This document shows positions 1 to 55,101 of a stretch of 55,101 nucleotides of DNA, piece by piece. The stretch covers positions 1 through 55,101 of the IMG/VR virus record IMGVR_UViG_3300031862_000774; one strand, 5' to 3'. Source of the DNA: a virus. The position numbers were made by a program, and so were the translations under genes. Under the pieces are notes generated by a model. That model had not been told where the DNA came from and did no database searches. It saw only the letters and a list, made by a program, of their open reading frames with translations. Every line of letters begins with the position of its first letter. Position 1 is the stretch's first letter.

Positions 1-642
1 ATGGATGAGAAAATTAAATCGACACTTTTTGATCTTGATCAGATTATCATCGAAGCGATAAGGAAAAATCAGCAAGAGTATGAGGACGGAGTTATAACTC
101 GCGATTGTTTTGAAGAAAATGAATGTAAGTTAAATCTTTTTTTTAATCGTGTGGGATACCTCAAAGAGGCCGCTAAGAGAGAAAGAAATTTCCGCCTTCA
201 ACTTGCCAGAGAAAAAGTCGGGCTTAGTCAAGGACAGCTTGCCGTTCGGCTGGGGGTCAGCAGATATTGGGTCAATTGCATCGAAAACGGGAAGAAGAAC
301 GGATCGGGAAAAATGAGGGGCAAAATTTCTGAGGTCTTGAACACGGACCCGGCTATTTTATGGCCAGAGGTTGAAGTCACTCAGCGGAAAGTTGCAAAGT
401 GGGGAGATGAGCTAAGCGAAGATGAAAAGCGCGTTTGGCAGCCGGTCCGAGAAACCGAAGCTCTGCAAAGGGCGACAGAGGAAGAATTCAATAAGAAAAT
501 AGGCGTCGTTTTGGACGAATTGCGGAAAAAAGTCCATGGGACAAATGACGCCATAATTTTCGACAACGTCGATTACCAAATTGGATTTCAGGAATTTTGC
601 TGGTTGTTAAAAAAATACAAAATTGAGTTAAAATTTTTATGA
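1..642 (+). CDS. XRE-family helix-turn-helix regulator
   Basis: A 213-residue protein with a Cro/CI-type HTH at about residues 63-100 (LSQGQLAVRLGVS followed by an ENGKKN turn). The N-terminal 60 residues are acidic and predicted helical. The C-terminal 110 residues match no family I recognise. It precedes the structured non-coding stretch and the capsid gene of the small element, so control of those genes is a reasonable inference. The ATG is the first base of the window, so an upstream start cannot be excluded. Confidence 0.75.
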   Translation: MDEKIKSTLFDLDQIIIEAIRKNQQEYEDGVITRDCFEENECKLNLFFNRVGYLKEAAKRERNFRLQLAREKVGLSQGQLAVRLGVSRYWVNCIENGKKNGSGKMRGKISEVLNTDPAILWPEVEVTQRKVAKWGDELSEDEKRVWQPVRETEALQRATEEEFNKKIGVVLDELRKKVHGTNDAIIFDNVDYQIGFQEFCWLLKKYKIELKFL

Positions 643-660
643 TAAAAGACAAATTTTATA

Positions 661-857
661 GCCTCAGCTGCGCAAGCGCTGGGGATTGCGACGCCGGTAG
701 CGTCCACGTCGCCGCGGACCCGGTAATAACCACTCCGCGAAAAAAAACGCATATCCGCCAGCCCGCCGCCATCGTGCGATACACCTGTCGGAAGTCGGTA
801 ACCAAGCCGACGGACGAGAGGTGTAGAGATGTGGCGGAAAGAAACCCCTAAAAGGGG
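661..857 (+). ncRNA. Structured non-coding region upstream of the element capsid gene
   Basis: This 272-bp gap between genes has no credible ORF but has dense complementary segments: GCGACG 688-693 with CGTCGC 707-712; CGCGGA 713-718 with TCCGCG 734-739; a long hairpin 781-824 built from ACACCT/AGGTGT, GTC/GAC and GTCGG/CCGAC; and CCCCT 845-849 with AGGGG 853-857. No T-run follows the last stem, so it is not a standard terminator. It could be a leader RNA, a packaging signal or a small RNA. I cannot assign it to a known RNA class. Confidence 0.4.
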
Positions 858-914
858 CACGCTTCGTATTCCTTCCCATTCTACATCCCAGAACTTAAAT
901 TATGGAGGTTTATT

Positions 915-1991
915 GTGGATGAATTCGAAAGATTAACAAGAGAGATTCAGTCCGGCATCGACGGCTTCAAAACACGATTGGATAGAGTCGAAAGCTTCTT
1001 GGACAAAAAAGAAATTGAGGGCAGACGGCTGATGATTAGAAACTCCGCTGAGGCGAAATATGTCCCTTCCAGCATGGAAGAAAAATCATTTTCGGGATAT
1101 CTACGCGAAGGCGAACGCGCCGTTGAAAAAAAGGCCCTTCGAGTGGCAGATGCCAGTTTGGGCGGATACTGGGCACCGGCCGAATTCAGCCGACAAATCA
1201 TACAAGGTGTCACTGAGTTCTCGCCGATCCGGTCAATCGCACGGGTTATGACCACGACTGGGTCTACGCTCGAACTTCCCAAAGCAGCCAACACTTTCGA
1301 CTGTGCCTGGGTCGCTGAAATCGGTAACAGAACGGAAACGACGGGCTATAGTCTCGGCCTTGAAACCATCACGCCGCATGAAGCCTACGCGCTGATCAGG
1401 GCGGCCAAATCGTTTCTCGAGGATGCAGGGATCGATATCGACAATTGGTTAATGGGCGAGTTCTCTTTGCGCTTTGCAAAACTTGAGGGGACTGCATTCG
1501 TGACCGGGAATAACACAGGGCAGCCTGAAGGCATCCTGACCAACGCCAATGTCGGCTCGTCTAATTCCGGTGATGGCAATACCATCACGGCTGATGCGAT
1601 TTTGGACATTGTCTATTCTTTGCCTTCGGAATATCGGCGAGCCGGAACCTTTATCATGAATAAAGCCACAGCCCTCGCAGTCCGGAAAATCAAGAACAAC
1701 CAAAATGATTATTTATGGCAGCCGAGCTACGCGGGCGGGCAGCCTGACACGTTGGCCGGTTATAAAGTCGTAGAGTGTCCAGACATGCCCGATGTGGCGA
1801 ACGCCGCCTATCCGATCGTCTTTGGCGACTTCAAGCGGGCCTACACAATCGTTGACCGCGTTGACATTTCCGTGCAGAGACTTGTGGAGAAATACGTAGA
1901 GTATGGTCAAATCGGCTTCTATGCCCGCCGAAGGGTTGGAGGCCAGGTCACGGACGCGAATGCGATCAAGAAAATGTTGATTGCAGCCTGA
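915..1991 (+). CDS. HK97-fold major capsid protein (small element)
   Basis: A 358-residue protein. An N-terminal helical stretch (about 1-40) resembles a delta/scaffold-like segment. The core then begins near residue 80 (SLGGYWAPAEF) and carries segments typical of the Phage_capsid family, such as FSPIRSIARVMTT, GTAFVTGNNTGQPEGIL and the C-terminal VEKYVEYGQIGFYARRRVGG. The start is GTG, preceded by TGGAGG seven bases upstream. No prohead protease gene accompanies it, and the N-terminal segment is short for a cleaved delta domain. It is not closely similar to the major capsid protein of the neighbouring prophage (42352-43620). Confidence 0.9.
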   Translation: MDEFERLTREIQSGIDGFKTRLDRVESFLDKKEIEGRRLMIRNSAEAKYVPSSMEEKSFSGYLREGERAVEKKALRVADASLGGYWAPAEFSRQIIQGVTEFSPIRSIARVMTTTGSTLELPKAANTFDCAWVAEIGNRTETTGYSLGLETITPHEAYALIRAAKSFLEDAGIDIDNWLMGEFSLRFAKLEGTAFVTGNNTGQPEGILTNANVGSSNSGDGNTITADAILDIVYSLPSEYRRAGTFIMNKATALAVRKIKNNQNDYLWQPSYAGGQPDTLAGYKVVECPDMPDVANAAYPIVFGDFKRAYTIVDRVDISVQRLVEKYVEYGQIGFYARRRVGGQVTDANAIKKMLIAA

Positions 1992-2004
1992 GGAGGATGA
2001 GAAA

Positions 2005-2424
2005 ATGAGAGACCTTTACCATAGTTATAGGGAAACGACTGTCGTTACGCCGCAACTTGTGAGCAACGACGCCACGGGCAATGGCACAGGGACAGACTTA
2101 CTCGGCGTTACCGGCTGCCTAATGGTTGCTAAGATCGGCGCAGTCGGCGATCTGTTTAACGGCTCAAACTACGTCACGATCAAGTTTTTGGAGTCGGCCA
2201 ACAACGTTGTCTTCAGTGCCATCGACGACGACGACCTCATCGGCGGAAATAACACCGTTGTCATTGATGCAAACAATGAGGCCAATTGTGTTCATCAGCG
2301 CAGTTATGTTGGCTCAGCCCGCTATGTCACTATCAGTTTTGACGTGACCGGCACGATGGCCAACGGCACGCCGATGGAGGCTCACGTTGTGAAAGGGCTG
2401 CCGCTCCACGCACCGATTGCATGA
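2005..2424 (+). CDS. Putative capsid decoration/structural protein
   Basis: A 139-residue protein starting at ATG 2005 after GAGGAGGATGAG, 13 bp past the capsid stop. It is rich in Gly, Thr, Asn and Val with predicted beta strands (GSNYVTIKFLESANNVVFSA and SARYVTISFDVTGT), as in small beta-sandwich proteins that follow major capsid genes. The protein at 46414-46743 in the prophage has a comparable composition and size. The role is inferred from position and composition only. Confidence 0.55.
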   Translation: MRDLYHSYRETTVVTPQLVSNDATGNGTGTDLLGVTGCLMVAKIGAVGDLFNGSNYVTIKFLESANNVVFSAIDDDDLIGGNNTVVIDANNEANCVHQRSYVGSARYVTISFDVTGTMANGTPMEAHVVKGLPLHAPIA

Positions 2425-2503
2425 GAAAAGGGATGAAGTCTGACCTACTGAGTGATGCACAGTGGGCCAACTTTTTGAGTTTTTCCAATTTGTTCTCTTG
2501 TCC

Positions 2504-2524
2504 GGGGGGGCTGAAATGCCCCCC
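2504..2524 (+). terminator. GC-rich hairpin after the capsid operon
   Basis: A seven-base-pair G/C stem (GGGGGGC 2505-2511, GCCCCCC 2518-2524) with a TGAAAT loop, followed by TCTGTTACT. It lies between the decoration-like gene and the next gene. The trailing T-tract is poor, so termination may be partial. Confidence 0.45.
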
Positions 2525-2544
2525 TCTGTTACTAAGGCGCTGAA

Positions 2545-2775
2545 ATGATAGACGGAACCTGGTGCACGATCGCCGAAGCCGCAGCCTATTTCCATTTGAA
2601 GTCCGCAAAAACCCTCTACTCGTTGGCGGCCCGGCATCAACTACCTGAAGGCGCAGTCCTGCGGATCGGTCGGCAGATTCGTATCAACGTTCAGGTCATC
2701 GAAGGAACAGCTGTAACGCATAGCGTTTCACCTGAAACAAAAAGAAGGGGAAATAAAAATCGAGGTTTGATATGA
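2545..2775 (+). CDS. Small helix-turn-helix DNA-binding protein (AlpA/excisionase-like)
   Basis: A 76-residue protein. Residues 1-55 look like a MerR/HTH_17-type winged helix: CTIAEAAAYFHLKSAKTLYS, then LPEGAVLRIGRQIRINVQVI, the usual helix-turn-helix plus wing of phage AlpA and excisionase proteins. The tail is basic. The next gene starts inside its stop codon (ATGA), so the two are translationally coupled. An excision or element-regulatory role is an inference. Confidence 0.6.
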   Translation: MIDGTWCTIAEAAAYFHLKSAKTLYSLAARHQLPEGAVLRIGRQIRINVQVIEGTAVTHSVSPETKRRGNKNRGLI

Positions 2776-3038
2776 GTGAAGAAAAAACAAAGCTGGTCGC
2801 CGAGTTCCAGAAGAACAGTCTGGAGAAGGTGCGGGTTCATCTTCAAGAATTTCGCGGCCAGAGTTATTGTGACATTAGAGTTTGGGTCGCTGAGAAGGCG
2901 GGGCAGAGTGGAGCCGAGTGCGCGACACACAAAGGACTCACTCTCAGCACCGAGGTTTTACCTGACTTGATTCGAGCTCTCAACGAGGCACAACGGGTGC
3001 TCGAGGCTGGGCCGGAAGTCGAAATGGTCAACGGGTGA
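2772..3038 (+). CDS. PC4/p15-like ssDNA-binding protein, copy 1
   Basis: An 88-residue protein matching the pattern of the PC4 (transcriptional coactivator p15) fold: a basic first strand KVRVHLQEFRGQSYCDIRVW, a hairpin, then a KGLTLSTEVLPDLIRALNEA strand-helix. PC4-like proteins bind single-stranded DNA as dimers. Here it lies directly before the Rep-like gene and iterons, so a role in opening or protecting the origin is plausible. A divergent second copy is at 4418-4705. Confidence 0.6.
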   Translation: MSEEKTKLVAEFQKNSLEKVRVHLQEFRGQSYCDIRVWVAEKAGQSGAECATHKGLTLSTEVLPDLIRALNEAQRVLEAGPEVEMVNG

Positions 3039-3084
3039 CAAGGATGAAAAAACAAATGAGCGGCGGGACCGCAGCGGTGGAGGG

Positions 3085-3137
3085 CGCCACCCTTGGCCGT
3101 TTCTGTGGTCCTGTCCGCTTTTTATACAAGGGTGGCG
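3085..3137 (+). promoter_or_regulatory. 11-bp inverted repeat covering the Rep ribosome-binding site
   Basis: CGCCACCCTTG (3085-3095) is an exact inverted copy of CAAGGGTGGCG (3127-3137), with 31 bases between. The right arm contains the AGGGTGG Shine-Dalgarno of the Rep-like gene starting at 3141. In RNA the stem would hide the ribosome-binding site; in DNA it could be an operator. Either would limit Rep synthesis. Confidence 0.55.
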
Positions 3138-3140
3138 ACG

Positions 3141-3482
3141 ATGACACACAAACGTGATCCAAGACCCTACGTGGGCATACATAAAGAAGTACTCTTCGGC
3201 TGTCCTGAATGGGCGGCACTTTCTCCGCGGGCGAAATGTCTGTATCTTCTTCTGAAGGCGAAACGGAATCCGGCTAAAAATGACGGCACGGTCAAACTTA
3301 CTTATCGGGAAATATTAAAAATACATTACGCCGGCCTGTTAAGACAAACAAGAATTAACGAAGGGTTTCATGAGCTTGAAGAAAAGGATTGGATTAAACG
3401 CGTCGACGGCGGCGGCCTCTTTGGAAAAGCCACCTTCTACCAACTAACCGGCAAGTATGATGAATTCGGGATGAAGAAATGA
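3141..3482 (+). CDS. Winged-helix Rep-like protein of the small element
   Basis: A 113-residue protein from ATG 3141; an in-frame ATG at 3093 lies inside the upstream inverted repeat and lacks a good ribosome-binding site. It reads as a winged-helix module: GCPEWAALSPRAKCLYLLL, then KLTYREILKIHY, and a C-terminal EKDWIKRVDGGGLFGKATFY wing. The layout recalls the N-terminal halves of phage and plasmid initiators. Four GTATAC-containing direct repeats begin 45 bp after its stop codon, which supports a Rep/iteron pair. There is no helicase or primase motif, so host replication enzymes would be needed. Confidence 0.55.
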   Translation: MTHKRDPRPYVGIHKEVLFGCPEWAALSPRAKCLYLLLKAKRNPAKNDGTVKLTYREILKIHYAGLLRQTRINEGFHELEEKDWIKRVDGGGLFGKATFYQLTGKYDEFGMKK

Positions 3483-3527
3483 AGCCGCCAGTCAGTTCAC
3501 GGAATACCTGGTATAAGTATATAATAT

Positions 3528-3662
3528 GTATACACTGGGGGTAGCAAGCACATGTATACGACGGGGGTAGCGGTTTACAGGGGAAACCGAAAACAGCACA
3601 ATTTTTCGTCACCCCTTCTTGTATACACTGGGGGTAGCGGTCTTGTATACACTGGGGGGTGT
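3528..3662. repeat. Four iteron-like direct repeats, candidate replication origin
   Basis: The unit is GTATACACTGGGGGTAGC. Copies are at 3528-3545 (exact), 3554-3571 (two changes), 3621-3638 (exact) and 3645-3662 (diverged at its 3' end). They form two pairs, 26 and 24 bp apart. The GTATAC core is palindromic and the rest is asymmetric, as in initiator iterons. They follow the Rep-like gene at once. From 3663 to 3871 I see no gene, only moderately AT-rich sequence before the next ORF. Confidence 0.6.
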
Positions 3663-3871
3663 TGCTTTTGATTTTAGGACTCAGCCAATGATAAACCAAA
3701 AAGCGAGTAAAGAGATCGCCTCCGTCGGCCTCTCAAGTCGCACTGGATTCGCGCCACACGCTGGACTACTTGTCCATATTTTCCCCCTGATATCCGGGAA
3801 ATTGACGGGATTATTGACGTGTTCGATAAATAAAGATAAGGCTAACTTATTGCAAATAAAAGGCTTATGAA

Positions 3872-4414
3872 ATGGCTACGAAAAGCAGGAAAGGGAAGAC
3901 GATCGGCCGCCCGGCCCGGCACGGCGGTTATTCACTCTTGACCAGAGGAACGCTGCCGGAGAAGCGGAAGTATATCGGCCATTATCTGACGGCTGTCAGG
4001 GAGGGTTTGATTCATGACCTGGCGACGAGTGAGGAAGAGCTGAGCATGGCGCAGCGAGTTTTGATTGATCGGGTCATTACATTTTTGGGAGTCATCCGGT
4101 TGATCGAAGAGTATGCCAGAGAGCACGGCGTTCTGGATAATCGGGGCCGCCTGACTTCCGGCCTGACGGCTCACTATCTTAGCTTCAACCGTCATATCAA
4201 GGACTGCTTGGCGCTCTTGGGCCTGGACAAGCGCAAGGGTGATGATGCCCTAACGATTCAGGACGTTATTAGAGAATTTGATGAGCGCAAGGCCAAAAGC
4301 GCGGGTGATTCATCGGAGGAGGCCGAGAAAACGCAACCTGGGCCGAAAGAAGGCACTCTGGAGGCCATGTCACGCGAAATTAAGGGCGATGACGCCACAG
4401 GGGAGGAGAGATAG
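3872..4414 (+). CDS. Putative small terminase-like protein (small element)
   Basis: A 180-residue protein with a basic N-terminus (MATKSRKGKTIGRPARHGGY), a helical core and an acidic, Ser/Glu-rich C-terminal tail after residue 140. Basic N-terminus, helical middle and charged tail are the general plan of small terminases. It lies two genes upstream of the large terminase. No classical HTH is obvious, so the assignment rests on size, composition and position. Confidence 0.4.
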   Translation: MATKSRKGKTIGRPARHGGYSLLTRGTLPEKRKYIGHYLTAVREGLIHDLATSEEELSMAQRVLIDRVITFLGVIRLIEEYAREHGVLDNRGRLTSGLTAHYLSFNRHIKDCLALLGLDKRKGDDALTIQDVIREFDERKAKSAGDSSEEAEKTQPGPKEGTLEAMSREIKGDDATGEER

Positions 4415-4417
4415 AGA

Positions 4418-4705
4418 ATGAGTGGAACAACCGACAGACAGCGTCTTGGAGCTGTGCCCAAGAACTCGACGCAGGAGATTCGGGTTTCTGTGGGAGATTA
4501 CGGTGGGGTGCCCTATATCTACGCTCTCATTTGTTTGAGTGAAGAACCGCCCGAGACTGAGATGGAGCGGCATCCTGGGCTGACGATTCGGGCGCATACG
4601 CTTCGGCCTTTGATTCCGCTTCTCTCTAAGGCGCTCGAGGTTGCCGAGGCAAGGGAGAAGGCAGCGTGGGATGAAAGGCCGGAGGTACGGAGGCGGAGGA
4701 GATGA
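4418..4705 (+). CDS. PC4/p15-like protein, copy 2
   Basis: A 95-residue protein whose middle (EIRVSVGDYGGVPYIYALIC, a gap, then HPGLTIRAHTLRPLIPLLSK) follows the same strand-hairpin-strand-helix order as the PC4-like protein at 2772-3038, with weak sequence identity. It ends in an Arg-rich tail. The start is three bases after the preceding stop. A diverged paralogue in so small an element suggests two different ssDNA or promoter partners. Function is not proven. Confidence 0.4.
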   Translation: MSGTTDRQRLGAVPKNSTQEIRVSVGDYGGVPYIYALICLSEEPPETEMERHPGLTIRAHTLRPLIPLLSKALEVAEAREKAAWDERPEVRRRRR

Positions 4706-4887
4706 GGAAGGCGGAAAAAATAATTCTAACCCATGGCCTTGAAAGGGGCGTAACCAAAGAGGACTTAATAATAGGCGCTCCACTGGGCAATTCTTGCCCA
4801 AAGGCAAAAGAACAGACTTGGTATCTCGGGAGAACCAGGTTGGGGGTAATCCGCCCATGTTTTAAGTGGTGCATTTGCATCACTTAG
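4702..4887 (+). CDS. Small hypothetical protein, doubtful
   Basis: A 61-residue ORF overlapping the preceding stop as ATGA. The first 30 residues look protein-like (AEKIILTHGLERGVTKEDLI). The C-terminal end runs into an inverted repeat (4864-4885) and looks non-coding. It may be a real short gene or simply the non-coding leader of the terminase gene. Confidence 0.3.
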   Translation: MRKAEKIILTHGLERGVTKEDLIIGAPLGNSCPKAKEQTWYLGRTRLGVIRPCFKWCICIT

Positions 4888-4920
4888 ATTTTTGAAAGGG
4901 TCTCTCCCACGGGAGCGACC
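4864..4920 (+). promoter_or_regulatory. Two hairpins in front of the large terminase gene
   Basis: The first hairpin is AAGTGGTGCA (4864-4873) with TGCATCACTT (4876-4885), ten pairs including one G-U, followed by AGATTTTTG. The second is GGTC/GACC (4899-4902/4917-4920) around CTCCC/GGGAG (4904-4908/4911-4915). They could attenuate or terminate transcription entering the terminase gene. The T-tract after the first is short. Confidence 0.4.
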
Positions 4921-4941
4921 TCGGGCAAAGAAGGTGAAACA

Positions 4942-6474
4942 GTGAACATCGTCGATTTCGTTGAGAACATCATCGGTGACGAGTCCATGTCTCCGGCGCA
5001 GCGGATGGCGCTCAAGGCGATATACGGGTTGCCCTTGACGGCGGAGGAGCTGGTTATTTACCAAAAGACGGCGGGCCTTTCAGAGTATAAGCCTCGGGAG
5101 TGGCCGGAGGCGACGTTTATACTTTCGCGGAGATCGGGCAAAAGTGACAAGCTGGCATCCAACATCGCACTGTATGAGGCCTGCGCACGGGAACATAAGC
5201 TGAGTGTGGGGGAGACGGGCGTTGTGATGATCGTGTCTTCGGAGCTGAAGCGGCAGAGCCGGATCGTGTTTGATTATTGTCTCGACAAATTGGAGAAATC
5301 AAAAGTCCTGCGAAAACTAATTAAGAAGGTGACTTCGGATGAGATCACCTTGACGAACGGCGTTTCAATTCAGGTTTTTCCTTGCAACCAGGCGCGGATT
5401 CGCGGGCAGAGTTTGATTTGTTTTATTGGCGATGAGTCCGCGTTTTGGAAATGGGAGGGAAAGTCGATTGACAAAGAAGTCCTGGACGCGGCCAGGCCGG
5501 GGTTGAGTTTTCCACACTCGAAATGCGTGAAAATCAGCAGTCCCTGGATGATGAGGGGGGAAATTTACAATGACTATAAACGTTATTGGGGGAAGGCAGA
5601 CGCGGAGGTCCTGGTTCTGCAGGGCGACATTTATACATTCCGGCCCGACTACAGCGAAAAGAAACTTGAGGCGGCCAGGAGAAAAAACCAAATTGCATTT
5701 GAGCAAGAATGGCTTGCGCGTTTCAGGACTGATCTCAGCGGCATGTATGACCCGGCCGTGATCGACCGCGCCGTGAATCCTGATCGACCAATGGAGCTTC
5801 CTTTCCGGGCCGGAGGAACCCGCATGGCCTTTGTAGATGTGGCAGGTGGGGGAGGCCGGGATTCATACGCCATCGCTATTGGAAGACTCGAGGGTGAGCG
5901 GGTGATCGTGGAGGTTATCCGCAGCCGGGCGCCGAAATTCAATCCCGAAGAAGTGACGGCGCAATACTGTGAGCTCTTAAAGTCATATCATGTTTTTGAA
6001 GTGATCGGCGACAAGTTCAGTGGCGATTTTGCCTCATCGCTGTTTGAGAAGGCCGGTATAAATTACCTGCGGGCCGAAAAGACGAAGAGTGAGCTCTACA
6101 TCGAAGCGGAGGGCGCTTTCAACGCCGGGCTGGTGGAGATCCCCAACAAAGAGCCGCTGGTCTCACAGCTCAAGTCTTTAGTGAGAAAGGCGAGGACGGG
6201 AGGACGCGATTCCGTTGACACGGATGGCGGAGCGCCGGAAGATGAGGGCAATGCTTTATGCGGTTTGATTTTTATGCTTCAGGACCAGACGCGCAGACCG
6301 CAGCCGATGATATGGCGAGTTGGGGACAGTTTCAAAACTGATAAAAAGTCCGGGCCGGGAATAGTGCCCGAGGCGCTTTTGGGCCTTCCCGAAGATGTGT
6401 TAGATAAGCGACTCGATGCGCTCACGGAAGCGCAATTGGAAGAGCTGCGGGTCACTTTGGAGAAAGAAACATGA
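4942..6474 (+). CDS. terL: Terminase large subunit (small element)
   Basis: A 510-residue protein with an N-terminal packaging ATPase: Walker A SRRSGKSDK (K67) and Walker B LICFIGDESAF (D164, E165). The C-terminal RNase H-fold nuclease shows MAFVDVAGGGGRD (D299), VIGDKFSGDF (D357) and a late Asp/Glu cluster. This ring motor pumps DNA into proheads through the portal and cuts the concatemer. The start is GTG after GAAGGTG. It is only distantly similar to the prophage terminase at 35108-36442, so the element brings its own motor and presumably its own packaging specificity. Confidence 0.93.
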   Translation: MNIVDFVENIIGDESMSPAQRMALKAIYGLPLTAEELVIYQKTAGLSEYKPREWPEATFILSRRSGKSDKLASNIALYEACAREHKLSVGETGVVMIVSSELKRQSRIVFDYCLDKLEKSKVLRKLIKKVTSDEITLTNGVSIQVFPCNQARIRGQSLICFIGDESAFWKWEGKSIDKEVLDAARPGLSFPHSKCVKISSPWMMRGEIYNDYKRYWGKADAEVLVLQGDIYTFRPDYSEKKLEAARRKNQIAFEQEWLARFRTDLSGMYDPAVIDRAVNPDRPMELPFRAGGTRMAFVDVAGGGGRDSYAIAIGRLEGERVIVEVIRSRAPKFNPEEVTAQYCELLKSYHVFEVIGDKFSGDFASSLFEKAGINYLRAEKTKSELYIEAEGAFNAGLVEIPNKEPLVSQLKSLVRKARTGGRDSVDTDGGAPEDEGNALCGLIFMLQDQTRRPQPMIWRVGDSFKTDKKSGPGIVPEALLGLPEDVLDKRLDALTEAQLEELRVTLEKET

Positions 6475-6755
6475 ACAAAGACAAACTAAAAAATCTGATC
6501 AAGGGATTGCTGAAAGAAAAAAAGACGACAGAGGAGACAGAGTTTGAACGCAAACGGCGAGAGTTCACAGATCGTATCAGCCATGGATATTCGCCATCCG
6601 CCGGGGAGGTTGCGAATCTGATCGAGGGCCTCACGGCTGACGGTTTTGATCGCCTGGGCCGAAAGGTCTCATTTATTGAACACGGGACGCCGGTCTTCGG
6701 CAGAAGAACGAAGCTTTCGGAGCCGCCTGTTTCCCTCACGGAAAAAAAGACTTGA
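6471..6755 (+). CDS. Hypothetical protein after terminase
   Basis: A 94-residue protein, ATGA-overlapped with the terminase stop and so part of the same operon. The N-terminal half is charged and helical, with lysine-rich LIKGLLKEKKTTEETEFERK. The rest has no motif that I recognise. Its position behind TerL would suit a small packaging or connector factor, but nothing in the sequence proves that. Confidence 0.6.
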   Translation: MNKDKLKNLIKGLLKEKKTTEETEFERKRREFTDRISHGYSPSAGEVANLIEGLTADGFDRLGRKVSFIEHGTPVFGRRTKLSEPPVSLTEKKT

Positions 6756-6781
6756 CATGAACTTGACACCTGTTTTATACT
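6752..6781 (+). promoter_or_regulatory. Sigma70-type promoter
   Basis: TTGACA (6752-6757), an 18-bp spacer and TATACT (6776-6781). A second TTGACA at 6763 is too close to the -10 box to pair with it. Transcription should begin near 6788, the A of the next start codon, giving a leaderless or nearly leaderless message for the HTH protein and then integrase. Confidence 0.65.
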
Positions 6782-6787
6782 AAGGGC

Positions 6788-6976
6788 ATGATCGAAATCA
6801 TTAGAGAACTCAAGCGCGTTATTCAGGAAAAGAAAATCAGTCCTGAGACGGCGGCATTATTCATCGGCGTTACGGGCCGGGAGGTCCGGCGCTGGCTTGA
6901 GGATAGGGTCATTCCGCTCCCGGAAAGCCGAAGAGCCATCCGGCGCGGACTTAGGCGAATCAGGAAAATTCTTTGA
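6788..6976 (+). CDS. Small helix-turn-helix protein before integrase
   Basis: A 62-residue protein with one HTH (SPETAALFIGVTGREVRRWL, about residues 18-37) and a strongly basic C-terminus (RRAIRRGLRRIRKIL). Size and placement fit a transcriptional regulator or excision factor controlling the integrase 10 bp downstream. Its message may be leaderless because the -10 box ends only six bases before the ATG. Confidence 0.6.
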   Translation: MIEIIRELKRVIQEKKISPETAALFIGVTGREVRRWLEDRVIPLPESRRAIRRGLRRIRKIL

Positions 6977-6986
6977 GAGGTGAGGC

Positions 6987-8135
6987 ATGAGAAACGAGAA
7001 AAACCTTGTCTTCATTCCGGCGGCGGATGGCAAACCGGCGCACTATCTCACAGAGATCACGCTGAATTATCGCCGGGTCCGGCGCTTTGCTGGACACACA
7101 AAAGAGGAAGCCAAGACATTTCTTGCCAAGCTGCGGATCGCGGCCAGGGAAGGGAAGGTCGAGGACCTGATCAGCCCGAAACCGGCAAGCGATACCTTCG
7201 GCGAATATGCCAGGGCGCTTCTGGACAGCGCCGAATGGAAGCAGAAACGGAGCGCAGCGCGAGACGAGGCTTCCCTCCGAGCGCTTAACCGCACGTTCAA
7301 GAACGTGCCACTCAGGGCGATCAGGCCGAATCTGGTCCGCGATTACATGACGGAGAGGATAAAGGCGGGCTTGCGACCGGCCTCGGTAAACAGGGAGCGC
7401 AGTCTTCTGGTCAGCATCCTCTATGCGGCCGTGGGAGATGGAGTAATCGAATCAAACCCGATCGGCCAGAAGGGAGTGAGGCGCCTTGAGGAGAATAACA
7501 GCCGTGAGCAGAGAATCCTTGAACTCGGCCTGACCGATAAAGACATGCGACGCCTAATCTCCTGTGCGGACCCGCGCACGCGGCCAGTCATCGAGATAGC
7601 ACTTCTCACCGGCATGCGGCTTTCTGAGATTCTGAGTCTCAAGTGGAATCAGATTGACCTCCCGCGGCGCCGACTCACGATCCCATTGACAAACTCGAAG
7701 AGCAAGAGAGAACGGACGATCCCGATCGGTGGGGACTTGCTTCGGGTACTCCTGGCGATCAAACGCCATGGCGAATATGTTTTCCCGAATGGCGGAACCC
7801 ACGTCAAGAGCATCCGAAAATCGTTCAGCGCGGCCCTGGAAGCGGCGAAGATCCCGGGCGGCCGGGAAAAGGGCATTGTCTTCCATGATCTCAGGCACAT
7901 CGCAGCCTCGCAGCTCGTCAGGGTGATCGATGTCGTGACGGCCTCCAGGATACTCGGCCATGCGTCGGTCGAGATGACCATGCGTTATGTCCACCCAACT
8001 GATGCGGACAAGCAAACGGCTCTCGAGGCCCTCGGCGAGTGGTTACGAGGACGTCAAAATCCCGTCAATACCTTTGAGAGAGGCTCCGGCCAGGAGCTTT
8101 CTGTGGCGGCGAGCTCATCCCGCTTGCTAAATTGA
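6987..8135 (+). CDS. int: Tyrosine recombinase / integrase (small element)
   Basis: A 382-residue protein. An arm-binding N-terminus and a core-binding domain (about 68-150) precede the catalytic domain with R211 (LLTGMRLSEIL), H300 and R303 (HDLRH), H325 (LGHAS) and Tyr334 (MRYVH). The full tyrosine-recombinase set is present, so it should be active. RBS is GAGAGGTGAGG. The gene points at tRNA-Arg, which begins 33 bp after its stop, and the presumed tRNA promoter overlaps the end of this gene. It is a different subfamily from the prophage integrase on the other side of the tRNA. Confidence 0.93.
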   Translation: MRNEKNLVFIPAADGKPAHYLTEITLNYRRVRRFAGHTKEEAKTFLAKLRIAAREGKVEDLISPKPASDTFGEYARALLDSAEWKQKRSAARDEASLRALNRTFKNVPLRAIRPNLVRDYMTERIKAGLRPASVNRERSLLVSILYAAVGDGVIESNPIGQKGVRRLEENNSREQRILELGLTDKDMRRLISCADPRTRPVIEIALLTGMRLSEILSLKWNQIDLPRRRLTIPLTNSKSKRERTIPIGGDLLRVLLAIKRHGEYVFPNGGTHVKSIRKSFSAALEAAKIPGGREKGIVFHDLRHIAASQLVRVIDVVTASRILGHASVEMTMRYVHPTDADKQTALEALGEWLRGRQNPVNTFERGSGQELSVAASSSRLLN

Positions 8136-8152
8136 AATCAATAAGTTACAAT
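8124..8152 (+). promoter_or_regulatory. Probable promoter of the tRNA gene, overlapping the integrase end
   Basis: TTGCTA (8124-8129), a 17-bp spacer and TACAAT (8147-8152). Predicted initiation is near 8160, nine bases before the mature tRNA 5' end. The -35 box lies within the last integrase codons. Confidence 0.45.
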
Positions 8153-8168
8153 CTTTTTTGACGCGGGT

Positions 8169-8243
8169 GCCCCTGTAGCTCAGTATGGATAGAGCAATGG
8201 ATTCCTAATCCATGTGTCGCCGGTTCGAGTCCGGCCAGGGGTA
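8169..8243 (+). tRNA. tRNA-Arg (anticodon CCT)
   Basis: Complete cloverleaf. Acceptor GCCCCTG (8169-8175) pairs with CAGGGGT (8236-8242). D arm AGCTC; anticodon stem ATGGA/TCCAT with loop TTCCTAA, anticodon CCT at 8204-8206; T arm GCCGG TTCGAGT CCGGC. Discriminator is A8243; CCA is not encoded. Its 3' side faces the leftward prophage integrase, the classical arrangement for integration into a tRNA 3' end. Confidence 0.95.
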
Positions 8244-8302
8244 CTCCACTTTCCCTTTAGTATCAGCTATTTGCGGCCAGGGGGCCCTTTCGGGTCCATG
8301 TG

Positions 8303-8325
8303 CCATGTGTCCAGAAATGTGTCCA
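8303..8325. promoter_or_regulatory. Candidate integrase arm-type repeats
   Basis: ATGTGTCCA occurs at 8305-8313 and 8317-8325, twelve bp apart, and CCATGTGTC also occurs in the tRNA (8210-8218). Short direct repeats beside the tRNA 3' end are where arm-type integrase sites of the prophage would lie. The rest of 8244-8367 holds no gene. Confidence 0.35.
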
Positions 8326-8367
8326 ACGCTCCGCCGTTTTCGTGTTCTTCTCCATGCCCACTGAGCC

Positions 8368-8607
8368 CTATTTTTTCGATTTACTCGCCAGAAGAGAGCT
8401 CAGGCGGTCTCTGTAAAGTTCCAGAAGTTCTTTAAAGGCGCAACCTTTTTCATAGAACACGGCGCAGTTCTCTTTTAGGCACTCGGCCCGCTTCGTGAGT
8501 CTTCCAAAATAAGCCTGCCTCTTGTCTTCCTCTTCCTGGAAGCGAACGTCTCTCGCCATCTCGCTTGAGGCCAGAACTCCAGCCAATAGAAACGGACATG
8601 CAGCCAT
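8368..8607 (-). CDS. Small hypothetical protein after integrase
   Basis: A 79-residue protein, start 8607, with a strong GAGGAGGGATTAAA ribosome-binding site one base after the integrase stop, so it is the last gene of the lysogeny operon. The first 14 residues are hydrophobic and the rest is charged and helical with Cys at two positions (CLKENCAVFYEKGC). No family is recognised. Position suggests a factor connected with integration or the lysogenic state. Confidence 0.6.
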   Translation of the reverse strand: MAACPFLLAGVLASSEMARDVRFQEEEDKRQAYFGRLTKRAECLKENCAVFYEKGCAFKELLELYRDRLSSLLASKSKK

Positions 8608-8608
8608 T

Positions 8609-9697
8609 TTAATCCCTCCTCGTTTTTTGAGTTAGGCGGCCGACTATCGGGCCGCCCGTTCTATCCATAAGCTCCACGGCCCTCCTTTTCCGGTCCGGGT
8701 CCGTGTGCGTGTAGAGCAGGCTCGTCATGGAGCTCGAATGGCCGAGCAGCTCGCTCACCGTGACCAGGTCCGCCCCTTTCTCCAGGAGCGCAGTCGCAAA
8801 GAAATGACGGAGCAGGTGGAAGTGGAAGGGGACACCGGCTCTCTTTGATATGAGCGCCGTGGTCCGTCGGAAGAGGCCGGGCCGGTCGCGGTTCGGGATG
8901 TAGAACACGAACTCCGAGCGGCGCGCCTGCCGGGCCAGGACAGCCTGCGCGGCCTGGTTCAGTGGGACCTCCCTTATCTTATCCCCTTTGCCCCGGACAA
9001 CGATTTCCCCGTCTTTAATGTCATGCCAGCGGAGGCCCAGGAGCTCCGCTTTCCTGAGGCCCGTATTCAGGGCGAACTGCACGAGGTCATAAAAGGCCTT
9101 CTGGAGCGGGGAGGCCGGCTTGTCGCTGATCGCCCGGGCCGCCTCCAGGACCTTCTCGAGCTCGGCCTCGGAGAGCGGCTTTACCGGCGAGGACTCCCGG
9201 AAAAACTTGACCTTTCGCAGCGGATTCGGCCCCGGGTAGAGACCCCAGTCCATCGCCCGATAGAACATCCCGCGCAGCAACTGCAGATAGCGGTTGAGCG
9301 TGGCCTTCGACCTGTCCGGCTTCCTTTTCTTCCCTTCCTTGACCGGATCATCCTTCCTCTCCTTGAGCCAGGCCCGGAGCTGCTCGATGTGGTAGGGCGT
9401 GACCTCGGAGAGCAGCGTGATCCCCGAAGCCTCGAAGAAGGCCTGGATTTTTGGCAGACGCTGCGCCTCCATGATCGCCGAGGCCGGTTTCGTGCTCCAG
9501 GCATAGTCCAGATACCGGCGGCAGAACTCCGAGAAAAGGATGTCGTCCTTCCGGGCCGCGGCCTTCAGCTTGCCAAGAACCCTTTTGGCTTGATCGAGGG
9601 CCTCGAAGTAGTTATCGGTTTTAAGTGACCGTCGATATCGCTTCTTTTCGACCCAGACATCGAGCCAGTAGAAGCGGCCGTGCTTGTGGAGGGCCAT
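8609..9697 (-). CDS. int: Tyrosine recombinase / integrase (prophage)
   Basis: A 362-residue protein from ATG 9697. A longer frame to 9751 would overlap the upstream gene; 9697 follows that gene's stop by one base and gives the usual start HKHGRFYWLDVWV of the AP2-like arm-binding domain. Core-binding domain about 50-150. Catalytic residues are R215 (NTGLRKAELL), H294 and R297 (HLLRH), H320 (LGHSS) and Tyr329. It is transcribed toward the tRNA 3' end and should catalyse integration there. Confidence 0.93.
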   Translation of the reverse strand: MALHKHGRFYWLDVWVEKKRYRRSLKTDNYFEALDQAKRVLGKLKAAARKDDILFSEFCRRYLDYAWSTKPASAIMEAQRLPKIQAFFEASGITLLSEVTPYHIEQLRAWLKERKDDPVKEGKKRKPDRSKATLNRYLQLLRGMFYRAMDWGLYPGPNPLRKVKFFRESSPVKPLSEAELEKVLEAARAISDKPASPLQKAFYDLVQFALNTGLRKAELLGLRWHDIKDGEIVVRGKGDKIREVPLNQAAQAVLARQARRSEFVFYIPNRDRPGLFRRTTALISKRAGVPFHFHLLRHFFATALLEKGADLVTVSELLGHSSSMTSLLYTHTDPDRKRRAVELMDRTGGPIVGRLTQKTRRD

Positions 9698-9698
9698 C

Positions 9699-10037
9699 CT
9701 ATGAGTCTTTTTTCTTGCTTTTCCTTTCGACTTTATAGTGGCTTTCCTCAAAAGAAGGCCCGATCACGGTACTGACCACATAGGTTTCGCCGATCCACCA
9801 TTGGCTCAATTTGATCATCGTGCTGTAGTGGAGGATCACCGCTCCATTTTCGAATTTTAGCGTCCACCAGCCGTACATACTGCCCGAGGGGCTCAGGGTC
9901 TCACCGCGACTCAGGTCCGGGCTGAAGACCGCATCTTTTAGGGCCGATTCGAACAGGACGGATTCCTTCTGCTCTTGAGCAATCAGAAAATTGAATAGAA
10001 TGAAGACTGTGCCTAAAAGAGCCGCACCTCTTCGCAT
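9699..10037 (-). CDS. Exported protein in the lysogeny operon (possible lysogenic conversion factor)
   Basis: A 112-residue protein with a signal peptide (MRRGAALLGTVFILFNFLIA, then QEQ as a likely cleavage position). The mature part has predicted beta strands with aromatic residues (YGWWTLKFENGAVILHY) and a Lys-rich tail. RBS is GAGGAG. It lies between repressor-operon genes and integrase, so it is likely expressed in the lysogen. No family is recognised; altering the host envelope is an inference. Confidence 0.65.
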   Translation of the reverse strand: MRRGAALLGTVFILFNFLIAQEQKESVLFESALKDAVFSPDLSRGETLSPSGSMYGWWTLKFENGAVILHYSTMIKLSQWWIGETYVVSTVIGPSFEESHYKVERKSKKKDS

Positions 10038-10069
10038 GTTTTAACTCCTCACTCCTATCCCAAAATAAA

Positions 10070-10330
10070 TCAACGGATTAGTTCGCCTTCAGATTTCTTT
10101 CCGGTTACTTCCTCGATTGTTTTTAGAGTAATCCGAGGAGGATGGTCAATTACCCACTTTGATAACTTAATAAGGTCTTCAGCCTCCAGCCTCTTCTGGT
10201 CTATCATGAACTGAAGCGATTCCCAGGCCAGTATATACCTTCCGCAGTGTTCGCATATAACGAACTTACCTCTGTTTAGGTCCGGAGTTTCCCGAATTTC
10301 GGCATCCTGTTCACACAGATAGCATTTCAT
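10070..10330 (-). CDS. Zinc-ribbon protein
   Basis: An 86-residue protein. N-terminal CYLCEQDAEI and VICEHCGRYIL form two CxxC knuckles, a typical zinc ribbon. The C-terminal half is helical, with a HPPRITLKTIEEV segment. It belongs to the leftward lysogeny operon. It probably binds nucleic acid or a protein partner; no specific role can be assigned. Confidence 0.6.
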   Translation of the reverse strand: MKCYLCEQDAEIRETPDLNRGKFVICEHCGRYILAWESLQFMIDQKRLEAEDLIKLSKWVIDHPPRITLKTIEEVTGKKSEGELIR

Positions 10331-10340
10331 GACTCGCTCC

Positions 10341-10523
10341 CTAATGCGTCAGTTTAGGCTTGATCTCCGCGACCTCCCCATTTAATCCCTTCCTGATCTC
10401 CCATTCCTTTCCACAGCTTTTACAGTGCGCCAGATAAAGCCCCGTCGTGGCGAGGTCATGGGCGATTATTGGCTTCCCGCAACCTGGGCAGGTCGCAGGA
10501 AAGAAGCTGAGCTTAAGTCCCAT
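10341..10523 (-). CDS. Short zinc-ribbon protein
   Basis: A 60-residue protein with CPGCGKPI and CKSCGKEWEI knuckles, a compact zinc ribbon. Its ATG immediately follows the repressor stop, so translation is probably coupled to repressor synthesis and it would be made in the lysogen. Specific function unknown. Confidence 0.6.
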   Translation of the reverse strand: MGLKLSFFPATCPGCGKPIIAHDLATTGLYLAHCKSCGKEWEIRKGLNGEVAEIKPKLTH

Positions 10524-10835
10524 TTACTTTAAATCTTTGTCCTCTTTCCGCTTTTGGAACTCCTGATAAGTCTCCATAAAAAAGCACATAAATTTATCGA
10601 ATCCATTTTTTGAAATTTTGTCATGGTTCATGCAGAGAGTACTTAAATCCACTTTAAGGGCCGCGGCGATTTTGATTAGCGTATCTATTCTAAAGTTGGC
10701 TTGGCCGGTCTCAATCCGACTTATTGTCTCCGCTCTGATCTTTCCTATTTGTTTCGCGAGATCGCGCTGATTTACCCCGCATTTCTTACGGATCATCTTT
10801 ACATTCAAACCTATTTCTTTTTTAAGGTCATCCAA
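10524..10835 (-). CDS. Prophage repressor, XRE/CI-like
   Basis: A 103-residue protein with a canonical HTH at about residues 7-62 (GVNQRDLAKQIGKIRAETIS, then RIETGQANF). It has no peptidase domain, so derepression would not be by RecA-stimulated self-cleavage. It is transcribed divergently from the Cro-like gene at 10956 across a 120-bp AT-rich operator region. RBS is AAAGGAGA. First gene of the lysogeny operon. Confidence 0.85.
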   Translation of the reverse strand: MDDLKKEIGLNVKMIRKKCGVNQRDLAKQIGKIRAETISRIETGQANFRIDTLIKIAAALKVDLSTLCMNHDKISKNGFDKFMCFFMETYQEFQKRKEDKDLK

Positions 10836-10955
10836 GGCAATCTCCTTTAAGAATTACCTCCTATTTTAAACCTAAATTTATTTTAATAAAAATCGAAAAT
10901 ACTTTAAAAAAACACTTGACAGCGCCATATATTTGAGTTATATTTAAATTCGCCA
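10836..10955. promoter_or_regulatory. Divergent regulatory switch region with rightward promoter
   Basis: Rightward promoter TTGACA (10916-10921), 17-bp spacer, TATATT (10939-10944). Initiation near 10951 leaves only about five bases before the Cro-like ATG at 10956, with no ribosome-binding site. The rest is very AT-rich with repeated TTTAAA-type half-sites that could be operators. The leftward promoter is not clear by eye. Confidence 0.6.
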
Positions 10956-11150
10956 ATGGACAATTTAAATACAAATCAATTACTTGACCGCTTTCAAAAT
11001 TTTTGCTTTGAGCGCGACCTCACACTACATCAAATTGCTCTAATTTTAAAAGTTTCCCATTCTACGGTCGGGGATATCCTTAAGGGTAAAACCACACGCC
11101 CGCATCCCAGGACACTGTATAAAATCCGCAAATTCATGGGGGAAAAATGA
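10956..11150 (+). CDS. Cro-like helix-turn-helix protein
   Basis: A 64-residue single-domain HTH (LTLHQIALILKVSHSTVGDI, about residues 23-42). As the first rightward gene opposite the repressor it occupies the Cro/antirepressor position. The message is probably leaderless or nearly so. Its stop overlaps the next start (ATGA). Confidence 0.75.
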   Translation: MDNLNTNQLLDRFQNFCFERDLTLHQIALILKVSHSTVGDILKGKTTRPHPRTLYKIRKFMGEK

Positions 11151-11332
11151 ATCCATCTGAGTTCGACTTCCTGACCGTCCGGGAGGCCGCCGCGAGCCTG
11201 CGCTGTTCGACGCGGACGATCCGAGAAAAGGTGCACGGCGGCGTCCTTGGCCAGTGCGTGCGCAATGGCAAGTTTATCCTGATCCCCAAAGAAGGGCTCA
11301 GAGCATACATCGGTCATCGGCTTATTCCTTAA
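11147..11332 (+). CDS. Excisionase-like winged-helix protein
   Basis: A 61-residue HTH_17/MerR-like protein: FLTVREAAASLRCSTRTIRE, then a GGVLGQCVRNGKFILIPKEG wing. This is the usual fold of phage excisionases and small regulators. It is co-transcribed with the Cro-like gene. Excision versus regulation cannot be separated from the sequence alone. Confidence 0.65.
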   Translation: MNPSEFDFLTVREAAASLRCSTRTIREKVHGGVLGQCVRNGKFILIPKEGLRAYIGHRLIP

Positions 11333-11357
11333 CTTAAAAGATTAAAGGAGAAGGCGG

Positions 11358-11819
11358 TTGAACAGCAATCTAAATTCAAGCTCGATTTCAGGGTTCTCGG
11401 CCCTACTCTACGTCAACTTCATCATCAAGAAGAAATACCGCGTCGATGCCATCGCCAAAGAAATGCAGGTCGCCACGGACACCCTTTACCGCTATGTCCG
11501 CGGCGAGAACATCATGCCGCCGGACCGGATCGTCGACCTGATCCGGGCGACGAAGGACGTCGAGTTCCTGGACTTCTTCTGCGAGCCCTGCGGCTATCTC
11601 CCGATCCCGGCGCCCGCCGGCAAGCTGTGCTCGAAGGAAATCCAGAAGGAGGAGATCGAGCTCTCGATACTCAACGGCAAGGCCCTTGATGCCATTGAGC
11701 GCGCCTTCGACGACGGGAAGGTCAGCAAGCAGGAAGCGAAACAGATTCATCAGCTCCTCACCCGGCTCATGGAGCGGGCCGGGGAGATAAAACAGAAGAT
11801 CGCGGCGGAGATTCGATGA
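11358..11819 (+). CDS. CII-like phage regulatory protein (Phage_CP76 type)
   Basis: A 153-residue protein from a TTG start after AAAGGAG. The N-terminal half resembles the CP76/CII family: KKYRVDAIAKEMQVATDTLY, then GENIMPPDRIVDLIRAT, and a conserved-looking FFCEPCGYLPIP. The C-terminal half is helical (about 100-153), suited to oligomerisation. A role in the lysis/lysogeny decision is inferred from family and position. Confidence 0.65.
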   Translation: MNSNLNSSSISGFSALLYVNFIIKKKYRVDAIAKEMQVATDTLYRYVRGENIMPPDRIVDLIRATKDVEFLDFFCEPCGYLPIPAPAGKLCSKEIQKEEIELSILNGKALDAIERAFDDGKVSKQEAKQIHQLLTRLMERAGEIKQKIAAEIR

Positions 11820-12136
11820 TGGCGCGAAAAACGCCGGCCGGCACGAGCCGCATACCCCGGAGAACGTCAAAAACATGCGTCCAGGACGCTATAAAAACGA
11901 AAAGACGTAGCAAACCATTAGAAAAACCAAAGTCCCGCCCTGCGCGATCCTGGCGCAAAATTCGGGCTTGTCCATTTTGCGGAAAACGATTCAGGCCGCG
12001 GCGCCCAAAGCAGGAATTTTGCACACCTAACCACCGGAAACGAATGTGGGATAAACGAAAATCTTTGACCTTGGCGACCACCCTCTTAAGTGAGGCTTTG
12101 AATAAAATCCAAAACTACAAAGGAAGGAAAAAATGA
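11816..12136 (+). CDS. Zinc-finger protein with basic N-terminus
   Basis: A 106-residue protein. The basic N-terminal 45 residues are followed by a CPFCGKRFRPRRPKQEFCTP knuckle with NHRKR after it, a treble-clef-like finger found in small phage and host proteins. Starts by ATGATG overlap with the CII-like gene. Likely nucleic-acid binding; role unknown. Confidence 0.6.
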   Translation: MMARKTPAGTSRIPRRTSKTCVQDAIKTKRRSKPLEKPKSRPARSWRKIRACPFCGKRFRPRRPKQEFCTPNHRKRMWDKRKSLTLATTLLSEALNKIQNYKGRKK

Positions 12137-12339
12137 ATTACGTCCTTAGCCCGGAGGAAATTGTTTTCTTGAAAAAACTCTGCCGACCCGAATCGTTCAC
12201 GCCGACATTCCCGGAGCGGGTCATGCTCGAGGTTTTTTTGAAAGAGAAAATCGTCAAGCGGCACCGGGACGGCTCGATCGAAGTGACGGACCACGGTGCT
12301 GACTGCTATGCCGCCACACTGAACATGGCGAGCAATTAG
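12133..12339 (+). CDS. Small hypothetical protein
   Basis: A 68-residue protein, ATGA-coupled to the zinc-finger gene, with a GGAAGGAAAAA ribosome-binding site. It begins with a predicted helix (SPEEIVFLKKLC) and has a winged-helix-like end (KIVKRHRDGSIEVTDHGADC). No family is assigned. Confidence 0.5.
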   Translation: MNYVLSPEEIVFLKKLCRPESFTPTFPERVMLEVFLKEKIVKRHRDGSIEVTDHGADCYAATLNMASN

Positions 12340-12348
12340 AGGAGTCAG

Positions 12349-12564
12349 ATGATCATCTTCGGATGGCTCTACCTCGGCAGCGTCGGCTTGCTGCTTGCTA
12401 TCGTCGCGTGTAAAGCCATCGAGGAAATAAAAGTCCGGCTCTGCGGCTGGAAGCCGGAGAGGGAGGTGTGGCGACAGAAAATCGGCGGACACAGGCCAAG
12501 AGGTTGTCCGGAAGGGGAGGCCGGCGCGTCTCCCCGTTCTGAACAAAGCAAGGGAAATTTTTGA
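12349..12564 (+). CDS. Small membrane protein
   Basis: A 71-residue protein with one N-terminal transmembrane helix (IIFGWLYLGSVGLLLAIVAC) and a hydrophilic tail. RBS is GAGGAG. Function unknown. Confidence 0.5.
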   Translation: MIIFGWLYLGSVGLLLAIVACKAIEEIKVRLCGWKPEREVWRQKIGGHRPRGCPEGEAGASPRSEQSKGNF

Positions 12565-12577
12565 TTGAGAGGCAAAA

Positions 12578-12769
12578 ATGACTGAAGAAAAAAAAGCCCA
12601 GCTTGGGCAAGCCGGGCAAGAAGAACGCCTTCTCCGAATGGAGAAGCGAGATCTCATTAATCTCATACTCCAATACGAGAAGCGTGTCAAGAGGCCGGAA
12701 CAGATCTCTTCTTTTATCGAGGATTTCATCTTCAACGCGCAGGCCCAGGCGGGGGAAAGATTCAGATGA
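12578..12769 (+). CDS. Small hypothetical protein before the nuclease
   Basis: A 63-residue, mostly helical charged protein, overlapping the nuclease start by four bases. A partner or regulator of the nuclease is possible from coupling only. Confidence 0.5.
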   Translation: MTEEKKAQLGQAGQEERLLRMEKRDLINLILQYEKRVKRPEQISSFIEDFIFNAQAQAGERFR

Positions 12770-13944
12770 TCGAAAAACTTGGAAGCGATCATTTCCTCAT
12801 CCGGGAGATCGTCGAAAGCTACCTCGAGGACTGGAAGGCCAGGTCCGGCCAGCGGGACCATCAGAAGCGCGGCTACTTCTACATGTCGGACGTGGGCAAG
12901 TGCGACCGGGCGACCTTCTACGACTTCACCTGCCCGGAGAAAAAGCGGCCGATCACGGCTAAGACGCTCATGATGTTCAACGCCGGGAACTTGCTACATG
13001 ATGATATCCAGGCCAGGGCCAGAAAGCGGGGCCTGATCGAGGCGGGGCGCGATATTGAATACGGCCTCGAGGACTGGGCTCACAAGGCGACCGGCCGGCT
13101 GGATTTCATCGCCGCCGTTTACAAGTTCATCGAGATGGAAAAGGGGATTGCCGTCGTCGAGATCAAAACAAAAAATCCCTACAATTTTGGCGATGAGGAG
13201 CCGAGCCAGGACGAAGTCGATCAGGTCCTCTGGTACATCGACCGCCTCAAGGAAAGCTCGGCCAACGGTGTGCGCGAGTCAAATATCCTGGATTACGGTT
13301 TCATCGTCTACATTGACCGCGCGATGATCGCCGATCCCATGCCGATCTGCGGCTGGCGCCTCGATTACGATCCGGAGCGCATTGCCATCATCAAAGCCCG
13401 CTTCACGGCGCTGGATAAGGCCATTGAGTCCGGCGAATGCCCCATGCGGCCCTTCGAACGGGATTCCATCAAATGTACCTACTGCAGATATGAGGCGCAC
13501 TGCTGGGAAGGGATCCCTCGGCCGGAGGCCCCGGCGTTCGTCGCGGATGAAACGATCGAACCGCCCGAGCAGGAGCTGGTCGAGAGCGCGGCGGCCCGCT
13601 ACATCGAGCTCAAAGCGCAGGAAAAGCAAATCGCCGAGGAAGCCGAGCGTCTCCGGGACATCCTCATGCGCTACTTCAAAGCGACGGGCCTTGAGCAGAT
13701 TTCCGTCAACGGCCAAGCCATCATCCACGGCGTCATGAAAAAGTCGACTCTGGATGAGGACTACCTGCTCACGGTGGTTGGCGATAAGTGGCTGCTTATC
13801 GCAAGACCTGACCTTAAACGGATTCAGGCGGCGATCAAGGATGGGATGATCGATGCGGGCGTGCTCGAGCAGGCGAAAATCGTCACCTTTATAGATGTTC
13901 TGCGAGTCAAAGGAGATAAAAATGCCAATTCAAGGATTGAGTGA
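12766..13944 (+). CDS. Cas4/RecB-like PD-(D/E)XK exonuclease with Fe-S cysteines
   Basis: A 392-residue protein. Motifs in order: C46 (DVGKCDRATFYD), H78 (GNLLHDDIQ), D113 (TGRLDFI), E132 and K134 (VVEIKTK), Q153, and C237, C240, C246 (CTYCRYEAHCW). One upstream Cys plus three downstream is the iron-sulphur-cluster pattern of Cas4/AddB-type nucleases. The C-terminal 140 residues form a helical extension. It probably resects DNA ends for phage recombination together with the following gp3-like gene. No CRISPR array or cas1/cas2 is nearby, so CRISPR adaptation is unlikely. Confidence 0.8.
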   Translation: MIEKLGSDHFLIREIVESYLEDWKARSGQRDHQKRGYFYMSDVGKCDRATFYDFTCPEKKRPITAKTLMMFNAGNLLHDDIQARARKRGLIEAGRDIEYGLEDWAHKATGRLDFIAAVYKFIEMEKGIAVVEIKTKNPYNFGDEEPSQDEVDQVLWYIDRLKESSANGVRESNILDYGFIVYIDRAMIADPMPICGWRLDYDPERIAIIKARFTALDKAIESGECPMRPFERDSIKCTYCRYEAHCWEGIPRPEAPAFVADETIEPPEQELVESAAARYIELKAQEKQIAEEAERLRDILMRYFKATGLEQISVNGQAIIHGVMKKSTLDEDYLLTVVGDKWLLIARPDLKRIQAAIKDGMIDAGVLEQAKIVTFIDVLRVKGDKNANSRIE

Positions 13945-14920
13945 AAAGCGGAGGTTGCCCCGCGCGGGCATCATCCGCCTGGGAATCAAAAAAATCAAGA
14001 CCGTCCAAAAGGGCGGGAAGAATGTTGAGGTCGAATATCCGGCCGAGGTCGACCATTTTGTTTGTCCGGAGATCGTCCAGAAAGTTTATGGCCCTGAGCC
14101 CAAGGCGCTTATCGTCATGTTTCCGGTGGAGAACGAGGAAGTTTTTTTCCAGCAGTGGTACCGGCGTTACGGAAACGGGATCCTTCTCTGCAAGGGTGAC
14201 GGTGCCGAGGCCTTCGCCTGGGATTTCGACAAAGGCGAGATGAAGAAAATCGCTTGCCCTTGCGAATTGCTCAAAAAGGGCGCCTGCAAGGCCGTGGGCG
14301 CCCTGCAGTTTATTCTTCCTGAGGTCGAAGAGGCGGCGGCCGTCTGGCAGATCAACACAAGCTCAAAGAACAGCATCATCGACATTAACAGCGGAATTGA
14401 TTTCATCCGCGGTATCGCCGGCCGGATCGCCATGATCCCGCTCCTGCTCAAACGCGAGCCGCTCGAGATCCACAGAATCGAGGATAAGGAGATGAAGACG
14501 AGCAGCCATTTCACGATGAAGCTATCGCTCGAGGGGACCTCGCTCAAGAAGCTCCAGCTCATGGGGAAGATCAAGCCGACGGAGATCATGCTGCCGGCGC
14601 CTGATGAGAGCCAGCCCGAGGACCTCTTCCCGGAGAACGGATTCAGCCCGGAGGAGGAGGAGAAGAAAAAGGAAAAAGAGAAAAAGGCCTTCGAGCAGGC
14701 CGCGCTCAAGAAGCTCAAGCAGGACCTCGAGTTTTACGTCAAGCAGTACGAGAGCCTGGGCTCCAAGCTCGCGCCGAATTGGCAGAAACGCATCGGCGAG
14801 CTCGCGAAGAAGGAGGAGTTCGAGGCCGCCATCGAAATCTTCAAAACCCGGATCGAGCGGCTGAAAAAAGAGGCGGAGGAGGAGGCTAAATTCGTTGCGG
14901 GAGGCACCGATGCCAAATAA
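13922..14920 (+). CDS. gp3-like phage protein (recombination-associated family)
   Basis: A 332-residue protein from ATG 13922 (RBS AAAGGAG), rather than the in-frame start at 13895. The first 200 residues read like phage proteins annotated as gp3-like or recombination-directionality-factor-like: RRLPRAGIIRLGIKK, PKALIVMFPVENEE, WYRRYGNGILLCKGDG, and a Cys cluster CPCELLKKGACKAVG. The C-terminal part (about 240-320) is a Lys/Glu coiled coil. It follows the exonuclease directly, which suggests a recombination partner. Because both integrases here are tyrosine recombinases, a serine-integrase RDF role is improbable. Confidence 0.55.
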   Translation: MPIQGLSEKRRLPRAGIIRLGIKKIKTVQKGGKNVEVEYPAEVDHFVCPEIVQKVYGPEPKALIVMFPVENEEVFFQQWYRRYGNGILLCKGDGAEAFAWDFDKGEMKKIACPCELLKKGACKAVGALQFILPEVEEAAAVWQINTSSKNSIIDINSGIDFIRGIAGRIAMIPLLLKREPLEIHRIEDKEMKTSSHFTMKLSLEGTSLKKLQLMGKIKPTEIMLPAPDESQPEDLFPENGFSPEEEEKKKEKEKKAFEQAALKKLKQDLEFYVKQYESLGSKLAPNWQKRIGELAKKEEFEAAIEIFKTRIERLKKEAEEEAKFVAGGTDAK

Positions 14921-15578
14921 CCATAATACGGCAATCACCACACTCGAGGAGCGAGCGCTCAGTTTATCGGAAAGGGCCAAGACGATCAAGGTTACGGACA
15001 AAGAGAGCTTCATTGCCGCGAACGAGTTTCGATATGGCATAAGGGATTTACGGATGCAGATTTCGGAAGCCTGGGATCCAGTAATTGACAGCACAAATAA
15101 AGCGCACAGGCAGGCCTTGGAGCAGAAAAAACGGTGCGAGGGGCCACTCATCCAGGCAGACAATATCGTCAAGGCTGAAATGGGTCGCTATATGGCGGAC
15201 GAGGAGCAGGTCCACAGAGAAGCAGAGGAGAAAGCCCGGCGCGCGAGAGAGGAGGCAGAGCGGAAGAGACTCGAGACCCTGAGAGCTGCGGCAGCGGCCG
15301 AGAAGGAAGGAAAATCCGAGGAGACAGACCGGATCCTTGAGCAGATCCCTGAGAAGCCGAAGGCGATTATTCCAGAACCGGTCAAGATCAAGGGAACATT
15401 CCTACGGAGGGATTTGAGATGGCGGGTCGTCGACCTCGCCGCGGTGCCCCGGGATTATCTCTGCGTTGACCGGGCCAAGGTCGAGGAGGTCTTCAGGCGG
15501 CTCGGCAAAGCGATGGCCATTCCCGGGATCGAAACCTACGAAGAGACCACCATCGTTATGAGAGGTCCCGATGCCTGA
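14910..15578 (+). CDS. Coiled-coil phage recombination-module protein
   Basis: A 222-residue protein from ATG 14910. The middle (about 85-150) is a long Arg/Glu/Ala coiled coil; both ends look globular. The C-terminal piece LRWRVVDLAAVPRDYLCVD and a VMRGPDA end recall phage proteins encoded beside ssDNA-annealing or recombination genes. No catalytic motif is seen. Its stop overlaps the next start. Confidence 0.55.
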   Translation: MPNNHNTAITTLEERALSLSERAKTIKVTDKESFIAANEFRYGIRDLRMQISEAWDPVIDSTNKAHRQALEQKKRCEGPLIQADNIVKAEMGRYMADEEQVHREAEEKARRAREEAERKRLETLRAAAAAEKEGKSEETDRILEQIPEKPKAIIPEPVKIKGTFLRRDLRWRVVDLAAVPRDYLCVDRAKVEEVFRRLGKAMAIPGIETYEETTIVMRGPDA

Positions 15579-15741
15579 GACCATCATTTACTGCCCCAAA
15601 TGCCGGGACCTCACCAGGCACCGGGTCCGAACCGAGTACGCCGCGGTCTGTTGCGGCTGTGGCGATGAGTGCGACCTCGAGGATCCAAAAGTCATCCAGG
15701 CCATCCTGGAGAAGCGGGGAGACCCGGAGAAGCGAATTTGA
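15571..15741 (+). CDS. Short zinc-ribbon protein
   Basis: A 56-residue gene: ATG 15571 overlapping the previous stop, TGA 15739-15741. Residues IIYCPKCRDLT and VCCGCGDECDL form a zinc ribbon. Likely a small nucleic-acid or protein-binding module. From 15742 to 15929 I find no convincing gene, only a small hairpin CGGCAT/ATGCCG near 15895. Confidence 0.6.
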   Translation: MPETIIYCPKCRDLTRHRVRTEYAAVCCGCGDECDLEDPKVIQAILEKRGDPEKRI

Positions 15742-15929
15742 GAATCATGGCGGGAGTCCGAGCGAGAGAGCGGAAGAGGCGAGGCGGGACCGTGAGTTTG
15801 ATTTGCCCGACGTCCCAAAACCCCTCCTTTCCCTTGACCTCTTCCCTCCCGCCTTTAGCCCGCCCCTTGACCTGAGCCGGAAAAGGCGCGGCATAATGCC
15901 GTGGCGGGGAGGAAGGAGAGGACATCATA

Positions 15930-16733
15930 ATGGCCGATAAATATACCGGGCGAGAAGATAAAAACCCCTGGACGAAATGGTATTGGGCGGACTTTGAATC
16001 GGACACCGGCCTGAGAGCGTGTAGTTTGGCGGCGCAGGGACTATGGATGAGGATGCTTTCGATTATGGCGAGAAGTAAAAAAAAGGGTTTTCTACTCGAT
16101 GGTGGAAAACAAATGGATAACAAAACCTTAACAAAACTTATAGGTGAAAAGGAGGAGGTAATAATTCTTCTGTTGGCCGAACTCGGCGAACACGATGTCT
16201 ATTCAAAAACCAACGATGGCCTCATATATAACAGGCGTATGGTGATGGAGGGAGAGATTTCAGATAAGCGTTCGATGGCAGGCCAGAAGGGCATGCTTTC
16301 GAGATGGAAAATGAAAAAGAGCCATAACAAAATGATAACAAGGGTTAAGCATGATGTTATAACACGCTCTGCTTCTGCTTCTGCTTCTGCTTCTTCTTCT
16401 CTTAAAAATAAGAATCTTAAAAGAGAGCCCCCAAAGATCATGTTGGTGCTTGATGAAGAGCCAAAAAGATGGGAAGGGATCACTGAAGAGTTAAAAGCTC
16501 TTTGGGCCAAAACATATCCCGGCTGCGATATCGACATCGTCCTCCAGGAGATGATCGCCTACTGGGATGCCCAGCCAAAGGCAAAACGGAAAATAAACTG
16601 GAAGGTGACGATCGTCAATCGGCTTAAATGGCTTCAAGACCATGGTGGAACCCGAGGCAACGTCACTGGCGGAGTCAGGGAATGGTTGGTTAAGGAAAAA
16701 GAAAAAGAGAAGGGAGAGAAGTTGAATGAATAA
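15930..16733 (+). CDS. Phage replication initiator-like protein
   Basis: A 267-residue protein. The N-terminal domain (about 1-115) resembles phage initiator/O-like winged helices: WYWADFESDTGLRACSLAAQ, LWMRMLSIMARSKKKGFLL, then EISDKRSMAGQKGMLSRW. A Ser/Ala linker encoded by an alternating TCT-GCT microsatellite (about 16366-16400) separates it from a C-terminal domain (about 165-255) with a basic tail. It probably melts or recognises the phage origin and recruits the loader encoded next. No ATPase motif is present. Confidence 0.6.
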   Translation: MADKYTGREDKNPWTKWYWADFESDTGLRACSLAAQGLWMRMLSIMARSKKKGFLLDGGKQMDNKTLTKLIGEKEEVIILLLAELGEHDVYSKTNDGLIYNRRMVMEGEISDKRSMAGQKGMLSRWKMKKSHNKMITRVKHDVITRSASASASASSSLKNKNLKREPPKIMLVLDEEPKRWEGITEELKALWAKTYPGCDIDIVLQEMIAYWDAQPKAKRKINWKVTIVNRLKWLQDHGGTRGNVTGGVREWLVKEKEKEKGEKLNE

Positions 16734-17418
16734 AGATTTCTATTCTGAACAGATATCCAGGCTTGAAAAAATATTTGGCAGATGTCCAGCACCAGATGAA
16801 TATTTTAATACTCTTCGTAATTTCAGACCCGAGGATTTTATCAAGGCGATCGATAATGTCATCCAAACCCACCGCCCCTACACCGGTCACGTCTTTCCCT
16901 CCCCGTCCGCGATCCTCGACGCCCTCAATGATGTGATGAAGAACCAGACCTGGGCGACGCCCGAGGACTTGGCTGGCGCGGAGTTCTGTGGGCGCTGTGA
17001 GAACCGGGGGATGTATCTGGAAGAGGGCCGGGCGAAGTTCTGTGATTGCATCAAAGGCCGGCGGGCTTGGGCCGTGTTTCGATATTGGCCGAACCGGAAA
17101 AAGATCGCCGAGGAGCAGGCCAAAATCAAAAGCGGCGCACCGCCCCACCATGGCCTCAAGGAACGGAACCCCCTCGGCTTCTGGGAGGACACCCAGGAGG
17201 AGCACGACCGCTGGATGGCAAGGCGACGCGCCGAGCTCCTCGAGTCCCATGCCCGGGCCGACATCAGGGACCGGAAGCTCGCCGAGGCAAAGAAGACCGT
17301 GCCCAGGGAGAGCCTGAGGCGCCTCGTGGAGGAGAAGATCAGCCAGGTCCAGGCGAACAGGCCGCAAGACGAACGGCAGCCGGGCGAGGATGAGGAGGAA
17401 GAGGAGGTCCCATTTTGA
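16726..17418 (+). CDS. Helicase-loader-like protein with SSB-type acidic tail
   Basis: A 230-residue protein overlapping the initiator gene. The N-terminal helical region (about 1-80) is followed by a CGRCENRG...FCDC zinc knuckle and a long charged helix. It ends in GEDEEEEEVPF. The acidic run plus hydrophobic-Pro-Phe end copies the C-terminal tip of bacterial SSB, the docking peptide for replication and repair proteins. Its position after the initiator suggests a loader or adaptor; no Walker motif is present, so it is not a DnaC-type ATPase. Confidence 0.55.
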   Translation: MNKDFYSEQISRLEKIFGRCPAPDEYFNTLRNFRPEDFIKAIDNVIQTHRPYTGHVFPSPSAILDALNDVMKNQTWATPEDLAGAEFCGRCENRGMYLEEGRAKFCDCIKGRRAWAVFRYWPNRKKIAEEQAKIKSGAPPHHGLKERNPLGFWEDTQEEHDRWMARRRAELLESHARADIRDRKLAEAKKTVPRESLRRLVEEKISQVQANRPQDERQPGEDEEEEEVPF

Positions 17419-17720
17419 GAAAAGACATCGCCCTGAAGCTCAAGGCGGAGGCCGAGCGCGTGGCCAGGGAGTTCTCAAACCCCTTCCGGGACCGAAATCC
17501 GGGCGGTGAGATCTTCGAGCTTGAGGGCATCCAGGCTCTATCCGAATTCACGGCCGCAGTCATCTTCAAGAAAAACACGGACAAGCGCGCGGTTGCCTTT
17601 TTCTATTACGTCAAGGATCAGTGGCGATATTTCTTCCCTTCGGATTCGCACATCCTCGGGATGGAGTCATTCCCGGAGGTGAAGAAGCGGGTCGAAATAG
17701 AGAATTTTTCGAGGAACTGA
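17415..17720 (+). CDS. Hypothetical protein
   Basis: A 101-residue protein from a TTG start overlapping the preceding TGA, preceded by GAGGAGG. The middle is beta-rich and aromatic (KRAVAFFYYVKDQWRYFF). No family recognised. It is coupled to its neighbours and so belongs to the replication operon. Confidence 0.6.
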   Translation: MRKDIALKLKAEAERVAREFSNPFRDRNPGGEIFELEGIQALSEFTAAVIFKKNTDKRAVAFFYYVKDQWRYFFPSDSHILGMESFPEVKKRVEIENFSRN

Positions 17721-18178
17721 TGACATCTTTTTTGGCCAGGCCGTCCAAAGGCGACCATTCGCCCGGGGCAATCCGGCTATGCCTATTTATATCTTGCGCC
17801 GTTCTCGCTGTCATTATCCTCCTCGGCTCGCAGACCTACGTCTCAAAATTCAATCTTTTTAAGATCGCTTTTAAGGATCCCACCGAGTCGATCCTCATCC
17901 AATTCAGGAACGGGGATATCTACATTTACAGCACGCTGGATATAGGAGGGGTGACGGCCGACCCCGCCCGCATGCTTGACACCTTGACCAGGATAGAAGG
18001 GAAAAAGATATCGGACATCATCCAGATCACGCACAACCATTTTAGCGGCCGAACCTTCAACGAGACAGACAACGGGTTTCTCCGGTATTTCAAGGCCCAC
18101 GGTTTTACGGGGGATTTCAACATCTATCACACGGAATCGGAAACAACCGAAACAAAAAAGGAAAAAGGAGATAAATGA
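17720..18178 (+). CDS. Membrane-anchored protein with a possible JAB/RadC-like HxH segment
   Basis: A 152-residue protein from ATG 17720. A single transmembrane helix (LCLFISCAVLAVIILLGSQ, about 18-36) is followed by a soluble domain. Near the C-terminus THNHFSGRTFNETDNGFL resembles the HxH...D metal site of RadC/JAB proteins, one residue short and with Asn in place of Ser. It may be a diverged or inactive relative. The longer frame from 17621 overlaps the upstream gene and lacks a better start. Confidence 0.45.
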   Translation: MTSFLARPSKGDHSPGAIRLCLFISCAVLAVIILLGSQTYVSKFNLFKIAFKDPTESILIQFRNGDIYIYSTLDIGGVTADPARMLDTLTRIEGKKISDIIQITHNHFSGRTFNETDNGFLRYFKAHGFTGDFNIYHTESETTETKKEKGDK

Positions 18179-19845
18179 TGAAGCAAAATTATCGGGAGAT
18201 CCTGCTGGCCGACCTGGCGGGAAACCCCAGGAATCCGAGGAAGCAGTTCACCGGGCCGAAGTTCGACGAACTCACGGCGTCGGTCAAGGAGAAGGGCGTC
18301 ATCGAGCCGATCATCGTCAGGCCTAAGAAGTTCAAGAACACGAGCTTCGAGATCGTCGCCGGCGAGAGGCGCTACCACGCGGCGAGCCTGGCGGGGCTAA
18401 AGACGATCCCCGCAGTCATCCGGGAGCTCACCGATGAGCAGGCCTTCGACTTCATGCTGATCGAGAACCTGCAGCGCGAGGACCTGACGGAGTTCGAGGA
18501 GGCCGAGAGCTTCAAGGCCTACGTCGGGAAGCATGGCGAGGATGGGATCCCGGGCCTCGCGGAGAAGACGGGGATATCGCCGCAGTACATCCGCCGGCGG
18601 ATGGCTGTGCTGGCGCTCCCTGGGCAAGCACTCGAGGCTTGGAGGAAAGGCCGGCTCCGGTACGGGCACCTCGAGCAGCTCCTCCGGGTGAAGGCCTCGC
18701 CGAATTTCAAGGAGTTTTTCAGGCTGGCCATGGAGCAGGACCGGTGGGACGGCCAGACCACTGTCGAGGAGCTGAAGAGAAGGATCGACAATGAATCGCC
18801 GGCGCTCAGCCTGGCCTATTTCCCAATCACGCCGGAAGGCTGCGAGGCCTGCCCGAAGAACACGATGGTCCAGCGGGGCCTCTTCGGGATCGACGACGCG
18901 CAGAAGTCGCGCTGCCTCGACCCGGGCTGCTTCAAGAAGAAGCAGAACGACTGGCTCCTCGGACATTGGGATGAGAGCCCGCTTCGCAAAAAGTACGGGA
19001 CGACCGGGTTCAAGTTCAAAAACAAGATCGGCTATAACGACCACGAGAGCGTCAAGTCCTCTTTCCGGCCGGACGAGAAGTGCAAGGCCTGCCCCCATTT
19101 CCTGACGGTCATTGAGGATAGCGGAGAGGTTTCGACCTACGACGAGCAGGAGTGCTTTAACAAGGCCTGCCTGCGATCGCGGACAGCGAAGATGCGGGGG
19201 GATATCTCGGAGAGAGAAAAACAGGAGAGGAAGCCGGGCGACGTCCGGGTCTCCTGGCACGGCGAATATTTCCGTGACCTCTTTTTCGAGAAGCGACTGC
19301 CGGCGCGCCTCGCCTGTTTCGGTCCGACGTCGCAAGAAATGATAACCCTTCTTTTCGTGGCCGCGCTCCATGGCAATTCGGTCGCCCGGGATGCGATCTG
19401 GGAAGCGCTTAAGGTCAAATTCCGCGAGCGCTGGAATGAGGAGCGCCTATTCGGACGGATCCTGGCACTTCCCCATGCCGAGATCGACAAGCTCATCCCC
19501 AAAGCGGTCAAGGCGGTCGTCATGGATGGGCAGCACGTCGGCGATTACAGCGGCTTCGGGACGACGAACCGGTTCGCCGCGGCCAAGTTCCTGGGGATCG
19601 ATGTCGAGAAGGAGTGGGCCATGACCGAGGAGTACCTGCAGAAGAAGACCAAGGCGGAGATCATGGCAATCGGGAAGAAGCTCAAGATCTTCGCCGACGC
19701 GAAGGCCAAGGCATATCTCGCGAAAAACCTCAAGGGCAGGGAGCCGGGGAAGCTGAAGAAGGGCGAGCTCGTGGACCTGGTCCTCAAGTCGGGCGTGGAG
19801 CTCGTCGGCAAGGTGCCGGACGAGATCCTGAAGGCAACGAGGTGA
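18178..19845 (+). CDS. ParB/Sulfiredoxin-domain protein with cysteine-rich insert
   Basis: A 555-residue protein. The N-terminal ParB-like domain (about 1-110) shows NPRNPRKQF, then VAGERRYHAASLAGLKTIPA and LIENLQREDLTEFEEAESFK. An HTH (GISPQYIRRRMAVL) follows. The middle holds two clusters of cysteines (CEACPKNT, CLDPGCF, then CKACPHF and CFNKACL) that could bind metal. The C-terminus is helical. ParB-fold proteins bind DNA and may hydrolyse CTP or act as nucleases. Here it could organise or segregate replicating phage DNA. Start chosen at the second ATG of ATGATG. Confidence 0.75.
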   Translation: MKQNYREILLADLAGNPRNPRKQFTGPKFDELTASVKEKGVIEPIIVRPKKFKNTSFEIVAGERRYHAASLAGLKTIPAVIRELTDEQAFDFMLIENLQREDLTEFEEAESFKAYVGKHGEDGIPGLAEKTGISPQYIRRRMAVLALPGQALEAWRKGRLRYGHLEQLLRVKASPNFKEFFRLAMEQDRWDGQTTVEELKRRIDNESPALSLAYFPITPEGCEACPKNTMVQRGLFGIDDAQKSRCLDPGCFKKKQNDWLLGHWDESPLRKKYGTTGFKFKNKIGYNDHESVKSSFRPDEKCKACPHFLTVIEDSGEVSTYDEQECFNKACLRSRTAKMRGDISEREKQERKPGDVRVSWHGEYFRDLFFEKRLPARLACFGPTSQEMITLLFVAALHGNSVARDAIWEALKVKFRERWNEERLFGRILALPHAEIDKLIPKAVKAVVMDGQHVGDYSGFGTTNRFAAAKFLGIDVEKEWAMTEEYLQKKTKAEIMAIGKKLKIFADAKAKAYLAKNLKGREPGKLKKGELVDLVLKSGVELVGKVPDEILKATR

Positions 19846-19909
19846 TATGGTCACAAAACTAATCCGGGAACGCTATGGCCGGCGCCTCCTGGATGGAGGA
19901 GATAAAAAC

Positions 19910-20230
19910 ATGACCAAGAAAAACGATTTGAAGGAAGAGGTGAAAAAGGATCTGGAAGAGGCGGGCTTTCTGGCGACAGGGAAAAAGGAACCGGCGCAGA
20001 AGCCGCTCTTCGGCGACATGGATTTGGTCATCAACACGCTCGAAACGGAAGCGACGGAAATCAAGAAGCAGATCGAGAAGGCCCAGGATTCAATCGACCG
20101 GAGGAAGGAGGAGATCTCCGATCTCGGGGAGAGGCTGGACAATATCGAGACTTCGCTGGCCAAGCTCCGGGCGAAAGCGAAGGAGGTCGAGGCCCCGGCG
20201 GAAGAAAAGGAAGGGGAGCCGCCGTTCTGA
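19910..20230 (+). CDS. Coiled-coil protein with SSB-like C-terminal tip
   Basis: A 106-residue protein from ATG 19910 after GGAGGAGATAAAAAC; the in-frame ATG at 19847 has no ribosome-binding site. Residues 40-95 form a heptad coiled coil. It ends in EEKEGEPPF, an acidic stretch capped by Pro-Phe, as in SSB tips and in the protein at 16726-17418. It lies just before RusA. Confidence 0.55.
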   Translation: MTKKNDLKEEVKKDLEEAGFLATGKKEPAQKPLFGDMDLVINTLETEATEIKKQIEKAQDSIDRRKEEISDLGERLDNIETSLAKLRAKAKEVEAPAEEKEGEPPF

Positions 20231-20652
20231 TGATCACACTGACAGTCCCGGGTGAGCCCATGGGGAAGGGCCGGCCGCGCTGGGCGAAGTGGGGAATTTA
20301 TACACCCAAGAAGACCGTGAACTACGAGACGCAGATCCGGGAGCGCTTCTCGGCCGAGTACCCGGGGTTCGAACCGCTTACCTCTGCCATTCGCCTTGAG
20401 CTTTCCGCCTACCTGGGGATCCCCTGTTCGGAGAGTAAGCGGAAGCAGGCGCTCATGGAGGCCGGCGCGATCCGGCCGAAGAAAAGGCCGGATCTGGACA
20501 ATATCGAGAAGGTTGTCCTGGATGCTCTCCAGAGCATCGCCTTCCGGAACGACAGCCAGGTCTGCGCAGTCGACAAGATGAAGTGGTACTCACGGACGCC
20601 ACGGCTCGAGATTCGGATTCTGGAGATCAAAGAGGAAGGAGGCAAAGAATGA
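20230..20652 (+). CDS. rusA: RusA-family Holliday junction resolvase
   Basis: A 140-residue protein, the normal length. It shows the N-terminal PGEPMGKGRPRW and the catalytic acidic set RPDLDNIEKVVLDAL (D88, D90, D98, K94) and NDSQV (D108). RusA dimers cut Holliday junctions in phage recombination and prepare branched DNA for packaging. TGATG overlap with the previous gene. Confidence 0.9.
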   Translation: MITLTVPGEPMGKGRPRWAKWGIYTPKKTVNYETQIRERFSAEYPGFEPLTSAIRLELSAYLGIPCSESKRKQALMEAGAIRPKKRPDLDNIEKVVLDALQSIAFRNDSQVCAVDKMKWYSRTPRLEIRILEIKEEGGKE

Positions 20653-20840
20653 TAAGAGCATATCGAATTAGAATCGTTGAGATCAGAAAAAGGATCAACG
20701 ACATTATTGATGCAGAGCTCGCCACGCTGGACAATGAAGAACTGAGACAAGTCAAAGAGAACAACGGCAGCAAACGAATTGCGGTGCCGGAAGGAACAAA
20801 AGAAATCATGGATGCCGAAGCCGAAAAGAAGGCAGAATGA
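20649..20840 (+). CDS. Small helical protein
   Basis: A 63-residue protein from ATG 20649, overlapping the RusA stop, RBS AGGAGG. Highly charged and predicted helical. No motif recognised. Confidence 0.55.
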   Translation: MIRAYRIRIVEIRKRINDIIDAELATLDNEELRQVKENNGSKRIAVPEGTKEIMDAEAEKKAE

Positions 20841-20926
20841 CCGATCGTCGTGCTGGTAAAGTTTTCCTCGCTCACTGGGATGAATGGGTTGAGCTGTGCA
20901 GGGAGCAAAATGAAGACCCGAGATAG
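20837..20926 (+). CDS. Very short hypothetical protein
   Basis: A 29-residue ORF (ATGA overlap, stop TAG 20924-20926) beginning MTDRRAGKVFLAHWDEW. Placement supports translation; length alone would not. Confidence 0.35.
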   Translation: MTDRRAGKVFLAHWDEWVELCREQNEDPR

Positions 20927-21028
20927 GTGGACGAGCTAACTTTTGGAATAGGTGGAGGAAATTACTTTACTGTGAGGCCGAATTGCGATCCGCCGGAGGA
21001 GGCCGCCGATGAGGAGAAAGATGAGTGA
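20927..21028 (+). CDS. Very short hypothetical protein, doubtful
   Basis: A 33-residue ORF from GTG 20927 ending in EEAADEEKDE, the acidic ending produced by the start-site repeat in this frame. No clear ribosome-binding site. Listed because the same C-terminal sequence recurs in the following genes. Confidence 0.25.
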   Translation: MDELTFGIGGGNYFTVRPNCDPPEEAADEEKDE

Positions 21029-21203
21029 GACAGAACGATATGAACGGAGGCAAACCTTCGTTGCTCGCCGTAGAGCGATAGGGAAGGAATGGCATAGGTT
21101 ACATCCTGAAGGCATCAACGCATCGAACCTTGTGGATTTCAAGGTATTTATGAAGCGTCGGGAAAAAGAGGCCGCCGGTGAGAAAGCGAAAAACCGAGGT
21201 TAA
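21009..21203 (+). CDS. Small cassette protein 1
   Basis: A 64-residue basic, helical protein beginning in repeat copy 1; a second in-frame ATG (21021) follows GGAGAAAG. It ends through repeat copy 2 (KEAAGEKAKNRG). No family recognised. Confidence 0.55.
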   Translation: MRRKMSETERYERRQTFVARRRAIGKEWHRLHPEGINASNLVDFKVFMKRREKEAAGEKAKNRG

Positions 21204-21432
21204 AATATTCGCTGTTTCGCCATTCGCTCAAAAAAAAGAGGTTGACCTATATTGTTTTGGCTCGTGCGGGAAAATAATCGTTGGAGCAATTACTATCTGT
21301 GGTGGCACGTTTTTTCCATGCAAAGAAGATATTTGCCCTCATGAAGAAAAACGTACTCCTGAGCCTATCGGGAGAATCGAATCACAATTTGTATACGTGA
21401 GGAAATTAAGGCAGGCTGCCGATGAGCATTGA
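21178..21432 (+). CDS. Small cassette protein 2, cysteine-rich
   Basis: An 84-residue protein from a GTG inside repeat copy 2. Several cysteines (LYCFGSCGKIIV, ITICGGTFFPCKEDICPHE) suggest zinc binding. It ends in RQAADEH from repeat copy 3. Confidence 0.55.
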   Translation: MRKRKTEVKIFAVSPFAQKKEVDLYCFGSCGKIIVGAITICGGTFFPCKEDICPHEEKRTPEPIGRIESQFVYVRKLRQAADEH

Positions 21433-21646
21433 ATTTGAGCGAGGAGACCTACCTGAGCTTGGTCGCATGGAAATGACCTGTGATTTTCCTGATTGCAAAG
21501 TCACCGACTATTTTGATGGTGATTTTCGAGAATGCGTCAGCCAGGCTAAGGAACATGGATGGCATATTTTCAAGGCGAGTCCCGATGAATGGGAACACTA
21601 TTGTCCTGAACATGCAAAGGAGGCCGCCGATAAGGAGGAAAGATGA
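21422..21646 (+). CDS. Small cassette protein 3, zinc-finger-like
   Basis: A 74-residue protein from repeat copy 3. MTCDFPDCKVT and HYCPEHAKEA form a possible Cys/His site, with a DFRECVSQAKEHGWHIF helix between. The composition resembles small phage zinc-binding proteins. Confidence 0.6.
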   Translation: MSIEFERGDLPELGRMEMTCDFPDCKVTDYFDGDFRECVSQAKEHGWHIFKASPDEWEHYCPEHAKEAADKEER

Positions 21647-21837
21647 TAAAACTTGAAGACCTTTTACCGTGTCCCTTTTGCGGAGGAAAAGAAGTGGAAG
21701 AGGGAACCAGCGAAGATGGAGTAGATTTGGTTGTAATATGTCATGACTGCGGGGCTTGTGGCCCGCCTGCCGACAGCATCGCAGGGGCAAGGGAGGAATG
21801 GAATAAGCGAGGGGGGAAGGAGGCCGCCGATGAATAA
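21643..21837 (+). CDS. Lar-like restriction-alleviation family protein
   Basis: A 64-residue protein. LLPCPFCGGKEVE, VICHDCGACGP and a final AREEWNKRGG are the hallmarks of the Lar family (a zinc ribbon followed by an A..WN.R helix). Family members in lambdoid prophages modulate type I restriction enzymes, but many phage homologues are untested. Start after AAGGAGGAAAG. Confidence 0.7.
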   Translation: MIKLEDLLPCPFCGGKEVEEGTSEDGVDLVVICHDCGACGPPADSIAGAREEWNKRGGKEAADE

Positions 21838-22042
21838 AGCAAAGAAAAAAGAAATGCCATTATGTTCTTGTGGGTTTCCGCAGAGTTTTCCCATACCACA
21901 TGAACATGATAGAACAGAACGGGAAAAACAGATAATTAATTACTATGAACGTCGAGATGCCATGTTCAGACATGTGGATGCTGTCCAGGAATTTCTTCGT
22001 GCGAAGAAAGAGAAGGAGGCCACCGATGAGGAGGAAAGATGA
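21830..22042 (+). CDS. Small cassette protein 5
   Basis: A 70-residue protein from ATG 21830 in repeat copy 5. MPLCSCGFPQSFPIPHEHD near the N-terminus may bind a metal; the remainder is helical. It ends in KEATDEEER through repeat copy 6. Confidence 0.5.
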   Translation: MNKAKKKEMPLCSCGFPQSFPIPHEHDRTEREKQIINYYERRDAMFRHVDAVQEFLRAKKEKEATDEEER

Positions 22043-22329
22043 GTGAGGTAAGTAAAGAGAAAAAGCTACGTTGGCTGGCCTTGAAAAGAACTGCGGTTTA
22101 TATGGATTCGACATATCAAAGCACTGGAACATTGTCAGATTTAGCCAAGGTAGAATTGGAGACAATTGATGCCATCCGCCGTCTCATCGAGAAGGTGGGA
22201 GAATGGCAAGAAAAAGCAAAAAAGCATCTTGAGAAATTGGATGATGAACCATTGGCGATGGATGTATTAGATGCCTTGGATTTGCTTGGCGAAATCCGTG
22301 ATTTTGGAAAGGAGGCCGCCCATGAGTAA
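22039..22329 (+). CDS. Small cassette protein 6
   Basis: A 96-residue, mainly helical acidic protein. The start is 22039 after GGAGGAAAG; the ATG in repeat copy 6 (22026) would stop after a few codons. Ends GKEAAHE through copy 7. No family recognised. Confidence 0.55.
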   Translation: MSEVSKEKKLRWLALKRTAVYMDSTYQSTGTLSDLAKVELETIDAIRRLIEKVGEWQEKAKKHLEKLDDEPLAMDVLDALDLLGEIRDFGKEAAHE

Positions 22330-22486
22330 GCAAATCCAATGCCCAAATTGTAATGGAGAAGGAAAATTTATGGAGGCAGATAGATTCGCTGATGAGTATG
22401 GAGAGAGGTGTATTATTTATATCCAATGTGAGCGTTGTCATGGGGATGGGTGGATTGAGGGAAGTAGAAAAGGAGGCCGCCGATGA
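22322..22486 (+). CDS. DnaJ-type zinc-finger small protein
   Basis: A 54-residue protein from ATG 22322. CPNCNGEGKF and CERCHGDGWI are two CxxCxGxG repeats, as in the DnaJ zinc finger. Ends in RKGGRR through repeat copy 8. Confidence 0.65.
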   Translation: MSKQIQCPNCNGEGKFMEADRFADEYGERCIIYIQCERCHGDGWIEGSRKGGRR

Positions 22487-22668
22487 GTAAACCTGAATTT
22501 TGGTGGTGTATCAAAGCGGAGAATAAACTTCAGGCATTTACTGCTTCCCTTAATAAATTTGTACCCGTTTCTATTTGGCTTAAATATCTTAACCGCGAGA
22601 AATTACGAGTGGATGAATCCGTCGTTCGCATCTGCGTCAAGGAAGCACATAAAGGAGGCCGCCGATGA
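22483..22668 (+). CDS. Small cassette protein 8
   Basis: A 61-residue protein from repeat copy 8, aromatic N-terminus (PEFWWCIKAENKLQAF), ending HKGGRR through copy 9. No family recognised. Confidence 0.5.
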   Translation: MSKPEFWWCIKAENKLQAFTASLNKFVPVSIWLKYLNREKLRVDESVVRICVKEAHKGGRR

Positions 22669-22844
22669 GGAAGCTGAGTGAAAGGGAGATACCGAAAATC
22701 CTGGATGAATTGATAGCCATTAAGAGGTTATTAATTCTGGAATTGCTGACATCTGGCATTAAGGCTAAAGATATCGCAGGGATGATTGGGGGAAAGACAA
22801 AAGAAATAGAACAGATTTTTAAATCCAAAGGAGGCCGCCGATGA
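22665..22844 (+). CDS. Small cassette protein 9, HTH-like
   Basis: A 59-residue gene from ATG 22665 (repeat copy 9) to TGA 22842-22844. Residues from about 31 on (IKAKDIAGMIGGKTKEIEQI) look like a helix-turn-helix of the sigma/resolvase kind. It ends in SKGGRR, encoded by copy 10. Confidence 0.55.
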   Translation: MRKLSEREIPKILDELIAIKRLLILELLTSGIKAKDIAGMIGGKTKEIEQIFKSKGGRR

Positions 22845-23125
22845 GTGAATTCAAATTTAGATTAGATAAAGAACAACTCGAATCTGAATTAAATGGTGTG
22901 GCCACAGGATACCCCCCATCCAAAGAATGGGTAAATCATATCCGCTGCCTCATCGAGAACATGGACAAGAAGGTGAACAGGGAATTTGTGCAAAGATATG
23001 AAGGACTAATAAAAGAAGCATGGAGTATGGATTGGCCGATTTTGAAAGTAAACGAAATAAAAAGAATTTTAGATATGATGCTTGCCGAACTCGGCCATGA
23101 GGTCGAGGAGGAGGAGGAAAAATGA
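22841..23125 (+). CDS. Small cassette protein 10
   Basis: A 94-residue helical protein from ATG 22841 in repeat copy 10, ending in an acidic run (EVEEEEEK). The next gene is served by a plain GAGGAGGAGGAAAA site, so this is the last member of the repeat series. Confidence 0.55.
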   Translation: MSEFKFRLDKEQLESELNGVATGYPPSKEWVNHIRCLIENMDKKVNREFVQRYEGLIKEAWSMDWPILKVNEIKRILDMMLAELGHEVEEEEEK

Positions 23126-23448
23126 GTGAGCCGTTGAAAGAGGAATGGCCGATATGTCCCTGTAAAGAAACCATTGATGTTCTGGTGCATATCGACGCTG
23201 ACCTCACTTGTGAAAGAAATGAAAAATGGAAGGTAGTTAAAATTGACCGCTGTATTGCTTCTATAGTGAAAGCACTCCAAGATGGGAGAATAAACATGAG
23301 GGGTTCTTGTTGCGGGCATGGCAGGACAATCGGAGAGATAGAATTGAGTGATGGTAGAAAATTGCTGATTTATCCTACGGCAAATCAGTGGATGAATGAA
23401 GGGAGGGACTATTCACATACTCTGGAAAAGGTGAAGGAGGAAAAATGA
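23122..23448 (+). CDS. Hypothetical phage protein with Cys/His cluster
   Basis: A 108-residue protein. The middle MRGSCCGHGRTIGEIELSDG and an early ICPCKET suggest a metal site. It recalls small phage proteins with an RGSCCGHG motif of unknown role. Overlaps the next gene by four bases. Confidence 0.55.
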   Translation: MSEPLKEEWPICPCKETIDVLVHIDADLTCERNEKWKVVKIDRCIASIVKALQDGRINMRGSCCGHGRTIGEIELSDGRKLLIYPTANQWMNEGRDYSHTLEKVKEEK

Positions 23449-24584
23449 ATAAGTGCGAAATCTTCGCAGGATGGCCTGGGGCCATAGGACGGCCTGGACC
23501 TTTGGAGTCTGGCCTTGACACGTGGTGTCGGGCTGGCGTGACGGGAGCCAGGGCATTCTTCTGGCACATCTTTAGGCCCCGATTCCCATACAGGGTCGTG
23601 AGGTGGGAAAACGACCGCAAGGATAAGAAGCGTTCCATTCCGATTTTCGCAGATGAGTGGGACGAGACATTCTTTGCGGAGGCGGAGGTTATTGTCAAGG
23701 CTATGGCGAAACGTAACATGACCCTCATAGCGACCATACTGGATGGCAAGTCGATTCGCTACGGGGAAGGGAAGGTGGAAGACCCTTGGAGGACTAACTG
23801 GAAATGGTGGGAAAAGTTATGGCCGGGCCACGGATTTTGTACCGAGGGCATGAATCCCCACACTCTGAAATGGCTTGACAAAATCATCCCGTTTCTGGAC
23901 AGCACGGGCATCAACTACCTCGTTGAAACCATCAATGAGTTTTATGTTCCGAACGAAAAAGACCCTCGCTTTGCCTGGCATCAATGGTTGGTGGATGAGC
24001 TGGGGAAAAGAGGTGTCGGGAAAGAACGCATTGTCACCTGCGCCCGACCGGCCTGGAGAGCCATTGCAGAGCAGGGGCATTATTACTCGCCCCATTGGAT
24101 TGTCACTTTACAACAATGGGATGCCATGGAAGCGGCTCTCGGAAATTTTCCAAGAGACAGAGTTATCCCAAGCGGTGATGGAGGACGAGACGGCAACGCC
24201 CCCAAGGGAGAATTCGGTAGGGGCCTCGGGGTCGAAGATGCCAAAAGATTTGCCAAGACAATGATTGAATGGGGTTATCCTATCTACGAGTATTGGGATC
24301 AAACAAGCAATGAATGGGAGCATAGTTATTTGGCCCCGGCAAAGGCGATGAGGATAATTTTCGAAGCGACCACCCCCGAGCCGCCTGCTCCGCCTATCCC
24401 CGTGCCTGAGCCGGTCCCGGGGCCCGCCCCGACTCCGCAACCGGAGCCGGGATCTAAAAAGGAGGAAAAAATGAATATCTTTCAATGGGCTTTTGGCAAG
24501 AATTCCTTTTGGCAGAAGAACCCGCTTTGGGCGAGGTTCCTTATGGGTTTCGTCCTGGGTTTCATTCTCGGTTTGATACTCTGA
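23445..24584 (+). CDS. Membrane-anchored TIM-barrel glycoside-hydrolase-like protein
   Basis: A 379-residue protein. Residues 1-310 read as a (beta/alpha)8 hydrolase: ETINEFYVPN places an Asn-Glu pair (N164, E165) as in clan GH-A acid/base residues, and YPIYEYWDQTSNEW lies near the second catalytic position. A Pro-rich spacer (about 311-338) and a C-terminal transmembrane helix (FLMGFVLGFILGLIL) follow. It stands at the head of small membrane proteins, so it may degrade envelope polysaccharide at lysis. Substrate unknown. Confidence 0.55.
   Translation: MNKCEIFAGWPGAIGRPGPLESGLDTWCRAGVTGARAFFWHIFRPRFPYRVVRWENDRKDKKRSIPIFADEWDETFFAEAEVIVKAMAKRNMTLIATILDGKSIRYGEGKVEDPWRTNWKWWEKLWPGHGFCTEGMNPHTLKWLDKIIPFLDSTGINYLVETINEFYVPNEKDPRFAWHQWLVDELGKRGVGKERIVTCARPAWRAIAEQGHYYSPHWIVTLQQWDAMEAALGNFPRDRVIPSGDGGRDGNAPKGEFGRGLGVEDAKRFAKTMIEWGYPIYEYWDQTSNEWEHSYLAPAKAMRIIFEATTPEPPAPPIPVPEPVPGPAPTPQPEPGSKKEEKMNIFQWAFGKNSFWQKNPLWARFLMGFVLGFILGLIL
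24471..24584 (+). CDS. Nested 37-residue membrane peptide with its own ribosome-binding site
   Basis: Inside the preceding gene, AAAAAGGAGGAAAAA sits directly before an in-frame ATG (24471). The product, MNIFQWAFGK onward, is mostly a single transmembrane helix and could be made separately as a holin-like peptide. Alternatively the Shine-Dalgarno reflects an ancestral separate gene now fused to the hydrolase. Confidence 0.4.
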   Translation: MNIFQWAFGKNSFWQKNPLWARFLMGFVLGFILGLIL

Positions 24585-24769
24585 TGAGTGGGTCATTGAA
24601 CGAGGGAATTATCGAATTGATCGTGCTCGTGGTCTTACTGGCGATCATCGGCATACTGGCGCTGGCGATGAAGATGCGACGCGATGATAGGCGCAGACGG
24701 GAGGAGGAGACCCTCCGGCGAATTCTCAAACATCGTTACGGTGGTAAGGAGAAGGGCGATGGGGAATAA
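24584..24769 (+). CDS. Small membrane protein (lysis-cassette candidate)
   Basis: A 61-residue protein from ATG 24584, overlapping the previous stop. One transmembrane helix (IIELIVLVVLLAIIGILALA) then a very basic Arg-rich cytoplasmic tail. Topology fits a holin or holin partner. Confidence 0.5.
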   Translation: MSGSLNEGIIELIVLVVLLAIIGILALAMKMRRDDRRRREEETLRRILKHRYGGKEKGDGE

Positions 24770-24983
24770 CCGGACGGTCCATTCCTGGCAGGCGTTTCTG
24801 ATCTTCATGGTCTGCCTCATGGTCGGGTTCTTTTGGACATCCTATAAACCGGCGGCTCCGTTCGGGACGCTATTGACGGGCCTGCTTGGAGGTTTCGGCG
24901 GTTACCTCACAAAACGCATCGTCCAGAAGATGGAGAAATTCGGAGGCGCCGGCGGTAACAGCGAGAAAGGAGGAGAGATATGA
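24759..24983 (+). CDS. Holin-like protein with two membrane segments
   Basis: A 74-residue protein from ATG 24759. Two hydrophobic segments (WQAFLIFMVCLMVGFFW and FGTLLTGLLGGFGGYL) with a Pro-containing turn and a charged C-terminus, the layout of class II holins. Overlaps both neighbours. Confidence 0.5.
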   Translation: MGNNRTVHSWQAFLIFMVCLMVGFFWTSYKPAAPFGTLLTGLLGGFGGYLTKRIVQKMEKFGGAGGNSEKGGEI

Positions 24984-25669
24984 AGAGCCAGACTAAGGTC
25001 ACGATCGCCCTGGCGGTCGTTCTCATCATCGTGATCACCATCGGCGGCTATGAGTGGGGCCGGTCGCACCAAGCGGCCAAGGATTGGAAGGCGCGCGAGG
25101 CGATCTATAACGAGCGGATCGCGGACAAGGATGTAACACTGGCAGCCCGGGTCGATGAACTCACGGCCATCAAGGGCGAGCTCGCGCAGGTCTCGGCCGA
25201 CATTGTCGTCCTCAAGGCCGACAGCGCCAAGGACAAGGCCCGCCTCGCCGACCGCGAGAAGCAGCTCCGCGATCTTCCGCCCGAGCACCTGGTGACGGAA
25301 GCGCGGGAGCTGCTCAATACCGACGGGATCACGCTCTCGGCCGATGGTGAGCACGTCATGTTCACGGTGTCCGCCTTCACCGAGGCGGTGGTCCGGATTG
25401 CCCGGGAGCGCCAGCTCACGTTCGAGTATGTCCCCAAGCTCGAGGCGACGATTAAGAAGCAGGACCTCAAGATCGAGAAGCTCGAGGCCGGCATGGCGAA
25501 CCTCGAGGGGCAGGTCCTGACCTGGGGCGAGAAGTACCAGATCCTCAAGGACGAGTTCGCCGATTTCAAGAGGGTCAAAGAGCGCTCGTGGTTCGCCCGC
25601 GCCATGGATACCGGCGGCAAGGTCGCCCTCGGCATCGTGGCCGGATTTGTCTTGGCGGCTGTGAGATGA
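24980..25669 (+). CDS. Membrane-anchored coiled-coil protein (spanin-like)
   Basis: A 229-residue protein. An N-terminal transmembrane helix (VTIALAVVLIIVITIGGYEW), a long coiled coil (about 35-85 and 140-200) and a hydrophobic C-terminal helix (VALGIVAGFVLAAV). An N-terminal anchor plus periplasmic coiled coil resembles inner-membrane spanins; the C-terminal helix recalls unimolecular designs. Function inferred from architecture and position. Confidence 0.45.
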   Translation: MKSQTKVTIALAVVLIIVITIGGYEWGRSHQAAKDWKAREAIYNERIADKDVTLAARVDELTAIKGELAQVSADIVVLKADSAKDKARLADREKQLRDLPPEHLVTEARELLNTDGITLSADGEHVMFTVSAFTEAVVRIARERQLTFEYVPKLEATIKKQDLKIEKLEAGMANLEGQVLTWGEKYQILKDEFADFKRVKERSWFARAMDTGGKVALGIVAGFVLAAVR

Positions 25670-25863
25670 AGGCCTGGCTCGGGGCGATCCTCTGCCGGCT
25701 CGGGCTGCACAGCAGGGAGCGGTTCGTCTACGAGAACGCGGAGCTGCCCGGGCTGCGCTGGCACGTGGAGAGGTGCTGGCGCTGCGGCGTGGTGTTTGTG
25801 TTCGAGGTGAGGCCGGCGGACCATCCGAATTGCCCGAGTGCGATCGTGGAGGAGGTGAACTGA
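25666..25863 (+). CDS. DUF1660-like small zinc-binding protein
   Basis: A 65-residue protein from ATG 25666. ILCRLGLHSRERF and VERCWRCGVVFVFE form the CxxxGxH ... CxxC pattern of DUF1660-type prophage proteins. Function unknown. Confidence 0.5.
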   Translation: MKAWLGAILCRLGLHSRERFVYENAELPGLRWHVERCWRCGVVFVFEVRPADHPNCPSAIVEEVN

Positions 25864-26117
25864 TGAAGCCGATCTCATTTAAGGAGCAAAATTCTGTGCT
25901 ACTGCCGCCGCCGGACATGACCGACCATGAATGCGGCCCGCTGCCGATTTATCGGGATGGGAAAACGATCATTAGTTGTTGGCAGATGAGTTGGGGCGAA
26001 AGGCTGGCGGCGCTTCTGTTCGGCAAGGTCTGGGTCGGCGTGCTCAGTATGATGTCGCAGCCGCCGATATGGCTGGCTTGCTGGAAGTCTGCATTCAAAA
26101 AGGGAGCGGGCACATGA
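25863..26117 (+). CDS. Conserved phage hypothetical protein
   Basis: An 84-residue protein. LPIYRDGKTIISCWQMSWGE and LLFGKVWVGVLS with QPPIWL resemble a small protein common in phage genomes (ISCWK...GK.W..VL pattern). No role is known to me. Confidence 0.55.
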   Translation: MKPISFKEQNSVLLPPPDMTDHECGPLPIYRDGKTIISCWQMSWGERLAALLFGKVWVGVLSMMSQPPIWLACWKSAFKKGAGT

Positions 26118-26395
26118 CGCTCGAAGAAATTAAGTGCGAGGTGATAGAGGAAATTCATCGGGCCCAGGAAAAATTTCCATGGTGGCCCAAGGACGTGGTA
26201 CATGCCGCGGCGATCGTGGCTGAAGAGGCGGGCGAACTGCAGAAGGCGGCACTCCAGTTTTATTATCAGAACGGAGGGAGAGGGGCCATCCGGAAGGAGG
26301 CATTACAGACGGCGTCAATGGTTTATCGGCTACTTTTTCATATCGAACAGTATTGGCCCGAAGAACCCGGAGAGTCCGGGAAATTCGAAGAATAA
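26114..26395 (+). CDS. MazG-like nucleotide pyrophosphohydrolase-fold protein
   Basis: A 93-residue all-helical protein from ATG 26114. HAAAIVAEEAGELQKAALQF is the EExxE-like helix of MazG-type enzymes, and EALQTASMVYRLL stands for the second helix. Metal-binding acids are only partly evident, so activity is uncertain. Confidence 0.5.
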   Translation: MTLEEIKCEVIEEIHRAQEKFPWWPKDVVHAAAIVAEEAGELQKAALQFYYQNGGRGAIRKEALQTASMVYRLLFHIEQYWPEEPGESGKFEE

Positions 26396-26412
26396 CGAAG
26401 GAGGTAAAAAAA

Positions 26413-26643
26413 ATGGTTATTTGCCGATTTTATGTTTGTGAAAAAGCCGAGATTCTTCATTGGGAAGGTGGAACGGCTTTCCGCGTTACTCTTGCACCTG
26501 CAAAGAGCGAGCCATTCGGAAGTGCTACTCCGTCAGGTAAGATCGAGATGCTTATCGTGCCGAAGGATGCGGGAGAAGAATTCCAAGTCGGGAAGTTCTA
26601 TCTTGTCAAATTTGAACTTGACCCCGACCAATCGGATAAATAA
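26413..26643 (+). CDS. Hypothetical beta-rich protein
   Basis: A 76-residue protein from ATG 26413 (RBS GAAGGAGG). Alternating beta segments: GTAFRVTLAPAK, KIEMLIVPKD and GKFYLVKFEL. No family recognised. Confidence 0.55.
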   Translation: MVICRFYVCEKAEILHWEGGTAFRVTLAPAKSEPFGSATPSGKIEMLIVPKDAGEEFQVGKFYLVKFELDPDQSDK

Positions 26644-26646
26644 AGA

Positions 26647-27300
26647 ATGAGAAACAGGGCGGAGTTTCCCGACCACCGGCTACGGTCCGGGGATAGGTCC
26701 ATCGATGTCGAGTCATCAGGGAAATGTCCGCCCTGCCGTCTCCTCCGCGAGATGAGGCTCAAGGCAGGGCTGAGCCAACCGGAATTGGCGAGACGGAGCG
26801 GCGTCTATTATCTCACTATCTCCAATATCGAGACAGGGAAAGGCAAACCAAAGGCGCTGACTTGGGCGCGCCTCATGCGGGCATTATCCGAAATGATGCC
26901 CGAGAAAGAGGAAATACGGAAGGAACAACCGTCTGACCAGCCGGCACCTGAAAAAGAGGAAACCCGCGAAGAGAGAATTCAAGAAAGCCGACCGGAATTC
27001 TTCTCCATCGGCGGCTACATGAGCCGGGAGGAATTCTTCCACTTTCTCAGATCGAAGATGAGCCAGGCACTTGGTGCATTTTTCAACGGACCGCTTCTAT
27101 CCACACTTATCTCGAATGCCGAGTTTTTTTCGCGCCGCCGATACTATCCGGGCGACTTCGCGACGGCGGTTGAGATTTTGGGTGAGTTGCTGAGGGCGCA
27201 GAGGCGGATGTTCTCGGCTGGACTCGCGAAAGATAATGACGATGGCGATGAACCCGGGCAGAAGCAACAACGCAGGCCATATCATCGTCGATTGGGATGA
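26647..27300 (+). CDS. XRE-family regulator, candidate late activator
   Basis: A 217-residue protein. HTH at about 34-80 (LSQPELARRSGVYYLTISNI), then an acidic linker and a second domain (about 115-200). It is the last recognisable regulator before the first promoter with CCCTCAC repeats (28190-28251), the usual place for a late-gene activator. The regulatory link is inferred only. From 27301 to 27455 no clear gene is seen. Confidence 0.65.
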   Translation: MRNRAEFPDHRLRSGDRSIDVESSGKCPPCRLLREMRLKAGLSQPELARRSGVYYLTISNIETGKGKPKALTWARLMRALSEMMPEKEEIRKEQPSDQPAPEKEETREERIQESRPEFFSIGGYMSREEFFHFLRSKMSQALGAFFNGPLLSTLISNAEFFSRRRYYPGDFATAVEILGELLRAQRRMFSAGLAKDNDDGDEPGQKQQRRPYHRRLG

Positions 27301-27455
27301 ACACAAATAAATGTGATATGGCAGGGCAGGGCGGGGCGAGGTTTTTATTTTCTGGAAGGAGAGGAAGGAAAACCGGCCGGTGTCCTCATATATCATCAGA
27401 GGGAGGCTAACGATGAGACATCGGGGAGGGCGTTTTTCGGCTGAGGAGCAAAAAT

Positions 27456-27641
27456 ATGGAAGTTTCTAAAATAAATAAGCCGGTGCTATTTTACAGCAGG
27501 GATGAAGCGAGAAGGCAATTCATCTATGAGCTGAGGATTCCTGAAATATGGTTGGTCGAACACAAAGCGAAAGTGGTGAGGAAGCGCCTCGCGCTTTGGC
27601 TCCTGAGGATAGCATGGAGGGTGTTTAGGGGAAAGCCATAG
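27456..27641 (+). CDS. Small basic hypothetical protein
   Basis: A 61-residue protein with a very basic, amphipathic C-terminus (VVRKRLALWLLRIAWRVFRG) that could lie on a membrane. Weak family evidence. Confidence 0.4.
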   Translation: MEVSKINKPVLFYSRDEARRQFIYELRIPEIWLVEHKAKVVRKRLALWLLRIAWRVFRGKP

Positions 27642-27661
27642 GGGAGCATTGAGATCGAAAT

Positions 27662-27862
27662 ATGAAAAGAGTCACGTTTAGAGTACCCGCAGGGGACTCG
27701 GTTTTTGTGATAAATGGATGGCCTTATAAGCTGAAGACCGAGACAAAGGTTGAAGGGCATGAGATAATATTCTCTGCAATCCTCATGCCCCTAAGGTCGG
27801 AGCATGCGAGAGAGGAAGGAGAGGAAATTGGCCGAAGAAGCCGTCAAGCAAGAACTGAATGA
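27662..27862 (+). CDS. Small hypothetical protein
   Basis: A 66-residue protein with an N-terminal beta-rich segment (RVTFRVPAGDSVFVINGWPY). The C-terminal part overlaps the following gene. Function unknown. Confidence 0.45.
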   Translation: MKRVTFRVPAGDSVFVINGWPYKLKTETKVEGHEIIFSAILMPLRSEHAREEGEEIGRRSRQARTE

Positions 27863-28169
27863 GATCAAAAAGGCGATCATTCGGACCCTTCAGCTCTCAG
27901 ATTATCAAATCATTAAAAGCACCAATAACCCCATCTGCGCGATCGGACTGAGAGAAAACGAGTGGCGTTGCATCGTGGGCCATGTTCGACGTATTCCCCA
28001 TAAAATCGTGAAAGAATTCGAGGAGCTGCCCTGCCCTGACTATAAGATTATCAAGAAAGAACTTTGGCTGCGAGATAAGTGGGAAAAGCGATTTTATAAG
28101 ATATTTTGGGACTCTAAAAAACAGATTTGGATTGACCAGTTCGGTGAGGTCATTAACTTCAAGCCCTGA
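27828..28169 (+). CDS. Hypothetical phage protein
   Basis: A 113-residue protein from TTG 27828 after AAGGAGAGGAAA; an in-frame ATG at 27804 has weaker spacing. The middle ICAIGLRENEWRCIVGHV and a C-terminal aromatic stretch FYKIFWDSKKQIWIDQFGEV suggest a compact alpha/beta fold like restriction-endonuclease-type hypotheticals. No catalytic assignment. Confidence 0.5.
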   Translation: MAEEAVKQELNEIKKAIIRTLQLSDYQIIKSTNNPICAIGLRENEWRCIVGHVRRIPHKIVKEFEELPCPDYKIIKKELWLRDKWEKRFYKIFWDSKKQIWIDQFGEVINFKP

Positions 28170-28189
28170 CCTCCCCGACCTATACATTT

Positions 28190-28251
28190 CCCTCACCTAT
28201 TATAGATATTCCCTCACATTTTTGACTTAGTCCTACTCATCCATCTAAATT
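28190..28251 (+). promoter_or_regulatory. Late promoter 1 with two CCCTCAC repeats
   Basis: CCCTCAC at 28190-28196 and 28211-28217 (21 bp apart), four bases, then -35 TTGACT (28222-28227), 18-bp spacer and TAAATT (28246-28251). Initiation would be at the NlpC ATG (28259). The same layout recurs at 41501-41561. Confidence 0.65.
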
Positions 28252-28258
28252 TTATGGG

Positions 28259-28738
28259 ATGGAGAAGGATCAGCTTCTCAAGCAGGAATATTTCCGCAGC
28301 CAGGCGGTTTGGTACGCCAAGCGGTGGATCGGGACGCCCTACACCTGGGCCGGCGATGATTTCCGGTCGCTCGACTGCTCGGGCCTCATCATGGAAATCT
28401 TCAAGGCCCTCGGAATTTTCCACGAGAACGAGGACTACAGCGCCGAGGCGCTCTTTCAGAAATATGGGCGCTTCCGGATCCAGGGGCTCCCCTACGCCGG
28501 CTGTCTCGTCTTCTGGCTCAATGCCAAGGGCCAGGCGGTCCATGTGGCCATCATGATCGATAACTACTTCCTGATCCATGCCGCCGGTGGCGGGCCAGGG
28601 ACGAGGACAGTCGAGGATGCGATCCGGGACAATGCCTATGTCAAAATGAGGATGCTCGAGGAAGTGGCCGATTTCCGGAAGGAAAAATACGGCCAGGACC
28701 ACGCCATCGTGGACCCCTTCAAGGAGATGAAGGCGTGA
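28259..28738 (+). CDS. NlpC/P60-family cysteine peptidase
   Basis: A 159-residue protein. LDCSGLI holds the catalytic Cys40, VHVAIMID His95, and LIHAAGG a possible third residue at H107. These enzymes cut peptidoglycan stem peptides. There is no signal peptide or cell-wall-binding domain. It is the first gene after late promoter 1, so it may be the endolysin or a tail-associated hydrolase. Confidence 0.85.
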   Translation: MEKDQLLKQEYFRSQAVWYAKRWIGTPYTWAGDDFRSLDCSGLIMEIFKALGIFHENEDYSAEALFQKYGRFRIQGLPYAGCLVFWLNAKGQAVHVAIMIDNYFLIHAAGGGPGTRTVEDAIRDNAYVKMRMLEEVADFRKEKYGQDHAIVDPFKEMKA

Positions 28739-28775
28739 GCGACCCCAAGCTACGGACAGAAAGTGGGAAATAGAT

Positions 28776-29072
28776 ATGGAGCGCACCCTCTGGCTGATCA
28801 TCCTGACCCTGAGCCAGGCGGTTCTGATCGCGTTACAGATTATCAAGGCAAGAAGCAATAAGAGGTCGAAGCATATCAATAATACAGAGTTGACGGATCC
28901 TCCGCCATGCAAAGAACACCTTGAAAAATTAACTGAGGACCGCGCGCGCCTAATATGTATCGAAAGGAACCTGGGTGAGCAGGGCAAGACGCTGGCCGAG
29001 CATGGCGCGCGTCTGGTGAACGTCGAGAAGGCGGTCGACCGGATCGAACAGAAAATAAACAGAAAAGACTGA
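28776..29072 (+). CDS. Membrane-anchored coiled-coil protein
   Basis: A 98-residue protein: N-terminal transmembrane helix (TLWLIILTLSQAVLIALQII), then a Pro/Cys linker and a C-terminal coiled coil ending in VEKAVDRIEQKINRKD. This resembles haemolysin XhlA-type lysis proteins, with the order reversed. Follows the peptidase. Confidence 0.5.
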   Translation: MERTLWLIILTLSQAVLIALQIIKARSNKRSKHINNTELTDPPPCKEHLEKLTEDRARLICIERNLGEQGKTLAEHGARLVNVEKAVDRIEQKINRKD

Positions 29073-29074
29073 CG

Positions 29075-30412
29075 ATGGAAATCAAACGTGTCCCGATCGA
29101 CCAGGTCGAGCCCTGGGAGAAGAATCCGCGCGGAATAAAGCGGAAAGACTTCGATCGGCTTAAGAAGCAGATCACGGAACTCGGGATTTATAAGCCGCTG
29201 GTCTGCACTCAGGAGAACGGCAGATATATCATCCTCGGGGGGAACATGCGGATCCGGGCCCTTAGGGAACTTGGCGCCCAGAAGGTCGATGTTTCGGTGG
29301 TCGAGGCGAAGACCGAGGCCGAAAAGCTCAAATACGCGCTCAGCGATAACGACCGCGCCGGGGAATACGATGATCAGGCCCTCGCCGAGCTTCTCTTCGC
29401 GAACCGGGACGGGATCGATCTCGAGGACTTCCGTATCGATATCGGTCCAACCATCTCTCTCGAGCGCCTTATGACAAGTTTCGGTCCGGACATCGCGGTA
29501 ACCGAAGAAGACATCGTCCCTGAGCCAGAAAAGACAAGCTCCACGCCGCGCGGCGCGCTTTTTGATCTTGGACCCCACCGCCTCCTCTGCGGCGATGCCA
29601 CCCAGGAATGGGCATACGCCGCCCTCATGGATGGGATGAAGGCCGACCTCATCTTCACCGACCCACCCTACAATGTGGCCTACAAGGGCTCTAAGCTCGG
29701 AACCATCGCTGGCGATGACATGACGGAAGAGGAATTTATAGAGTTTTCGTGTCGCTTCATGGCGCAACTCAAGGAGAACACAAAGCGGGGCGGAGCATTC
29801 TATATCTGCAGTGGCTATAGCTCCTATCCGGTTTTCCTATATGCCCTCCACCAAGCCGGATTGACCTTCTCGACTCCTATAGTTTGGGTCAAGAATAATA
29901 CCTCTCTCGGCTGGGGCGATTACCGGCATAAACACGAGATGCTTCTCAAGGGCCGTTCATCCCGCCAGAAAAAGAGCGCGCAACCTATCCTCTATGGCTG
30001 GAAGGGCGGACGCCATTACTTCCCAGAAAGCCGCTTCGAGGCCGACGTTTGGGAGATGAACCGTCGTGGCAGTTCGAACATGCTTCACCCCACTCAAAAG
30101 CCCCTCGGCCTTATCCAGCGCGCCATCCGTAATTCAAGCCGAAAAGGAGAGTGTGTGCTTGATCCATTCGCTGGTTCTGGCTCCACCCTGGTCGGCGCCG
30201 AACGGGAGGGCCGCGTGGCTTATGTTATGGACCTCGATCCACTCTGCGTAGACACGACCATCCGCCGATATGCCGCCCTCGGCGCACAGACGGAAGAAGA
30301 AATACGCCAGACCTGCCGCCTCGTGCCCATTCGAGGAGAACAGGGAAGGAAGCCCAAGCTAATGCAAGGACCGGCCCGAGATCGCGCAACGTCGGCAATC
30401 GTGGAGAGATAA
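29075..30412 (+). CDS. ParB-domain / DNA methyltransferase fusion
   Basis: A 445-residue protein. The N-terminal ParB/sulfiredoxin-like domain (about 1-100) shows WEKNPRGIKRKD and ILGGNMRIRALRELG. The methyltransferase domain has FTDPPYNVAYKG (motif IV, DPPY) before the SAM-binding VLDPFAGSGSTLVGAERE (motif I), the beta-class order of N4/N6 methylases. Likely protects or marks phage DNA. The ParB part may provide site recognition. Confidence 0.85.
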   Translation: MEIKRVPIDQVEPWEKNPRGIKRKDFDRLKKQITELGIYKPLVCTQENGRYIILGGNMRIRALRELGAQKVDVSVVEAKTEAEKLKYALSDNDRAGEYDDQALAELLFANRDGIDLEDFRIDIGPTISLERLMTSFGPDIAVTEEDIVPEPEKTSSTPRGALFDLGPHRLLCGDATQEWAYAALMDGMKADLIFTDPPYNVAYKGSKLGTIAGDDMTEEEFIEFSCRFMAQLKENTKRGGAFYICSGYSSYPVFLYALHQAGLTFSTPIVWVKNNTSLGWGDYRHKHEMLLKGRSSRQKKSAQPILYGWKGGRHYFPESRFEADVWEMNRRGSSNMLHPTQKPLGLIQRAIRNSSRKGECVLDPFAGSGSTLVGAEREGRVAYVMDLDPLCVDTTIRRYAALGAQTEEEIRQTCRLVPIRGEQGRKPKLMQGPARDRATSAIVER

Positions 30413-30458
30413 AACCCGATGAAAAGACCCCGGGAACCAGAGTTTGAGATGAAAAGAG

Positions 30459-30917
30459 ATGGCTAAATTAAAATACAACGAGACATTTCCGGTCCTGGCG
30501 GAAAAGTACGCCAAGGAAGGAATGACTGATGCGCAGATAGCCAAGAAATTAGGGATTGGCGGTGGCACCTATTATAGATATCAAAAGAGGTACCGAGAGT
30601 TTTGGGAGTCCATAAAAAAGGGAAAATCTCCGGTGGATGACGATGTCGAAAATGCACTTCTGAAACGCGCCCTGGGTTACGATTACGAGGAGATCATGAC
30701 CGAATATCAGGTCAAAGGCAAGGAGGAGGAGAAGGCGAAACCGGTGACCTTAAGGCGGATAAAAAAGTTTGTGATCCCGGACGTCACGGCGCAGATCTTC
30801 TGGCTGAAGAACCGGCGTCCGGATAAGTGGCGAGACAAGCATGATTTCGAGTTCCCCCAGGGGGTTATGATCAAGATCATCTCCGCAATCCCCCGGTCGG
30901 ACAGAGTGAGCAAATGA
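30459..30917 (+). CDS. Small terminase-like protein, copy 1
   Basis: A 152-residue protein. The N-terminal HTH (MTDAQIAKKLGIGGGTYYRY) and central helices fit phage small terminase or terminase-like HTH proteins. The C-terminal GVMIKIISAIPR closely matches GVILKVISAVPR at the end of the next protein. It overlaps that gene by four bases. Confidence 0.6.
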   Translation: MAKLKYNETFPVLAEKYAKEGMTDAQIAKKLGIGGGTYYRYQKRYREFWESIKKGKSPVDDDVENALLKRALGYDYEEIMTEYQVKGKEEEKAKPVTLRRIKKFVIPDVTAQIFWLKNRRPDKWRDKHDFEFPQGVMIKIISAIPRSDRVSK

Positions 30918-31486
30918 CATTCACTCCTAAGCAACGAAGATTTATCAAGGAGTATCCAAAGGATCTGAATGCCACGAGGGCGGCGGAGCGGTCCGGATTC
31001 TCAAAGAAGACGGCCCGTCAGCAAGGTGCGCGTCTGTTGTCAAAGGTTAACATCCAAGAAGCGATTTCGAGAGAACTCAAGAGACGGGAAAAGCGGACGG
31101 AGATCACGCAGGACAGGGTTTTAAGAGAGCTCGCGGTTTGCGGGTTCTCGGATATCAAGGACTACATCGATATCGACTCAGATACCGGCGCCATGAGAGC
31201 GAGGGGATTCGAAGGTATGCCCCAGCGAGCCAGCCGGGCTTTGAAGGGCATAAAAGAGGATCGCGTCATCAAAGAGGATGCAGACGGGAAAAAAGTCACG
31301 GTCTACGACAAAGTGCGCTTCGAACTCTGGGATAAACCGAAATCGCTTGAGCTTCTCGGAAAACATCTGGGGATGTTTGAAGAGAAATTCAAAGTCACCG
31401 GCGATCTCGGGGTGATCCTAAAGGTCATATCGGCCGTGCCTCGGCCGGGTCAGGAGGAGAAGGGTGCTCAGAAAGCTAAGGCGTAG
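30914..31486 (+). CDS. terS: Terminase small subunit, copy 2
   Basis: A 190-residue protein of the Terminase_2 family. LTPKQ-like MTFTPKQRRFIKEYPKDLNA, then AAERSGFSKKTARQQGARLL and ITQDRVLRELAVCGFSDIKD are hallmark segments. It recognises phage DNA and regulates the large subunit. TerL is separated from it by about 3.6 kb of other genes, which is unusual. Confidence 0.85.
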   Translation: MTFTPKQRRFIKEYPKDLNATRAAERSGFSKKTARQQGARLLSKVNIQEAISRELKRREKRTEITQDRVLRELAVCGFSDIKDYIDIDSDTGAMRARGFEGMPQRASRALKGIKEDRVIKEDADGKKVTVYDKVRFELWDKPKSLELLGKHLGMFEEKFKVTGDLGVILKVISAVPRPGQEEKGAQKAKA

Positions 31487-31661
31487 GACCCGGCTCTGGC
31501 TGCTTCGGCGGGACGCGAAAAAGACGCGCATTCTTTTGAGGCGCATCGACGTGGCCATGGCGCGGCTCGGATGGCCGAGGTGGAGGAGGAAGCAGTTCTG
31601 GCGCGACTTCCACAGGGATGACGCGGTCGTCGAGGACCTGTTCAGGCTGATCACGGGATAA
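31464..31661 (+). CDS. Arginine-rich small protein
   Basis: A 65-residue protein from GTG 31464 (RBS AGGAGGAGAAG), overlapping terS. Very Arg-rich (LRKLRRRTRLWLLRRD and so on) with tryptophans, suited to binding nucleic acid. No family. Confidence 0.5.
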   Translation: MLRKLRRRTRLWLLRRDAKKTRILLRRIDVAMARLGWPRWRRKQFWRDFHRDDAVVEDLFRLITG

Positions 31662-31731
31662 TAGCGATGGAGGCACAGGAAGGAAAAAATGCCCCCAGCA
31701 AGAAAATAAACGATTTTTTAGGGAGGGATAA

Positions 31732-31896
31732 ATGGCTATCAAGAACCTAAAACCCGATGAGGTTGTCTCCGTCTATGATCCCACGCTCGGAGCCTACCAC
31801 GAGGTCAGCATTGAAGACCTGAAGAGGCAACTTCAATCGTTCGGCCTCACAAACGAGGAGATCGAGGTCAAGATCAAGAAACTCAAGGGAGAGTGA
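31732..31896 (+). CDS. Small hypothetical structural-module protein
   Basis: A 54-residue gene, ATG 31732 after GGGAGGG, TGA 31894-31896. Sequence MAIKNLKPDEVVSVYDPTLG onward, ending in a Lys-rich helix. Unknown; its start-stop spacing with the next gene suggests one operon. Confidence 0.55.
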   Translation: MAIKNLKPDEVVSVYDPTLGAYHEVSIEDLKRQLQSFGLTNEEIEVKIKKLKGE

Positions 31897-31898
31897 AA

Positions 31899-32426
31899 AT
31901 GAAAATGCAAGACAAGGGAAAACTAAGGACGACCTTCAAGATCGCCCGCTATGCCTCGGATGAGGACAAGCAAAAGAGAGTCATCTACTCCAAGGAGGAG
32001 GCGCTCAGGCTTTTCGGGATCGAGCAGTTCACCGAGTTCGAGAAGAATCTTTTCCTGAACGAGGGCATAAACGAGTTATGGACGATCCTATGCTCTGCCG
32101 GCGGGACGAAGTTCGATAACTCAAATGCCTACACGGGCGTCGGCGATTCGGCCACGGCTGCGGATGCCACGCAGACGGGGCTTCAGGCCGCCGTGAATAA
32201 GCTCTATAAGGCTATGGAGGCAGGATTCCCGACCTATGGCACAAGCCAGAAGGCGACATGGAAGTCATCCTTTGGTTCGGCCGAGGCGAATTTCGCCTGG
32301 AACGAGTTTACGGTCGCCAACGGCAACTCCGACGCGGCGAAGAACCTGAACCGGAAGGTCTCGGCGCAGGGCACGAAGACAAGCGGACAGACATGGGAGT
32401 TAACCATCGAGTTATCGATAAGCTAA
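31899..32426 (+). CDS. Phage structural protein of unknown role
   Basis: A 175-residue protein from ATG 31899 (RBS AGGGAG). The segment LNEGINELWTILCSAGGTKF, then NAYTGVGDSATAA and a beta-rich end resemble small virion proteins found near tail-fibre genes. It has the feel of a beta-sandwich domain. Function not proven. Confidence 0.5.
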   Translation: MKMQDKGKLRTTFKIARYASDEDKQKRVIYSKEEALRLFGIEQFTEFEKNLFLNEGINELWTILCSAGGTKFDNSNAYTGVGDSATAADATQTGLQAAVNKLYKAMEAGFPTYGTSQKATWKSSFGSAEANFAWNEFTVANGNSDAAKNLNRKVSAQGTKTSGQTWELTIELSIS

Positions 32427-32442
32427 TAAGCGGAGATAAATT

Positions 32443-34059
32443 TTGGCTTATACATTTTTAGAACTTCAGCAGTATGTCCAGGACAAGATAAACGCTGCTC
32501 GTCTGACCACCTGGACGGCGCAGAATGATGTTTCTTATTGGCGTGGACTTCAGCATAAATATGACCAGCAGCTTTTGGACGTGGTTGAGCAATATAAGGA
32601 CAAAGGCAAGCGGTTAATTGATGAATACAAGCGCCGCCTTAACGAGATGGATGAGTTAATCAGCGGGGCGGGGATTTCCATCGTCGATTTTAAGTCCGAC
32701 ATGAAGGCGTTGGTGGCGAAGGTGCTGAGGTTGGCCGATAAATATTGGGCTGTGCGGTATGAGATTGAGGGAAGGCAGAAGGGATTTTTTGTCCGCAAGC
32801 CTGTAGGTACAACTTACTACATCGACTTCGTGGATGGCCTTGACACGAATGACGGACTTTCAATAACGACGGCCTGGAAGACACTTGAAAAATACACAAC
32901 TGTTACGGTGAGGTCAGCGGGCGATATTGCACTGGTCAGGGCAAATAAAACAGAGATTCCAGCTGGAAATATTCCTTTTGATGAAAGCGGAAACAAGGGC
33001 AGCAGAATTTCAATAATAGGTTGTGATTCTGTGATTAATGACCCGTGGAACGACGATTCTGATGTGCTTCCGATTATAGATTTTAATGGGGCAGCTTATT
33101 GTGGTACGAAATATAGTAATGATTACTGGGACATAGAAAGACTTGATATTAAAAATGGAGCCTCTACGTATTATGGCACTTGGTATGACTACGAAAGTGT
33201 AGGAAATTTATACAAGGGAGTTAAATTCTCAACGACTGCAACGATTACAAAGACTATGATATCATCGATTCTTTACTTTTCTGAGTTTGTTGAATGTGAA
33301 TGGACAACCCCGCAAAATAATGGCGAAAGAATCGCCTATCAGCTTCAAGATTGTAGAATGTTAATTTTCAGAAAATGTAAATTTAATAAAGGCAATCTTG
33401 CAAACCCAGCTGAGGGATTATATTTAACCAGGTCTTTTGTAGAGATTATTGATTCGGAATTTGGACAGATAAGTGCATTAGATATCGATATTATAGGTTC
33501 ATCGGTTATTCTGATAAGAAATTCAAAAGTGGATATTACAAAAATTTCCATTGGTACAAGTCCTGGTGTAATTGTTCGCATGGAAGACCATAACCAGATT
33601 ATCTATGATGGATACGTAAAATATGGTCCTGGTCAAGTTAGCAGAGATGCGGCAATAAAAACCGGAAATGCTAATTTCTCGGTTAAAATAGAACCATCCT
33701 CTGGGTGCGGAATTTATGCACCATTGGATTTATCGGGTTATCAAACAGAGTCGCCTTTCCAGGTCAAACTCTCCGCCTCCGTCCAGAAGACGCTGACGGT
33801 GAAAATGAAAGCTGATACTGCCTGGACAGTCTATCCAACAGCGGTTGAGCTTTATCTTGAGGTGAGCTATTATAGCGATGGAGCAAATGCTAATAGAACA
33901 ACAATAAAATCGACTCAGGTCATAAGCCAGGTTGATACATGGACTGATTTTTCCGTCACAATCACACCCGCAAGAGACGGTATTGCATACGGGAACGTCT
34001 ATCTTAAAAAATATGAGGCTAACTTTATCAGGGTGAATGGCGAAATGGTGGTGAGTTAA
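32443..34059 (+). CDS. Tail fibre/spike-like protein with beta-helix core
   Basis: A 538-residue protein from TTG 32443. An N-terminal helical region (about 1-105) contains a coiled coil. It is followed by TYYIDFVDGLDTNDGLSITT, a common lead into a right-handed beta-helix, then helix-like rungs (about 120-400) and a C-terminal carbohydrate-binding-like beta-sandwich (about 400-538). The middle is AT-rich compared with neighbours, which suggests recent acquisition. Likely an adhesin that binds or degrades host glycans. Confidence 0.6.
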   Translation: MAYTFLELQQYVQDKINAARLTTWTAQNDVSYWRGLQHKYDQQLLDVVEQYKDKGKRLIDEYKRRLNEMDELISGAGISIVDFKSDMKALVAKVLRLADKYWAVRYEIEGRQKGFFVRKPVGTTYYIDFVDGLDTNDGLSITTAWKTLEKYTTVTVRSAGDIALVRANKTEIPAGNIPFDESGNKGSRISIIGCDSVINDPWNDDSDVLPIIDFNGAAYCGTKYSNDYWDIERLDIKNGASTYYGTWYDYESVGNLYKGVKFSTTATITKTMISSILYFSEFVECEWTTPQNNGERIAYQLQDCRMLIFRKCKFNKGNLANPAEGLYLTRSFVEIIDSEFGQISALDIDIIGSSVILIRNSKVDITKISIGTSPGVIVRMEDHNQIIYDGYVKYGPGQVSRDAAIKTGNANFSVKIEPSSGCGIYAPLDLSGYQTESPFQVKLSASVQKTLTVKMKADTAWTVYPTAVELYLEVSYYSDGANANRTTIKSTQVISQVDTWTDFSVTITPARDGIAYGNVYLKKYEANFIRVNGEMVVS

Positions 34060-34068
34060 GAGGATATC

Positions 34069-34230
34069 ATGGAAGAGAAAAAATACGATTTAGAGACTAT
34101 CAAAAAGGCTTTCTGGGAGGCTTTTCATAAGAGCGGCGAACTTTGGTTTTACGAAATAGATTTTGATGAGGAGCTTCAATTCGCTGAAGAAGAATTATGG
34201 AAAGAGTTTGAAAAAAGTCTTATGAAATAG
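34069..34230 (+). CDS. Small acidic protein
   Basis: A 53-residue gene, ATG 34069 to TAG 34228-34230. Acidic and aromatic, predicted helical (MEEKKYDLETIKKAFWEAFH). It may assist folding of the fibre gene before it; this is speculative. Confidence 0.5.
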   Translation: MEEKKYDLETIKKAFWEAFHKSGELWFYEIDFDEELQFAEEELWKEFEKSLMK

Positions 34231-34245
34231 GAAGAGGAGAAATAA

Positions 34246-35106
34246 TTGCCCATAATGGAATGGATTTCCGGTCGCCCGATTGCCACGGATTCCGACTTCA
34301 AAGAGTGGGCGTCTGGAAGGCCGTTTATTTATTATGTGCCAACGGGATTCATTTCTAAAAGCGTTTTGGATTCTGGTATTGGTTCGGACGCTCTATCACT
34401 CCTGAATAAACTATCAGTCTCGGATTCAGGCGTCGGCGTAGATACTTTTGGATTATTAGGCAAGATTCCCATTTCCGATTCTGGTCTGGGGGCGGATGTT
34501 CTTTCTATCCTGAACAAAATCCCGGTTCTTGACTCTGCCATAGGCGCCGATCTTCTTTCTATCCTGGTCCGGGTCGCCATTCTGGACGCCGGCACGGGCG
34601 CAGACTTAATCTCAGCGATCAAAGCGCTTATCGCAATCACGGATGCAGGGGTAGGTACGGATAGTATTTTCGTGTCGTCGCCGATTAAAACTATACAGGA
34701 TTCCGCCGCGGGCGCGGATGATCTGAGCATCAAAGGGAAGATTCCCATCTCAGATTTGGCCGGCGGGCTGGACTCCCTTGTCATCAAGCAATTCAAATCA
34801 ACCTCTGACTCGGCGCTCGGCTCAGAGATTCTTGCCATTAAAAGGCTCGTCTCGCTTGTGGATTCCGGCCTGGGATCGGAACTTTTTTCTATTCTTGTGA
34901 GGATTGCCATCCTGGACCAAGCCCTGGCCACGGATCTCGTGAGCGTTTTAGGGCAGAGGCGGGTCGTCGATCATGAGAAAGAGGAAAGACTGTTATTCCC
35001 TTATCTCTATTCCACCGCAATGCGCGGCCAAGGGAAACTGTTAGCCAAAGCTGTGAGGGAGGCCAGGAAGGGCCAACGTAAACTCATTAAGGAAAAAGAA
35101 GATTAG
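34246..35106 (+). CDS. Tandem-repeat fibre-like protein (eleven 18-residue units)
   Basis: A 286-residue protein from TTG 34246 (RBS AGGAGA). About residues 40-245 consist of eleven units of 18-19 residues with the pattern D-S-G-x-G-A-D-x-L-S-I-x-x-K-I-P-I, for example ISDSGLGADVLSILNKIP. The regular Gly/Asp plus aliphatic pattern suggests a beta-solenoid or fibrous shaft. The C-terminus is helical and basic. Lies directly before TerL. Confidence 0.6.
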   Translation: MPIMEWISGRPIATDSDFKEWASGRPFIYYVPTGFISKSVLDSGIGSDALSLLNKLSVSDSGVGVDTFGLLGKIPISDSGLGADVLSILNKIPVLDSAIGADLLSILVRVAILDAGTGADLISAIKALIAITDAGVGTDSIFVSSPIKTIQDSAAGADDLSIKGKIPISDLAGGLDSLVIKQFKSTSDSALGSEILAIKRLVSLVDSGLGSELFSILVRIAILDQALATDLVSVLGQRRVVDHEKEERLLFPYLYSTAMRGQGKLLAKAVREARKGQRKLIKEKED

Positions 35107-35107
35107 G

Positions 35108-36442
35108 ATGTCTACGCAGGAAATCACCGTTGACCTCTCCCAGATCTACGACCCGCGGAGGAACCCGAAGCAGCTCCTCTTCCACCAGGCCCTGGAGACC
35201 TACAAGCTCTTCGGAGGCGCCATGATGGGGGGTAAGACGGCCGCCTTGATCAATGAAGGGATGGCGCTGAGCTTCGACTACCCGGGCAATTTCGGGCTGC
35301 TCATGCGGAAGACTTGGCCATCCTTTCGGGACACGGTCCTGCCTCAGCTCGAGAAGTTCCTGGATCGGCGGCTGGTCCGGGATTGGAACAGGTCCGAGAA
35401 GCTCATCGTTCTCTGGAATGGCTCGAGGATCCGGTATGGCGGGGTCGGGGATGCGCCCGATGACTGGCAGAAGTTCATGTCGGGCGAGTACGGCTGGATC
35501 GCCCTCGATCAGGCCGAAGAGTTTACGGAACAGGAGTTCCTCATGCTGGGGACCCGGCTCAGGCTCAACCTGCCGGGCCTACGGCCGTTCTTTCTCCTCT
35601 CCTGCAACCCGACGGAGGGCTGGATCAAGCAGCGTTTCATTGAGGCGATCCATCCGGACCATGTCTTCATCCCTTCCTTCTGGACGGACAATATCGCCAA
35701 CCTGCCGTTCGGCTGTATCGAGAGGATGCGCGAGCTTCTGCCCGAGGAGCTGCAGAACAGATATCTGAAAGGCGACTGGTCGGCGGTCGAAGAGTCCAAC
35801 AGCGTCTACCTCTACCTCAAGATCAAGGAGGCGATGGAGAGGAAGGTCGAGCGGTCGCTGCCCGTCGAGATCGGGGTCGACGTGGCGCGGTTCGGAGATG
35901 ACGAGACCGTCATCCCGCTTCGGGAGGGCGCGAAGGTCGAGATCTTCAGCCATGCCCGCGGGCACGATACGATGCGGACCGTGGGCGAGGTCTGGCACTG
36001 CGTTCAGGACCGGATCGTCCCGGTCTGGGGCAAGGGGGTCAGGGTCGCGGTCAAGGTGGACGCGGACGGCCTGGGCGCCGGCGTCGTCGACAGGCTCAAG
36101 GAGCTTCAAGAGGAAAAGGAAAAGGCCCTCGGGATAAAGATTGAGATCGTCGAGATCCACGGCAGCGCGAAGCCGAGGAATCCGATGATGTTCAAGAATC
36201 AGAGGGCCGAGATCCACTGGGGGCTCAGGGAGCTGCTCGACGATATCGCTCTGCCGCGCGACCCGATTCTGGCCGCCCAGCTCATCGCCATCAAGTACAA
36301 GCGCAATTCCGCAGGCCAGATCGAGATTGTCGACAAGGGGGAGATCAAGAAGAGACTTGGCCAGAGTCCGGATCGCGCGGAGGGGGTCATTTATGCCTTC
36401 GCCGAGGTCAAGCCAAAGGGAGTGAGCCATGTCTGTGTCTAA
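35108..36442 (+). CDS. terL: Terminase large subunit (prophage)
   Basis: A 444-residue protein. ATPase: FGGAMMGGKTAA (Walker A, K43), WIALDQAEEF (Walker B, D134 with E137/E138), LLSCNPTEGW coupling motif. Nuclease: GVDVARFGDDE (D258), VKVDADGLGAG and late acids. Packages DNA through the portal encoded next. Belongs to the PBSX-like large-terminase group by context. Distinct from the small element's TerL. Confidence 0.93.
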   Translation: MSTQEITVDLSQIYDPRRNPKQLLFHQALETYKLFGGAMMGGKTAALINEGMALSFDYPGNFGLLMRKTWPSFRDTVLPQLEKFLDRRLVRDWNRSEKLIVLWNGSRIRYGGVGDAPDDWQKFMSGEYGWIALDQAEEFTEQEFLMLGTRLRLNLPGLRPFFLLSCNPTEGWIKQRFIEAIHPDHVFIPSFWTDNIANLPFGCIERMRELLPEELQNRYLKGDWSAVEESNSVYLYLKIKEAMERKVERSLPVEIGVDVARFGDDETVIPLREGAKVEIFSHARGHDTMRTVGEVWHCVQDRIVPVWGKGVRVAVKVDADGLGAGVVDRLKELQEEKEKALGIKIEIVEIHGSAKPRNPMMFKNQRAEIHWGLRELLDDIALPRDPILAAQLIAIKYKRNSAGQIEIVDKGEIKKRLGQSPDRAEGVIYAFAEVKPKGVSHVCV

Positions 36443-37856
36443 ACCTGAGAAATCCAGGGTCTTCGTCTATACGAGCAAGAAAAAGCTTGTCCCCCAAAAG
36501 GAGCTGCGGAAGTTCGAGCTCACGAAGGACTCGAAGCAGGTCTCGGCGGAGGAGAAGCAGTTCTTCCACCTGGGCCTGGTCAGCCCGCCGTTCCCTCCGG
36601 AGTCATTCCTCCAGCTCATGGACTCGAACGTCTACTTCGACCGCTGCGTCCGGCAGATCGCCCAGGATACGGCCGGCCTTGGCTGGAAGATGGTCCTGAA
36701 GGAGGGGAAGGAGGAAGTCGACCAAGAGAGGCAGGAGATCGAGGCCTTTCTCCGGAAGCCGAACACGAAGCACCCGGATGAGTCCATGAGGGACATCATC
36801 CAGGCGTCCGTCATCGACCTCGAATCGGTCGGATGGCTCGGCCTCGAGGTCGTCCGGAGTCTGGGAGGGCAGGGCATGGAGCTCTATCACGTGCCGGCGC
36901 ACACCTTCAAGGTCCACAAGTCGAGAAAGAAGTTCTGTCAGCAGCGGAACCAGCAGAAGGTCTGGTTCAAGGCGTATGGCGAGAAGCTGGACATCGATAA
37001 GGATACCGGGGAGGCCGGGAAAGAGGGATTGAGCGAGGCGAAAAAGGCGAATGAGCTCCTGTACCATAAATCCTACTATGCCAAGTCCGATTATTATGGC
37101 GTACCGCCGATTCTGAGCGCCGTCGGCTCAGTCATGGCCTTGATCGGGATCCGGGACTATAACCTCGCCTTCTTCGAGAACTACGGAGTCCCGGCCGCGA
37201 TCGTTGTTCTCGAGGGTAACTGGGAGGAGGGCAGCGACGAGAAGCTCAGGGATTTCCTCGACACGGAAATCAGGAGATCTGAGAATGCTCATAAGACGGC
37301 CGTCCTAAGAGTGGCCGAGGGATGCAAGGCCACCTGGACCCCCCTTGTTACCGAAGTCAAAGAGGGGGCCTTCAAAATCTACCTCAAGATCCTGCGCGAC
37401 GAAGTCCTGGCGGCCCATTCCATGCCAGGCTACAGGATCGGGATCACGGAGACCGGTTCGCTCGGCGGGTCGACGGCCCGGGAGGCGACCGAGACCTACC
37501 TGTCCACGGTCGTGGAGCCGCTCCAGGAGACCTTCGAGGAGATTCTCGAAAAGCTCTTTCTCGACCGAGGCTGGGTCAATTACAGGGTCGAATTCGTGGA
37601 CATTGACGTCAGGGACATCGATGCGGAGGTCAAGCGCTGCGACATTCTCATCCGCATAGCGTCGATGAACCCGAATGAGGTCCGCAACCGGCTCTCGATC
37701 GGCGAACCCTACGAGGGAGGCAACCAGTTCTACATCGACTCGAGCCTGGTCCCCGTGGGCAGCGAGGGACTGGAGAAGGGGGATAAGTTCTCGGTCGCCC
37801 TCGATGAGCTGAGAAGGGGCCTGAGGAAATTGATCGATGAGCAAAAAGTTAGTTGA
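36429..37856 (+). CDS. Portal protein (PBSX/XkdE-type)
   Basis: A 475-residue protein with features of PBSX-family portals: FLQLMDSNVYFDRCVRQIAQ near the N-terminus, ELYHVPAHTFKV, YYAKSDYYGVPPILSAVGSV (clip/stem entry) and FENYGVPAAIVVLEG. It forms the dodecameric DNA gate. Overlaps TerL by 14 bp. Confidence 0.88.
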   Translation: MSVSKPEKSRVFVYTSKKKLVPQKELRKFELTKDSKQVSAEEKQFFHLGLVSPPFPPESFLQLMDSNVYFDRCVRQIAQDTAGLGWKMVLKEGKEEVDQERQEIEAFLRKPNTKHPDESMRDIIQASVIDLESVGWLGLEVVRSLGGQGMELYHVPAHTFKVHKSRKKFCQQRNQQKVWFKAYGEKLDIDKDTGEAGKEGLSEAKKANELLYHKSYYAKSDYYGVPPILSAVGSVMALIGIRDYNLAFFENYGVPAAIVVLEGNWEEGSDEKLRDFLDTEIRRSENAHKTAVLRVAEGCKATWTPLVTEVKEGAFKIYLKILRDEVLAAHSMPGYRIGITETGSLGGSTAREATETYLSTVVEPLQETFEEILEKLFLDRGWVNYRVEFVDIDVRDIDAEVKRCDILIRIASMNPNEVRNRLSIGEPYEGGNQFYIDSSLVPVGSEGLEKGDKFSVALDELRRGLRKLIDEQKVS

Positions 37857-38667
37857 GCTTCACGATCTTGTCGTCGCATTCCTGAAGCGGACCGGCTACA
37901 GGGAGCGGCAGCGCGCTCGGGCCCTCGCGGGCGAAGGGGGAGTCCGCAAGAAGCTCGAGTCGAGCGTCAGGGGATGGATCCAGTTCATGCGCCAGCAGGC
38001 CGTCCCACTCGAGGAGCCGGACGAGGAGAGGCTCCTGGACTGGAAGGAGATGGAAACGAAGGGCGGGCGTATGCTCCGGGCTGCCTACCTGGACATTCTG
38101 AAGACCTTGGCTGAGCGGGCGGGCGTCTCGAAGCAGGAGGCCGCCGGGGTGCTCAACACCCAGGCCGTCACCTGGGCCGAGCTCTTCGCCGCCAGGATCA
38201 TCAAGCAGATCATCGACGAGACGAAGAAGGCCGTGCGCTCAATCATCACTGCGGGACTCAAGCAAGGGCTGTCCATGCCGGCTATCAACATGCAGCTCCG
38301 TCCGATCATCGGGCTGAATGACCGCCTGGCCGGCGCAGTCAGCCGCTACTCGACCGAGCTTTTCACCCGCCCGAAGTGGGCCGGCCTGACCGACGAGGAC
38401 CGCTTCAGCCGGATCGAACGTTATGCCCAGAAGCTCCAGCGCTACCGGGCGGACAATATCGCCAGGACGGAAACGGCGCACGCGATGGACGAGGGGACGC
38501 TTTTCCGGTACGAGGAGTTCGGGGTGAAGGAAGCGGAAGTCCTCGCCGCTCCCGGCGCCTGCCCGGTCTGCGCGGCGCTGGATGGCCAACGCTATCCCGT
38601 GGCCGAGGCCCATGGGATCCTGCCGGTCCATTGCGATTGCCGCTGCGCCTGGGGGGCTGCGTCATGA
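37837..38667 (+). CDS. MuF/SPP1 gp7-like minor head protein
   Basis: A 276-residue protein. YRADNIARTETAHAMDEGTL is the MuF core motif and CPVCAALDGQRYPV with HCDCRCAW its metal-like C-terminal end. These proteins sit inside the capsid at the portal and aid assembly. Start overlaps the portal gene, stop overlaps the next start. Confidence 0.85.
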   Translation: MSKKLVELHDLVVAFLKRTGYRERQRARALAGEGGVRKKLESSVRGWIQFMRQQAVPLEEPDEERLLDWKEMETKGGRMLRAAYLDILKTLAERAGVSKQEAAGVLNTQAVTWAELFAARIIKQIIDETKKAVRSIITAGLKQGLSMPAINMQLRPIIGLNDRLAGAVSRYSTELFTRPKWAGLTDEDRFSRIERYAQKLQRYRADNIARTETAHAMDEGTLFRYEEFGVKEAEVLAAPGACPVCAALDGQRYPVAEAHGILPVHCDCRCAWGAAS

Positions 38668-41486
38668 AGATAGAAGACATCTCGGCCGAGACGATCAAAA
38701 AGGTGGATGACCGGGAGCTCCGCAACCTGCGCTTCAGGTTCATCCAGCTCTGGGAGGGGACCTTCTCGAAGAGACACGGGCCCGAGGTCGCCGATTTCCT
38801 GAGTCATTACAGGATCCTCATTGGCGAGATGAACAGTCGCGGGATCGAGAGGCAGAACATCTATGACATCGATCGGGAAGTTATGAAGGGCGTCCTCTAC
38901 GGCTTTTCTCCTCAGGCCCTCGATGAATTTGTTTATATCCCCGATTTTGTCTCGATTGGCGGCAGTTATGTAAATTCGCCAAAGGGCGCGAATGACATCG
39001 ATCTTGTTATCAGGAAGGAAGGCTGGGATGAAGGATTGATTTTAAAGCTCGGCCGGATTCTGAAGGAACTCGGAACGGATCGGCTGCATTTCGTCTGGTC
39101 GCAAACCGGTCCGCATAGCAGTTACATCCCCGTCTTCGACTTGGTCCTGCGGCCGAAGAACGGATTCCAGAGGGTGGAGGTCGACGAGGGGCGGATCGCC
39201 AAGGCCGACGGCACCCAGGATGGCGGGCCCGTGGACAAGACGTCGTTGACGTTGGGCCGGCCCTTCACGCCCCTCAAGTCGCGCGGCGGGTATGGTGAGT
39301 ACGAGTTCGCCGACATAGACGTCCTCTGGACGACCTGGGCCCAGGGGTACATCCCGGAGCCCGGCGTGGCCGTCGAGACGAAATTCGACGGATTCCGGAT
39401 CCAGGTCCACAAGAGGCGAGACGAGGTCAAGATTCTCTCCGAGGACGCCCAAAGGGACCTCGCTGACAGGCTCCCTGACGTTGTCAAGGAACTCGAGAGT
39501 TATCCTGGCGACTTCATCCTGGACGGTGAGCTTCTGGTCTATCTCGGGGATAAGAAGGTCGAGCGGAGGGACATGCCCTCTTATCTGACGACGAAGGAGC
39601 CCGGGCCATTCAAGGCCATCGTCGAGTGCTTCGACTGCCTGTGGCGGGATGGCAAGCCGCTGAATGACCAGCCGTGGATGGAGCGCCAGAAGGCGCTAAC
39701 GGAGCTCTTTGGGAAAGTCGACGAGAAGCTTGTCCGGCGGGTCCAGTCCTCCCTGACCCACAGGGAAGCCGATTTCCGATCAGCCGTGAAGCGATGCGCC
39801 GCCGTCGCGCATTCGGAAGGCGCGATGTGCAAGGTCGTGAATTCCGAATACCCCCTGGATGGCCACACGCAGGAGTGGGCGAAATTCAAGAACTTCAAGA
39901 GCCTGGCCGTGAAGGTGACCGGCAAGGAGGCCAAGGAGGGCGGCGGCTGGATCTACACGTGCGAAATCGCCCAGGGGATACCGATCGGCCGGACCTACGC
40001 GACGTCACTCGAGGCGAAGGTTGGCGACGTCATCGAGATAGCGGCCGCGGAAGTGAAGCACGACGAGAAAGAGGACAAGTTCACCTGGGACAACCCCATC
40101 CCGAGGGAAGTGAAGGCCGGGGGCACGGCGCTGACGACGAGAGAGCAGGCCCTGGCCCTGTCGCGGCTGGGCCGGACGGCGCAGAAGGCCGAGGGCAGGT
40201 TGACGTACGCGGCGGGGGACAAGGGCACGGGCATCGCCCAGGTCCACATCATGGGACTCGATGAGAAGCAGGTGGGGGAGCTCAAGAAGGTCGGGGACAG
40301 GATCCGGGTGGCCGCGGCTGAACCGGCGAAGCTCAGGGCCGTACTCTTGGGGGCGATCGGCAACGCCGGCGCGCACGTGGACATGAGGCTGAGGAAAGGG
40401 ACGGCGAATTTCTGGGAGGGCAACGAGATCTTCATCGGGAACCTCGAGGGGCTGCCGAAGCTCGACAAGCTCAAGAAGGAGGGCGAGAGCCTGCGCAGCG
40501 ACTGGAAGGTGCCGCACAAGGACGAGCCCCGGGGCGAGACCATCCAGGGTCCGCTCGGCTGGATGGAAGCCGGCGCCCGCCAGCCTGACATCTTCCAGCC
40601 TGGGGAACCAGGGGCCACCACCAACAAGTACGGCGCGATGATCAGGATAGACAAGTTCACTTGGACCATCTATTACGCCAAGGAGGACGGCCACGCCTAC
40701 AAATTCCACTTCGACGGCGGCGTCTATCTCGACGGAAACTTCCTCTGGGCCTATGTCCCGATGGCCGAGGGCCGGATGTGGATGGTCAGGCGGCTGGACG
40801 ATGACGACGACAAGCAGCCCATGGAGAAACGGGAGCACGATCCCGGGTACGTTGCCGAGACCGAGCGCATCAACGAGAACAAGGAGAAGCCCGAGGCCTC
40901 GAAGCCTCATGAGTTCAAGAGGGCCCAGTGGACGTTCCCCAACGGCCATCCTCGCTGCCTGATGTGCGGCCAGGAGGAGCCCATAGGCAAGGTCTGCAAC
41001 ATGCCAGCCGGCTGGTATAAGAGACGCGAATGGGACGATGAGGCCGGCTGGGCGGAGGAACGCAAGAAGCTCAGGACCGAGGGCGTCATCAAATCGAAGG
41101 AGCCGCTCGCCAGGCCGGTCCAAAAGGACCTCGAAGTCTTCATCTTCAAAGAGGACCAGCACATTGCCGGCGGCATCGTCTACGAACCGGACACAGTCGA
41201 CGGCCAGGGAGACTGGGCCTCGGAGGATGACATCCGGGAGGCCGAATATTACTTCATGGAAAACTCCCAGCAATTCAAGGTCCGCCACAGGGGGGAGCCG
41301 GACCCGACCATCCGGATCCTCGAATCCTTCCTCGCGCCGGCGGATTTCAAGATAAACGGCCGTTTCGTTAAGAAGGGCAGTTGGTATCTCACCCTCAGAA
41401 TCAACAACGAGGCGGTCTGGCAGCAAATCAAGGAAGGGAAACTCACCGGGTTCTCGCTGGCCGGGACGGCGATGGAAGAGGCCTGA
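38664..41486 (+). CDS. Nucleotidyltransferase - ATP-dependent DNA ligase - XkdF prohead protease fusion
   Basis: A 940-residue protein from ATG 38664 (overlaps the MuF stop); the longer frame to 38376 only shadows MuF. Domains: (1) residues 90-165, Pol-beta-type nucleotidyltransferase, SIGGSYVNSPKGANDIDLVI with D111, D113 and a third acid D159. (2) 235-410, covalent ligase core: ETKFDGFR (nucleophile K240), FILDGELLVY (E289), ECFDCLW, SEGAMCK (E385, K390), EWAKFKNF (K407, K409). (3) 412-485, OB-fold-like. (4) 486-715, unassigned, with QPGEPGATTNKYG. (5) 762-778, Cys/His knuckle. (6) 820-938, XkdF-like protease, VYEPDTVDGQGDWAS, H875, LTGFSLAG (S931). Only the last domain fits the location, between portal/MuF and scaffold. 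Proteolysis may release separate enzymes. Confidence 0.85.
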   Translation: MKIEDISAETIKKVDDRELRNLRFRFIQLWEGTFSKRHGPEVADFLSHYRILIGEMNSRGIERQNIYDIDREVMKGVLYGFSPQALDEFVYIPDFVSIGGSYVNSPKGANDIDLVIRKEGWDEGLILKLGRILKELGTDRLHFVWSQTGPHSSYIPVFDLVLRPKNGFQRVEVDEGRIAKADGTQDGGPVDKTSLTLGRPFTPLKSRGGYGEYEFADIDVLWTTWAQGYIPEPGVAVETKFDGFRIQVHKRRDEVKILSEDAQRDLADRLPDVVKELESYPGDFILDGELLVYLGDKKVERRDMPSYLTTKEPGPFKAIVECFDCLWRDGKPLNDQPWMERQKALTELFGKVDEKLVRRVQSSLTHREADFRSAVKRCAAVAHSEGAMCKVVNSEYPLDGHTQEWAKFKNFKSLAVKVTGKEAKEGGGWIYTCEIAQGIPIGRTYATSLEAKVGDVIEIAAAEVKHDEKEDKFTWDNPIPREVKAGGTALTTREQALALSRLGRTAQKAEGRLTYAAGDKGTGIAQVHIMGLDEKQVGELKKVGDRIRVAAAEPAKLRAVLLGAIGNAGAHVDMRLRKGTANFWEGNEIFIGNLEGLPKLDKLKKEGESLRSDWKVPHKDEPRGETIQGPLGWMEAGARQPDIFQPGEPGATTNKYGAMIRIDKFTWTIYYAKEDGHAYKFHFDGGVYLDGNFLWAYVPMAEGRMWMVRRLDDDDDKQPMEKREHDPGYVAETERINENKEKPEASKPHEFKRAQWTFPNGHPRCLMCGQEEPIGKVCNMPAGWYKRREWDDEAGWAEERKKLRTEGVIKSKEPLARPVQKDLEVFIFKEDQHIAGGIVYEPDTVDGQGDWASEDDIREAEYYFMENSQQFKVRHRGEPDPTIRILESFLAPADFKINGRFVKKGSWYLTLRINNEAVWQQIKEGKLTGFSLAGTAMEEA

Positions 41487-41500
41487 GCATCCATCCTCTT

Positions 41501-41561
41501 CCCTCACCTTTTGTGAAAACCCCCTCACTTTTTTGACCGCCAAGAGAGAACTCCTTATATT
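41501..41561 (+). promoter_or_regulatory. Late promoter 2 with two CCCTCAC repeats
   Basis: CCCTCAC at 41501-41507 and 41522-41528 (21 bp apart), four bases, then -35 TTGACC (41533-41538), 17-bp spacer, -10 TATATT (41556-41561). Predicted start about 41568. It serves the scaffold and capsid genes through a long leader. Geometry is the same as at late promoter 1. Confidence 0.7.
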
Positions 41562-41567
41562 AGGGTT

Positions 41568-41743
41568 GAACGCAGGTGCAAATTAAGGGCGCCTGAAAAT
41601 CGCTTGTGCCTGGCGGAGTCCCGCAGGGGAGCCCGGCCGGACAAGCCGATGACGCCAGCGAGTCCCTTCCTCCGATCGGAGCTCGCCACGGGTCGGCGAC
41701 GCTTCATCTGACCTGAAAGAATCCGAATAGCCGAGGTGCAGAC
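41568..41743 (+). ncRNA. Structured 5' leader of the scaffold/capsid operon
   Basis: About 175 nt without an ORF. Complementary parts: CAGGTGC 41573-41579 with GCGCCTG 41589-41595; GCTTGT 41602-41607 with ACAAGC 41641-41646; CTGGCG 41610-41615 with CGCCAG 41653-41658 (interleaved with the previous pair, so a pseudoknot); GATGA 41648-41652 with TCATC 41704-41708; GCGAG 41658-41662 with CTCGC 41682-41686 around CTCCGATCGGAG 41670-41681. CAGGT 41573-41577 could instead close the domain with ACCTG 41711-41715. Some pairs exclude each other, so two folds are possible. Confidence 0.55.
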
Positions 41744-42349
41744 GTGGCCCGCAGACTGATGGACATCAAACCGAAAGAGGTCAGCCTCGTCGAGCGGCCC
41801 GCTATTCGCAAGAGATTCTATGTCACCAAGGAGGAACAAGACATGGACGAGTTAATTGCGCTTCTAAAGGCAATCGTAGGCGAGGCCTCCAAGGAGGAGA
41901 CCGAGGCTCTGAAGGCACTGGGCGCCGATGCGGTCGACGCCCTCAAGAAGGCGCTGAGCCTTCTGGGTAAATATGTCGCCGACTTCCCCGATGACGTGAA
42001 GACCGCGATCTCGACCCTGGCCAAGTTCGCGAGCTACGGCTACCCGGCCCCCAAAAAGGAGACAGATGAAGAGAAGAAGGCCAGGGAGGCCAAGGAGAAA
42101 GAGGAGAAGGACACGCTCGAGAAGAAGTTCGGGGGCATCGAGAAGCAGCTCCAGGACATCGCCGGCCAGGTCAAGAGGAGCTCCGAGGACCTCGCGGGGA
42201 AGGTGGACGCGGTCAAGCAGGTCGCCGACGGCCTGGAGACCCGAGTCAAGAAGGTCGAGGAGATCCCCGGGATCAAGAAGAGCCTCGATGGCCAGGACGG
42301 CGACCCGGAGCCGGGCAAGTGGCCTTCGTTCTTTCAGAAGGAGGAATAG
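41744..42349 (+). CDS. Putative capsid scaffold protein
   Basis: A 201-residue protein, GTG start. The N-terminus DIKPKEVSLVERPAIRKRF is typical of small proteins before phage capsid genes. The rest is helical and highly charged with a coiled coil (about 95-185), as in scaffolds. Ends 2 bp before the major capsid gene. It may be cleaved by the XkdF-type domain upstream. Confidence 0.65.
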   Translation: MARRLMDIKPKEVSLVERPAIRKRFYVTKEEQDMDELIALLKAIVGEASKEETEALKALGADAVDALKKALSLLGKYVADFPDDVKTAISTLAKFASYGYPAPKKETDEEKKAREAKEKEEKDTLEKKFGGIEKQLQDIAGQVKRSSEDLAGKVDAVKQVADGLETRVKKVEEIPGIKKSLDGQDGDPEPGKWPSFFQKEE

Positions 42350-42351
42350 CC

Positions 42352-43620
42352 ATGAAATCACCCAAACAACTGCTCTCTAAGGTAGCGATCCAGAAGGGGT
42401 TCTTCCCCTCGACCATCAATTTCACGGCCGAGGAGGCGGACAAGTTCCTGGACTACGTCATCGACCAGAGCGTCCTCAAAGACCACGCCAGGTTCGTCAA
42501 GATGGCGAAGTCCACCAAGAACGTCCGGGCCATCGGGCTCGGGACCGGCCGGGTGATGTGGCCGGAAGCCGCCTTCGATTCGACGAAGTACCAGACCGCC
42601 GGGACGGCGAACCTGATCGCCCTGACCTCGAAAAAGGCCCGGGGCGGGGTCAAAGTCCATGACGACGACCTCGAGGACAACATCGAAGGCGAGGCCTTCG
42701 TTGACCATCTCCTGCAGATGATCGCCAAGCAGATCGGGAACGAGCTGGCCGAGGCCTACTACAGCTCATACGCCACGCCGGACGGGCAGACCCCGAAGGA
42801 CATCTTCGACATCTGGAACGGCTGGCGCTACAGGATCCTCAACCAGACAAACCTGGTCACGGGGTCAGCAACCATCCTGGACGGCCGCAGCGCGAGCGAC
42901 TTCGCCTTGGCCAACGGGTACATCGCTGAGCAGAATCCCGCCGCTCCCTATAACTGGGAGTTCAAGTTCTCCAAGGCCCTGAAGAAACTCGCATCCAAGT
43001 ACAAGAGGCTGGGCCTCGAAAACTTCCGCTTCTTCGTCAACGACCAGCTCGAGCAGGATTACGTCGACTCCCTGGCTTCCCGGTCGACCATCGTCGGAGA
43101 CAAGGCCATTATCGAGGGCGGGGACCTTAAATTCGGAAAGGTCCCGATCGTGGGCTGCCCGCTCATGCCAACGAACCTGCCGGTGCCCGTGGCCAGTGGG
43201 GGAGACACGACAGTCGACGCTGATTCGGCTGCCGAGCAGAAGGTCCTCAACACCGCCGCGACCGACAATTTCACGGTCGGCGATTACGTCTACGTCTTCA
43301 AGGCAGGGCTCGAGTACAAGTCCGAGATCTGCAAGATCGCGTCGATTCAGGCCGGCATCTCCCTGACGATGGTGGACAACCTCGTCTGGGCGCACGCGGG
43401 TGCCGATGCCGAGACCGTCAAGGAGGTCACGCTCGACGGGGCCGACTGCATGCTCACGCACAAGGAGAACTTCATCATCGGGCTGGAGCGGGACATCAAG
43501 ATGGAGACCGAGAGGAAGGCATCCGAGGAGTCGACCTACTTCTTCTACTCCATTCGCTCCGACATCGCGGTCGAGAACCTGAACGCCGTCGTCTTCATCA
43601 AGAACCTCAAGATCCGGTGA
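42352..43620 (+). CDS. Major capsid protein (prophage)
   Basis: A 422-residue protein from ATG 42352 (RBS AGAAGGAGGAATAGCC), preferred over the in-frame start at 42319. HK97-like features: N-terminal helix, RVMWPEAAFDSTKYQTAG, VKVHDDDLEDNIEGEAFVDH and a long central region with an insertion (about 285-350, DTTVDADSAAEQ ... WAHAGAD) that may form a surface domain. C-terminal VENLNAVVFIKNLKIR. Only weakly similar to the major capsid protein of the small element. Confidence 0.85.
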   Translation: MKSPKQLLSKVAIQKGFFPSTINFTAEEADKFLDYVIDQSVLKDHARFVKMAKSTKNVRAIGLGTGRVMWPEAAFDSTKYQTAGTANLIALTSKKARGGVKVHDDDLEDNIEGEAFVDHLLQMIAKQIGNELAEAYYSSYATPDGQTPKDIFDIWNGWRYRILNQTNLVTGSATILDGRSASDFALANGYIAEQNPAAPYNWEFKFSKALKKLASKYKRLGLENFRFFVNDQLEQDYVDSLASRSTIVGDKAIIEGGDLKFGKVPIVGCPLMPTNLPVPVASGGDTTVDADSAAEQKVLNTAATDNFTVGDYVYVFKAGLEYKSEICKIASIQAGISLTMVDNLVWAHAGADAETVKEVTLDGADCMLTHKENFIIGLERDIKMETERKASEESTYFFYSIRSDIAVENLNAVVFIKNLKIR

Positions 43621-43829
43621 TGAGCTACAGAGCCTGGAATTTCGGGCCGACGCGCGAGATTCCGTACAAGGGACAGCCCGTCTTCCTGCAGAAGGACTCG
43701 TTTATTGATACGCAGGATGAGGGACTCGTGGCCGAGTTCAAGAAATTCCCCTACATCGAAGTCGAGGAGATCGCCCAGCGCCAGCAGCCGCAGAATAGGA
43801 GCAAGGGGAAGAGACAGGGCAAGAAGTAG
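43620..43829 (+). CDS. Small head protein
   Basis: A 69-residue protein, ATG 43620 overlapping the capsid stop. N-terminus YRAWNFGPTREIPYKGQPVF is beta-rich, the C-terminus basic. Position suggests a head accessory or connector component. Confidence 0.6.
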   Translation: MSYRAWNFGPTREIPYKGQPVFLQKDSFIDTQDEGLVAEFKKFPYIEVEEIAQRQQPQNRSKGKRQGKK

Positions 43830-43867
43830 AAGCGAGTCCGGCTCCCTTTTTTTAGGAGTGCGGAGGC

Positions 43868-44413
43868 ATGTCGAACTACATCCAGAAGACTGACATTGAC
43901 AACTGGCCGGCGGGCCTGAGCGACGAAGCCAAGCAGGCGCGGATCGACAGGGCCGAGGCGGACGTCGAGAGGATCACCCGCGACGTTTTCTACGAGAAGG
44001 ATCTCGACCTCAAGGCCAGCGGTAACGGCAAGGACAAGCTCTTCCTGCCGCTCCGGCTCAGGGTCCTCGACGTGAGCTCCATCTTTATCGACGGCGAGGC
44101 ACTGCCAGCGGGAAGCTGGGCCTTCAACGAATATTCGGTCTGGCGGACTGATGATGGTATCTTCGATCAGGGCCGGAGCAATGTCCAAGTCCTGGGGAAG
44201 TGCGGCTGGAAGCCGACGCCCGAGGATGTCAAGAAGGCCGTCATCATTATGGTCAGGGATGAAAATGACCAGACGCTCTATAAGCATTTCATCGAGGGAA
44301 GCGAGACCTTGGGGGACTACCGCTACGATAATCCGGCGCCGGTCTATACGGGGATCCTGGACGCGGACCGGATTCTCCATCGCTACATCAATAGGAGGGG
44401 CGTGTTTCTATGA
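43868..44413 (+). CDS. Head-tail connector protein (gp6/gp15-like)
   Basis: A 181-residue protein. The N-terminal helices (LSDEAKQARIDRAEADVERI) and FLPLRLRVLDVSSIFIDGEA are characteristic of adaptor proteins below the portal. RBS AGGAGTGCGGAGG. Followed directly by head-closure and tail-completion genes in the usual order. Confidence 0.75.
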   Translation: MSNYIQKTDIDNWPAGLSDEAKQARIDRAEADVERITRDVFYEKDLDLKASGNGKDKLFLPLRLRVLDVSSIFIDGEALPAGSWAFNEYSVWRTDDGIFDQGRSNVQVLGKCGWKPTPEDVKKAVIIMVRDENDQTLYKHFIEGSETLGDYRYDNPAPVYTGILDADRILHRYINRRGVFL

Positions 44414-44733
44414 ACGGGCTCTGCAACCTGAAGGCCGACTTCGAGAGATTGACGGGCAGGACCGAGGATGGCATAGGCGGGCACGAGGAGGTCTGGACAC
44501 CGTTCAAGACGGGCTGGCCGTGCCGGATGCAGTCGCCGAGGGCCCGGGAGCAGGCCTACCTGGACAAGCGGGAGATCAGCGCCGACGCCGTTGTCTACGG
44601 CCCCTATTTCGCCGGGCTCACGGAGAAGGATCGAATGAGGCTCGACGGGAGGACGTTCTCGATCTCCCTTGTGGATAACTGGAACCAGGCGGGCATCTTC
44701 CTGAAGATCTACGTCCAGGAGTCGAAGGAATGA
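44410..44733 (+). CDS. Head-closure/head-tail joining protein
   Basis: A 107-residue beta-barrel-like protein (Phage_H_T_join type by size, position and sequence such as HEEVWTPFKTGWPCRMQSPR). Coupled to both neighbours by ATGA overlaps. Confidence 0.7.
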   Translation: MNGLCNLKADFERLTGRTEDGIGGHEEVWTPFKTGWPCRMQSPRAREQAYLDKREISADAVVYGPYFAGLTEKDRMRLDGRTFSISLVDNWNQAGIFLKIYVQESKE

Positions 44734-45089
44734 AGATCAAGCTCGAAGTCAAGGGCATGGAGGAGATCAATAAAGCCATCTCGGAACTCGCAAAAAAATG
44801 CGGGACCCTGTCAAAGGAGGAGATTAAGAGTATCGCCCAGGCCACGGAGAGGCGCTCCAAGGAGAACCTGATCGCGAATAAATCGGTCGTGACCGGGACC
44901 CTGCTGCGGTCAATGACGACCGATATCCTGAAGGATGGCGCTGAGGCCGAGGTCGGCACCGTCACGGATTATGCGCCCTATGTGGAGCTCGGGACTCGGC
45001 GGTCAAGGGCGAAACCCTATCTCGTGCCGGCTTTCGAGGAATCGATCCAGGGGGCCGATGAAAGGATCAAGGGGAAGCTCGAGAAATGA
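44730..45089 (+). CDS. HK97 gp10-like tail-completion protein
   Basis: A 119-residue protein. VTGTLLRSMTTDI, YAPYVELGTRRSRAKPYLVP and a final helix are the clear signature of the HK97-gp10 family. Confidence 0.85.
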   Translation: MKIKLEVKGMEEINKAISELAKKCGTLSKEEIKSIAQATERRSKENLIANKSVVTGTLLRSMTTDILKDGAEAEVGTVTDYAPYVELGTRRSRAKPYLVPAFEESIQGADERIKGKLEK

Positions 45090-45472
45090 AATCGCCGGAA
45101 CTCGCACTCCAGGAGGCCCTCTACCAGCGCCTCAAAAATTCACTCAGCACTCCGGTCTATGACGCCGTCCCCGACGATGCACCCTATCCCTTCGTCGCCC
45201 TGGGTGAGACCACGGCGGTCGACGAGTCGGCCAAGGGAGAGAATGTACTGAAAGTGACGTCGACTCTCCATATCTTCTCCCAATATGCCGGGATGAAAGA
45301 GGCGAAGGATATCCTGAACCAGATATACATCGCCCTGACGCAGCGGAAGCTCGATCTCAGCCCGGATTTCCGCATTATCCGGGACAAGCTCGACGGGGTG
45401 ACGAACCTCAGGGAGGATGAATCGACGCGCCACTCGGTCGTTCGCTGGTGGTATCTCATTGAGGAGGAGTGA
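45086..45472 (+). CDS. DUF3168 tail terminator
   Basis: A 128-residue protein. VYDAVPDDAPYPFVALGETT and LKVTSTLHIFSQYAGMKEAK match the DUF3168/gp17 tail-terminator pattern, forming the ring between tail tube and connector. Confidence 0.8.
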   Translation: MKSPELALQEALYQRLKNSLSTPVYDAVPDDAPYPFVALGETTAVDESAKGENVLKVTSTLHIFSQYAGMKEAKDILNQIYIALTQRKLDLSPDFRIIRDKLDGVTNLREDESTRHSVVRWWYLIEEE

Positions 45473-45475
45473 CCC

Positions 45476-46000
45476 ATGAAAAAAAAAGATAAGTCCGAAG
45501 TGATTGAGGAGGTCGGGAACACGGAAGAGGCCCCGGCTCCACCGACGCTCGTTGATGAGCGGGGGAAGCCTCTGGCTCGAGAGGAGAAATCGAAACCTGA
45601 GAGGCCGCCCGTTATTGTCAATCTGGGTGGAATCATGAGGTCGAAAATCCAGGGCCTTTCTGTCTTTGACGATAAGGACGAGACGAGAGACATCCCACGC
45701 TGGGTCGAGATGCCCTGGACCATGCTGACCGTGGCCGGCGAGTGGAATGAGGATGAGGATATCGCCCTTCCCGTCTCGATCTATTCCAGAGGCTATCAAG
45801 ACGCGCTTTCCCTTCTCGACTACATGATCGGGATCGGAACGGAGGGAGTAGAGACTGACGGCGTGCGGGTCTGGCTCCATGCCGTCCAGCATGCTGTCAA
45901 AAGAGTCATCGGGAAAGTTCTCTATAAGGTGGAGCTTCGCTACATTTTCCGCCTGAAGAGAATCCCCGAGGTAATTTTAGAGGAGGTTAAAAAACCATGA
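45476..46000 (+). CDS. Hypothetical tail-module protein
   Basis: A 174-residue protein. The first 55 residues are charged and Pro-rich, probably disordered; the rest is mixed alpha/beta (VEMPWTMLTVAGEWNED). Between terminator and tube genes. The four-base overlap with the tube gene supports a tail role. Confidence 0.5.
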   Translation: MKKKDKSEVIEEVGNTEEAPAPPTLVDERGKPLAREEKSKPERPPVIVNLGGIMRSKIQGLSVFDDKDETRDIPRWVEMPWTMLTVAGEWNEDEDIALPVSIYSRGYQDALSLLDYMIGIGTEGVETDGVRVWLHAVQHAVKRVIGKVLYKVELRYIFRLKRIPEVILEEVKKP

Positions 46001-46401
46001 AAGTTGCAGGAACGGATGTCTTCATCAAGGTCAACACCGGCACGGAAGGCTCGCCCGTCTGGACGAAAGTCGGCGGGCAGAAGGACGCCACGATGACGAA
46101 GAACCTGGGCGCCATGGATGTCACCGACAAGGACTCCCAGGGATGGGAGGAGAGCCTGCCTGGGAACAAATCCATCGACCTCGAGTTCGACGGCTTCCTC
46201 ATAGAGGACGACGCCGGCTGGCTCGAGATGGAAAAAGGCTTCTGGGAGGATAAGGAACTCCAGCTCCAGCTCATCACGCCGGCCAAAACCTATCAGGGCA
46301 AGTTCCGGCTCACCAAGGCCCCCGTCAAGGGACCCGAAGGGGGAGCGGCCACGGCGTCATTCTCCCTGAAGTCGAATGGCATCATCACCGTCACCCCATA
46401 A
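45997..46401 (+). CDS. Major tail tube protein (TP901-1-like)
   Basis: A 134-residue protein. VGGQKDATMTKNLGAMDVTD and DLEFDGFLIEDDAG, with beta-rich KLTKAPVK-type C-terminus, are typical of short siphophage tube proteins. It polymerises around the tape measure. Confidence 0.8.
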   Translation: MKVAGTDVFIKVNTGTEGSPVWTKVGGQKDATMTKNLGAMDVTDKDSQGWEESLPGNKSIDLEFDGFLIEDDAGWLEMEKGFWEDKELQLQLITPAKTYQGKFRLTKAPVKGPEGGAATASFSLKSNGIITVTP

Positions 46402-46413
46402 AGGAGGGAAGAA

Positions 46414-46743
46414 GTGTCAGACTTAACAGTCCAGCATATCGTTCTATCCGGGCTCACTCCGACCTATGCCGCAGCCAGCGCGGGAGGGGATGCCTTCCTG
46501 AACAGCGGCCGCGTCCTCATCCACGTCAAGAATGCGCACACGTCCCCGCAGACTGTGACCGTCAATTCACAGGCCCTCTGCAGCCAGGGCTTCGACCATG
46601 ACGTCGCCGTCGCCATCCCAGCGAGCGAGGAACGGATGATCGGGCCCTTCTCGAAGGAGAGGTTCAACGACCCATTGAGCAAGGTCCAGCTCACCTACAG
46701 CGGTGTGACGGCGCTCACAATTGCCGCCCTGGAGCTGCCATGA
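46414..46743 (+). CDS. Beta-rich structural protein
   Basis: A 109-residue protein from GTG after AGGAGGGAAGAA. Beta-sandwich composition (GRVLIHVKNAHTSPQTVTVN and KVQLTYSGVTALTI). May decorate the tail tube or the head. Resembles the protein at 2005-2424 in size and composition, without clear identity. Confidence 0.55.
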   Translation: MSDLTVQHIVLSGLTPTYAAASAGGDAFLNSGRVLIHVKNAHTSPQTVTVNSQALCSQGFDHDVAVAIPASEERMIGPFSKERFNDPLSKVQLTYSGVTALTIAALELP

Positions 46744-47117
46744 AGGATTATGTCCTGAACCTCGACCGACCCCGCTGTCTTAAATACGGCTTCGGGGCCG
46801 CACGCCTGATCAGGCAGAAGTTTGGCGACCGGTCCGTCGAGGACATCCTCAACATGAAGGTCGACGAGATGCCTTTCGTGGCCTGGGCCGGCCTGGCCTG
46901 GGAGGACCCGCAGCTCACGGCCGAGCAGGTCGAGAAGCTCATCGATGACAAGATCCCGGAGGAGTACACGATATCCGATATCGTCAACATCGTGTCGGAT
47001 GCTATAACCAGGGATTTCGGCGGCGAGCCCCAAAAAAAAAAGAAATCGACCCCTTCGAAGAAGAAAGAAAGCTCGCCCGGTCCTTCGGAATCTCGAACGA
47101 AGACTTCGAAAGAATAA
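46740..47117 (+). CDS. Tail assembly chaperone, unshifted product (G)
   Basis: A 125-residue protein. Helical core (CLKYGFGAARLIRQKFGDRS, then VDEMPFVAWAGLAWEDPQLT) as in phage tail assembly chaperones. It ends in a Lys/Ser-rich tail after the A10 run; that tail looks like readthrough of the shift site and not a folded domain. Confidence 0.8.
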   Translation: MKDYVLNLDRPRCLKYGFGAARLIRQKFGDRSVEDILNMKVDEMPFVAWAGLAWEDPQLTAEQVEKLIDDKIPEEYTISDIVNIVSDAITRDFGGEPQKKKKSTPSKKKESSPGPSESRTKTSKE

Positions 47118-47341
47118 CGCCGGCCGAGTTCAAGGAGCACTTCAAGGAGAGGGAGGACCGCGAATGGCGCAAGTTTGCCTGGCTGGGGAGCGTGATCGTA
47201 AGCTGTCTCACGGGAAAAGAAATCGCCGGTTCGGATTTATTGCCGGAAGTCTATCCTAAGACGGAGGGCAAGAAGGCCCTGACGGAGGAAGGGGCGAAAA
47301 AAGAGCTGGAAGAATTGAAAGAAAAGCTGAAGGTTGAATAA
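46740..47341 (+). CDS. Tail assembly chaperone, -1 frameshift fusion (GT)
   Basis: Ribosomes slipping back one base at A-AAA-AAG (47036-47042) read on to TAA 47339-47341. The product has 101 shared residues plus 99 new ones: EIDPFEEERKLARSFGISNE, then ITPAEFKEHFKEREDREWRK and FAWLGSVIVSCLTGKE. This second half has typical GT-domain features and no start codon or ribosome-binding site of its own. Its stop overlaps the tape-measure start (TAATG). Confidence 0.85.
47032..47042 (+). promoter_or_regulatory. Programmed -1 frameshift site
   Basis: Ten A residues followed by G. In frame the codons are CAA AAA AAA AAG, giving the classical slippery heptamer A-AAA-AAG at 47036-47042. No ribosome-binding-like stimulator or strong stem is obvious, so efficiency is unknown. 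Confidence 0.85.
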
Positions 47342-49980
47342 TGGACATCAAATCGCTTCTGATCCGGATCGGGGTCGATACCTCCGCGCTTGAGAAGGGG
47401 TTGGACAACGCCCAAAAGAAACTGGAGAGTCACAGAAAGACCTTCACGGCGATCGGGGCCTCGATGACTATTGTCGGCGGCGCTCTGACAGCCTTTTTCA
47501 CTAAATCGATCGAGGAGAGTGCCCGCTCGGAGGCACAAACGACAAAGTTGAAGACCGCCCTTTCGAATGTGGCCGGGGCCGCGAAGAACGGGGCGGAGAT
47601 GCTCGTCCAGTACGCCTCCTCTCTGCAGGCCTCGACGGGCTATAGTAATGATGAGATCAAGAGCGCCATGGCGATGCTCGCCACCTTCCAGCTTAACGAG
47701 CGCCAGATCGCGGCGATCACGCCGCGGCTTCTTGACATGGCAGCCGCGACGGAAAAAGCGACGGGCCAGCAGGCCGACCTCCAGTCCATAGCCATCGCCC
47801 TGGGCAAGGGGTTCACGGGCCAGGCGGGATCTTTGGCGAGATACGGGGTCGTGCTCTCGGATCAATCCAAGAAAACGGGCGACTTCAACGCTATCCTTCA
47901 TGATTTGGACCTGAATTTCAAGGGCACCGCGGCGGCGATGGGGCAGACGCTTCCCGGCCAGTTAAGGATACTCAAGACGAGCTTCGCCGATCTGATGAAA
48001 GTCATCGGAGCTCAGCTCGTCCCCATACTTATTCCCCTCGTCGAAAAAGTGGGCGTAATCGTCAAGTCGGTCATGGCCTGGTTCGAGTCGCATAAGAAAT
48101 TGGCCTCAACTTTGATTCCGATCATCGCCGGGCTGGGAACGCTTTCGACCATCCTGGGGCCCATGGTCATGGTCCTGCCTCAAATCTCAGGCGGCGTCAT
48201 GGCACTGGCCAAAGCATTCATATTTTTGGCCACAAACCCGATCGTCCTTGTTATCGCCGGCATAGGGGCGGCCACCTACGTCATTTATAAGCTCGTGGCT
48301 GCGATGAGGGAGGCCGCGGGGACCGAAGGCGTCTTCAATGAAGCGAATAAGGTACTGATGACAGAGATGATGGAGGCCGGGCAGATTGTGGGGATGACCG
48401 CGCAGGAATTCATGAACTTGGAGAAGAAGTACAGCGGGAACGCCCTGGCGATGAAGGCGGCGATCCTGGCGGGCAAGGAAGGGAAGAACCTCCAGGAGCA
48501 ACTCATCTTCGTGCTGAAAAAACACGGCGAGGCTGTGGACGAGCAGGGCGTAGCCTATGACAAGGCGAGTAAGGACCTGGAAGAGTTTCTCAAGCATCTC
48601 GGCGATCTCTCCCGCCAGAGTGAAACGACCACGGATAAGATAAAAACCGCAAGAAAAAGTCTCACGGATGAAATCCAGAAGCTGACCTTGTCCGAATATG
48701 CCTATGAGAAATTCGCCGCAGAGGCGACCTTCAAGGAAAGGCAGGATCAGATCAATAAGGAAATTCCCGCCGGCAAGGAGAGGGATGCGCTTCTCCTGCT
48801 GGCTCGCCGGGCCTATGAGGCTCAAGTCAAGTCCATCGACGACAAGGCGCTCACCGACAAAATAAGCTTCCTCAAGCAGATCGCTGATGAGGAGGATGCG
48901 CAGACGGTCGAGCGCATCCGGGCCCTCAAAGATTTTGAGGCGAAGAAGAAAACGTTCACCGATTCGATCAAGAAACTGACCATGTCGGAATGGAGCCTGG
49001 TAAGGGAGAACATCAAAGAGGAGCACGAGGTACGAGTCAAAGAAATCAAAGACTCCGAGAAACTCTCTTCGGATCAAAAGGCGACGCTCCTGGCACAGGA
49101 AGACAAATATTACGCGGCCCTTATCGCAAAGGGGAAGAAAACCGCCAAGCAGATTTTCCAAGATTGGAAGAACGAGATGGTCGATAAGATCGCCCGCGCG
49201 ATCTCCTCCCTCGTGGGAAATATCGACAATCTCTTTTCCCAGGCCTTCACGAACGAGAGCATCAGGATCGACAATGAAGAAAAGATGAAGACCGAGGCCG
49301 TGAACACGGAATATGAGACAAAAAAGTCGGCCCTTGACTCAACGACGGCTAACGCCCAGGCGGCCGCCGAGGCCGAATACGCAGCCAAGGTCGAGGCCAT
49401 AGAGAGGAACGTCAAGGACGAGAAAAAAAGAGAGAAAATGCTGACCGATCTGGAAATGGCCAAAAACGCAAAGCTGGAAGCGCTGAAAAAAGAAAGCGAT
49501 GCGGCCATGAGCAAACTCGAGCAGGAGAAGGCAGACGCCGAGAAGAAAATCGCTGAAGACCTGGAGAGTGAGAAGTCGAGGCTGAGAAGAAAGGCGGCCA
49601 TCGAGGAAAAGGCGGTCGCCCTAATCAGTGCGATCGTCAATACCGCGGCTGCCGTCGTGAAGGCCCTCCCGAACATCCCCCTGGCGATAGCCGTGGGAAT
49701 CATGGGGGCCGTGCAAGTTGCACTGATCGCCAAGCAGCCGATCCCCCTGGCCGAGGGTGGCATTATCAATAAGGAGACTTTAGCCTATTTGCATCCGGGA
49801 GAAGCGGTCATCCCGTTAAAAGATTTAAAGCCAGCTTTTGCCATGGCCGGCGGCGCAGTGACAATTCGGCAATCCAACTATTTCTACGGCAACATCCAGA
49901 ATGCCGGCGACGTCGACAAGATTTCGCAGCGCCTGGCTGAGCGAGTCAAGCAGGCGATCTCTAAGGGAAGGAGGTATTGA
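47341..49980 (+). CDS. Tail tape-measure protein
   Basis: An 879-residue protein. N-terminal LLIRIGVDTSALEKGLDNAQ start, long alpha-helical regions, a hydrophobic membrane-active section (about 255-330, containing IFLATNPIVLVIAGIGAATY) and a coiled coil (about 640-755). Length predicts a tail near 130 nm by the usual 1.5 angstrom-per-residue rule. Confidence 0.9.
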   Translation: MDIKSLLIRIGVDTSALEKGLDNAQKKLESHRKTFTAIGASMTIVGGALTAFFTKSIEESARSEAQTTKLKTALSNVAGAAKNGAEMLVQYASSLQASTGYSNDEIKSAMAMLATFQLNERQIAAITPRLLDMAAATEKATGQQADLQSIAIALGKGFTGQAGSLARYGVVLSDQSKKTGDFNAILHDLDLNFKGTAAAMGQTLPGQLRILKTSFADLMKVIGAQLVPILIPLVEKVGVIVKSVMAWFESHKKLASTLIPIIAGLGTLSTILGPMVMVLPQISGGVMALAKAFIFLATNPIVLVIAGIGAATYVIYKLVAAMREAAGTEGVFNEANKVLMTEMMEAGQIVGMTAQEFMNLEKKYSGNALAMKAAILAGKEGKNLQEQLIFVLKKHGEAVDEQGVAYDKASKDLEEFLKHLGDLSRQSETTTDKIKTARKSLTDEIQKLTLSEYAYEKFAAEATFKERQDQINKEIPAGKERDALLLLARRAYEAQVKSIDDKALTDKISFLKQIADEEDAQTVERIRALKDFEAKKKTFTDSIKKLTMSEWSLVRENIKEEHEVRVKEIKDSEKLSSDQKATLLAQEDKYYAALIAKGKKTAKQIFQDWKNEMVDKIARAISSLVGNIDNLFSQAFTNESIRIDNEEKMKTEAVNTEYETKKSALDSTTANAQAAAEAEYAAKVEAIERNVKDEKKREKMLTDLEMAKNAKLEALKKESDAAMSKLEQEKADAEKKIAEDLESEKSRLRRKAAIEEKAVALISAIVNTAAAVVKALPNIPLAIAVGIMGAVQVALIAKQPIPLAEGGIINKETLAYLHPGEAVIPLKDLKPAFAMAGGAVTIRQSNYFYGNIQNAGDVDKISQRLAERVKQAISKGRRY

Positions 49981-50765
49981 TGGCGATCCCCGTGATTTAT
50001 GTCGAGGCCGCGGATGAAAAAATCAAGATCATCGACAGCATGGGGCAGGAATTCTATCTGCCGAAAACCTTCGAGGTCCGGTCCGAGCCGATCGCGAAGA
50101 AAAGCGCGCTGCTCGATGTTGCCTATTCGCACGGCGCCAAGGACGTCTCGGACGGCATGTTCGCGCAGCGGGTAATCGAGATCTCAGGGAAGATCTGGGC
50201 CTTCTCCGATTCCGAGTACAACGCCAAATGGGATGCCCTGGCCGAGCAGATCATCAAGGAGGACTTCAAGGTCCAGAACCGGGACCGGCAGATCAGGATC
50301 CGGAAGATCGAAGAGGTCTCTCACGAGTACCCCTCGAACGTCGGCTATAACTACGGCATCGTCACGATCCGGATGCTGGCCGTGGACCCGTTCTGGTACG
50401 GGAAGACGGCGAAGATGAAGGAGATCACGATCACGAGCTCGCCCTACGAGTTCCAATGGGACATCGGCGGCAAGATCGAGGTCTTTCCGACTATCATCTT
50501 CGAGAACCTGGCCGACAATCCCGACTTCCGCCTCGAGAACGAGACCGACAGCGCCCGCGAGCTCAGGATCCAGGACTCACTCAACACAAGCGGAACGACC
50601 GTCACCGTCGACTGCGTCAACGGCACAGTGAAGCGGGGGACGACGGATATCATCAGCAAGTTCAGCGGGATGTTTTTGAGGCTGCTCGGCGGGCGGTCGA
50701 ACCTCTTCAAGTACACCGGCGCGGTCGTGAAAATCACGATGCAGTATTTTGAATGTTGGATCTAA
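49980..50765 (+). CDS. Distal tail protein (Dit-like)
   Basis: A 261-residue protein from ATG 49980 (RBS AAGGAGG). A siphovirus tail-component pattern: N-terminal beta-barrel with YLPKTFEVRSEPIAKKSALL, GYNYGIVTIRMLAVDPFWYG, and a C-terminal galectin-like part. Forms the hub ring at the tail tip. Confidence 0.8.
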   Translation: MAIPVIYVEAADEKIKIIDSMGQEFYLPKTFEVRSEPIAKKSALLDVAYSHGAKDVSDGMFAQRVIEISGKIWAFSDSEYNAKWDALAEQIIKEDFKVQNRDRQIRIRKIEEVSHEYPSNVGYNYGIVTIRMLAVDPFWYGKTAKMKEITITSSPYEFQWDIGGKIEVFPTIIFENLADNPDFRLENETDSARELRIQDSLNTSGTTVTVDCVNGTVKRGTTDIISKFSGMFLRLLGGRSNLFKYTGAVVKITMQYFECWI

Positions 50766-50766
50766 G

Positions 50767-52494
50767 ATGCCGAGACTGAGAGAGGAAAAGCGGCTCCGAG
50801 AGCAAAGATTATTAGGCATAAAAACGGGCATACCTACCTATGTCCCGCCCGAGCTCACGGTCAAGGGGTTCAAGCTCATCTTTTATGATGTCTCCCAGGT
50901 GAAGGTCGGGGAGCTCGGGGCCGACGTCCAGCTCGGCAGGATCTCGGAGATCGAGTTCGAGCTCATGGACTTCGGCTGCGGCGCCTTTTCCTTTGTCCTG
51001 GATTCCCTGCCGCCCTTCCCGGTCACCTACCGGACGCGCGTCGACGTCCATCCCTATTTCGACACGACGCCCTGGTTCTCCGGGTTCATCCAGACGACCC
51101 CGAAGCCGGGCCAGAAGCCGCCCTACCGTTACATCGGGTTCGGGTTCTTCGAGCAGCTCGACTGGGTGACGGTCACGAAATCCTACCAATCGCAGGAGGT
51201 CAGTCTCATCATCAAGGATATCATCCAAAACATCGTTGCGCCCAACACGCAGATCGGGTACAACGCGAGCAAAATCGAAGCGACCACCTACACGGTCACG
51301 GACATCACCTTCGACTATGCCTTCGCCAAGGACGCCCTGCAGCAGCTCGCCAACATCGCCCAGGGCTACGAGTTCGGAGTCGATGACGCGCGCGAGTTCT
51401 ACTTCCGGGCGATCGACACCGAGCCCCATTACTGGTACTGGGCCGGCCGGCAGTTCCAGGACATCGATCTCGAGGAGGACCCGCAGGGGATCCGGAATAA
51501 GCTCTACGTCAAGAACGGCAAGATTCAGGCCGGCGGGACGAACATTGTGGGCAGCGTCTCGGACCCGGGTTCAATTTCCGCCTACGGCCTCCGGGAGGAG
51601 GTGGTGACGGCGCCGGACATCCTGTCGACCGCCGACGCGCTGCAGTGGGCGGGCCAGGTCCTGGCGGAGAAAAAGGACACGAAGGTCAAGGCGAAGATCA
51701 AGAACGTGCTCTTCGATACGACCAAGGCGAAGATCGAGGCCAAGGGTAAGATCGTGATCACGACCTTTGACAGCTCGACCTACACGGCCCCGCTGAAGCG
51801 GGTGCTCTACAGAATCTCATCGGCCGGGACCCTGGGCGAGATCGAATGCGGCGCCGTACTCATCCCCTTCGAGCAGCAATTCGTCGGACAACTCAAGCGC
51901 ATGGATGACGAGCAGCGGTTGAGCGACAAGAGGACTGAGGAGCTCTCGACCGAGATCTCCGCGGAAACGGCCAAGGATAAGGTCGAGGTCCAGAACCGGG
52001 CCGCGACCCAGCTCATAATTGCGAATGATATTACCGAGAGAGATATCTTCAGCTATACGGTGCCTGCAGGGCTTCTCGGTGAAACCGGGGTGCTGCGACT
52101 GACGATCATCGGGAGATATTACAATCAAACGGGCGCGGCGAGACACCTCACGATCAGGATCAAGTTCGGGGCGACGACGCTTTATGATGACATTATCAGT
52201 GCCATCCCGAATGCGACGACCTCGAGGCCCTTCTTTCTGTCGATTTTCCTGGTCAACCAGAACGCGGCGAATGCCCAGATCCTGGGAGGGAAAATCGCGC
52301 TCGGCGACTACGACGGCGCGACCGCGGGGATCGGCGACCTGGCCGATAGCGTGATCATGTCGCACTCGCCCATTCACGGGACGGCCTCCGAGGACAGCGG
52401 CGCGGCTAAAGACCTCAAGGTCACGGTCCAGCACCAATTGGCCGATGTGAATCTACAATTTGTCCGGGAGTACGCGATCCTGGAACTTTTATGA
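50767..52494 (+). CDS. Tail hub / Tal-like baseplate protein
   Basis: A 575-residue protein from ATG 50767 (in-frame ATG 50749 overlaps the previous gene). The first 400 residues resemble the gp27/gp44 hub fold: LGRISEIEFELMDFGCGAFS, then QLANIAQGYEFGVDDAREFY and RNKLYVKNG. A helix (about 385-420) leads to a C-terminal beta-sandwich (about 430-575) likely to carry fibres or bind host glycans. Confidence 0.75.
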   Translation: MPRLREEKRLREQRLLGIKTGIPTYVPPELTVKGFKLIFYDVSQVKVGELGADVQLGRISEIEFELMDFGCGAFSFVLDSLPPFPVTYRTRVDVHPYFDTTPWFSGFIQTTPKPGQKPPYRYIGFGFFEQLDWVTVTKSYQSQEVSLIIKDIIQNIVAPNTQIGYNASKIEATTYTVTDITFDYAFAKDALQQLANIAQGYEFGVDDAREFYFRAIDTEPHYWYWAGRQFQDIDLEEDPQGIRNKLYVKNGKIQAGGTNIVGSVSDPGSISAYGLREEVVTAPDILSTADALQWAGQVLAEKKDTKVKAKIKNVLFDTTKAKIEAKGKIVITTFDSSTYTAPLKRVLYRISSAGTLGEIECGAVLIPFEQQFVGQLKRMDDEQRLSDKRTEELSTEISAETAKDKVEVQNRAATQLIIANDITERDIFSYTVPAGLLGETGVLRLTIIGRYYNQTGAARHLTIRIKFGATTLYDDIISAIPNATTSRPFFLSIFLVNQNAANAQILGGKIALGDYDGATAGIGDLADSVIMSHSPIHGTASEDSGAAKDLKVTVQHQLADVNLQFVREYAILELL

Positions 52495-52506
52495 AGGAGG
52501 ACTAAG

Positions 52507-53595
52507 ATGCCATTACCAACCGAGAGATTCAAGGAAAGCTATGCGAACTGGCGGAAAAATGTTTTTACCGATGCCGACATGGCCATCGACAAGACTGAGG
52601 ATAATCTCTACATCCCGGCATCGTCACCCTATCTCATCCAACTTCTTGAGGTGCCGCGAAAAAACACGCCGACCTCGATTACGGTCTGGTGCTATGATAC
52701 CGGCACATATTTCACGGAGGTCTTGACCGCACCGGCCCAGAGCCAATTCCGGGTCGACTACCCCCCGGCGGACGGCGAGGGAACGGGCCTTGTCGAATTC
52801 AACCAGAACGATGCCGGGAAGCAGGTTAAAATTGTTTACAAGGCGACCGGCTCGCCGGTCCTCGAGGAGTTCCTGAACACGAAGATCTCCTGGCCAGCCG
52901 GGACCCCAACCGACCGGCAGATCGCGGTCTTCCTCTCGTCACTCAATAACTTCGCCTGGCGGTCGAACCCGCTCCGTTATTTTCACGAGGACAACGTCGT
53001 CTATAACTCTGCGGGCGAGGATGAGAGTTCGATGCTCTTCCGGTTCAAGAAGGCCGCGACCGAGGGCAAGGTGCTCTTAGAGCTCAAGGGCGCCAAGCTC
53101 CACCAAGCCTATTACTCGGAGCTCAAGCAACACCTTCATAGCGCCGGCAGCCTCGGCCAGCCGACACACGTGCACGGAAAGGGGACTCTTGCCGGCACCC
53201 AGCCCAATCATTACCACCAATATTGGTTCACAAGCCAGGGCAGTCTACAGAACACAGGTAATGCCGGCAATGATGCCGTAGCCATCACCGGCGATATGGC
53301 TGCCGCCGGCGGCGACGCCATCACGGGCTCGACCGCCAACGCCGGCGGGTCGCCAAAGACCTACCCGAACGCCCTCAAGGTCTACATCGATGGCGTGGAC
53401 AAGACCTCGCAGATCTTGGCGAAGTGCGGCCTGGCCGCCCTGGGCGACGGGACCTCGAGCCACGCCTTCGTCACGACCGGCACCGGCGAGATGGACATCA
53501 CGGACCTGATCACCTCGGACGGGTTCCATGAGATCAAGATCACGGAGCCGCAGAACGCCGGCGGAAGATGCCTTCTGCACCTGGAGCTTTACTAA
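52507..53595 (+). CDS. Tail fibre/receptor-binding protein with His-rich tip
   Basis: A 362-residue protein. The N-terminal beta domain (about 1-125) attaches to the baseplate. The central part holds LHSAGSLGQPTHVHG and QPNHYHQYW, a cluster of H-x-H motifs as in metal-bound phage fibre tips, followed by a Gly/Ala-rich stretch and a C-terminal beta domain (about 290-362). Confidence 0.65.
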   Translation: MPLPTERFKESYANWRKNVFTDADMAIDKTEDNLYIPASSPYLIQLLEVPRKNTPTSITVWCYDTGTYFTEVLTAPAQSQFRVDYPPADGEGTGLVEFNQNDAGKQVKIVYKATGSPVLEEFLNTKISWPAGTPTDRQIAVFLSSLNNFAWRSNPLRYFHEDNVVYNSAGEDESSMLFRFKKAATEGKVLLELKGAKLHQAYYSELKQHLHSAGSLGQPTHVHGKGTLAGTQPNHYHQYWFTSQGSLQNTGNAGNDAVAITGDMAAAGGDAITGSTANAGGSPKTYPNALKVYIDGVDKTSQILAKCGLAALGDGTSSHAFVTTGTGEMDITDLITSDGFHEIKITEPQNAGGRCLLHLELY

Positions 53596-53607
53596 TAGGA
53601 GGATGCC

Positions 53608-55101
53608 ATGATAGGACATTTTGACGCGGTTCTGAGCGACCAGGGCAAGCCGATCCTGACGAGCGTAACCGTCTATCTCGCGAACATGTCCACGAAGGCC
53701 ACGATCTACTCGAACATCGAGGGCACAATAGAGAAGGACAACCCCTTCCAGACGGACTCGCTCGGACGATTCCAGTTTTTCGCGAGGTCCGGCCGCTACG
53801 ACATCGAAGTCTCGGGCGTGGGGGTGACGACTTACAAGATCGAGGATATGTTTCTCCGGGGACCCTATGTCGACGTCAGGGAATATAGCTCGCTCCAGGC
53901 GGCCCTGACGGCCATGACGTCCGGCGGCGTCCTCATGATTCCCCAGGAAGATTATATGGTGGAGGCCGCCGCGCCCAACCCGTGCCTCGCCGTGGCCAAC
54001 GACAATATCACCATCCTTGGCCTCGGGAACGGCTCCAGGATCTACACGCCGAGCATTACGGACGTTTTCAAGGTCACGGGCAAAAACGTCCGCTTTGTGA
54101 ACCTCATGATCGAGGGCGACGGGACCGTGACCGACGACGGCTCCATCGGGCCGGCCCTGGTCGATTTCTACCAGACCTATGGGGGAGGCCTGTTTAACTG
54201 TTATCTCAAAAATCCGCACACCTATGGAGTCTTCATCAAGGAAAGCTACAACGTCAATTTGGAAAACAATACCATCGAGGGAAATTACTCGACCTGGCCG
54301 GGAACGGGCCACACTTACCACGCGGCGATCGGCTGCCAGGCTGCGGCTAACTCCCACTACCGCGGCAACCGCATCTTGAAATGCGTCCAGGGGATCCTAT
54401 TGTCGGCCTCGGGGACGCCCCTGAATATCGACGGCGAAAGCTCGACACTCTGCCGGGGGCTTATTATCGAGGCGAACAAATTCTATAACTCCATGAACCA
54501 CCATGTCTATTCGACGGACGGCCGCGATTGCATCTTCCGGGGAAATCTGGGGCATACCACCTACGACGGGAGCGGGTTCAAGATCACGAATTATCCGAAC
54601 ACACTCGAGGGCAACATAGTCAAATACTCGCACGAGCTGACAACGATGGGGGGCGACGGCTTTGCCCTGACCTCAGTCGACGGCTCCGCGCTAAACAACA
54701 ACCGGGCCCTCTATAACGACAAGAACGGTTTTTCGGTTAAAACCTCGAAGGGCATCGTTATTTGCGGAGGCGTGGCGGCCTATAACGGCTACCACGGCGT
54801 GCGGCTTCAGGACGGGGTACTTGACTCCATCGTCGGGTATATTTTATGCCGGAATAATGGCCAAATCGGGGCCGGGGACGGCGTGCGGATAGACGACACG
54901 GGCACGGCCTGCCTTTACAACGAGATCTCCGGCGTCGTCTCAATCGACGACCAGGGGACACCCACTCAACAATACGGGATCAGGGAAATGAATAATGGAA
55001 ACTATAATCATATCCACGGCGCGAGGACCAGGGGCAACGTGACGGATGGGATCTCGCACGTCGGGGCGAACACCGTAGAGGCAGATAATTTCGAGGTCTA
55101 A
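53608..55101 (+). CDS. Tail spike with right-handed beta-helix
   Basis: A 497-residue protein, complete to TAA 55099-55101. The N-terminal head-binding-like part (about 1-90: VTVYLANMSTKATIYSNIEG) is followed by YSSLQAALTAMTSGGVLMIP, the normal lead into a pectate-lyase-like helix, then repeated N-x-I/N-x-F rungs (about 130-480). Probably depolymerises or binds surface polysaccharide. Catalytic acids cannot be assigned by eye. Confidence 0.75.
   Translation: MIGHFDAVLSDQGKPILTSVTVYLANMSTKATIYSNIEGTIEKDNPFQTDSLGRFQFFARSGRYDIEVSGVGVTTYKIEDMFLRGPYVDVREYSSLQAALTAMTSGGVLMIPQEDYMVEAAAPNPCLAVANDNITILGLGNGSRIYTPSITDVFKVTGKNVRFVNLMIEGDGTVTDDGSIGPALVDFYQTYGGGLFNCYLKNPHTYGVFIKESYNVNLENNTIEGNYSTWPGTGHTYHAAIGCQAAANSHYRGNRILKCVQGILLSASGTPLNIDGESSTLCRGLIIEANKFYNSMNHHVYSTDGRDCIFRGNLGHTTYDGSGFKITNYPNTLEGNIVKYSHELTTMGGDGFALTSVDGSALNNNRALYNDKNGFSVKTSKGIVICGGVAAYNGYHGVRLQDGVLDSIVGYILCRNNGQIGAGDGVRIDDTGTACLYNEISGVVSIDDQGTPTQQYGIREMNNGNYNHIHGARTRGNVTDGISHVGANTVEADNFEV

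Follow-up and report, generated by a model that had tools for sequence, protein, structure and literature searches.

A 17-letter sequence, AAGGAGGCCGCCGATGA, recurs in ten copies in a temperate tailed phage and bounds small genes that are found in scrambled order in other phages; it therefore seems to be the joint for gene swapping. We consider it probable that the repeat is a portable stop-Shine-Dalgarno-start joint and that recombination within or adjacent to it adds, removes and rearranges the cassettes it bounds. One recent transfer of a single gene was observed, as were conservation of the joint, its independence from reading frame, scrambling of gene order and edges of similarity at the repeat.

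The window analyzed is a virus record of 55,101 bases from IMG/VR. It opens with the terminal part of a prophage (major head protein at 915, terminase-like protein at 4942, integrase at 6987). A tRNA-Arg (CCT) gene is located at 8169-8244 between two integrases, and is followed by a second temperate tailed phage, whose genes include those for an integrase, a Cas4-like exonuclease, ParB, RusA, terminase and portal as well as head and tail genes. Positions 1-9751, where integrases flank the tRNA-Arg gene and the head and terminase-like genes of the other phage precede it, apparently contain tandem prophages sharing one tRNA attachment site. In the neighboring prophage, the 19-nt sequence TGTATACACTGGGGGTAGC is present four times as a direct repeat at 3527-3662. 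The repeat array is located between RusA (20230-20652) and a lysis-like region starting at 23445. The nin region of phage lambda is an accessory block of small genes between replication/recombination and lysis genes, and the location of the array parallels it. A Gp3-like recombination directionality factor (PF18897) is encoded beside the exonuclease gene; no annealing protein was recognized in the window. Elsewhere in the window, a 538-aa protein encoded upstream of the terminase (32443-34059) has no PHROGs or Pfam match, and a 1,036-aa protein (38376-41486) matches DNA ligase families and, separately, families of head maturation proteases or methyltransferases. The search with a library of defense genes returned a single weak match. 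Searches for a host were negative: GTDB genomes yielded no relative when queried with the exonuclease profile, and among 111 genome matches to an 18-mer, none showed a repeat array in the portion retrieved. When annotated phage records were searched with the array (distant blastn) or with the exonuclease protein, no informative match was obtained.

The whole window was scanned for sequences with at most three mismatches to AAAGGAGGCCGCCGATGAG. Ten copies were retrieved between positions 20996 and 22844, with 0-3 mismatches in the 19-mer, compared to 0.03 expected from shuffles, and no further copy was present in the rest of the window at this threshold. The number and places of copies given in a preliminary description of this DNA were thus confirmed. 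All ten copies are on the plus strand, at gene junctions, and three of them are exact 19-mers.

The array, whose genes are likewise all on the plus strand, begins with the HWDEW gene (20837-21012), 84.7% identical at the nucleotide level to positions 18675-18844 of contig G001. An in-frame TAG is present at 20924-20926 of the window gene, while the G001 relative is open; the window gene may be decayed or a variant. Copy 1 (20996-21012; 19-mer 20995-21013; GAGGAGGCCGCCGATGA) ends this gene in the EEAADE frame and starts cassette 1 (21009-21203, 64 aa), whose homologue in contig G010 has repeats on either side. Copy 2 (21165-21181; 19-mer 21164-21182; AAAGAGGCCGCCGGTGA) has a GTG start and is followed by cassette 2 (21178-21432, 84 aa), which has a homologue in L257. 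The most diverged copy, copy 3 (21409-21425; 19-mer 21408-21426; AGGCAGGCTGCCGATGA), precedes cassette 3 (21422-21646, 74 aa, phrog_926). In copy 4 (21617-21633; 19-mer 21616-21634), ATA replaces ATG and the tail reads EAADKEER; a second Shine-Dalgarno and then a start at 21643 follow, the latter belonging to cassette 4 (21643-21837), a Lar-like restriction alleviation protein (Pfam PF14354). Copy 5 (21817-21833; 19-mer 21816-21834), an exact 17-mer, provides the Lar-like gene with an EAADE tail; cassette 5 (21830-22042, 70 aa) belongs to no family. Copy 6 (22013-22029; 19-mer 22012-22030) encodes an EATDEEER tail and is also followed by a second Shine-Dalgarno and a start, at 22039, where cassette 6 begins (22039-22329). 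The latter represents the AIRRLIE family (F1), the most widely shared one; its predicted structure is helical (mean pLDDT 83.5) and is of low confidence in the C-terminal tail translated from the repeat. This tail, EAAHE, is encoded by copy 7 (22309-22325; 19-mer 22308-22326), which is followed by cassette 7 (22322-22486), a CxxC zinc-binding protein similar to the DnaJ central domain with homologues in L255 and L257. The last three copies are exact and encode GGRR tails: copy 8 (22470-22486; 19-mer 22469-22487), copy 9 (22652-22668; 19-mer 22651-22669) and copy 10 (22828-22844; 19-mer 22827-22845), the last being identical over 23 nt to a G002 copy. They precede, respectively, cassette 8 (22483-22668), of the WWC family (F2) with homologues in G002, G010, L255 and L257; cassette 9 (22665-22844, 59 aa), with no family; and cassette 10 (22841-23125, 94 aa), which has an ATCCGC..CTCATCGAGAA block in common with F1 and a Glu-rich C-terminal tail that overlaps the following Shine-Dalgarno.

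Every copy had been proposed to supply a Shine-Dalgarno and a start codon. As can be seen, this holds for eight copies but not for those at 21617 and 22013, where the usable start is 13 nt downstream, at the second Shine-Dalgarno AGGAGGAAAGATG; the ATG of the 22013 copy itself opens just 6 codons. The proposal that the copies encode the end of the preceding protein in different frames was borne out, with seven of ten in the EAADE frame and three in the GGRR frame.

IMG/VR was scanned with the repeat, a looser repeat pattern, ParB, the exonuclease, a regulator and two gene families of the array. Repeat arrays were found in eight further records, several of them nearly unrelated to the window phage outside the array. 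The repeat-bearing contigs, with 1-7 copies each, are G001, G002, G010 (the same as G011), G014, G004, G017 (L255), G018 (L257) and G021; the repeat is absent from two other contigs retrieved, G003 and G013. The exonucleases of G002, G010 and G014 are 76-81% identical to that of the window at the amino acid level, and the neighboring genes are also common; G004 shares ParB and terminase with the window; G001 and G021 share almost nothing with it outside the array (tblastn). Since relatedness outside the array is this uneven, the arrays cross otherwise different phages. Isolated copies of the motif, located where two genes overlap, also occur in unrelated phages and bacterial genomes and are background, so only dense arrays were taken as evidence. 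Two joints of other kinds were seen along the way. At about 6265-6450 of L257 (reverse orientation) there is a joint of the same geometry with another spacer, AAAGGAGACTCCTAATGA, at which genes end in ETPND; spacers of the joint may be group-specific. In a different phage (L245, 3269-4061 region; G016, IMGVR_UViG_2913584337_000003), two EAADE-type joints lie around a gene that appears YopX-like by eye, reflecting either independent origin or wider spread.

Over 31 copies, positions of the Shine-Dalgarno part are conserved at 90-97% and those of the spacer at 81-97%. In the same contigs, 79 other starts preceded by GGAGG have spacers of variable length with a mean GC of 0.36, and none of the 20 six-nt spacers among other strong starts is within one mismatch of CCGCCG. 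The spacer is thus conserved beyond what is seen at other strong starts, as suggested in the preliminary description, in a comparison that is partly circular because the copies were picked by similarity. A scan with the inner DNA block of F1, rather than the repeat, as the query is an independent check on repeat conservation, and it retrieved two more arrays with repeats. The 37 copies from 8 contigs share one consensus, with an identity of 0.879 within contigs and 0.873 between contigs. Since copies resemble each other no more within contigs than between them, local duplication fails to explain them.

The reading of the repeat by the upstream gene was assigned by a script, with copies left unassigned being read by hand. 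It was EAADE in 18 cases (including the interrupted 20837 gene), GGRR in about 9, fused in 1 and non-coding in 3; fusion is less frequent than one in three (P 0.00018). Conservation of the EAADE-silent positions equals that of the others, and spacer identity is 0.80 at non-homologous junctions of nearly unrelated phages. Because frames vary and EAADE-silent positions are equally conserved, we conclude that selection or exchange acts on the nucleotides of the repeat, not on the tail peptide. A protein-level reason for the repeat was rejected, as its nucleotides are translated in two or three different frames and also occur in non-coding settings.

Comparison of the arrays shows that homologous repeat-bearing genes sit beside different neighbors. 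In the eight arrays, 9 adjacencies are conserved compared to 5.1 in shuffles (p 0.09), i.e., gene order is close to random; core genes, such as the exonuclease and those after it, keep their order among relatives. By clustering, F1 has 15 members with largely different neighbors; a 5′ repeat is present in all of the first nine found, and some members in L255 and L257 have none. Similarity begins or ends at the repeat, as expected of a sequence at the boundary of mosaic modules. For pairs of junctions with only the downstream family in common, identity is 0.36 upstream, 0.91 in the repeat and 0.52 downstream; with only the upstream family in common, the values are 0.48, 0.88 and 0.38, and for unrelated pairs 0.35, 0.88 and 0.38. 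Likewise, the similarity between the window and G001 over the HWDEW gene ends within copy 1.

The recent transfer is seen in contigs G021 and G002, which share a 339-nt block; on both contigs it comprises two successive repeats and the sequence between them, with its limits at the outer ends of the repeats. The inner 283 nt are identical in these otherwise divergent contigs, with both edges of this core 10-13 nt from a repeat, and the 45-nt flanks of the block are unrelated (identity at background, 0.33). At the G021 joint, a G010-like gene on the left leads, as it does in G010, into the repeat and then the start ATGAGCAAGCCTGAA, and a G002-like gene lies on the right, an arrangement that unites partners from two different phages. 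A 36-aa gene of G001 is also present whole in G021, at 95.6%. Thus, the cassette shuffling suggested in the preliminary description was supported when related phages were compared: single genes bounded by repeats have been gained, lost and reordered, in nearly unrelated phages as well.

Exchange is not confined to the repeat. A 1,649-nt block that is 99.3% identical in G021 and G017 starts within a gene and ends at a start codon that lacks the repeat, and families F5 and F6 are arranged differently in G002 and G010, where the edges fall at gene boundaries of which not all are repeats. Since recent exchange edges are also located at starts without a repeat, the repeat is a preferred joint and not the sole one. 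No two copies match exactly over more than 23 nt. Minimal pairing lengths of 23-27 nt for Red-beta and 31-34 nt for RecA have been reported (PMC3945230); this longest match is therefore at the lower limit of the former and under that of the latter, which is short for homologous pairing (PMC3945230). That the identical 283-nt core ends 10-13 nt before the repeats, and that the window has no recognized annealing protein, also count against exchange at the repeat itself. Homologous pairing at the repeat, which may be the physical mechanism, is plausible and agrees with the exchange edges. At the end of another contig (L268, G020; 9400-9489, minus strand), the sequence resembles a hybrid of two F2 paralogues with the intervening genes missing, due to either deletion via recombination between the paralogues or assembly collapse.

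Several other explanations of the repeat can be weighed against these data. It may be merely a good start signal spread by duplication and hitchhiking, with illegitimate exchange, selection of gene-exact products and a spacer that is functionless baggage. Gene-exact exchange edges at junctions without a repeat fit this explanation, as do the single motif copies at overlapping junctions in unrelated phages and bacterial genomes. We nevertheless consider it unlikely, since the spacer retains its 0.80 identity at non-homologous junctions with no decay at EAADE-silent positions, copies are equally alike within and between contigs, and other strong starts of the same contigs lack such a spacer (0/20 six-nt spacers). 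Alternatively, the arrays could be chimeric assemblies of mixed metagenomes, joined at the short repeat. All records, those of the relatives included, are metagenome contigs, so that some chimeric joins are conceivable; in addition, G020 starts in the hybrid of F2 paralogues, which could be a collapse at a common 60-nt stretch. However, G010 and G011, two metagenome records, are 99.99% identical over 26,640 bases across the array, and the same F1 stretch is present in three records (L255, L258 and L261). Assembly usually needs overlaps longer than 17-23 nt, the length of the repeat. This explanation is therefore very improbable.

The repeat could instead be the recognition site of a regulator, for example the shared operator of a translational repressor over the Shine-Dalgarno, with shuffling being a separate process in which genes with the operator are retained. 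Phage T4 RegA is such a translational repressor of many early genes. Conservation of the spacer that far exceeds the needs of translation, in all frames and in the three non-coding settings, is consistent with such a site, and so is the confinement of copies to starts and to this operon. On the other hand, AAGGAGGCCGCCGATGA is asymmetric and strictly oriented and lacks the dyad symmetry of an operator for a dimeric repressor; recurring inverted repeats at the copies, a folding signal and an Rfam match were all absent; members of the same families exist without the repeat; and no candidate regulator was identified. Shine-Dalgarno accessibility was 0.57 compared to 0.58 with shuffled flanks, providing no sign of RNA structure, an Rfam search retrieved no family, and promoters and terminators inside the array were not in excess over shuffles. 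Binding of a regulator, which had been proposed earlier, thus found no support in the symmetry, folding and Rfam checks, and we regard it as unlikely.

The portable joint can be compared with several known systems. Start-associated sequences (SAS/ESAS) are known from mycobacteriophages of cluster K (Pope 2011, PMC3203893) and from Microbacterium phages of cluster EF (PMC7302621). Like the repeat, they are short, asymmetric, oriented motifs over the Shine-Dalgarno of many small non-structural genes, are conserved beyond 16S pairing and are attached to genes of various families. All ten copies are located as SAS are, i.e., a few nt from starts, in one orientation and at non-structural genes. The sequences are, however, unrelated: the SAS consensus GGGATAGGAGCCC, with up to two deviations allowed, has one match in the window (18968, outside the array) compared to 2.06 expected. 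SAS genes mostly follow gaps of >50 bp (PMC3203893), whereas the repeat mostly overlaps the end of the upstream gene. About half of SAS sites have the 17-bp inverted repeats of ESAS (PMC3203893), while no recurring pattern of inverted repeats was found within 40 nt of the copies. The resemblance to SAS noted in the preliminary description thus extends to position, but not to sequence, intergenic setting or a linked inverted repeat (PMC3203893). A role in translation or regulation was proposed for SAS (PMC3203893); for the repeat, edges of single-gene exchange at the motif were demonstrated. The Citrobacter myophage Mordin (PMC4611695) has a 26-bp SAS-like repeat in front of eight small genes of unknown function, likewise start-associated and unrelated in sequence to the window repeat.

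In the part of the lambdoid phage literature considered here, conserved boundary sequences together with homologous recombination were proposed as the source of mosaics (PMC3029335). As described there, these are short common sequences at module boundaries, which is also true of the repeat (PMC3029335). Unlike lambdoid boundaries, the repeat has one consensus, occurs up to ten times per genome, bounds single genes and also serves as the start of translation and as the end of the gene before it. Integron cassettes resemble the array in being single genes with a short common flanking sequence and a shuffled order. In contrast to integrons, the repeat is just 17-23 nt long and doubles as a Shine-Dalgarno, and the integrases of the window are by the tRNA gene, as in prophages; no folding signal or recurring inverted repeats of the kind expected for attC-like sites were found at the copies. 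By analogy, the repeat would combine the workings of SAS and of lambdoid boundaries without being a proven member of either, and is best described as a start-associated joint that bounds exchangeable single genes.

The joint would operate in an operon of temperate tailed phages that is hypervariable and made up of small accessory genes. Each cassette would be one gene, the end of which overlaps the start of the next within the same 17-23 nt. The joint would end the upstream gene in two of three frames via a short dispensable tail (EAADE or GGRR) and supply a full Shine-Dalgarno to the downstream gene; with a frame-tolerant stop and a full Shine-Dalgarno, almost any order of cassettes could be translated. 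Because the same joint is present in many phages, a short identical sequence would be available at gene boundaries, and recombination in or beside it would lead to gain, loss and reordering of cassettes. We infer that adjacent cassettes are translationally coupled and that exchange takes place through pairing or annealing at the repeat. More tentatively, and with considerable doubt, we suggest that the repeat is maintained in nearly unrelated phages as a dedicated frame-tolerant exchange joint, by selection, since lineages with the repeat can draw individual accessory genes from a pool open to all of them.

The role of start-associated repeats of phages has been open since 2011, and that of boundary sequences in mosaicism has been debated for longer. 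The repeat joins both questions, being a start signal and the edge of recently exchanged single genes. It provides a concrete, testable system, a simple rule for locating sites of accessory-gene exchange in metagenomic phages and a set of mobile small genes, including a Lar-like one, with a possible role against host defenses. If the reading as a dedicated exchange joint is correct, acquired accessory genes would be translatable on arrival, and there would be a cassette system inside a ribosome binding site that has no site-specific recombinase to itself.

Follow-up and report, generated by a model that had tools for sequence, protein, structure and literature searches.

The window, i.e., the whole stretch of DNA analyzed here (55,101 nucleotides of the IMG/VR virus record IMGVR_UViG_3300031862_000774), contains a head operon in which a long fusion ORF lies between the genes for a MuF-like minor head protein and a scaffold-like protein. 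The features are as follows:

35108..36442, + strand: terminase large subunit, TerL (PF04466, phrog_2)
36429..37856, + strand: portal protein (PF04860, 2.5e-28)
37837..38667, + strand: MuF-like minor head protein (PF04233, 6e-8)
38664..41486, + strand: fusion ORF, 940 aa, in the order NTase - ligase - OB-like - HHDR domain - Zn knuckle - XkdF
38664..39218, + strand: helical N-terminus and pol-beta-type nucleotidyltransferase (NTase) motifs, residues 1-185 (motif conservation; Pfam match of the L022 homologue)
39363..39890, + strand: ATP-dependent ligase nucleotidyltransferase domain, residues 234-409 (PF01068, 1.4e-23; Foldseek)
39897..40118, + strand: OB-like domain, residues 412-485 (modelled beta strands; >320 columns in Foldseek alignments to DNA ligases)
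40176..40829, + strand: conserved HHDR domain, residues 505-722 (invariant H528, H571, D573, R575, H677)
40827..41126, + strand: linker with Zn knuckle (HPRCLMCG...VC), residues 722-821 (sequence)
41148..41477, + strand: XkdF maturation protease (Peptidase_S78_2, assemblin-like), residues 830-938 (PF14550, 1.5e-25)
41744..42349, + strand: scaffold-like coiled-coil protein (position, weak coiled-coil/scaffold matches, synteny)
42319..43620, + strand: major capsid / virion structural protein, MCP (phrog_1623, 1.9e-53; synteny)

The fusion ORF runs from the ATG at 38664 to the stop at 41486, and its first 4 bp overlap the end of the MuF gene. Start, stop and length agree with the original prediction, as does the placement in a head operon, with TerL, portal and MuF genes upstream and the scaffold-like and MCP genes downstream. 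The gene order portal-MuF-fusion-scaffold-MCP is conserved in approximately 20 contigs, and the presence of the fusion in related phages, which had been proposed as a check, was confirmed in 22 viral contigs besides the window that encode NTase, ligase and XkdF within a single ORF. In three pairs of close relatives, dN/dS is 0.02-0.06 in every domain, indicative of strong purifying selection on the fusion in these relatives. An assembly artefact or a random ORF is ruled out by this recurrence, the synteny and the low dN/dS. The viruses carrying the fusion are a poorly known group of tailed viruses: a search for close relatives with the single protein gave no match, and the family was found through pairwise alignment with the archaeal virus ANMV-1. 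Outside the viral collection, the nearest head genes come from two bins, one assigned to Aminicenantes (L030) and one to Pacearchaeota (L029); each contig is short and possibly misbinned, so no host is claimed.

The full set of covalent ligase motifs claimed for this ORF is present: K240, E289, E385, K390, K407 and K409 are found in the window protein and aligned in relatives, and represent, together with F323/D324, motifs I (KxDG, K240xD242G243), III (E289), IIIa (F323/D324), IV (E385) and V (K407/K409). DNA_ligase_A_M (PF01068) matches residues 234-409 with 84.1 bits versus a gathering threshold of 26.2 (E 1.4e-23). Structure comparison, another proposed check, recovered a ligase fold, with archaeal DNA ligases as the best Foldseek matches (3e-17). 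The curated NCBIfam DNA ligase equivalogs all scored under their cut-offs (e.g., TIGR02779, 76.6 versus 227.75 bits); thus, the protein is a divergent ligase outside of the named subfamilies. In the L008 clade, motif I reads KLNG and the motif III Glu is replaced, and the sealing chemistry may therefore differ there. An OB-like domain had also been claimed, and this held only in part: an OB-like region is predicted at approximately 412-485, and residues 486-760 do not form one OB domain, with 505-722 being a separate conserved domain. The canonical motif VI (RxDK) was not evident in the OB-like region of the window, where the expected position reads IPREVKAGG; the OB-like strands are those of the predicted model.

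The nucleotidyltransferase motif set (D111, D113, D159) was likewise found, and is conserved in relatives. The window protein has all of the NTase catalytic residues (G100, S101, D111, D113, D159), and the GS...DxD...D motif of pol-beta superfamily NTases is shared by most relatives. The window's own N-terminus has no Pfam match; the L022 homologue of this region passes the DNA_pol_B_palm cut-off (27.4 bits versus 25). The predicted model of the NTase region is of low confidence, mostly with pLDDT <40. A PDB sequence search with this region yielded chance matches to abalone lysin only. The NTase catalytic residues persist alongside the ligase, and in its absence they are mostly decayed: among sequences with the ligase the set is intact in 33 and lost in 1, compared to 8 and 21, respectively, among those without it (Fisher 3e-9, for sequences that are related to each other). 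The sole ligase-associated loss is a second copy in L104, where the same locus retains an intact copy. Under phylogenetic control, only three independent pairs fall on well-supported branches, all of them in the expected direction or tied; with so few pairs the power is too low, and the difference is not significant.

The domain at residues 505-722 and the swappable cassette described below go beyond the original prediction. The set H528, H571, D573, R575 and H677 is invariant across the aligned relatives, and the H..HxDxR pattern, spotted by eye, resembles the motif of the LigD 3'-phosphoesterase. The PF13298 profile of the latter had no match in 10 records at E<=10; an hhalign comparison of the window-clade 505-722 profile to five plasmid LigD sequences gave no match; and the model of this domain (pLDDT ~90) had no PDB match at E<=0.001 in Foldseek, with no LigD phosphoesterase among the 50 PDB matches listed. 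When divergent members (L104, L095, L074, L084, L078 and L106) were added to the profile, hhalign placed the catalytic residues in register with an E of 0.002 and a probability of 14%, and the score of this extended profile versus LigD was above those of 300 out of 300 shuffled controls. These results are suggestive of a relation to the LigD phosphoesterase, membership being unproven. When each was searched alone, the NTase and the 505-722 domain matched none of 50,697 deposited phages apart from ANMV-1, and that weakly.

The Cys/His knuckle that had been claimed spans approximately residues 750-790; this region is swapped or missing in some relatives, and in L022 the knuckle also occurs at a different position. 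The C-terminal protease, which we take to be of the assemblin-like type, was confirmed too: PF14550 matches residues 830-938 of 940 with 90.1 bits versus a gathering threshold of 24 (E 1.5e-25), the catalytic H875 is found in all 24 aligned rows, S931 is present in 23 of the 24 (with one row incomplete), and the predicted fold matches viral XkdF models in BFVD with E down to 1.7e-8.

Comparison among relatives indicates that the NTase and XkdF domains form a constant frame, with a swappable enzyme cassette in between. The cassette can contain the ligase, a SAM methyltransferase, D12 (Dam) adenine methylases or a metallo-beta-lactamase; the alternatives to the ligase are likewise enzymes that act on DNA or modify. 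For example, the window and L005 share 62% identity in NTase, 75% in the Zn region, 59% in XkdF, 78% in MuF and 76% in MCP, and just 34% in the ligase; conversely, the ligase of the window is 66.5% identical to that of L010, compared to 47% for NTase, 40% for XkdF and 51% for MCP. Similarly, L010 and L012 are 93% identical in MCP, 88% in NTase and 92% in XkdF, and 37% in the ligase. The ligase tree rejects the grouping of the window with L005 (AU p=7e-42), whereas the MCP tree rejects the grouping of the window with L010 and L004 (AU p=4e-50). Therefore, the frame travels with the head genes, the enzymes being exchangeable cargo. The ligase is lost in many relatives. In L074, L078, L084, L095 and L104, it is encoded by a separate upstream ORF, outside the XkdF protein, and in ANMV-1 and L024 the NTase-ligase has no detectable XkdF; thus, being fused to the protease is not a requirement.

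The reading that we consider probable, if only just, is that of a modular cargo preprotein of the 'polyvalent' type occupying the prohead-protease slot, which would be packaged and cleaved and whose enzymes, once injected, would process DNA ends and seal them. Co-packaging, release by cleavage and injection, as originally proposed, would thus be the best-supported mechanism. The C-terminal XkdF domain is the maturation protease and, by analogy with other prohead proteases, would enter the procapsid with the scaffold, bringing the N-terminal enzymes inside. During maturation, XkdF would cut itself and the scaffold, freeing the NTase-ligase within the head; the freed enzymes would leave the head together with the genome and act on the incoming DNA, processing and sealing its nicks, gaps or ends. 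In such a division of labor, the NTase might add or edit nucleotides and the ligase would seal, with the HHDR domain possibly trimming ends. The locus suggests that the heads of these viruses are loaded with repair enzymes, which would then be delivered along with the DNA.

Release in the cytoplasm is an alternative that we consider unlikely. An early XkdF cut, or no cut at all, would leave the NTase-ligase to act in late replication, recombination or nick sealing in the infected cell prior to packaging, and the fusion would merely tie its expression to the late operon. The fused ligase could indeed be the general ligase of these phages: it is the sole PF01068 ligase in the window and in seven of the nine related records (of the other two, one has no PF01068 ligase and one has a separate T7-like ligase), and the separate ligase ORFs of several relatives adjoin the XkdF gene. 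However, replication ligases are usually early genes rather than part of a head operon, where this one sits between MuF and scaffold, and the swaps with methyltransferases and the metallo-beta-lactamase, together with the frequent loss, suit accessory cargo better than core replication.

Somewhat less likely still is RNA repair or anti-defence, in which the NTase-ligase-HHDR unit would mend tRNA, or other RNA, after cleavage by anti-phage nucleases of the host, in the manner of Pnkp/Rnl of phage T4. A ligase, a nucleotidyltransferase and a possible phosphoesterase also make up an RNA-repair toolkit; RNA_ligase matches weakly in L010 (5e-5) and L065 (2e-4), motif I reads KxNG in divergent clades, and host defence is the proposed target of polyvalent proteins (PMC5512222). 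Against this, DNA_ligase_A_M outscores RNA_ligase by far in the same proteins, the best of the fold matches are to archaeal DNA ligases, and the window retains both KxDG and the motif III Glu. A role at the assembly stage only, with the fusion staying at the portal and scaffold to repair concatemer nicks and gaps during packaging and with no delivery to the next cell, would fit a gene adjoining portal and MuF, but a cargo that includes methyltransferases and a metallo-beta-lactamase is ill-suited to such repair, so that we regard it as quite improbable. Finally, cassette-free NTase-XkdF ORFs are common (46, most with a degenerate NTase), yet a purely structural frame with cassettes as transient, little-constrained hitch-hikers is already disfavored and hardly credible, given dN/dS of 0.02-0.06 in the ligase and HHDR domains in relatives, the invariant H/H/D/R/H set and the NTase residues retained alongside the ligase.

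If packaged delivery is correct, these viruses pre-load DNA-repair or DNA-modifying enzymes built into the head-maturing protease, and where head cargo comes from and how it is targeted could be tested directly. With its ligase, methyltransferase, metallo-beta-lactamase and empty forms, the swappable cassette offers a natural series for probing the needs of a phage in the first minutes of infection, and both the NTase and the HHDR domain are leads towards new enzymes.

No account of a ligase-protease or XkdF fusion turned up in the literature searches. The original prediction that no such phage system had been described nonetheless stands only in part: a class of large phage proteins that join several enzymes and end in an assemblin-like protease, the 'polyvalent proteins', had already been predicted (Iyer et al. 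2017, PMC5512222), whereas the NTase-ligase pairing is not mentioned in the accessible part of that paper. As in that class, so far as the same text describes it, one chain combines unrelated enzymatic domains among the virion genes of portal-terminase phages, the assemblin-like peptidase is C-terminal, and pol-beta NTases and methyltransferases occur; the fusion has these features (several unrelated enzymatic domains, virion-gene context, C-terminal protease). In the text available, however, no DNA ligase is named as a polyvalent domain (a mention of 'ligase' there concerns RNA ligases), and the NTases of the class are mainly from firmicute conjugative elements. Compared to the class as described there, no typical ArdC-N, ParB or zincin domain was seen in the fusion, and its family has a conserved NTase-XkdF frame with an exchangeable center. 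The same source mentions that DdrB of P1 is cleaved ahead of packaging.

The C-terminal domain clearly belongs to the XkdF family (PF14550), as judged from its sequence, the catalytic His/Ser and the fold; unlike the ordinary, small XkdF proteins, it forms the final 120 residues of a multi-enzyme protein. Fusions of XkdF to a methyltransferase, an RNA ligase and a Zeta toxin are suggested by entry names in PHROGs and BFVD. The 'ATP-dependent DNA ligase' AJP62006 of ANMV-1, an archaeal ANME virus, is homologous over residues 95-693 (NTase, ligase and HHDR block) with 24% identity, and its gene directly follows the portal gene, but its C-terminus has no detectable XkdF. Bacterial LigD of the NHEJ pathway similarly combines a ligase, a nucleotide-adding enzyme and an H..HxDxR domain in one chain; the polymerase part of the fusion is, however, of the pol-beta type and not a primase-polymerase, and membership of its HHDR domain in the phosphoesterase family is unproven. 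Ku (PF02735) was absent from the 17 records searched, many of which are fragments. A more specific form of packaged delivery, possible although we hold it to be rather doubtful, is that of a DNA end-joining machine borne by the virus and released by the protease: the NTase, the ligase and an end-processing HHDR domain would enter the virion within a single preprotein and, once injected, would mend and circularize the genome as it enters, serving as a LigD counterpart independent of Ku, within a wider exchange of cassettes inside phage maturation proteases. MuF polymorphic toxins are reportedly also head-operon proteins in which the enzyme part is exchangeable, with delivery proposed to be through the virion; in the fusion, by comparison, the variable part lies mid-chain, before a C-terminal protease, and consists of DNA-acting enzymes rather than obvious toxins.

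The 940-residue fusion ORF lies in a head operon, preceded by the TerL, portal and MuF genes and followed by genes for a scaffold-like protein and then the major capsid protein.

38664-41486 (+): fusion ORF, 940 residues, ATG start, 4 bp overlap with the MuF stop codon
Residues 234-409: ATP-dependent DNA ligase domain (Pfam, 1.4e-23)
Residues 830-938: XkdF maturation protease (Pfam, 1.5e-25)

The PHROGs matches (head maturation protease, 1.1e-33; DNA ligase, 6e-20) agree with Pfam. In the AlphaFold model, confidence is high for the ligase region, falls to moderate across residues 505-722 and the XkdF domain, and is poor in the N-terminal nucleotidyltransferase (NTase); the best PDB matches of the model are archaeal DNA ligases (3e-17), and a separate model of residues 496-940 matches many viral XkdF proteins.

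Among deposited phages, the closest relative is the ANMV-1 'ATP-dependent DNA ligase' (24% identity over residues 95-693), whose gene is located directly 3' of the portal gene. The latter (AJP62005, L002:1913-3193) is annotated there as 'MutT-like phage hydrolase', yet is a portal by profile (PF06381, 3e-22). An alignment of the fusion protein with ANMV-1 retrieved 24 loci from IMG/VR, and later scans added further loci. NTase, ligase and XkdF share one ORF at 23 retrieved loci on 22 contigs, the window excluded (L005 and L042 are one and the same contig). The gene order portal-MuF-fusion-scaffold-major capsid protein is kept among relatives, and dN/dS is 0.02-0.06 for every domain in three close pairs of relatives. 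The fusion is a family, and no accident. In separate searches of 50,697 phage records, the 505-722 block matched none, and the NTase matched only ANMV-1, weakly.

The shortest relatives, of ~310 residues, consist of NTase and XkdF alone. In longer ones, reaching 2137 residues, the centre holds, in several combinations, a SAM methyltransferase, one to three D12 adenine methylases, a metallo-beta-lactamase-like domain, the ligase and the 505-722 block; in L033, another stretch, ASCH-like by eye, occupies the ligase position, and a search of that contig for PF01068 gave no match. Between the window and the related contig L005, identity is 59-78% for NTase, zinc knuckle, XkdF, portal, MuF and capsid, and 58% for the scaffold-like protein, but only 34% for the ligase. 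Compared to L010, the ligase is 66.5% and the OB region 62% identical, whereas all else is 40-53%. L010 and L012 share 93% of capsid protein, 88% of NTase and 92% of XkdF residues, but 37% of ligase residues. Groupings of the capsid tree are rejected for the ligase, and those of the ligase tree for the capsid (AU p=7e-42 and 4e-50); although the ligase tree joins long branches, the pairwise identities lead to the same conclusion. Judged by these sequence comparisons, NTase-XkdF is a frame whose centre is swapped directly between relatives.

Several arrangements were observed at individual loci. The longest protein (L022:4395-10808, 2137 aa, in a head operon) carries three tandem D12 adenine methylases, SAM methyltransferase, ligase, 505-722 block and XkdF. 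In L074, L078, L084, L095 and L104, a big upstream ligase ORF is followed by an NTase-XkdF ORF; the upstream ORF of L104 also has Dam and a weak metallo-beta-lactamase match, and the NTase of L084 has its own short ORF. The L074 XkdF ORF (L074:2742-5345) contains an apparent intein of roughly residues 57-390, with CYDDKTEVYT at its start, its end close to GNC, and a weak LAGLIDADG match. Metabolic genes, judged by sequence appearance to encode a short-chain dehydrogenase, a zinc alcohol dehydrogenase and two pyruvate-dehydrogenase E1-like subunits, lie between MuF and the NTase-XkdF gene at L023:1390-5823. The ligase domains of L008, L012, L013, L019 and L011 have KLNG as motif I and Ser in place of the motif III Glu; they are under strong purifying selection where measured, and may represent a ligase-like enzyme with altered chemistry.

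We scored the NTase catalytic set in 63 NTase domains. With a ligase at the locus, the set was intact in 33 and lost in one, a degenerate second copy in L104, where an intact copy is also present; without a ligase, 21 domains had lost it and 8 had kept it (Fisher 2.8e-9 over all 63 domains, the sequences being related). The eight comprise L017 (cut by the contig end), L030 (masked), L033, L015 and L081 (the last two being one locus), in which the 505-722 block is retained, and L116, L043 and L101, for which we found no explanation. No PF01068 ligase was found anywhere in the 25 ligase-less records searched, many of them fragments. The tree implies ~8 changes in NTase state; the independent pairs on supported branches all follow the expected direction or are tied, but are too few for significance. 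We take the association as good, though not conclusive, evidence for joint action of the NTase and ligase activities.

In the 505-722 block, H528, H571, D573, R575 and H677 are invariant in all alignment rows covering these positions, and the motif is reminiscent of that of the LigD 3'-phosphoesterase. Pfam profile, initial hhalign and fold search gave this likeness no support. When divergent members were included, the profile aligned with LigD in register (E 0.002, probability only 14%), exceeding 300/300 column-shuffled controls.

Prohead proteases act in the procapsid interior; therefore, the C-terminal XkdF would take the attached enzymes into the procapsid, and would then release them through cleavage. 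The first target of a head-borne DNA ligase and NTase would be the incoming genome, with nick or gap sealing or end joining as the likely reactions; packaging, cleavage, delivery and substrate are all proposed on this reasoning. Under rival explanations, the ligase would work in the cytoplasm, repair RNA, or act in repair at the packaging stage. In the window, two integrase genes adjoin a tRNA.

1-8135: compact element left of tRNA-Arg, with a repressor-like gene and the next three features
915-1991: HK97-type capsid
4942-6474: TerL-like gene
6987-8135 (+): integrase
8169-8244: tRNA-Arg
8609-9751 (-): second integrase, right of tRNA-Arg

Because of these two integrase genes beside the tRNA, the virus as a whole is probably temperate, and for a temperate virus circularization is important. 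The layout looks like that of two neighbouring elements inserted at a single tRNA, of which the left-hand one is similar to a small satellite with its own capsid gene. The window also encodes a ParB protein (18175-19845) and a protein with a ParB-N domain and an N6/N4 DNA methylase (29075-30412).

In the literature available to our searches, partly as excerpts, we found no description of a DNA ligase with an NTase in a multi-enzyme phage protein of this kind, of the NTase-XkdF frame with an exchangeable centre, or of the 505-722 domain. The class itself, multi-enzyme phage proteins with a C-terminal assemblin-like protease, is already known. The same way of working has been proposed for polyvalent proteins, and processing of P1 DdrB is known to precede packaging (PMC5512222).
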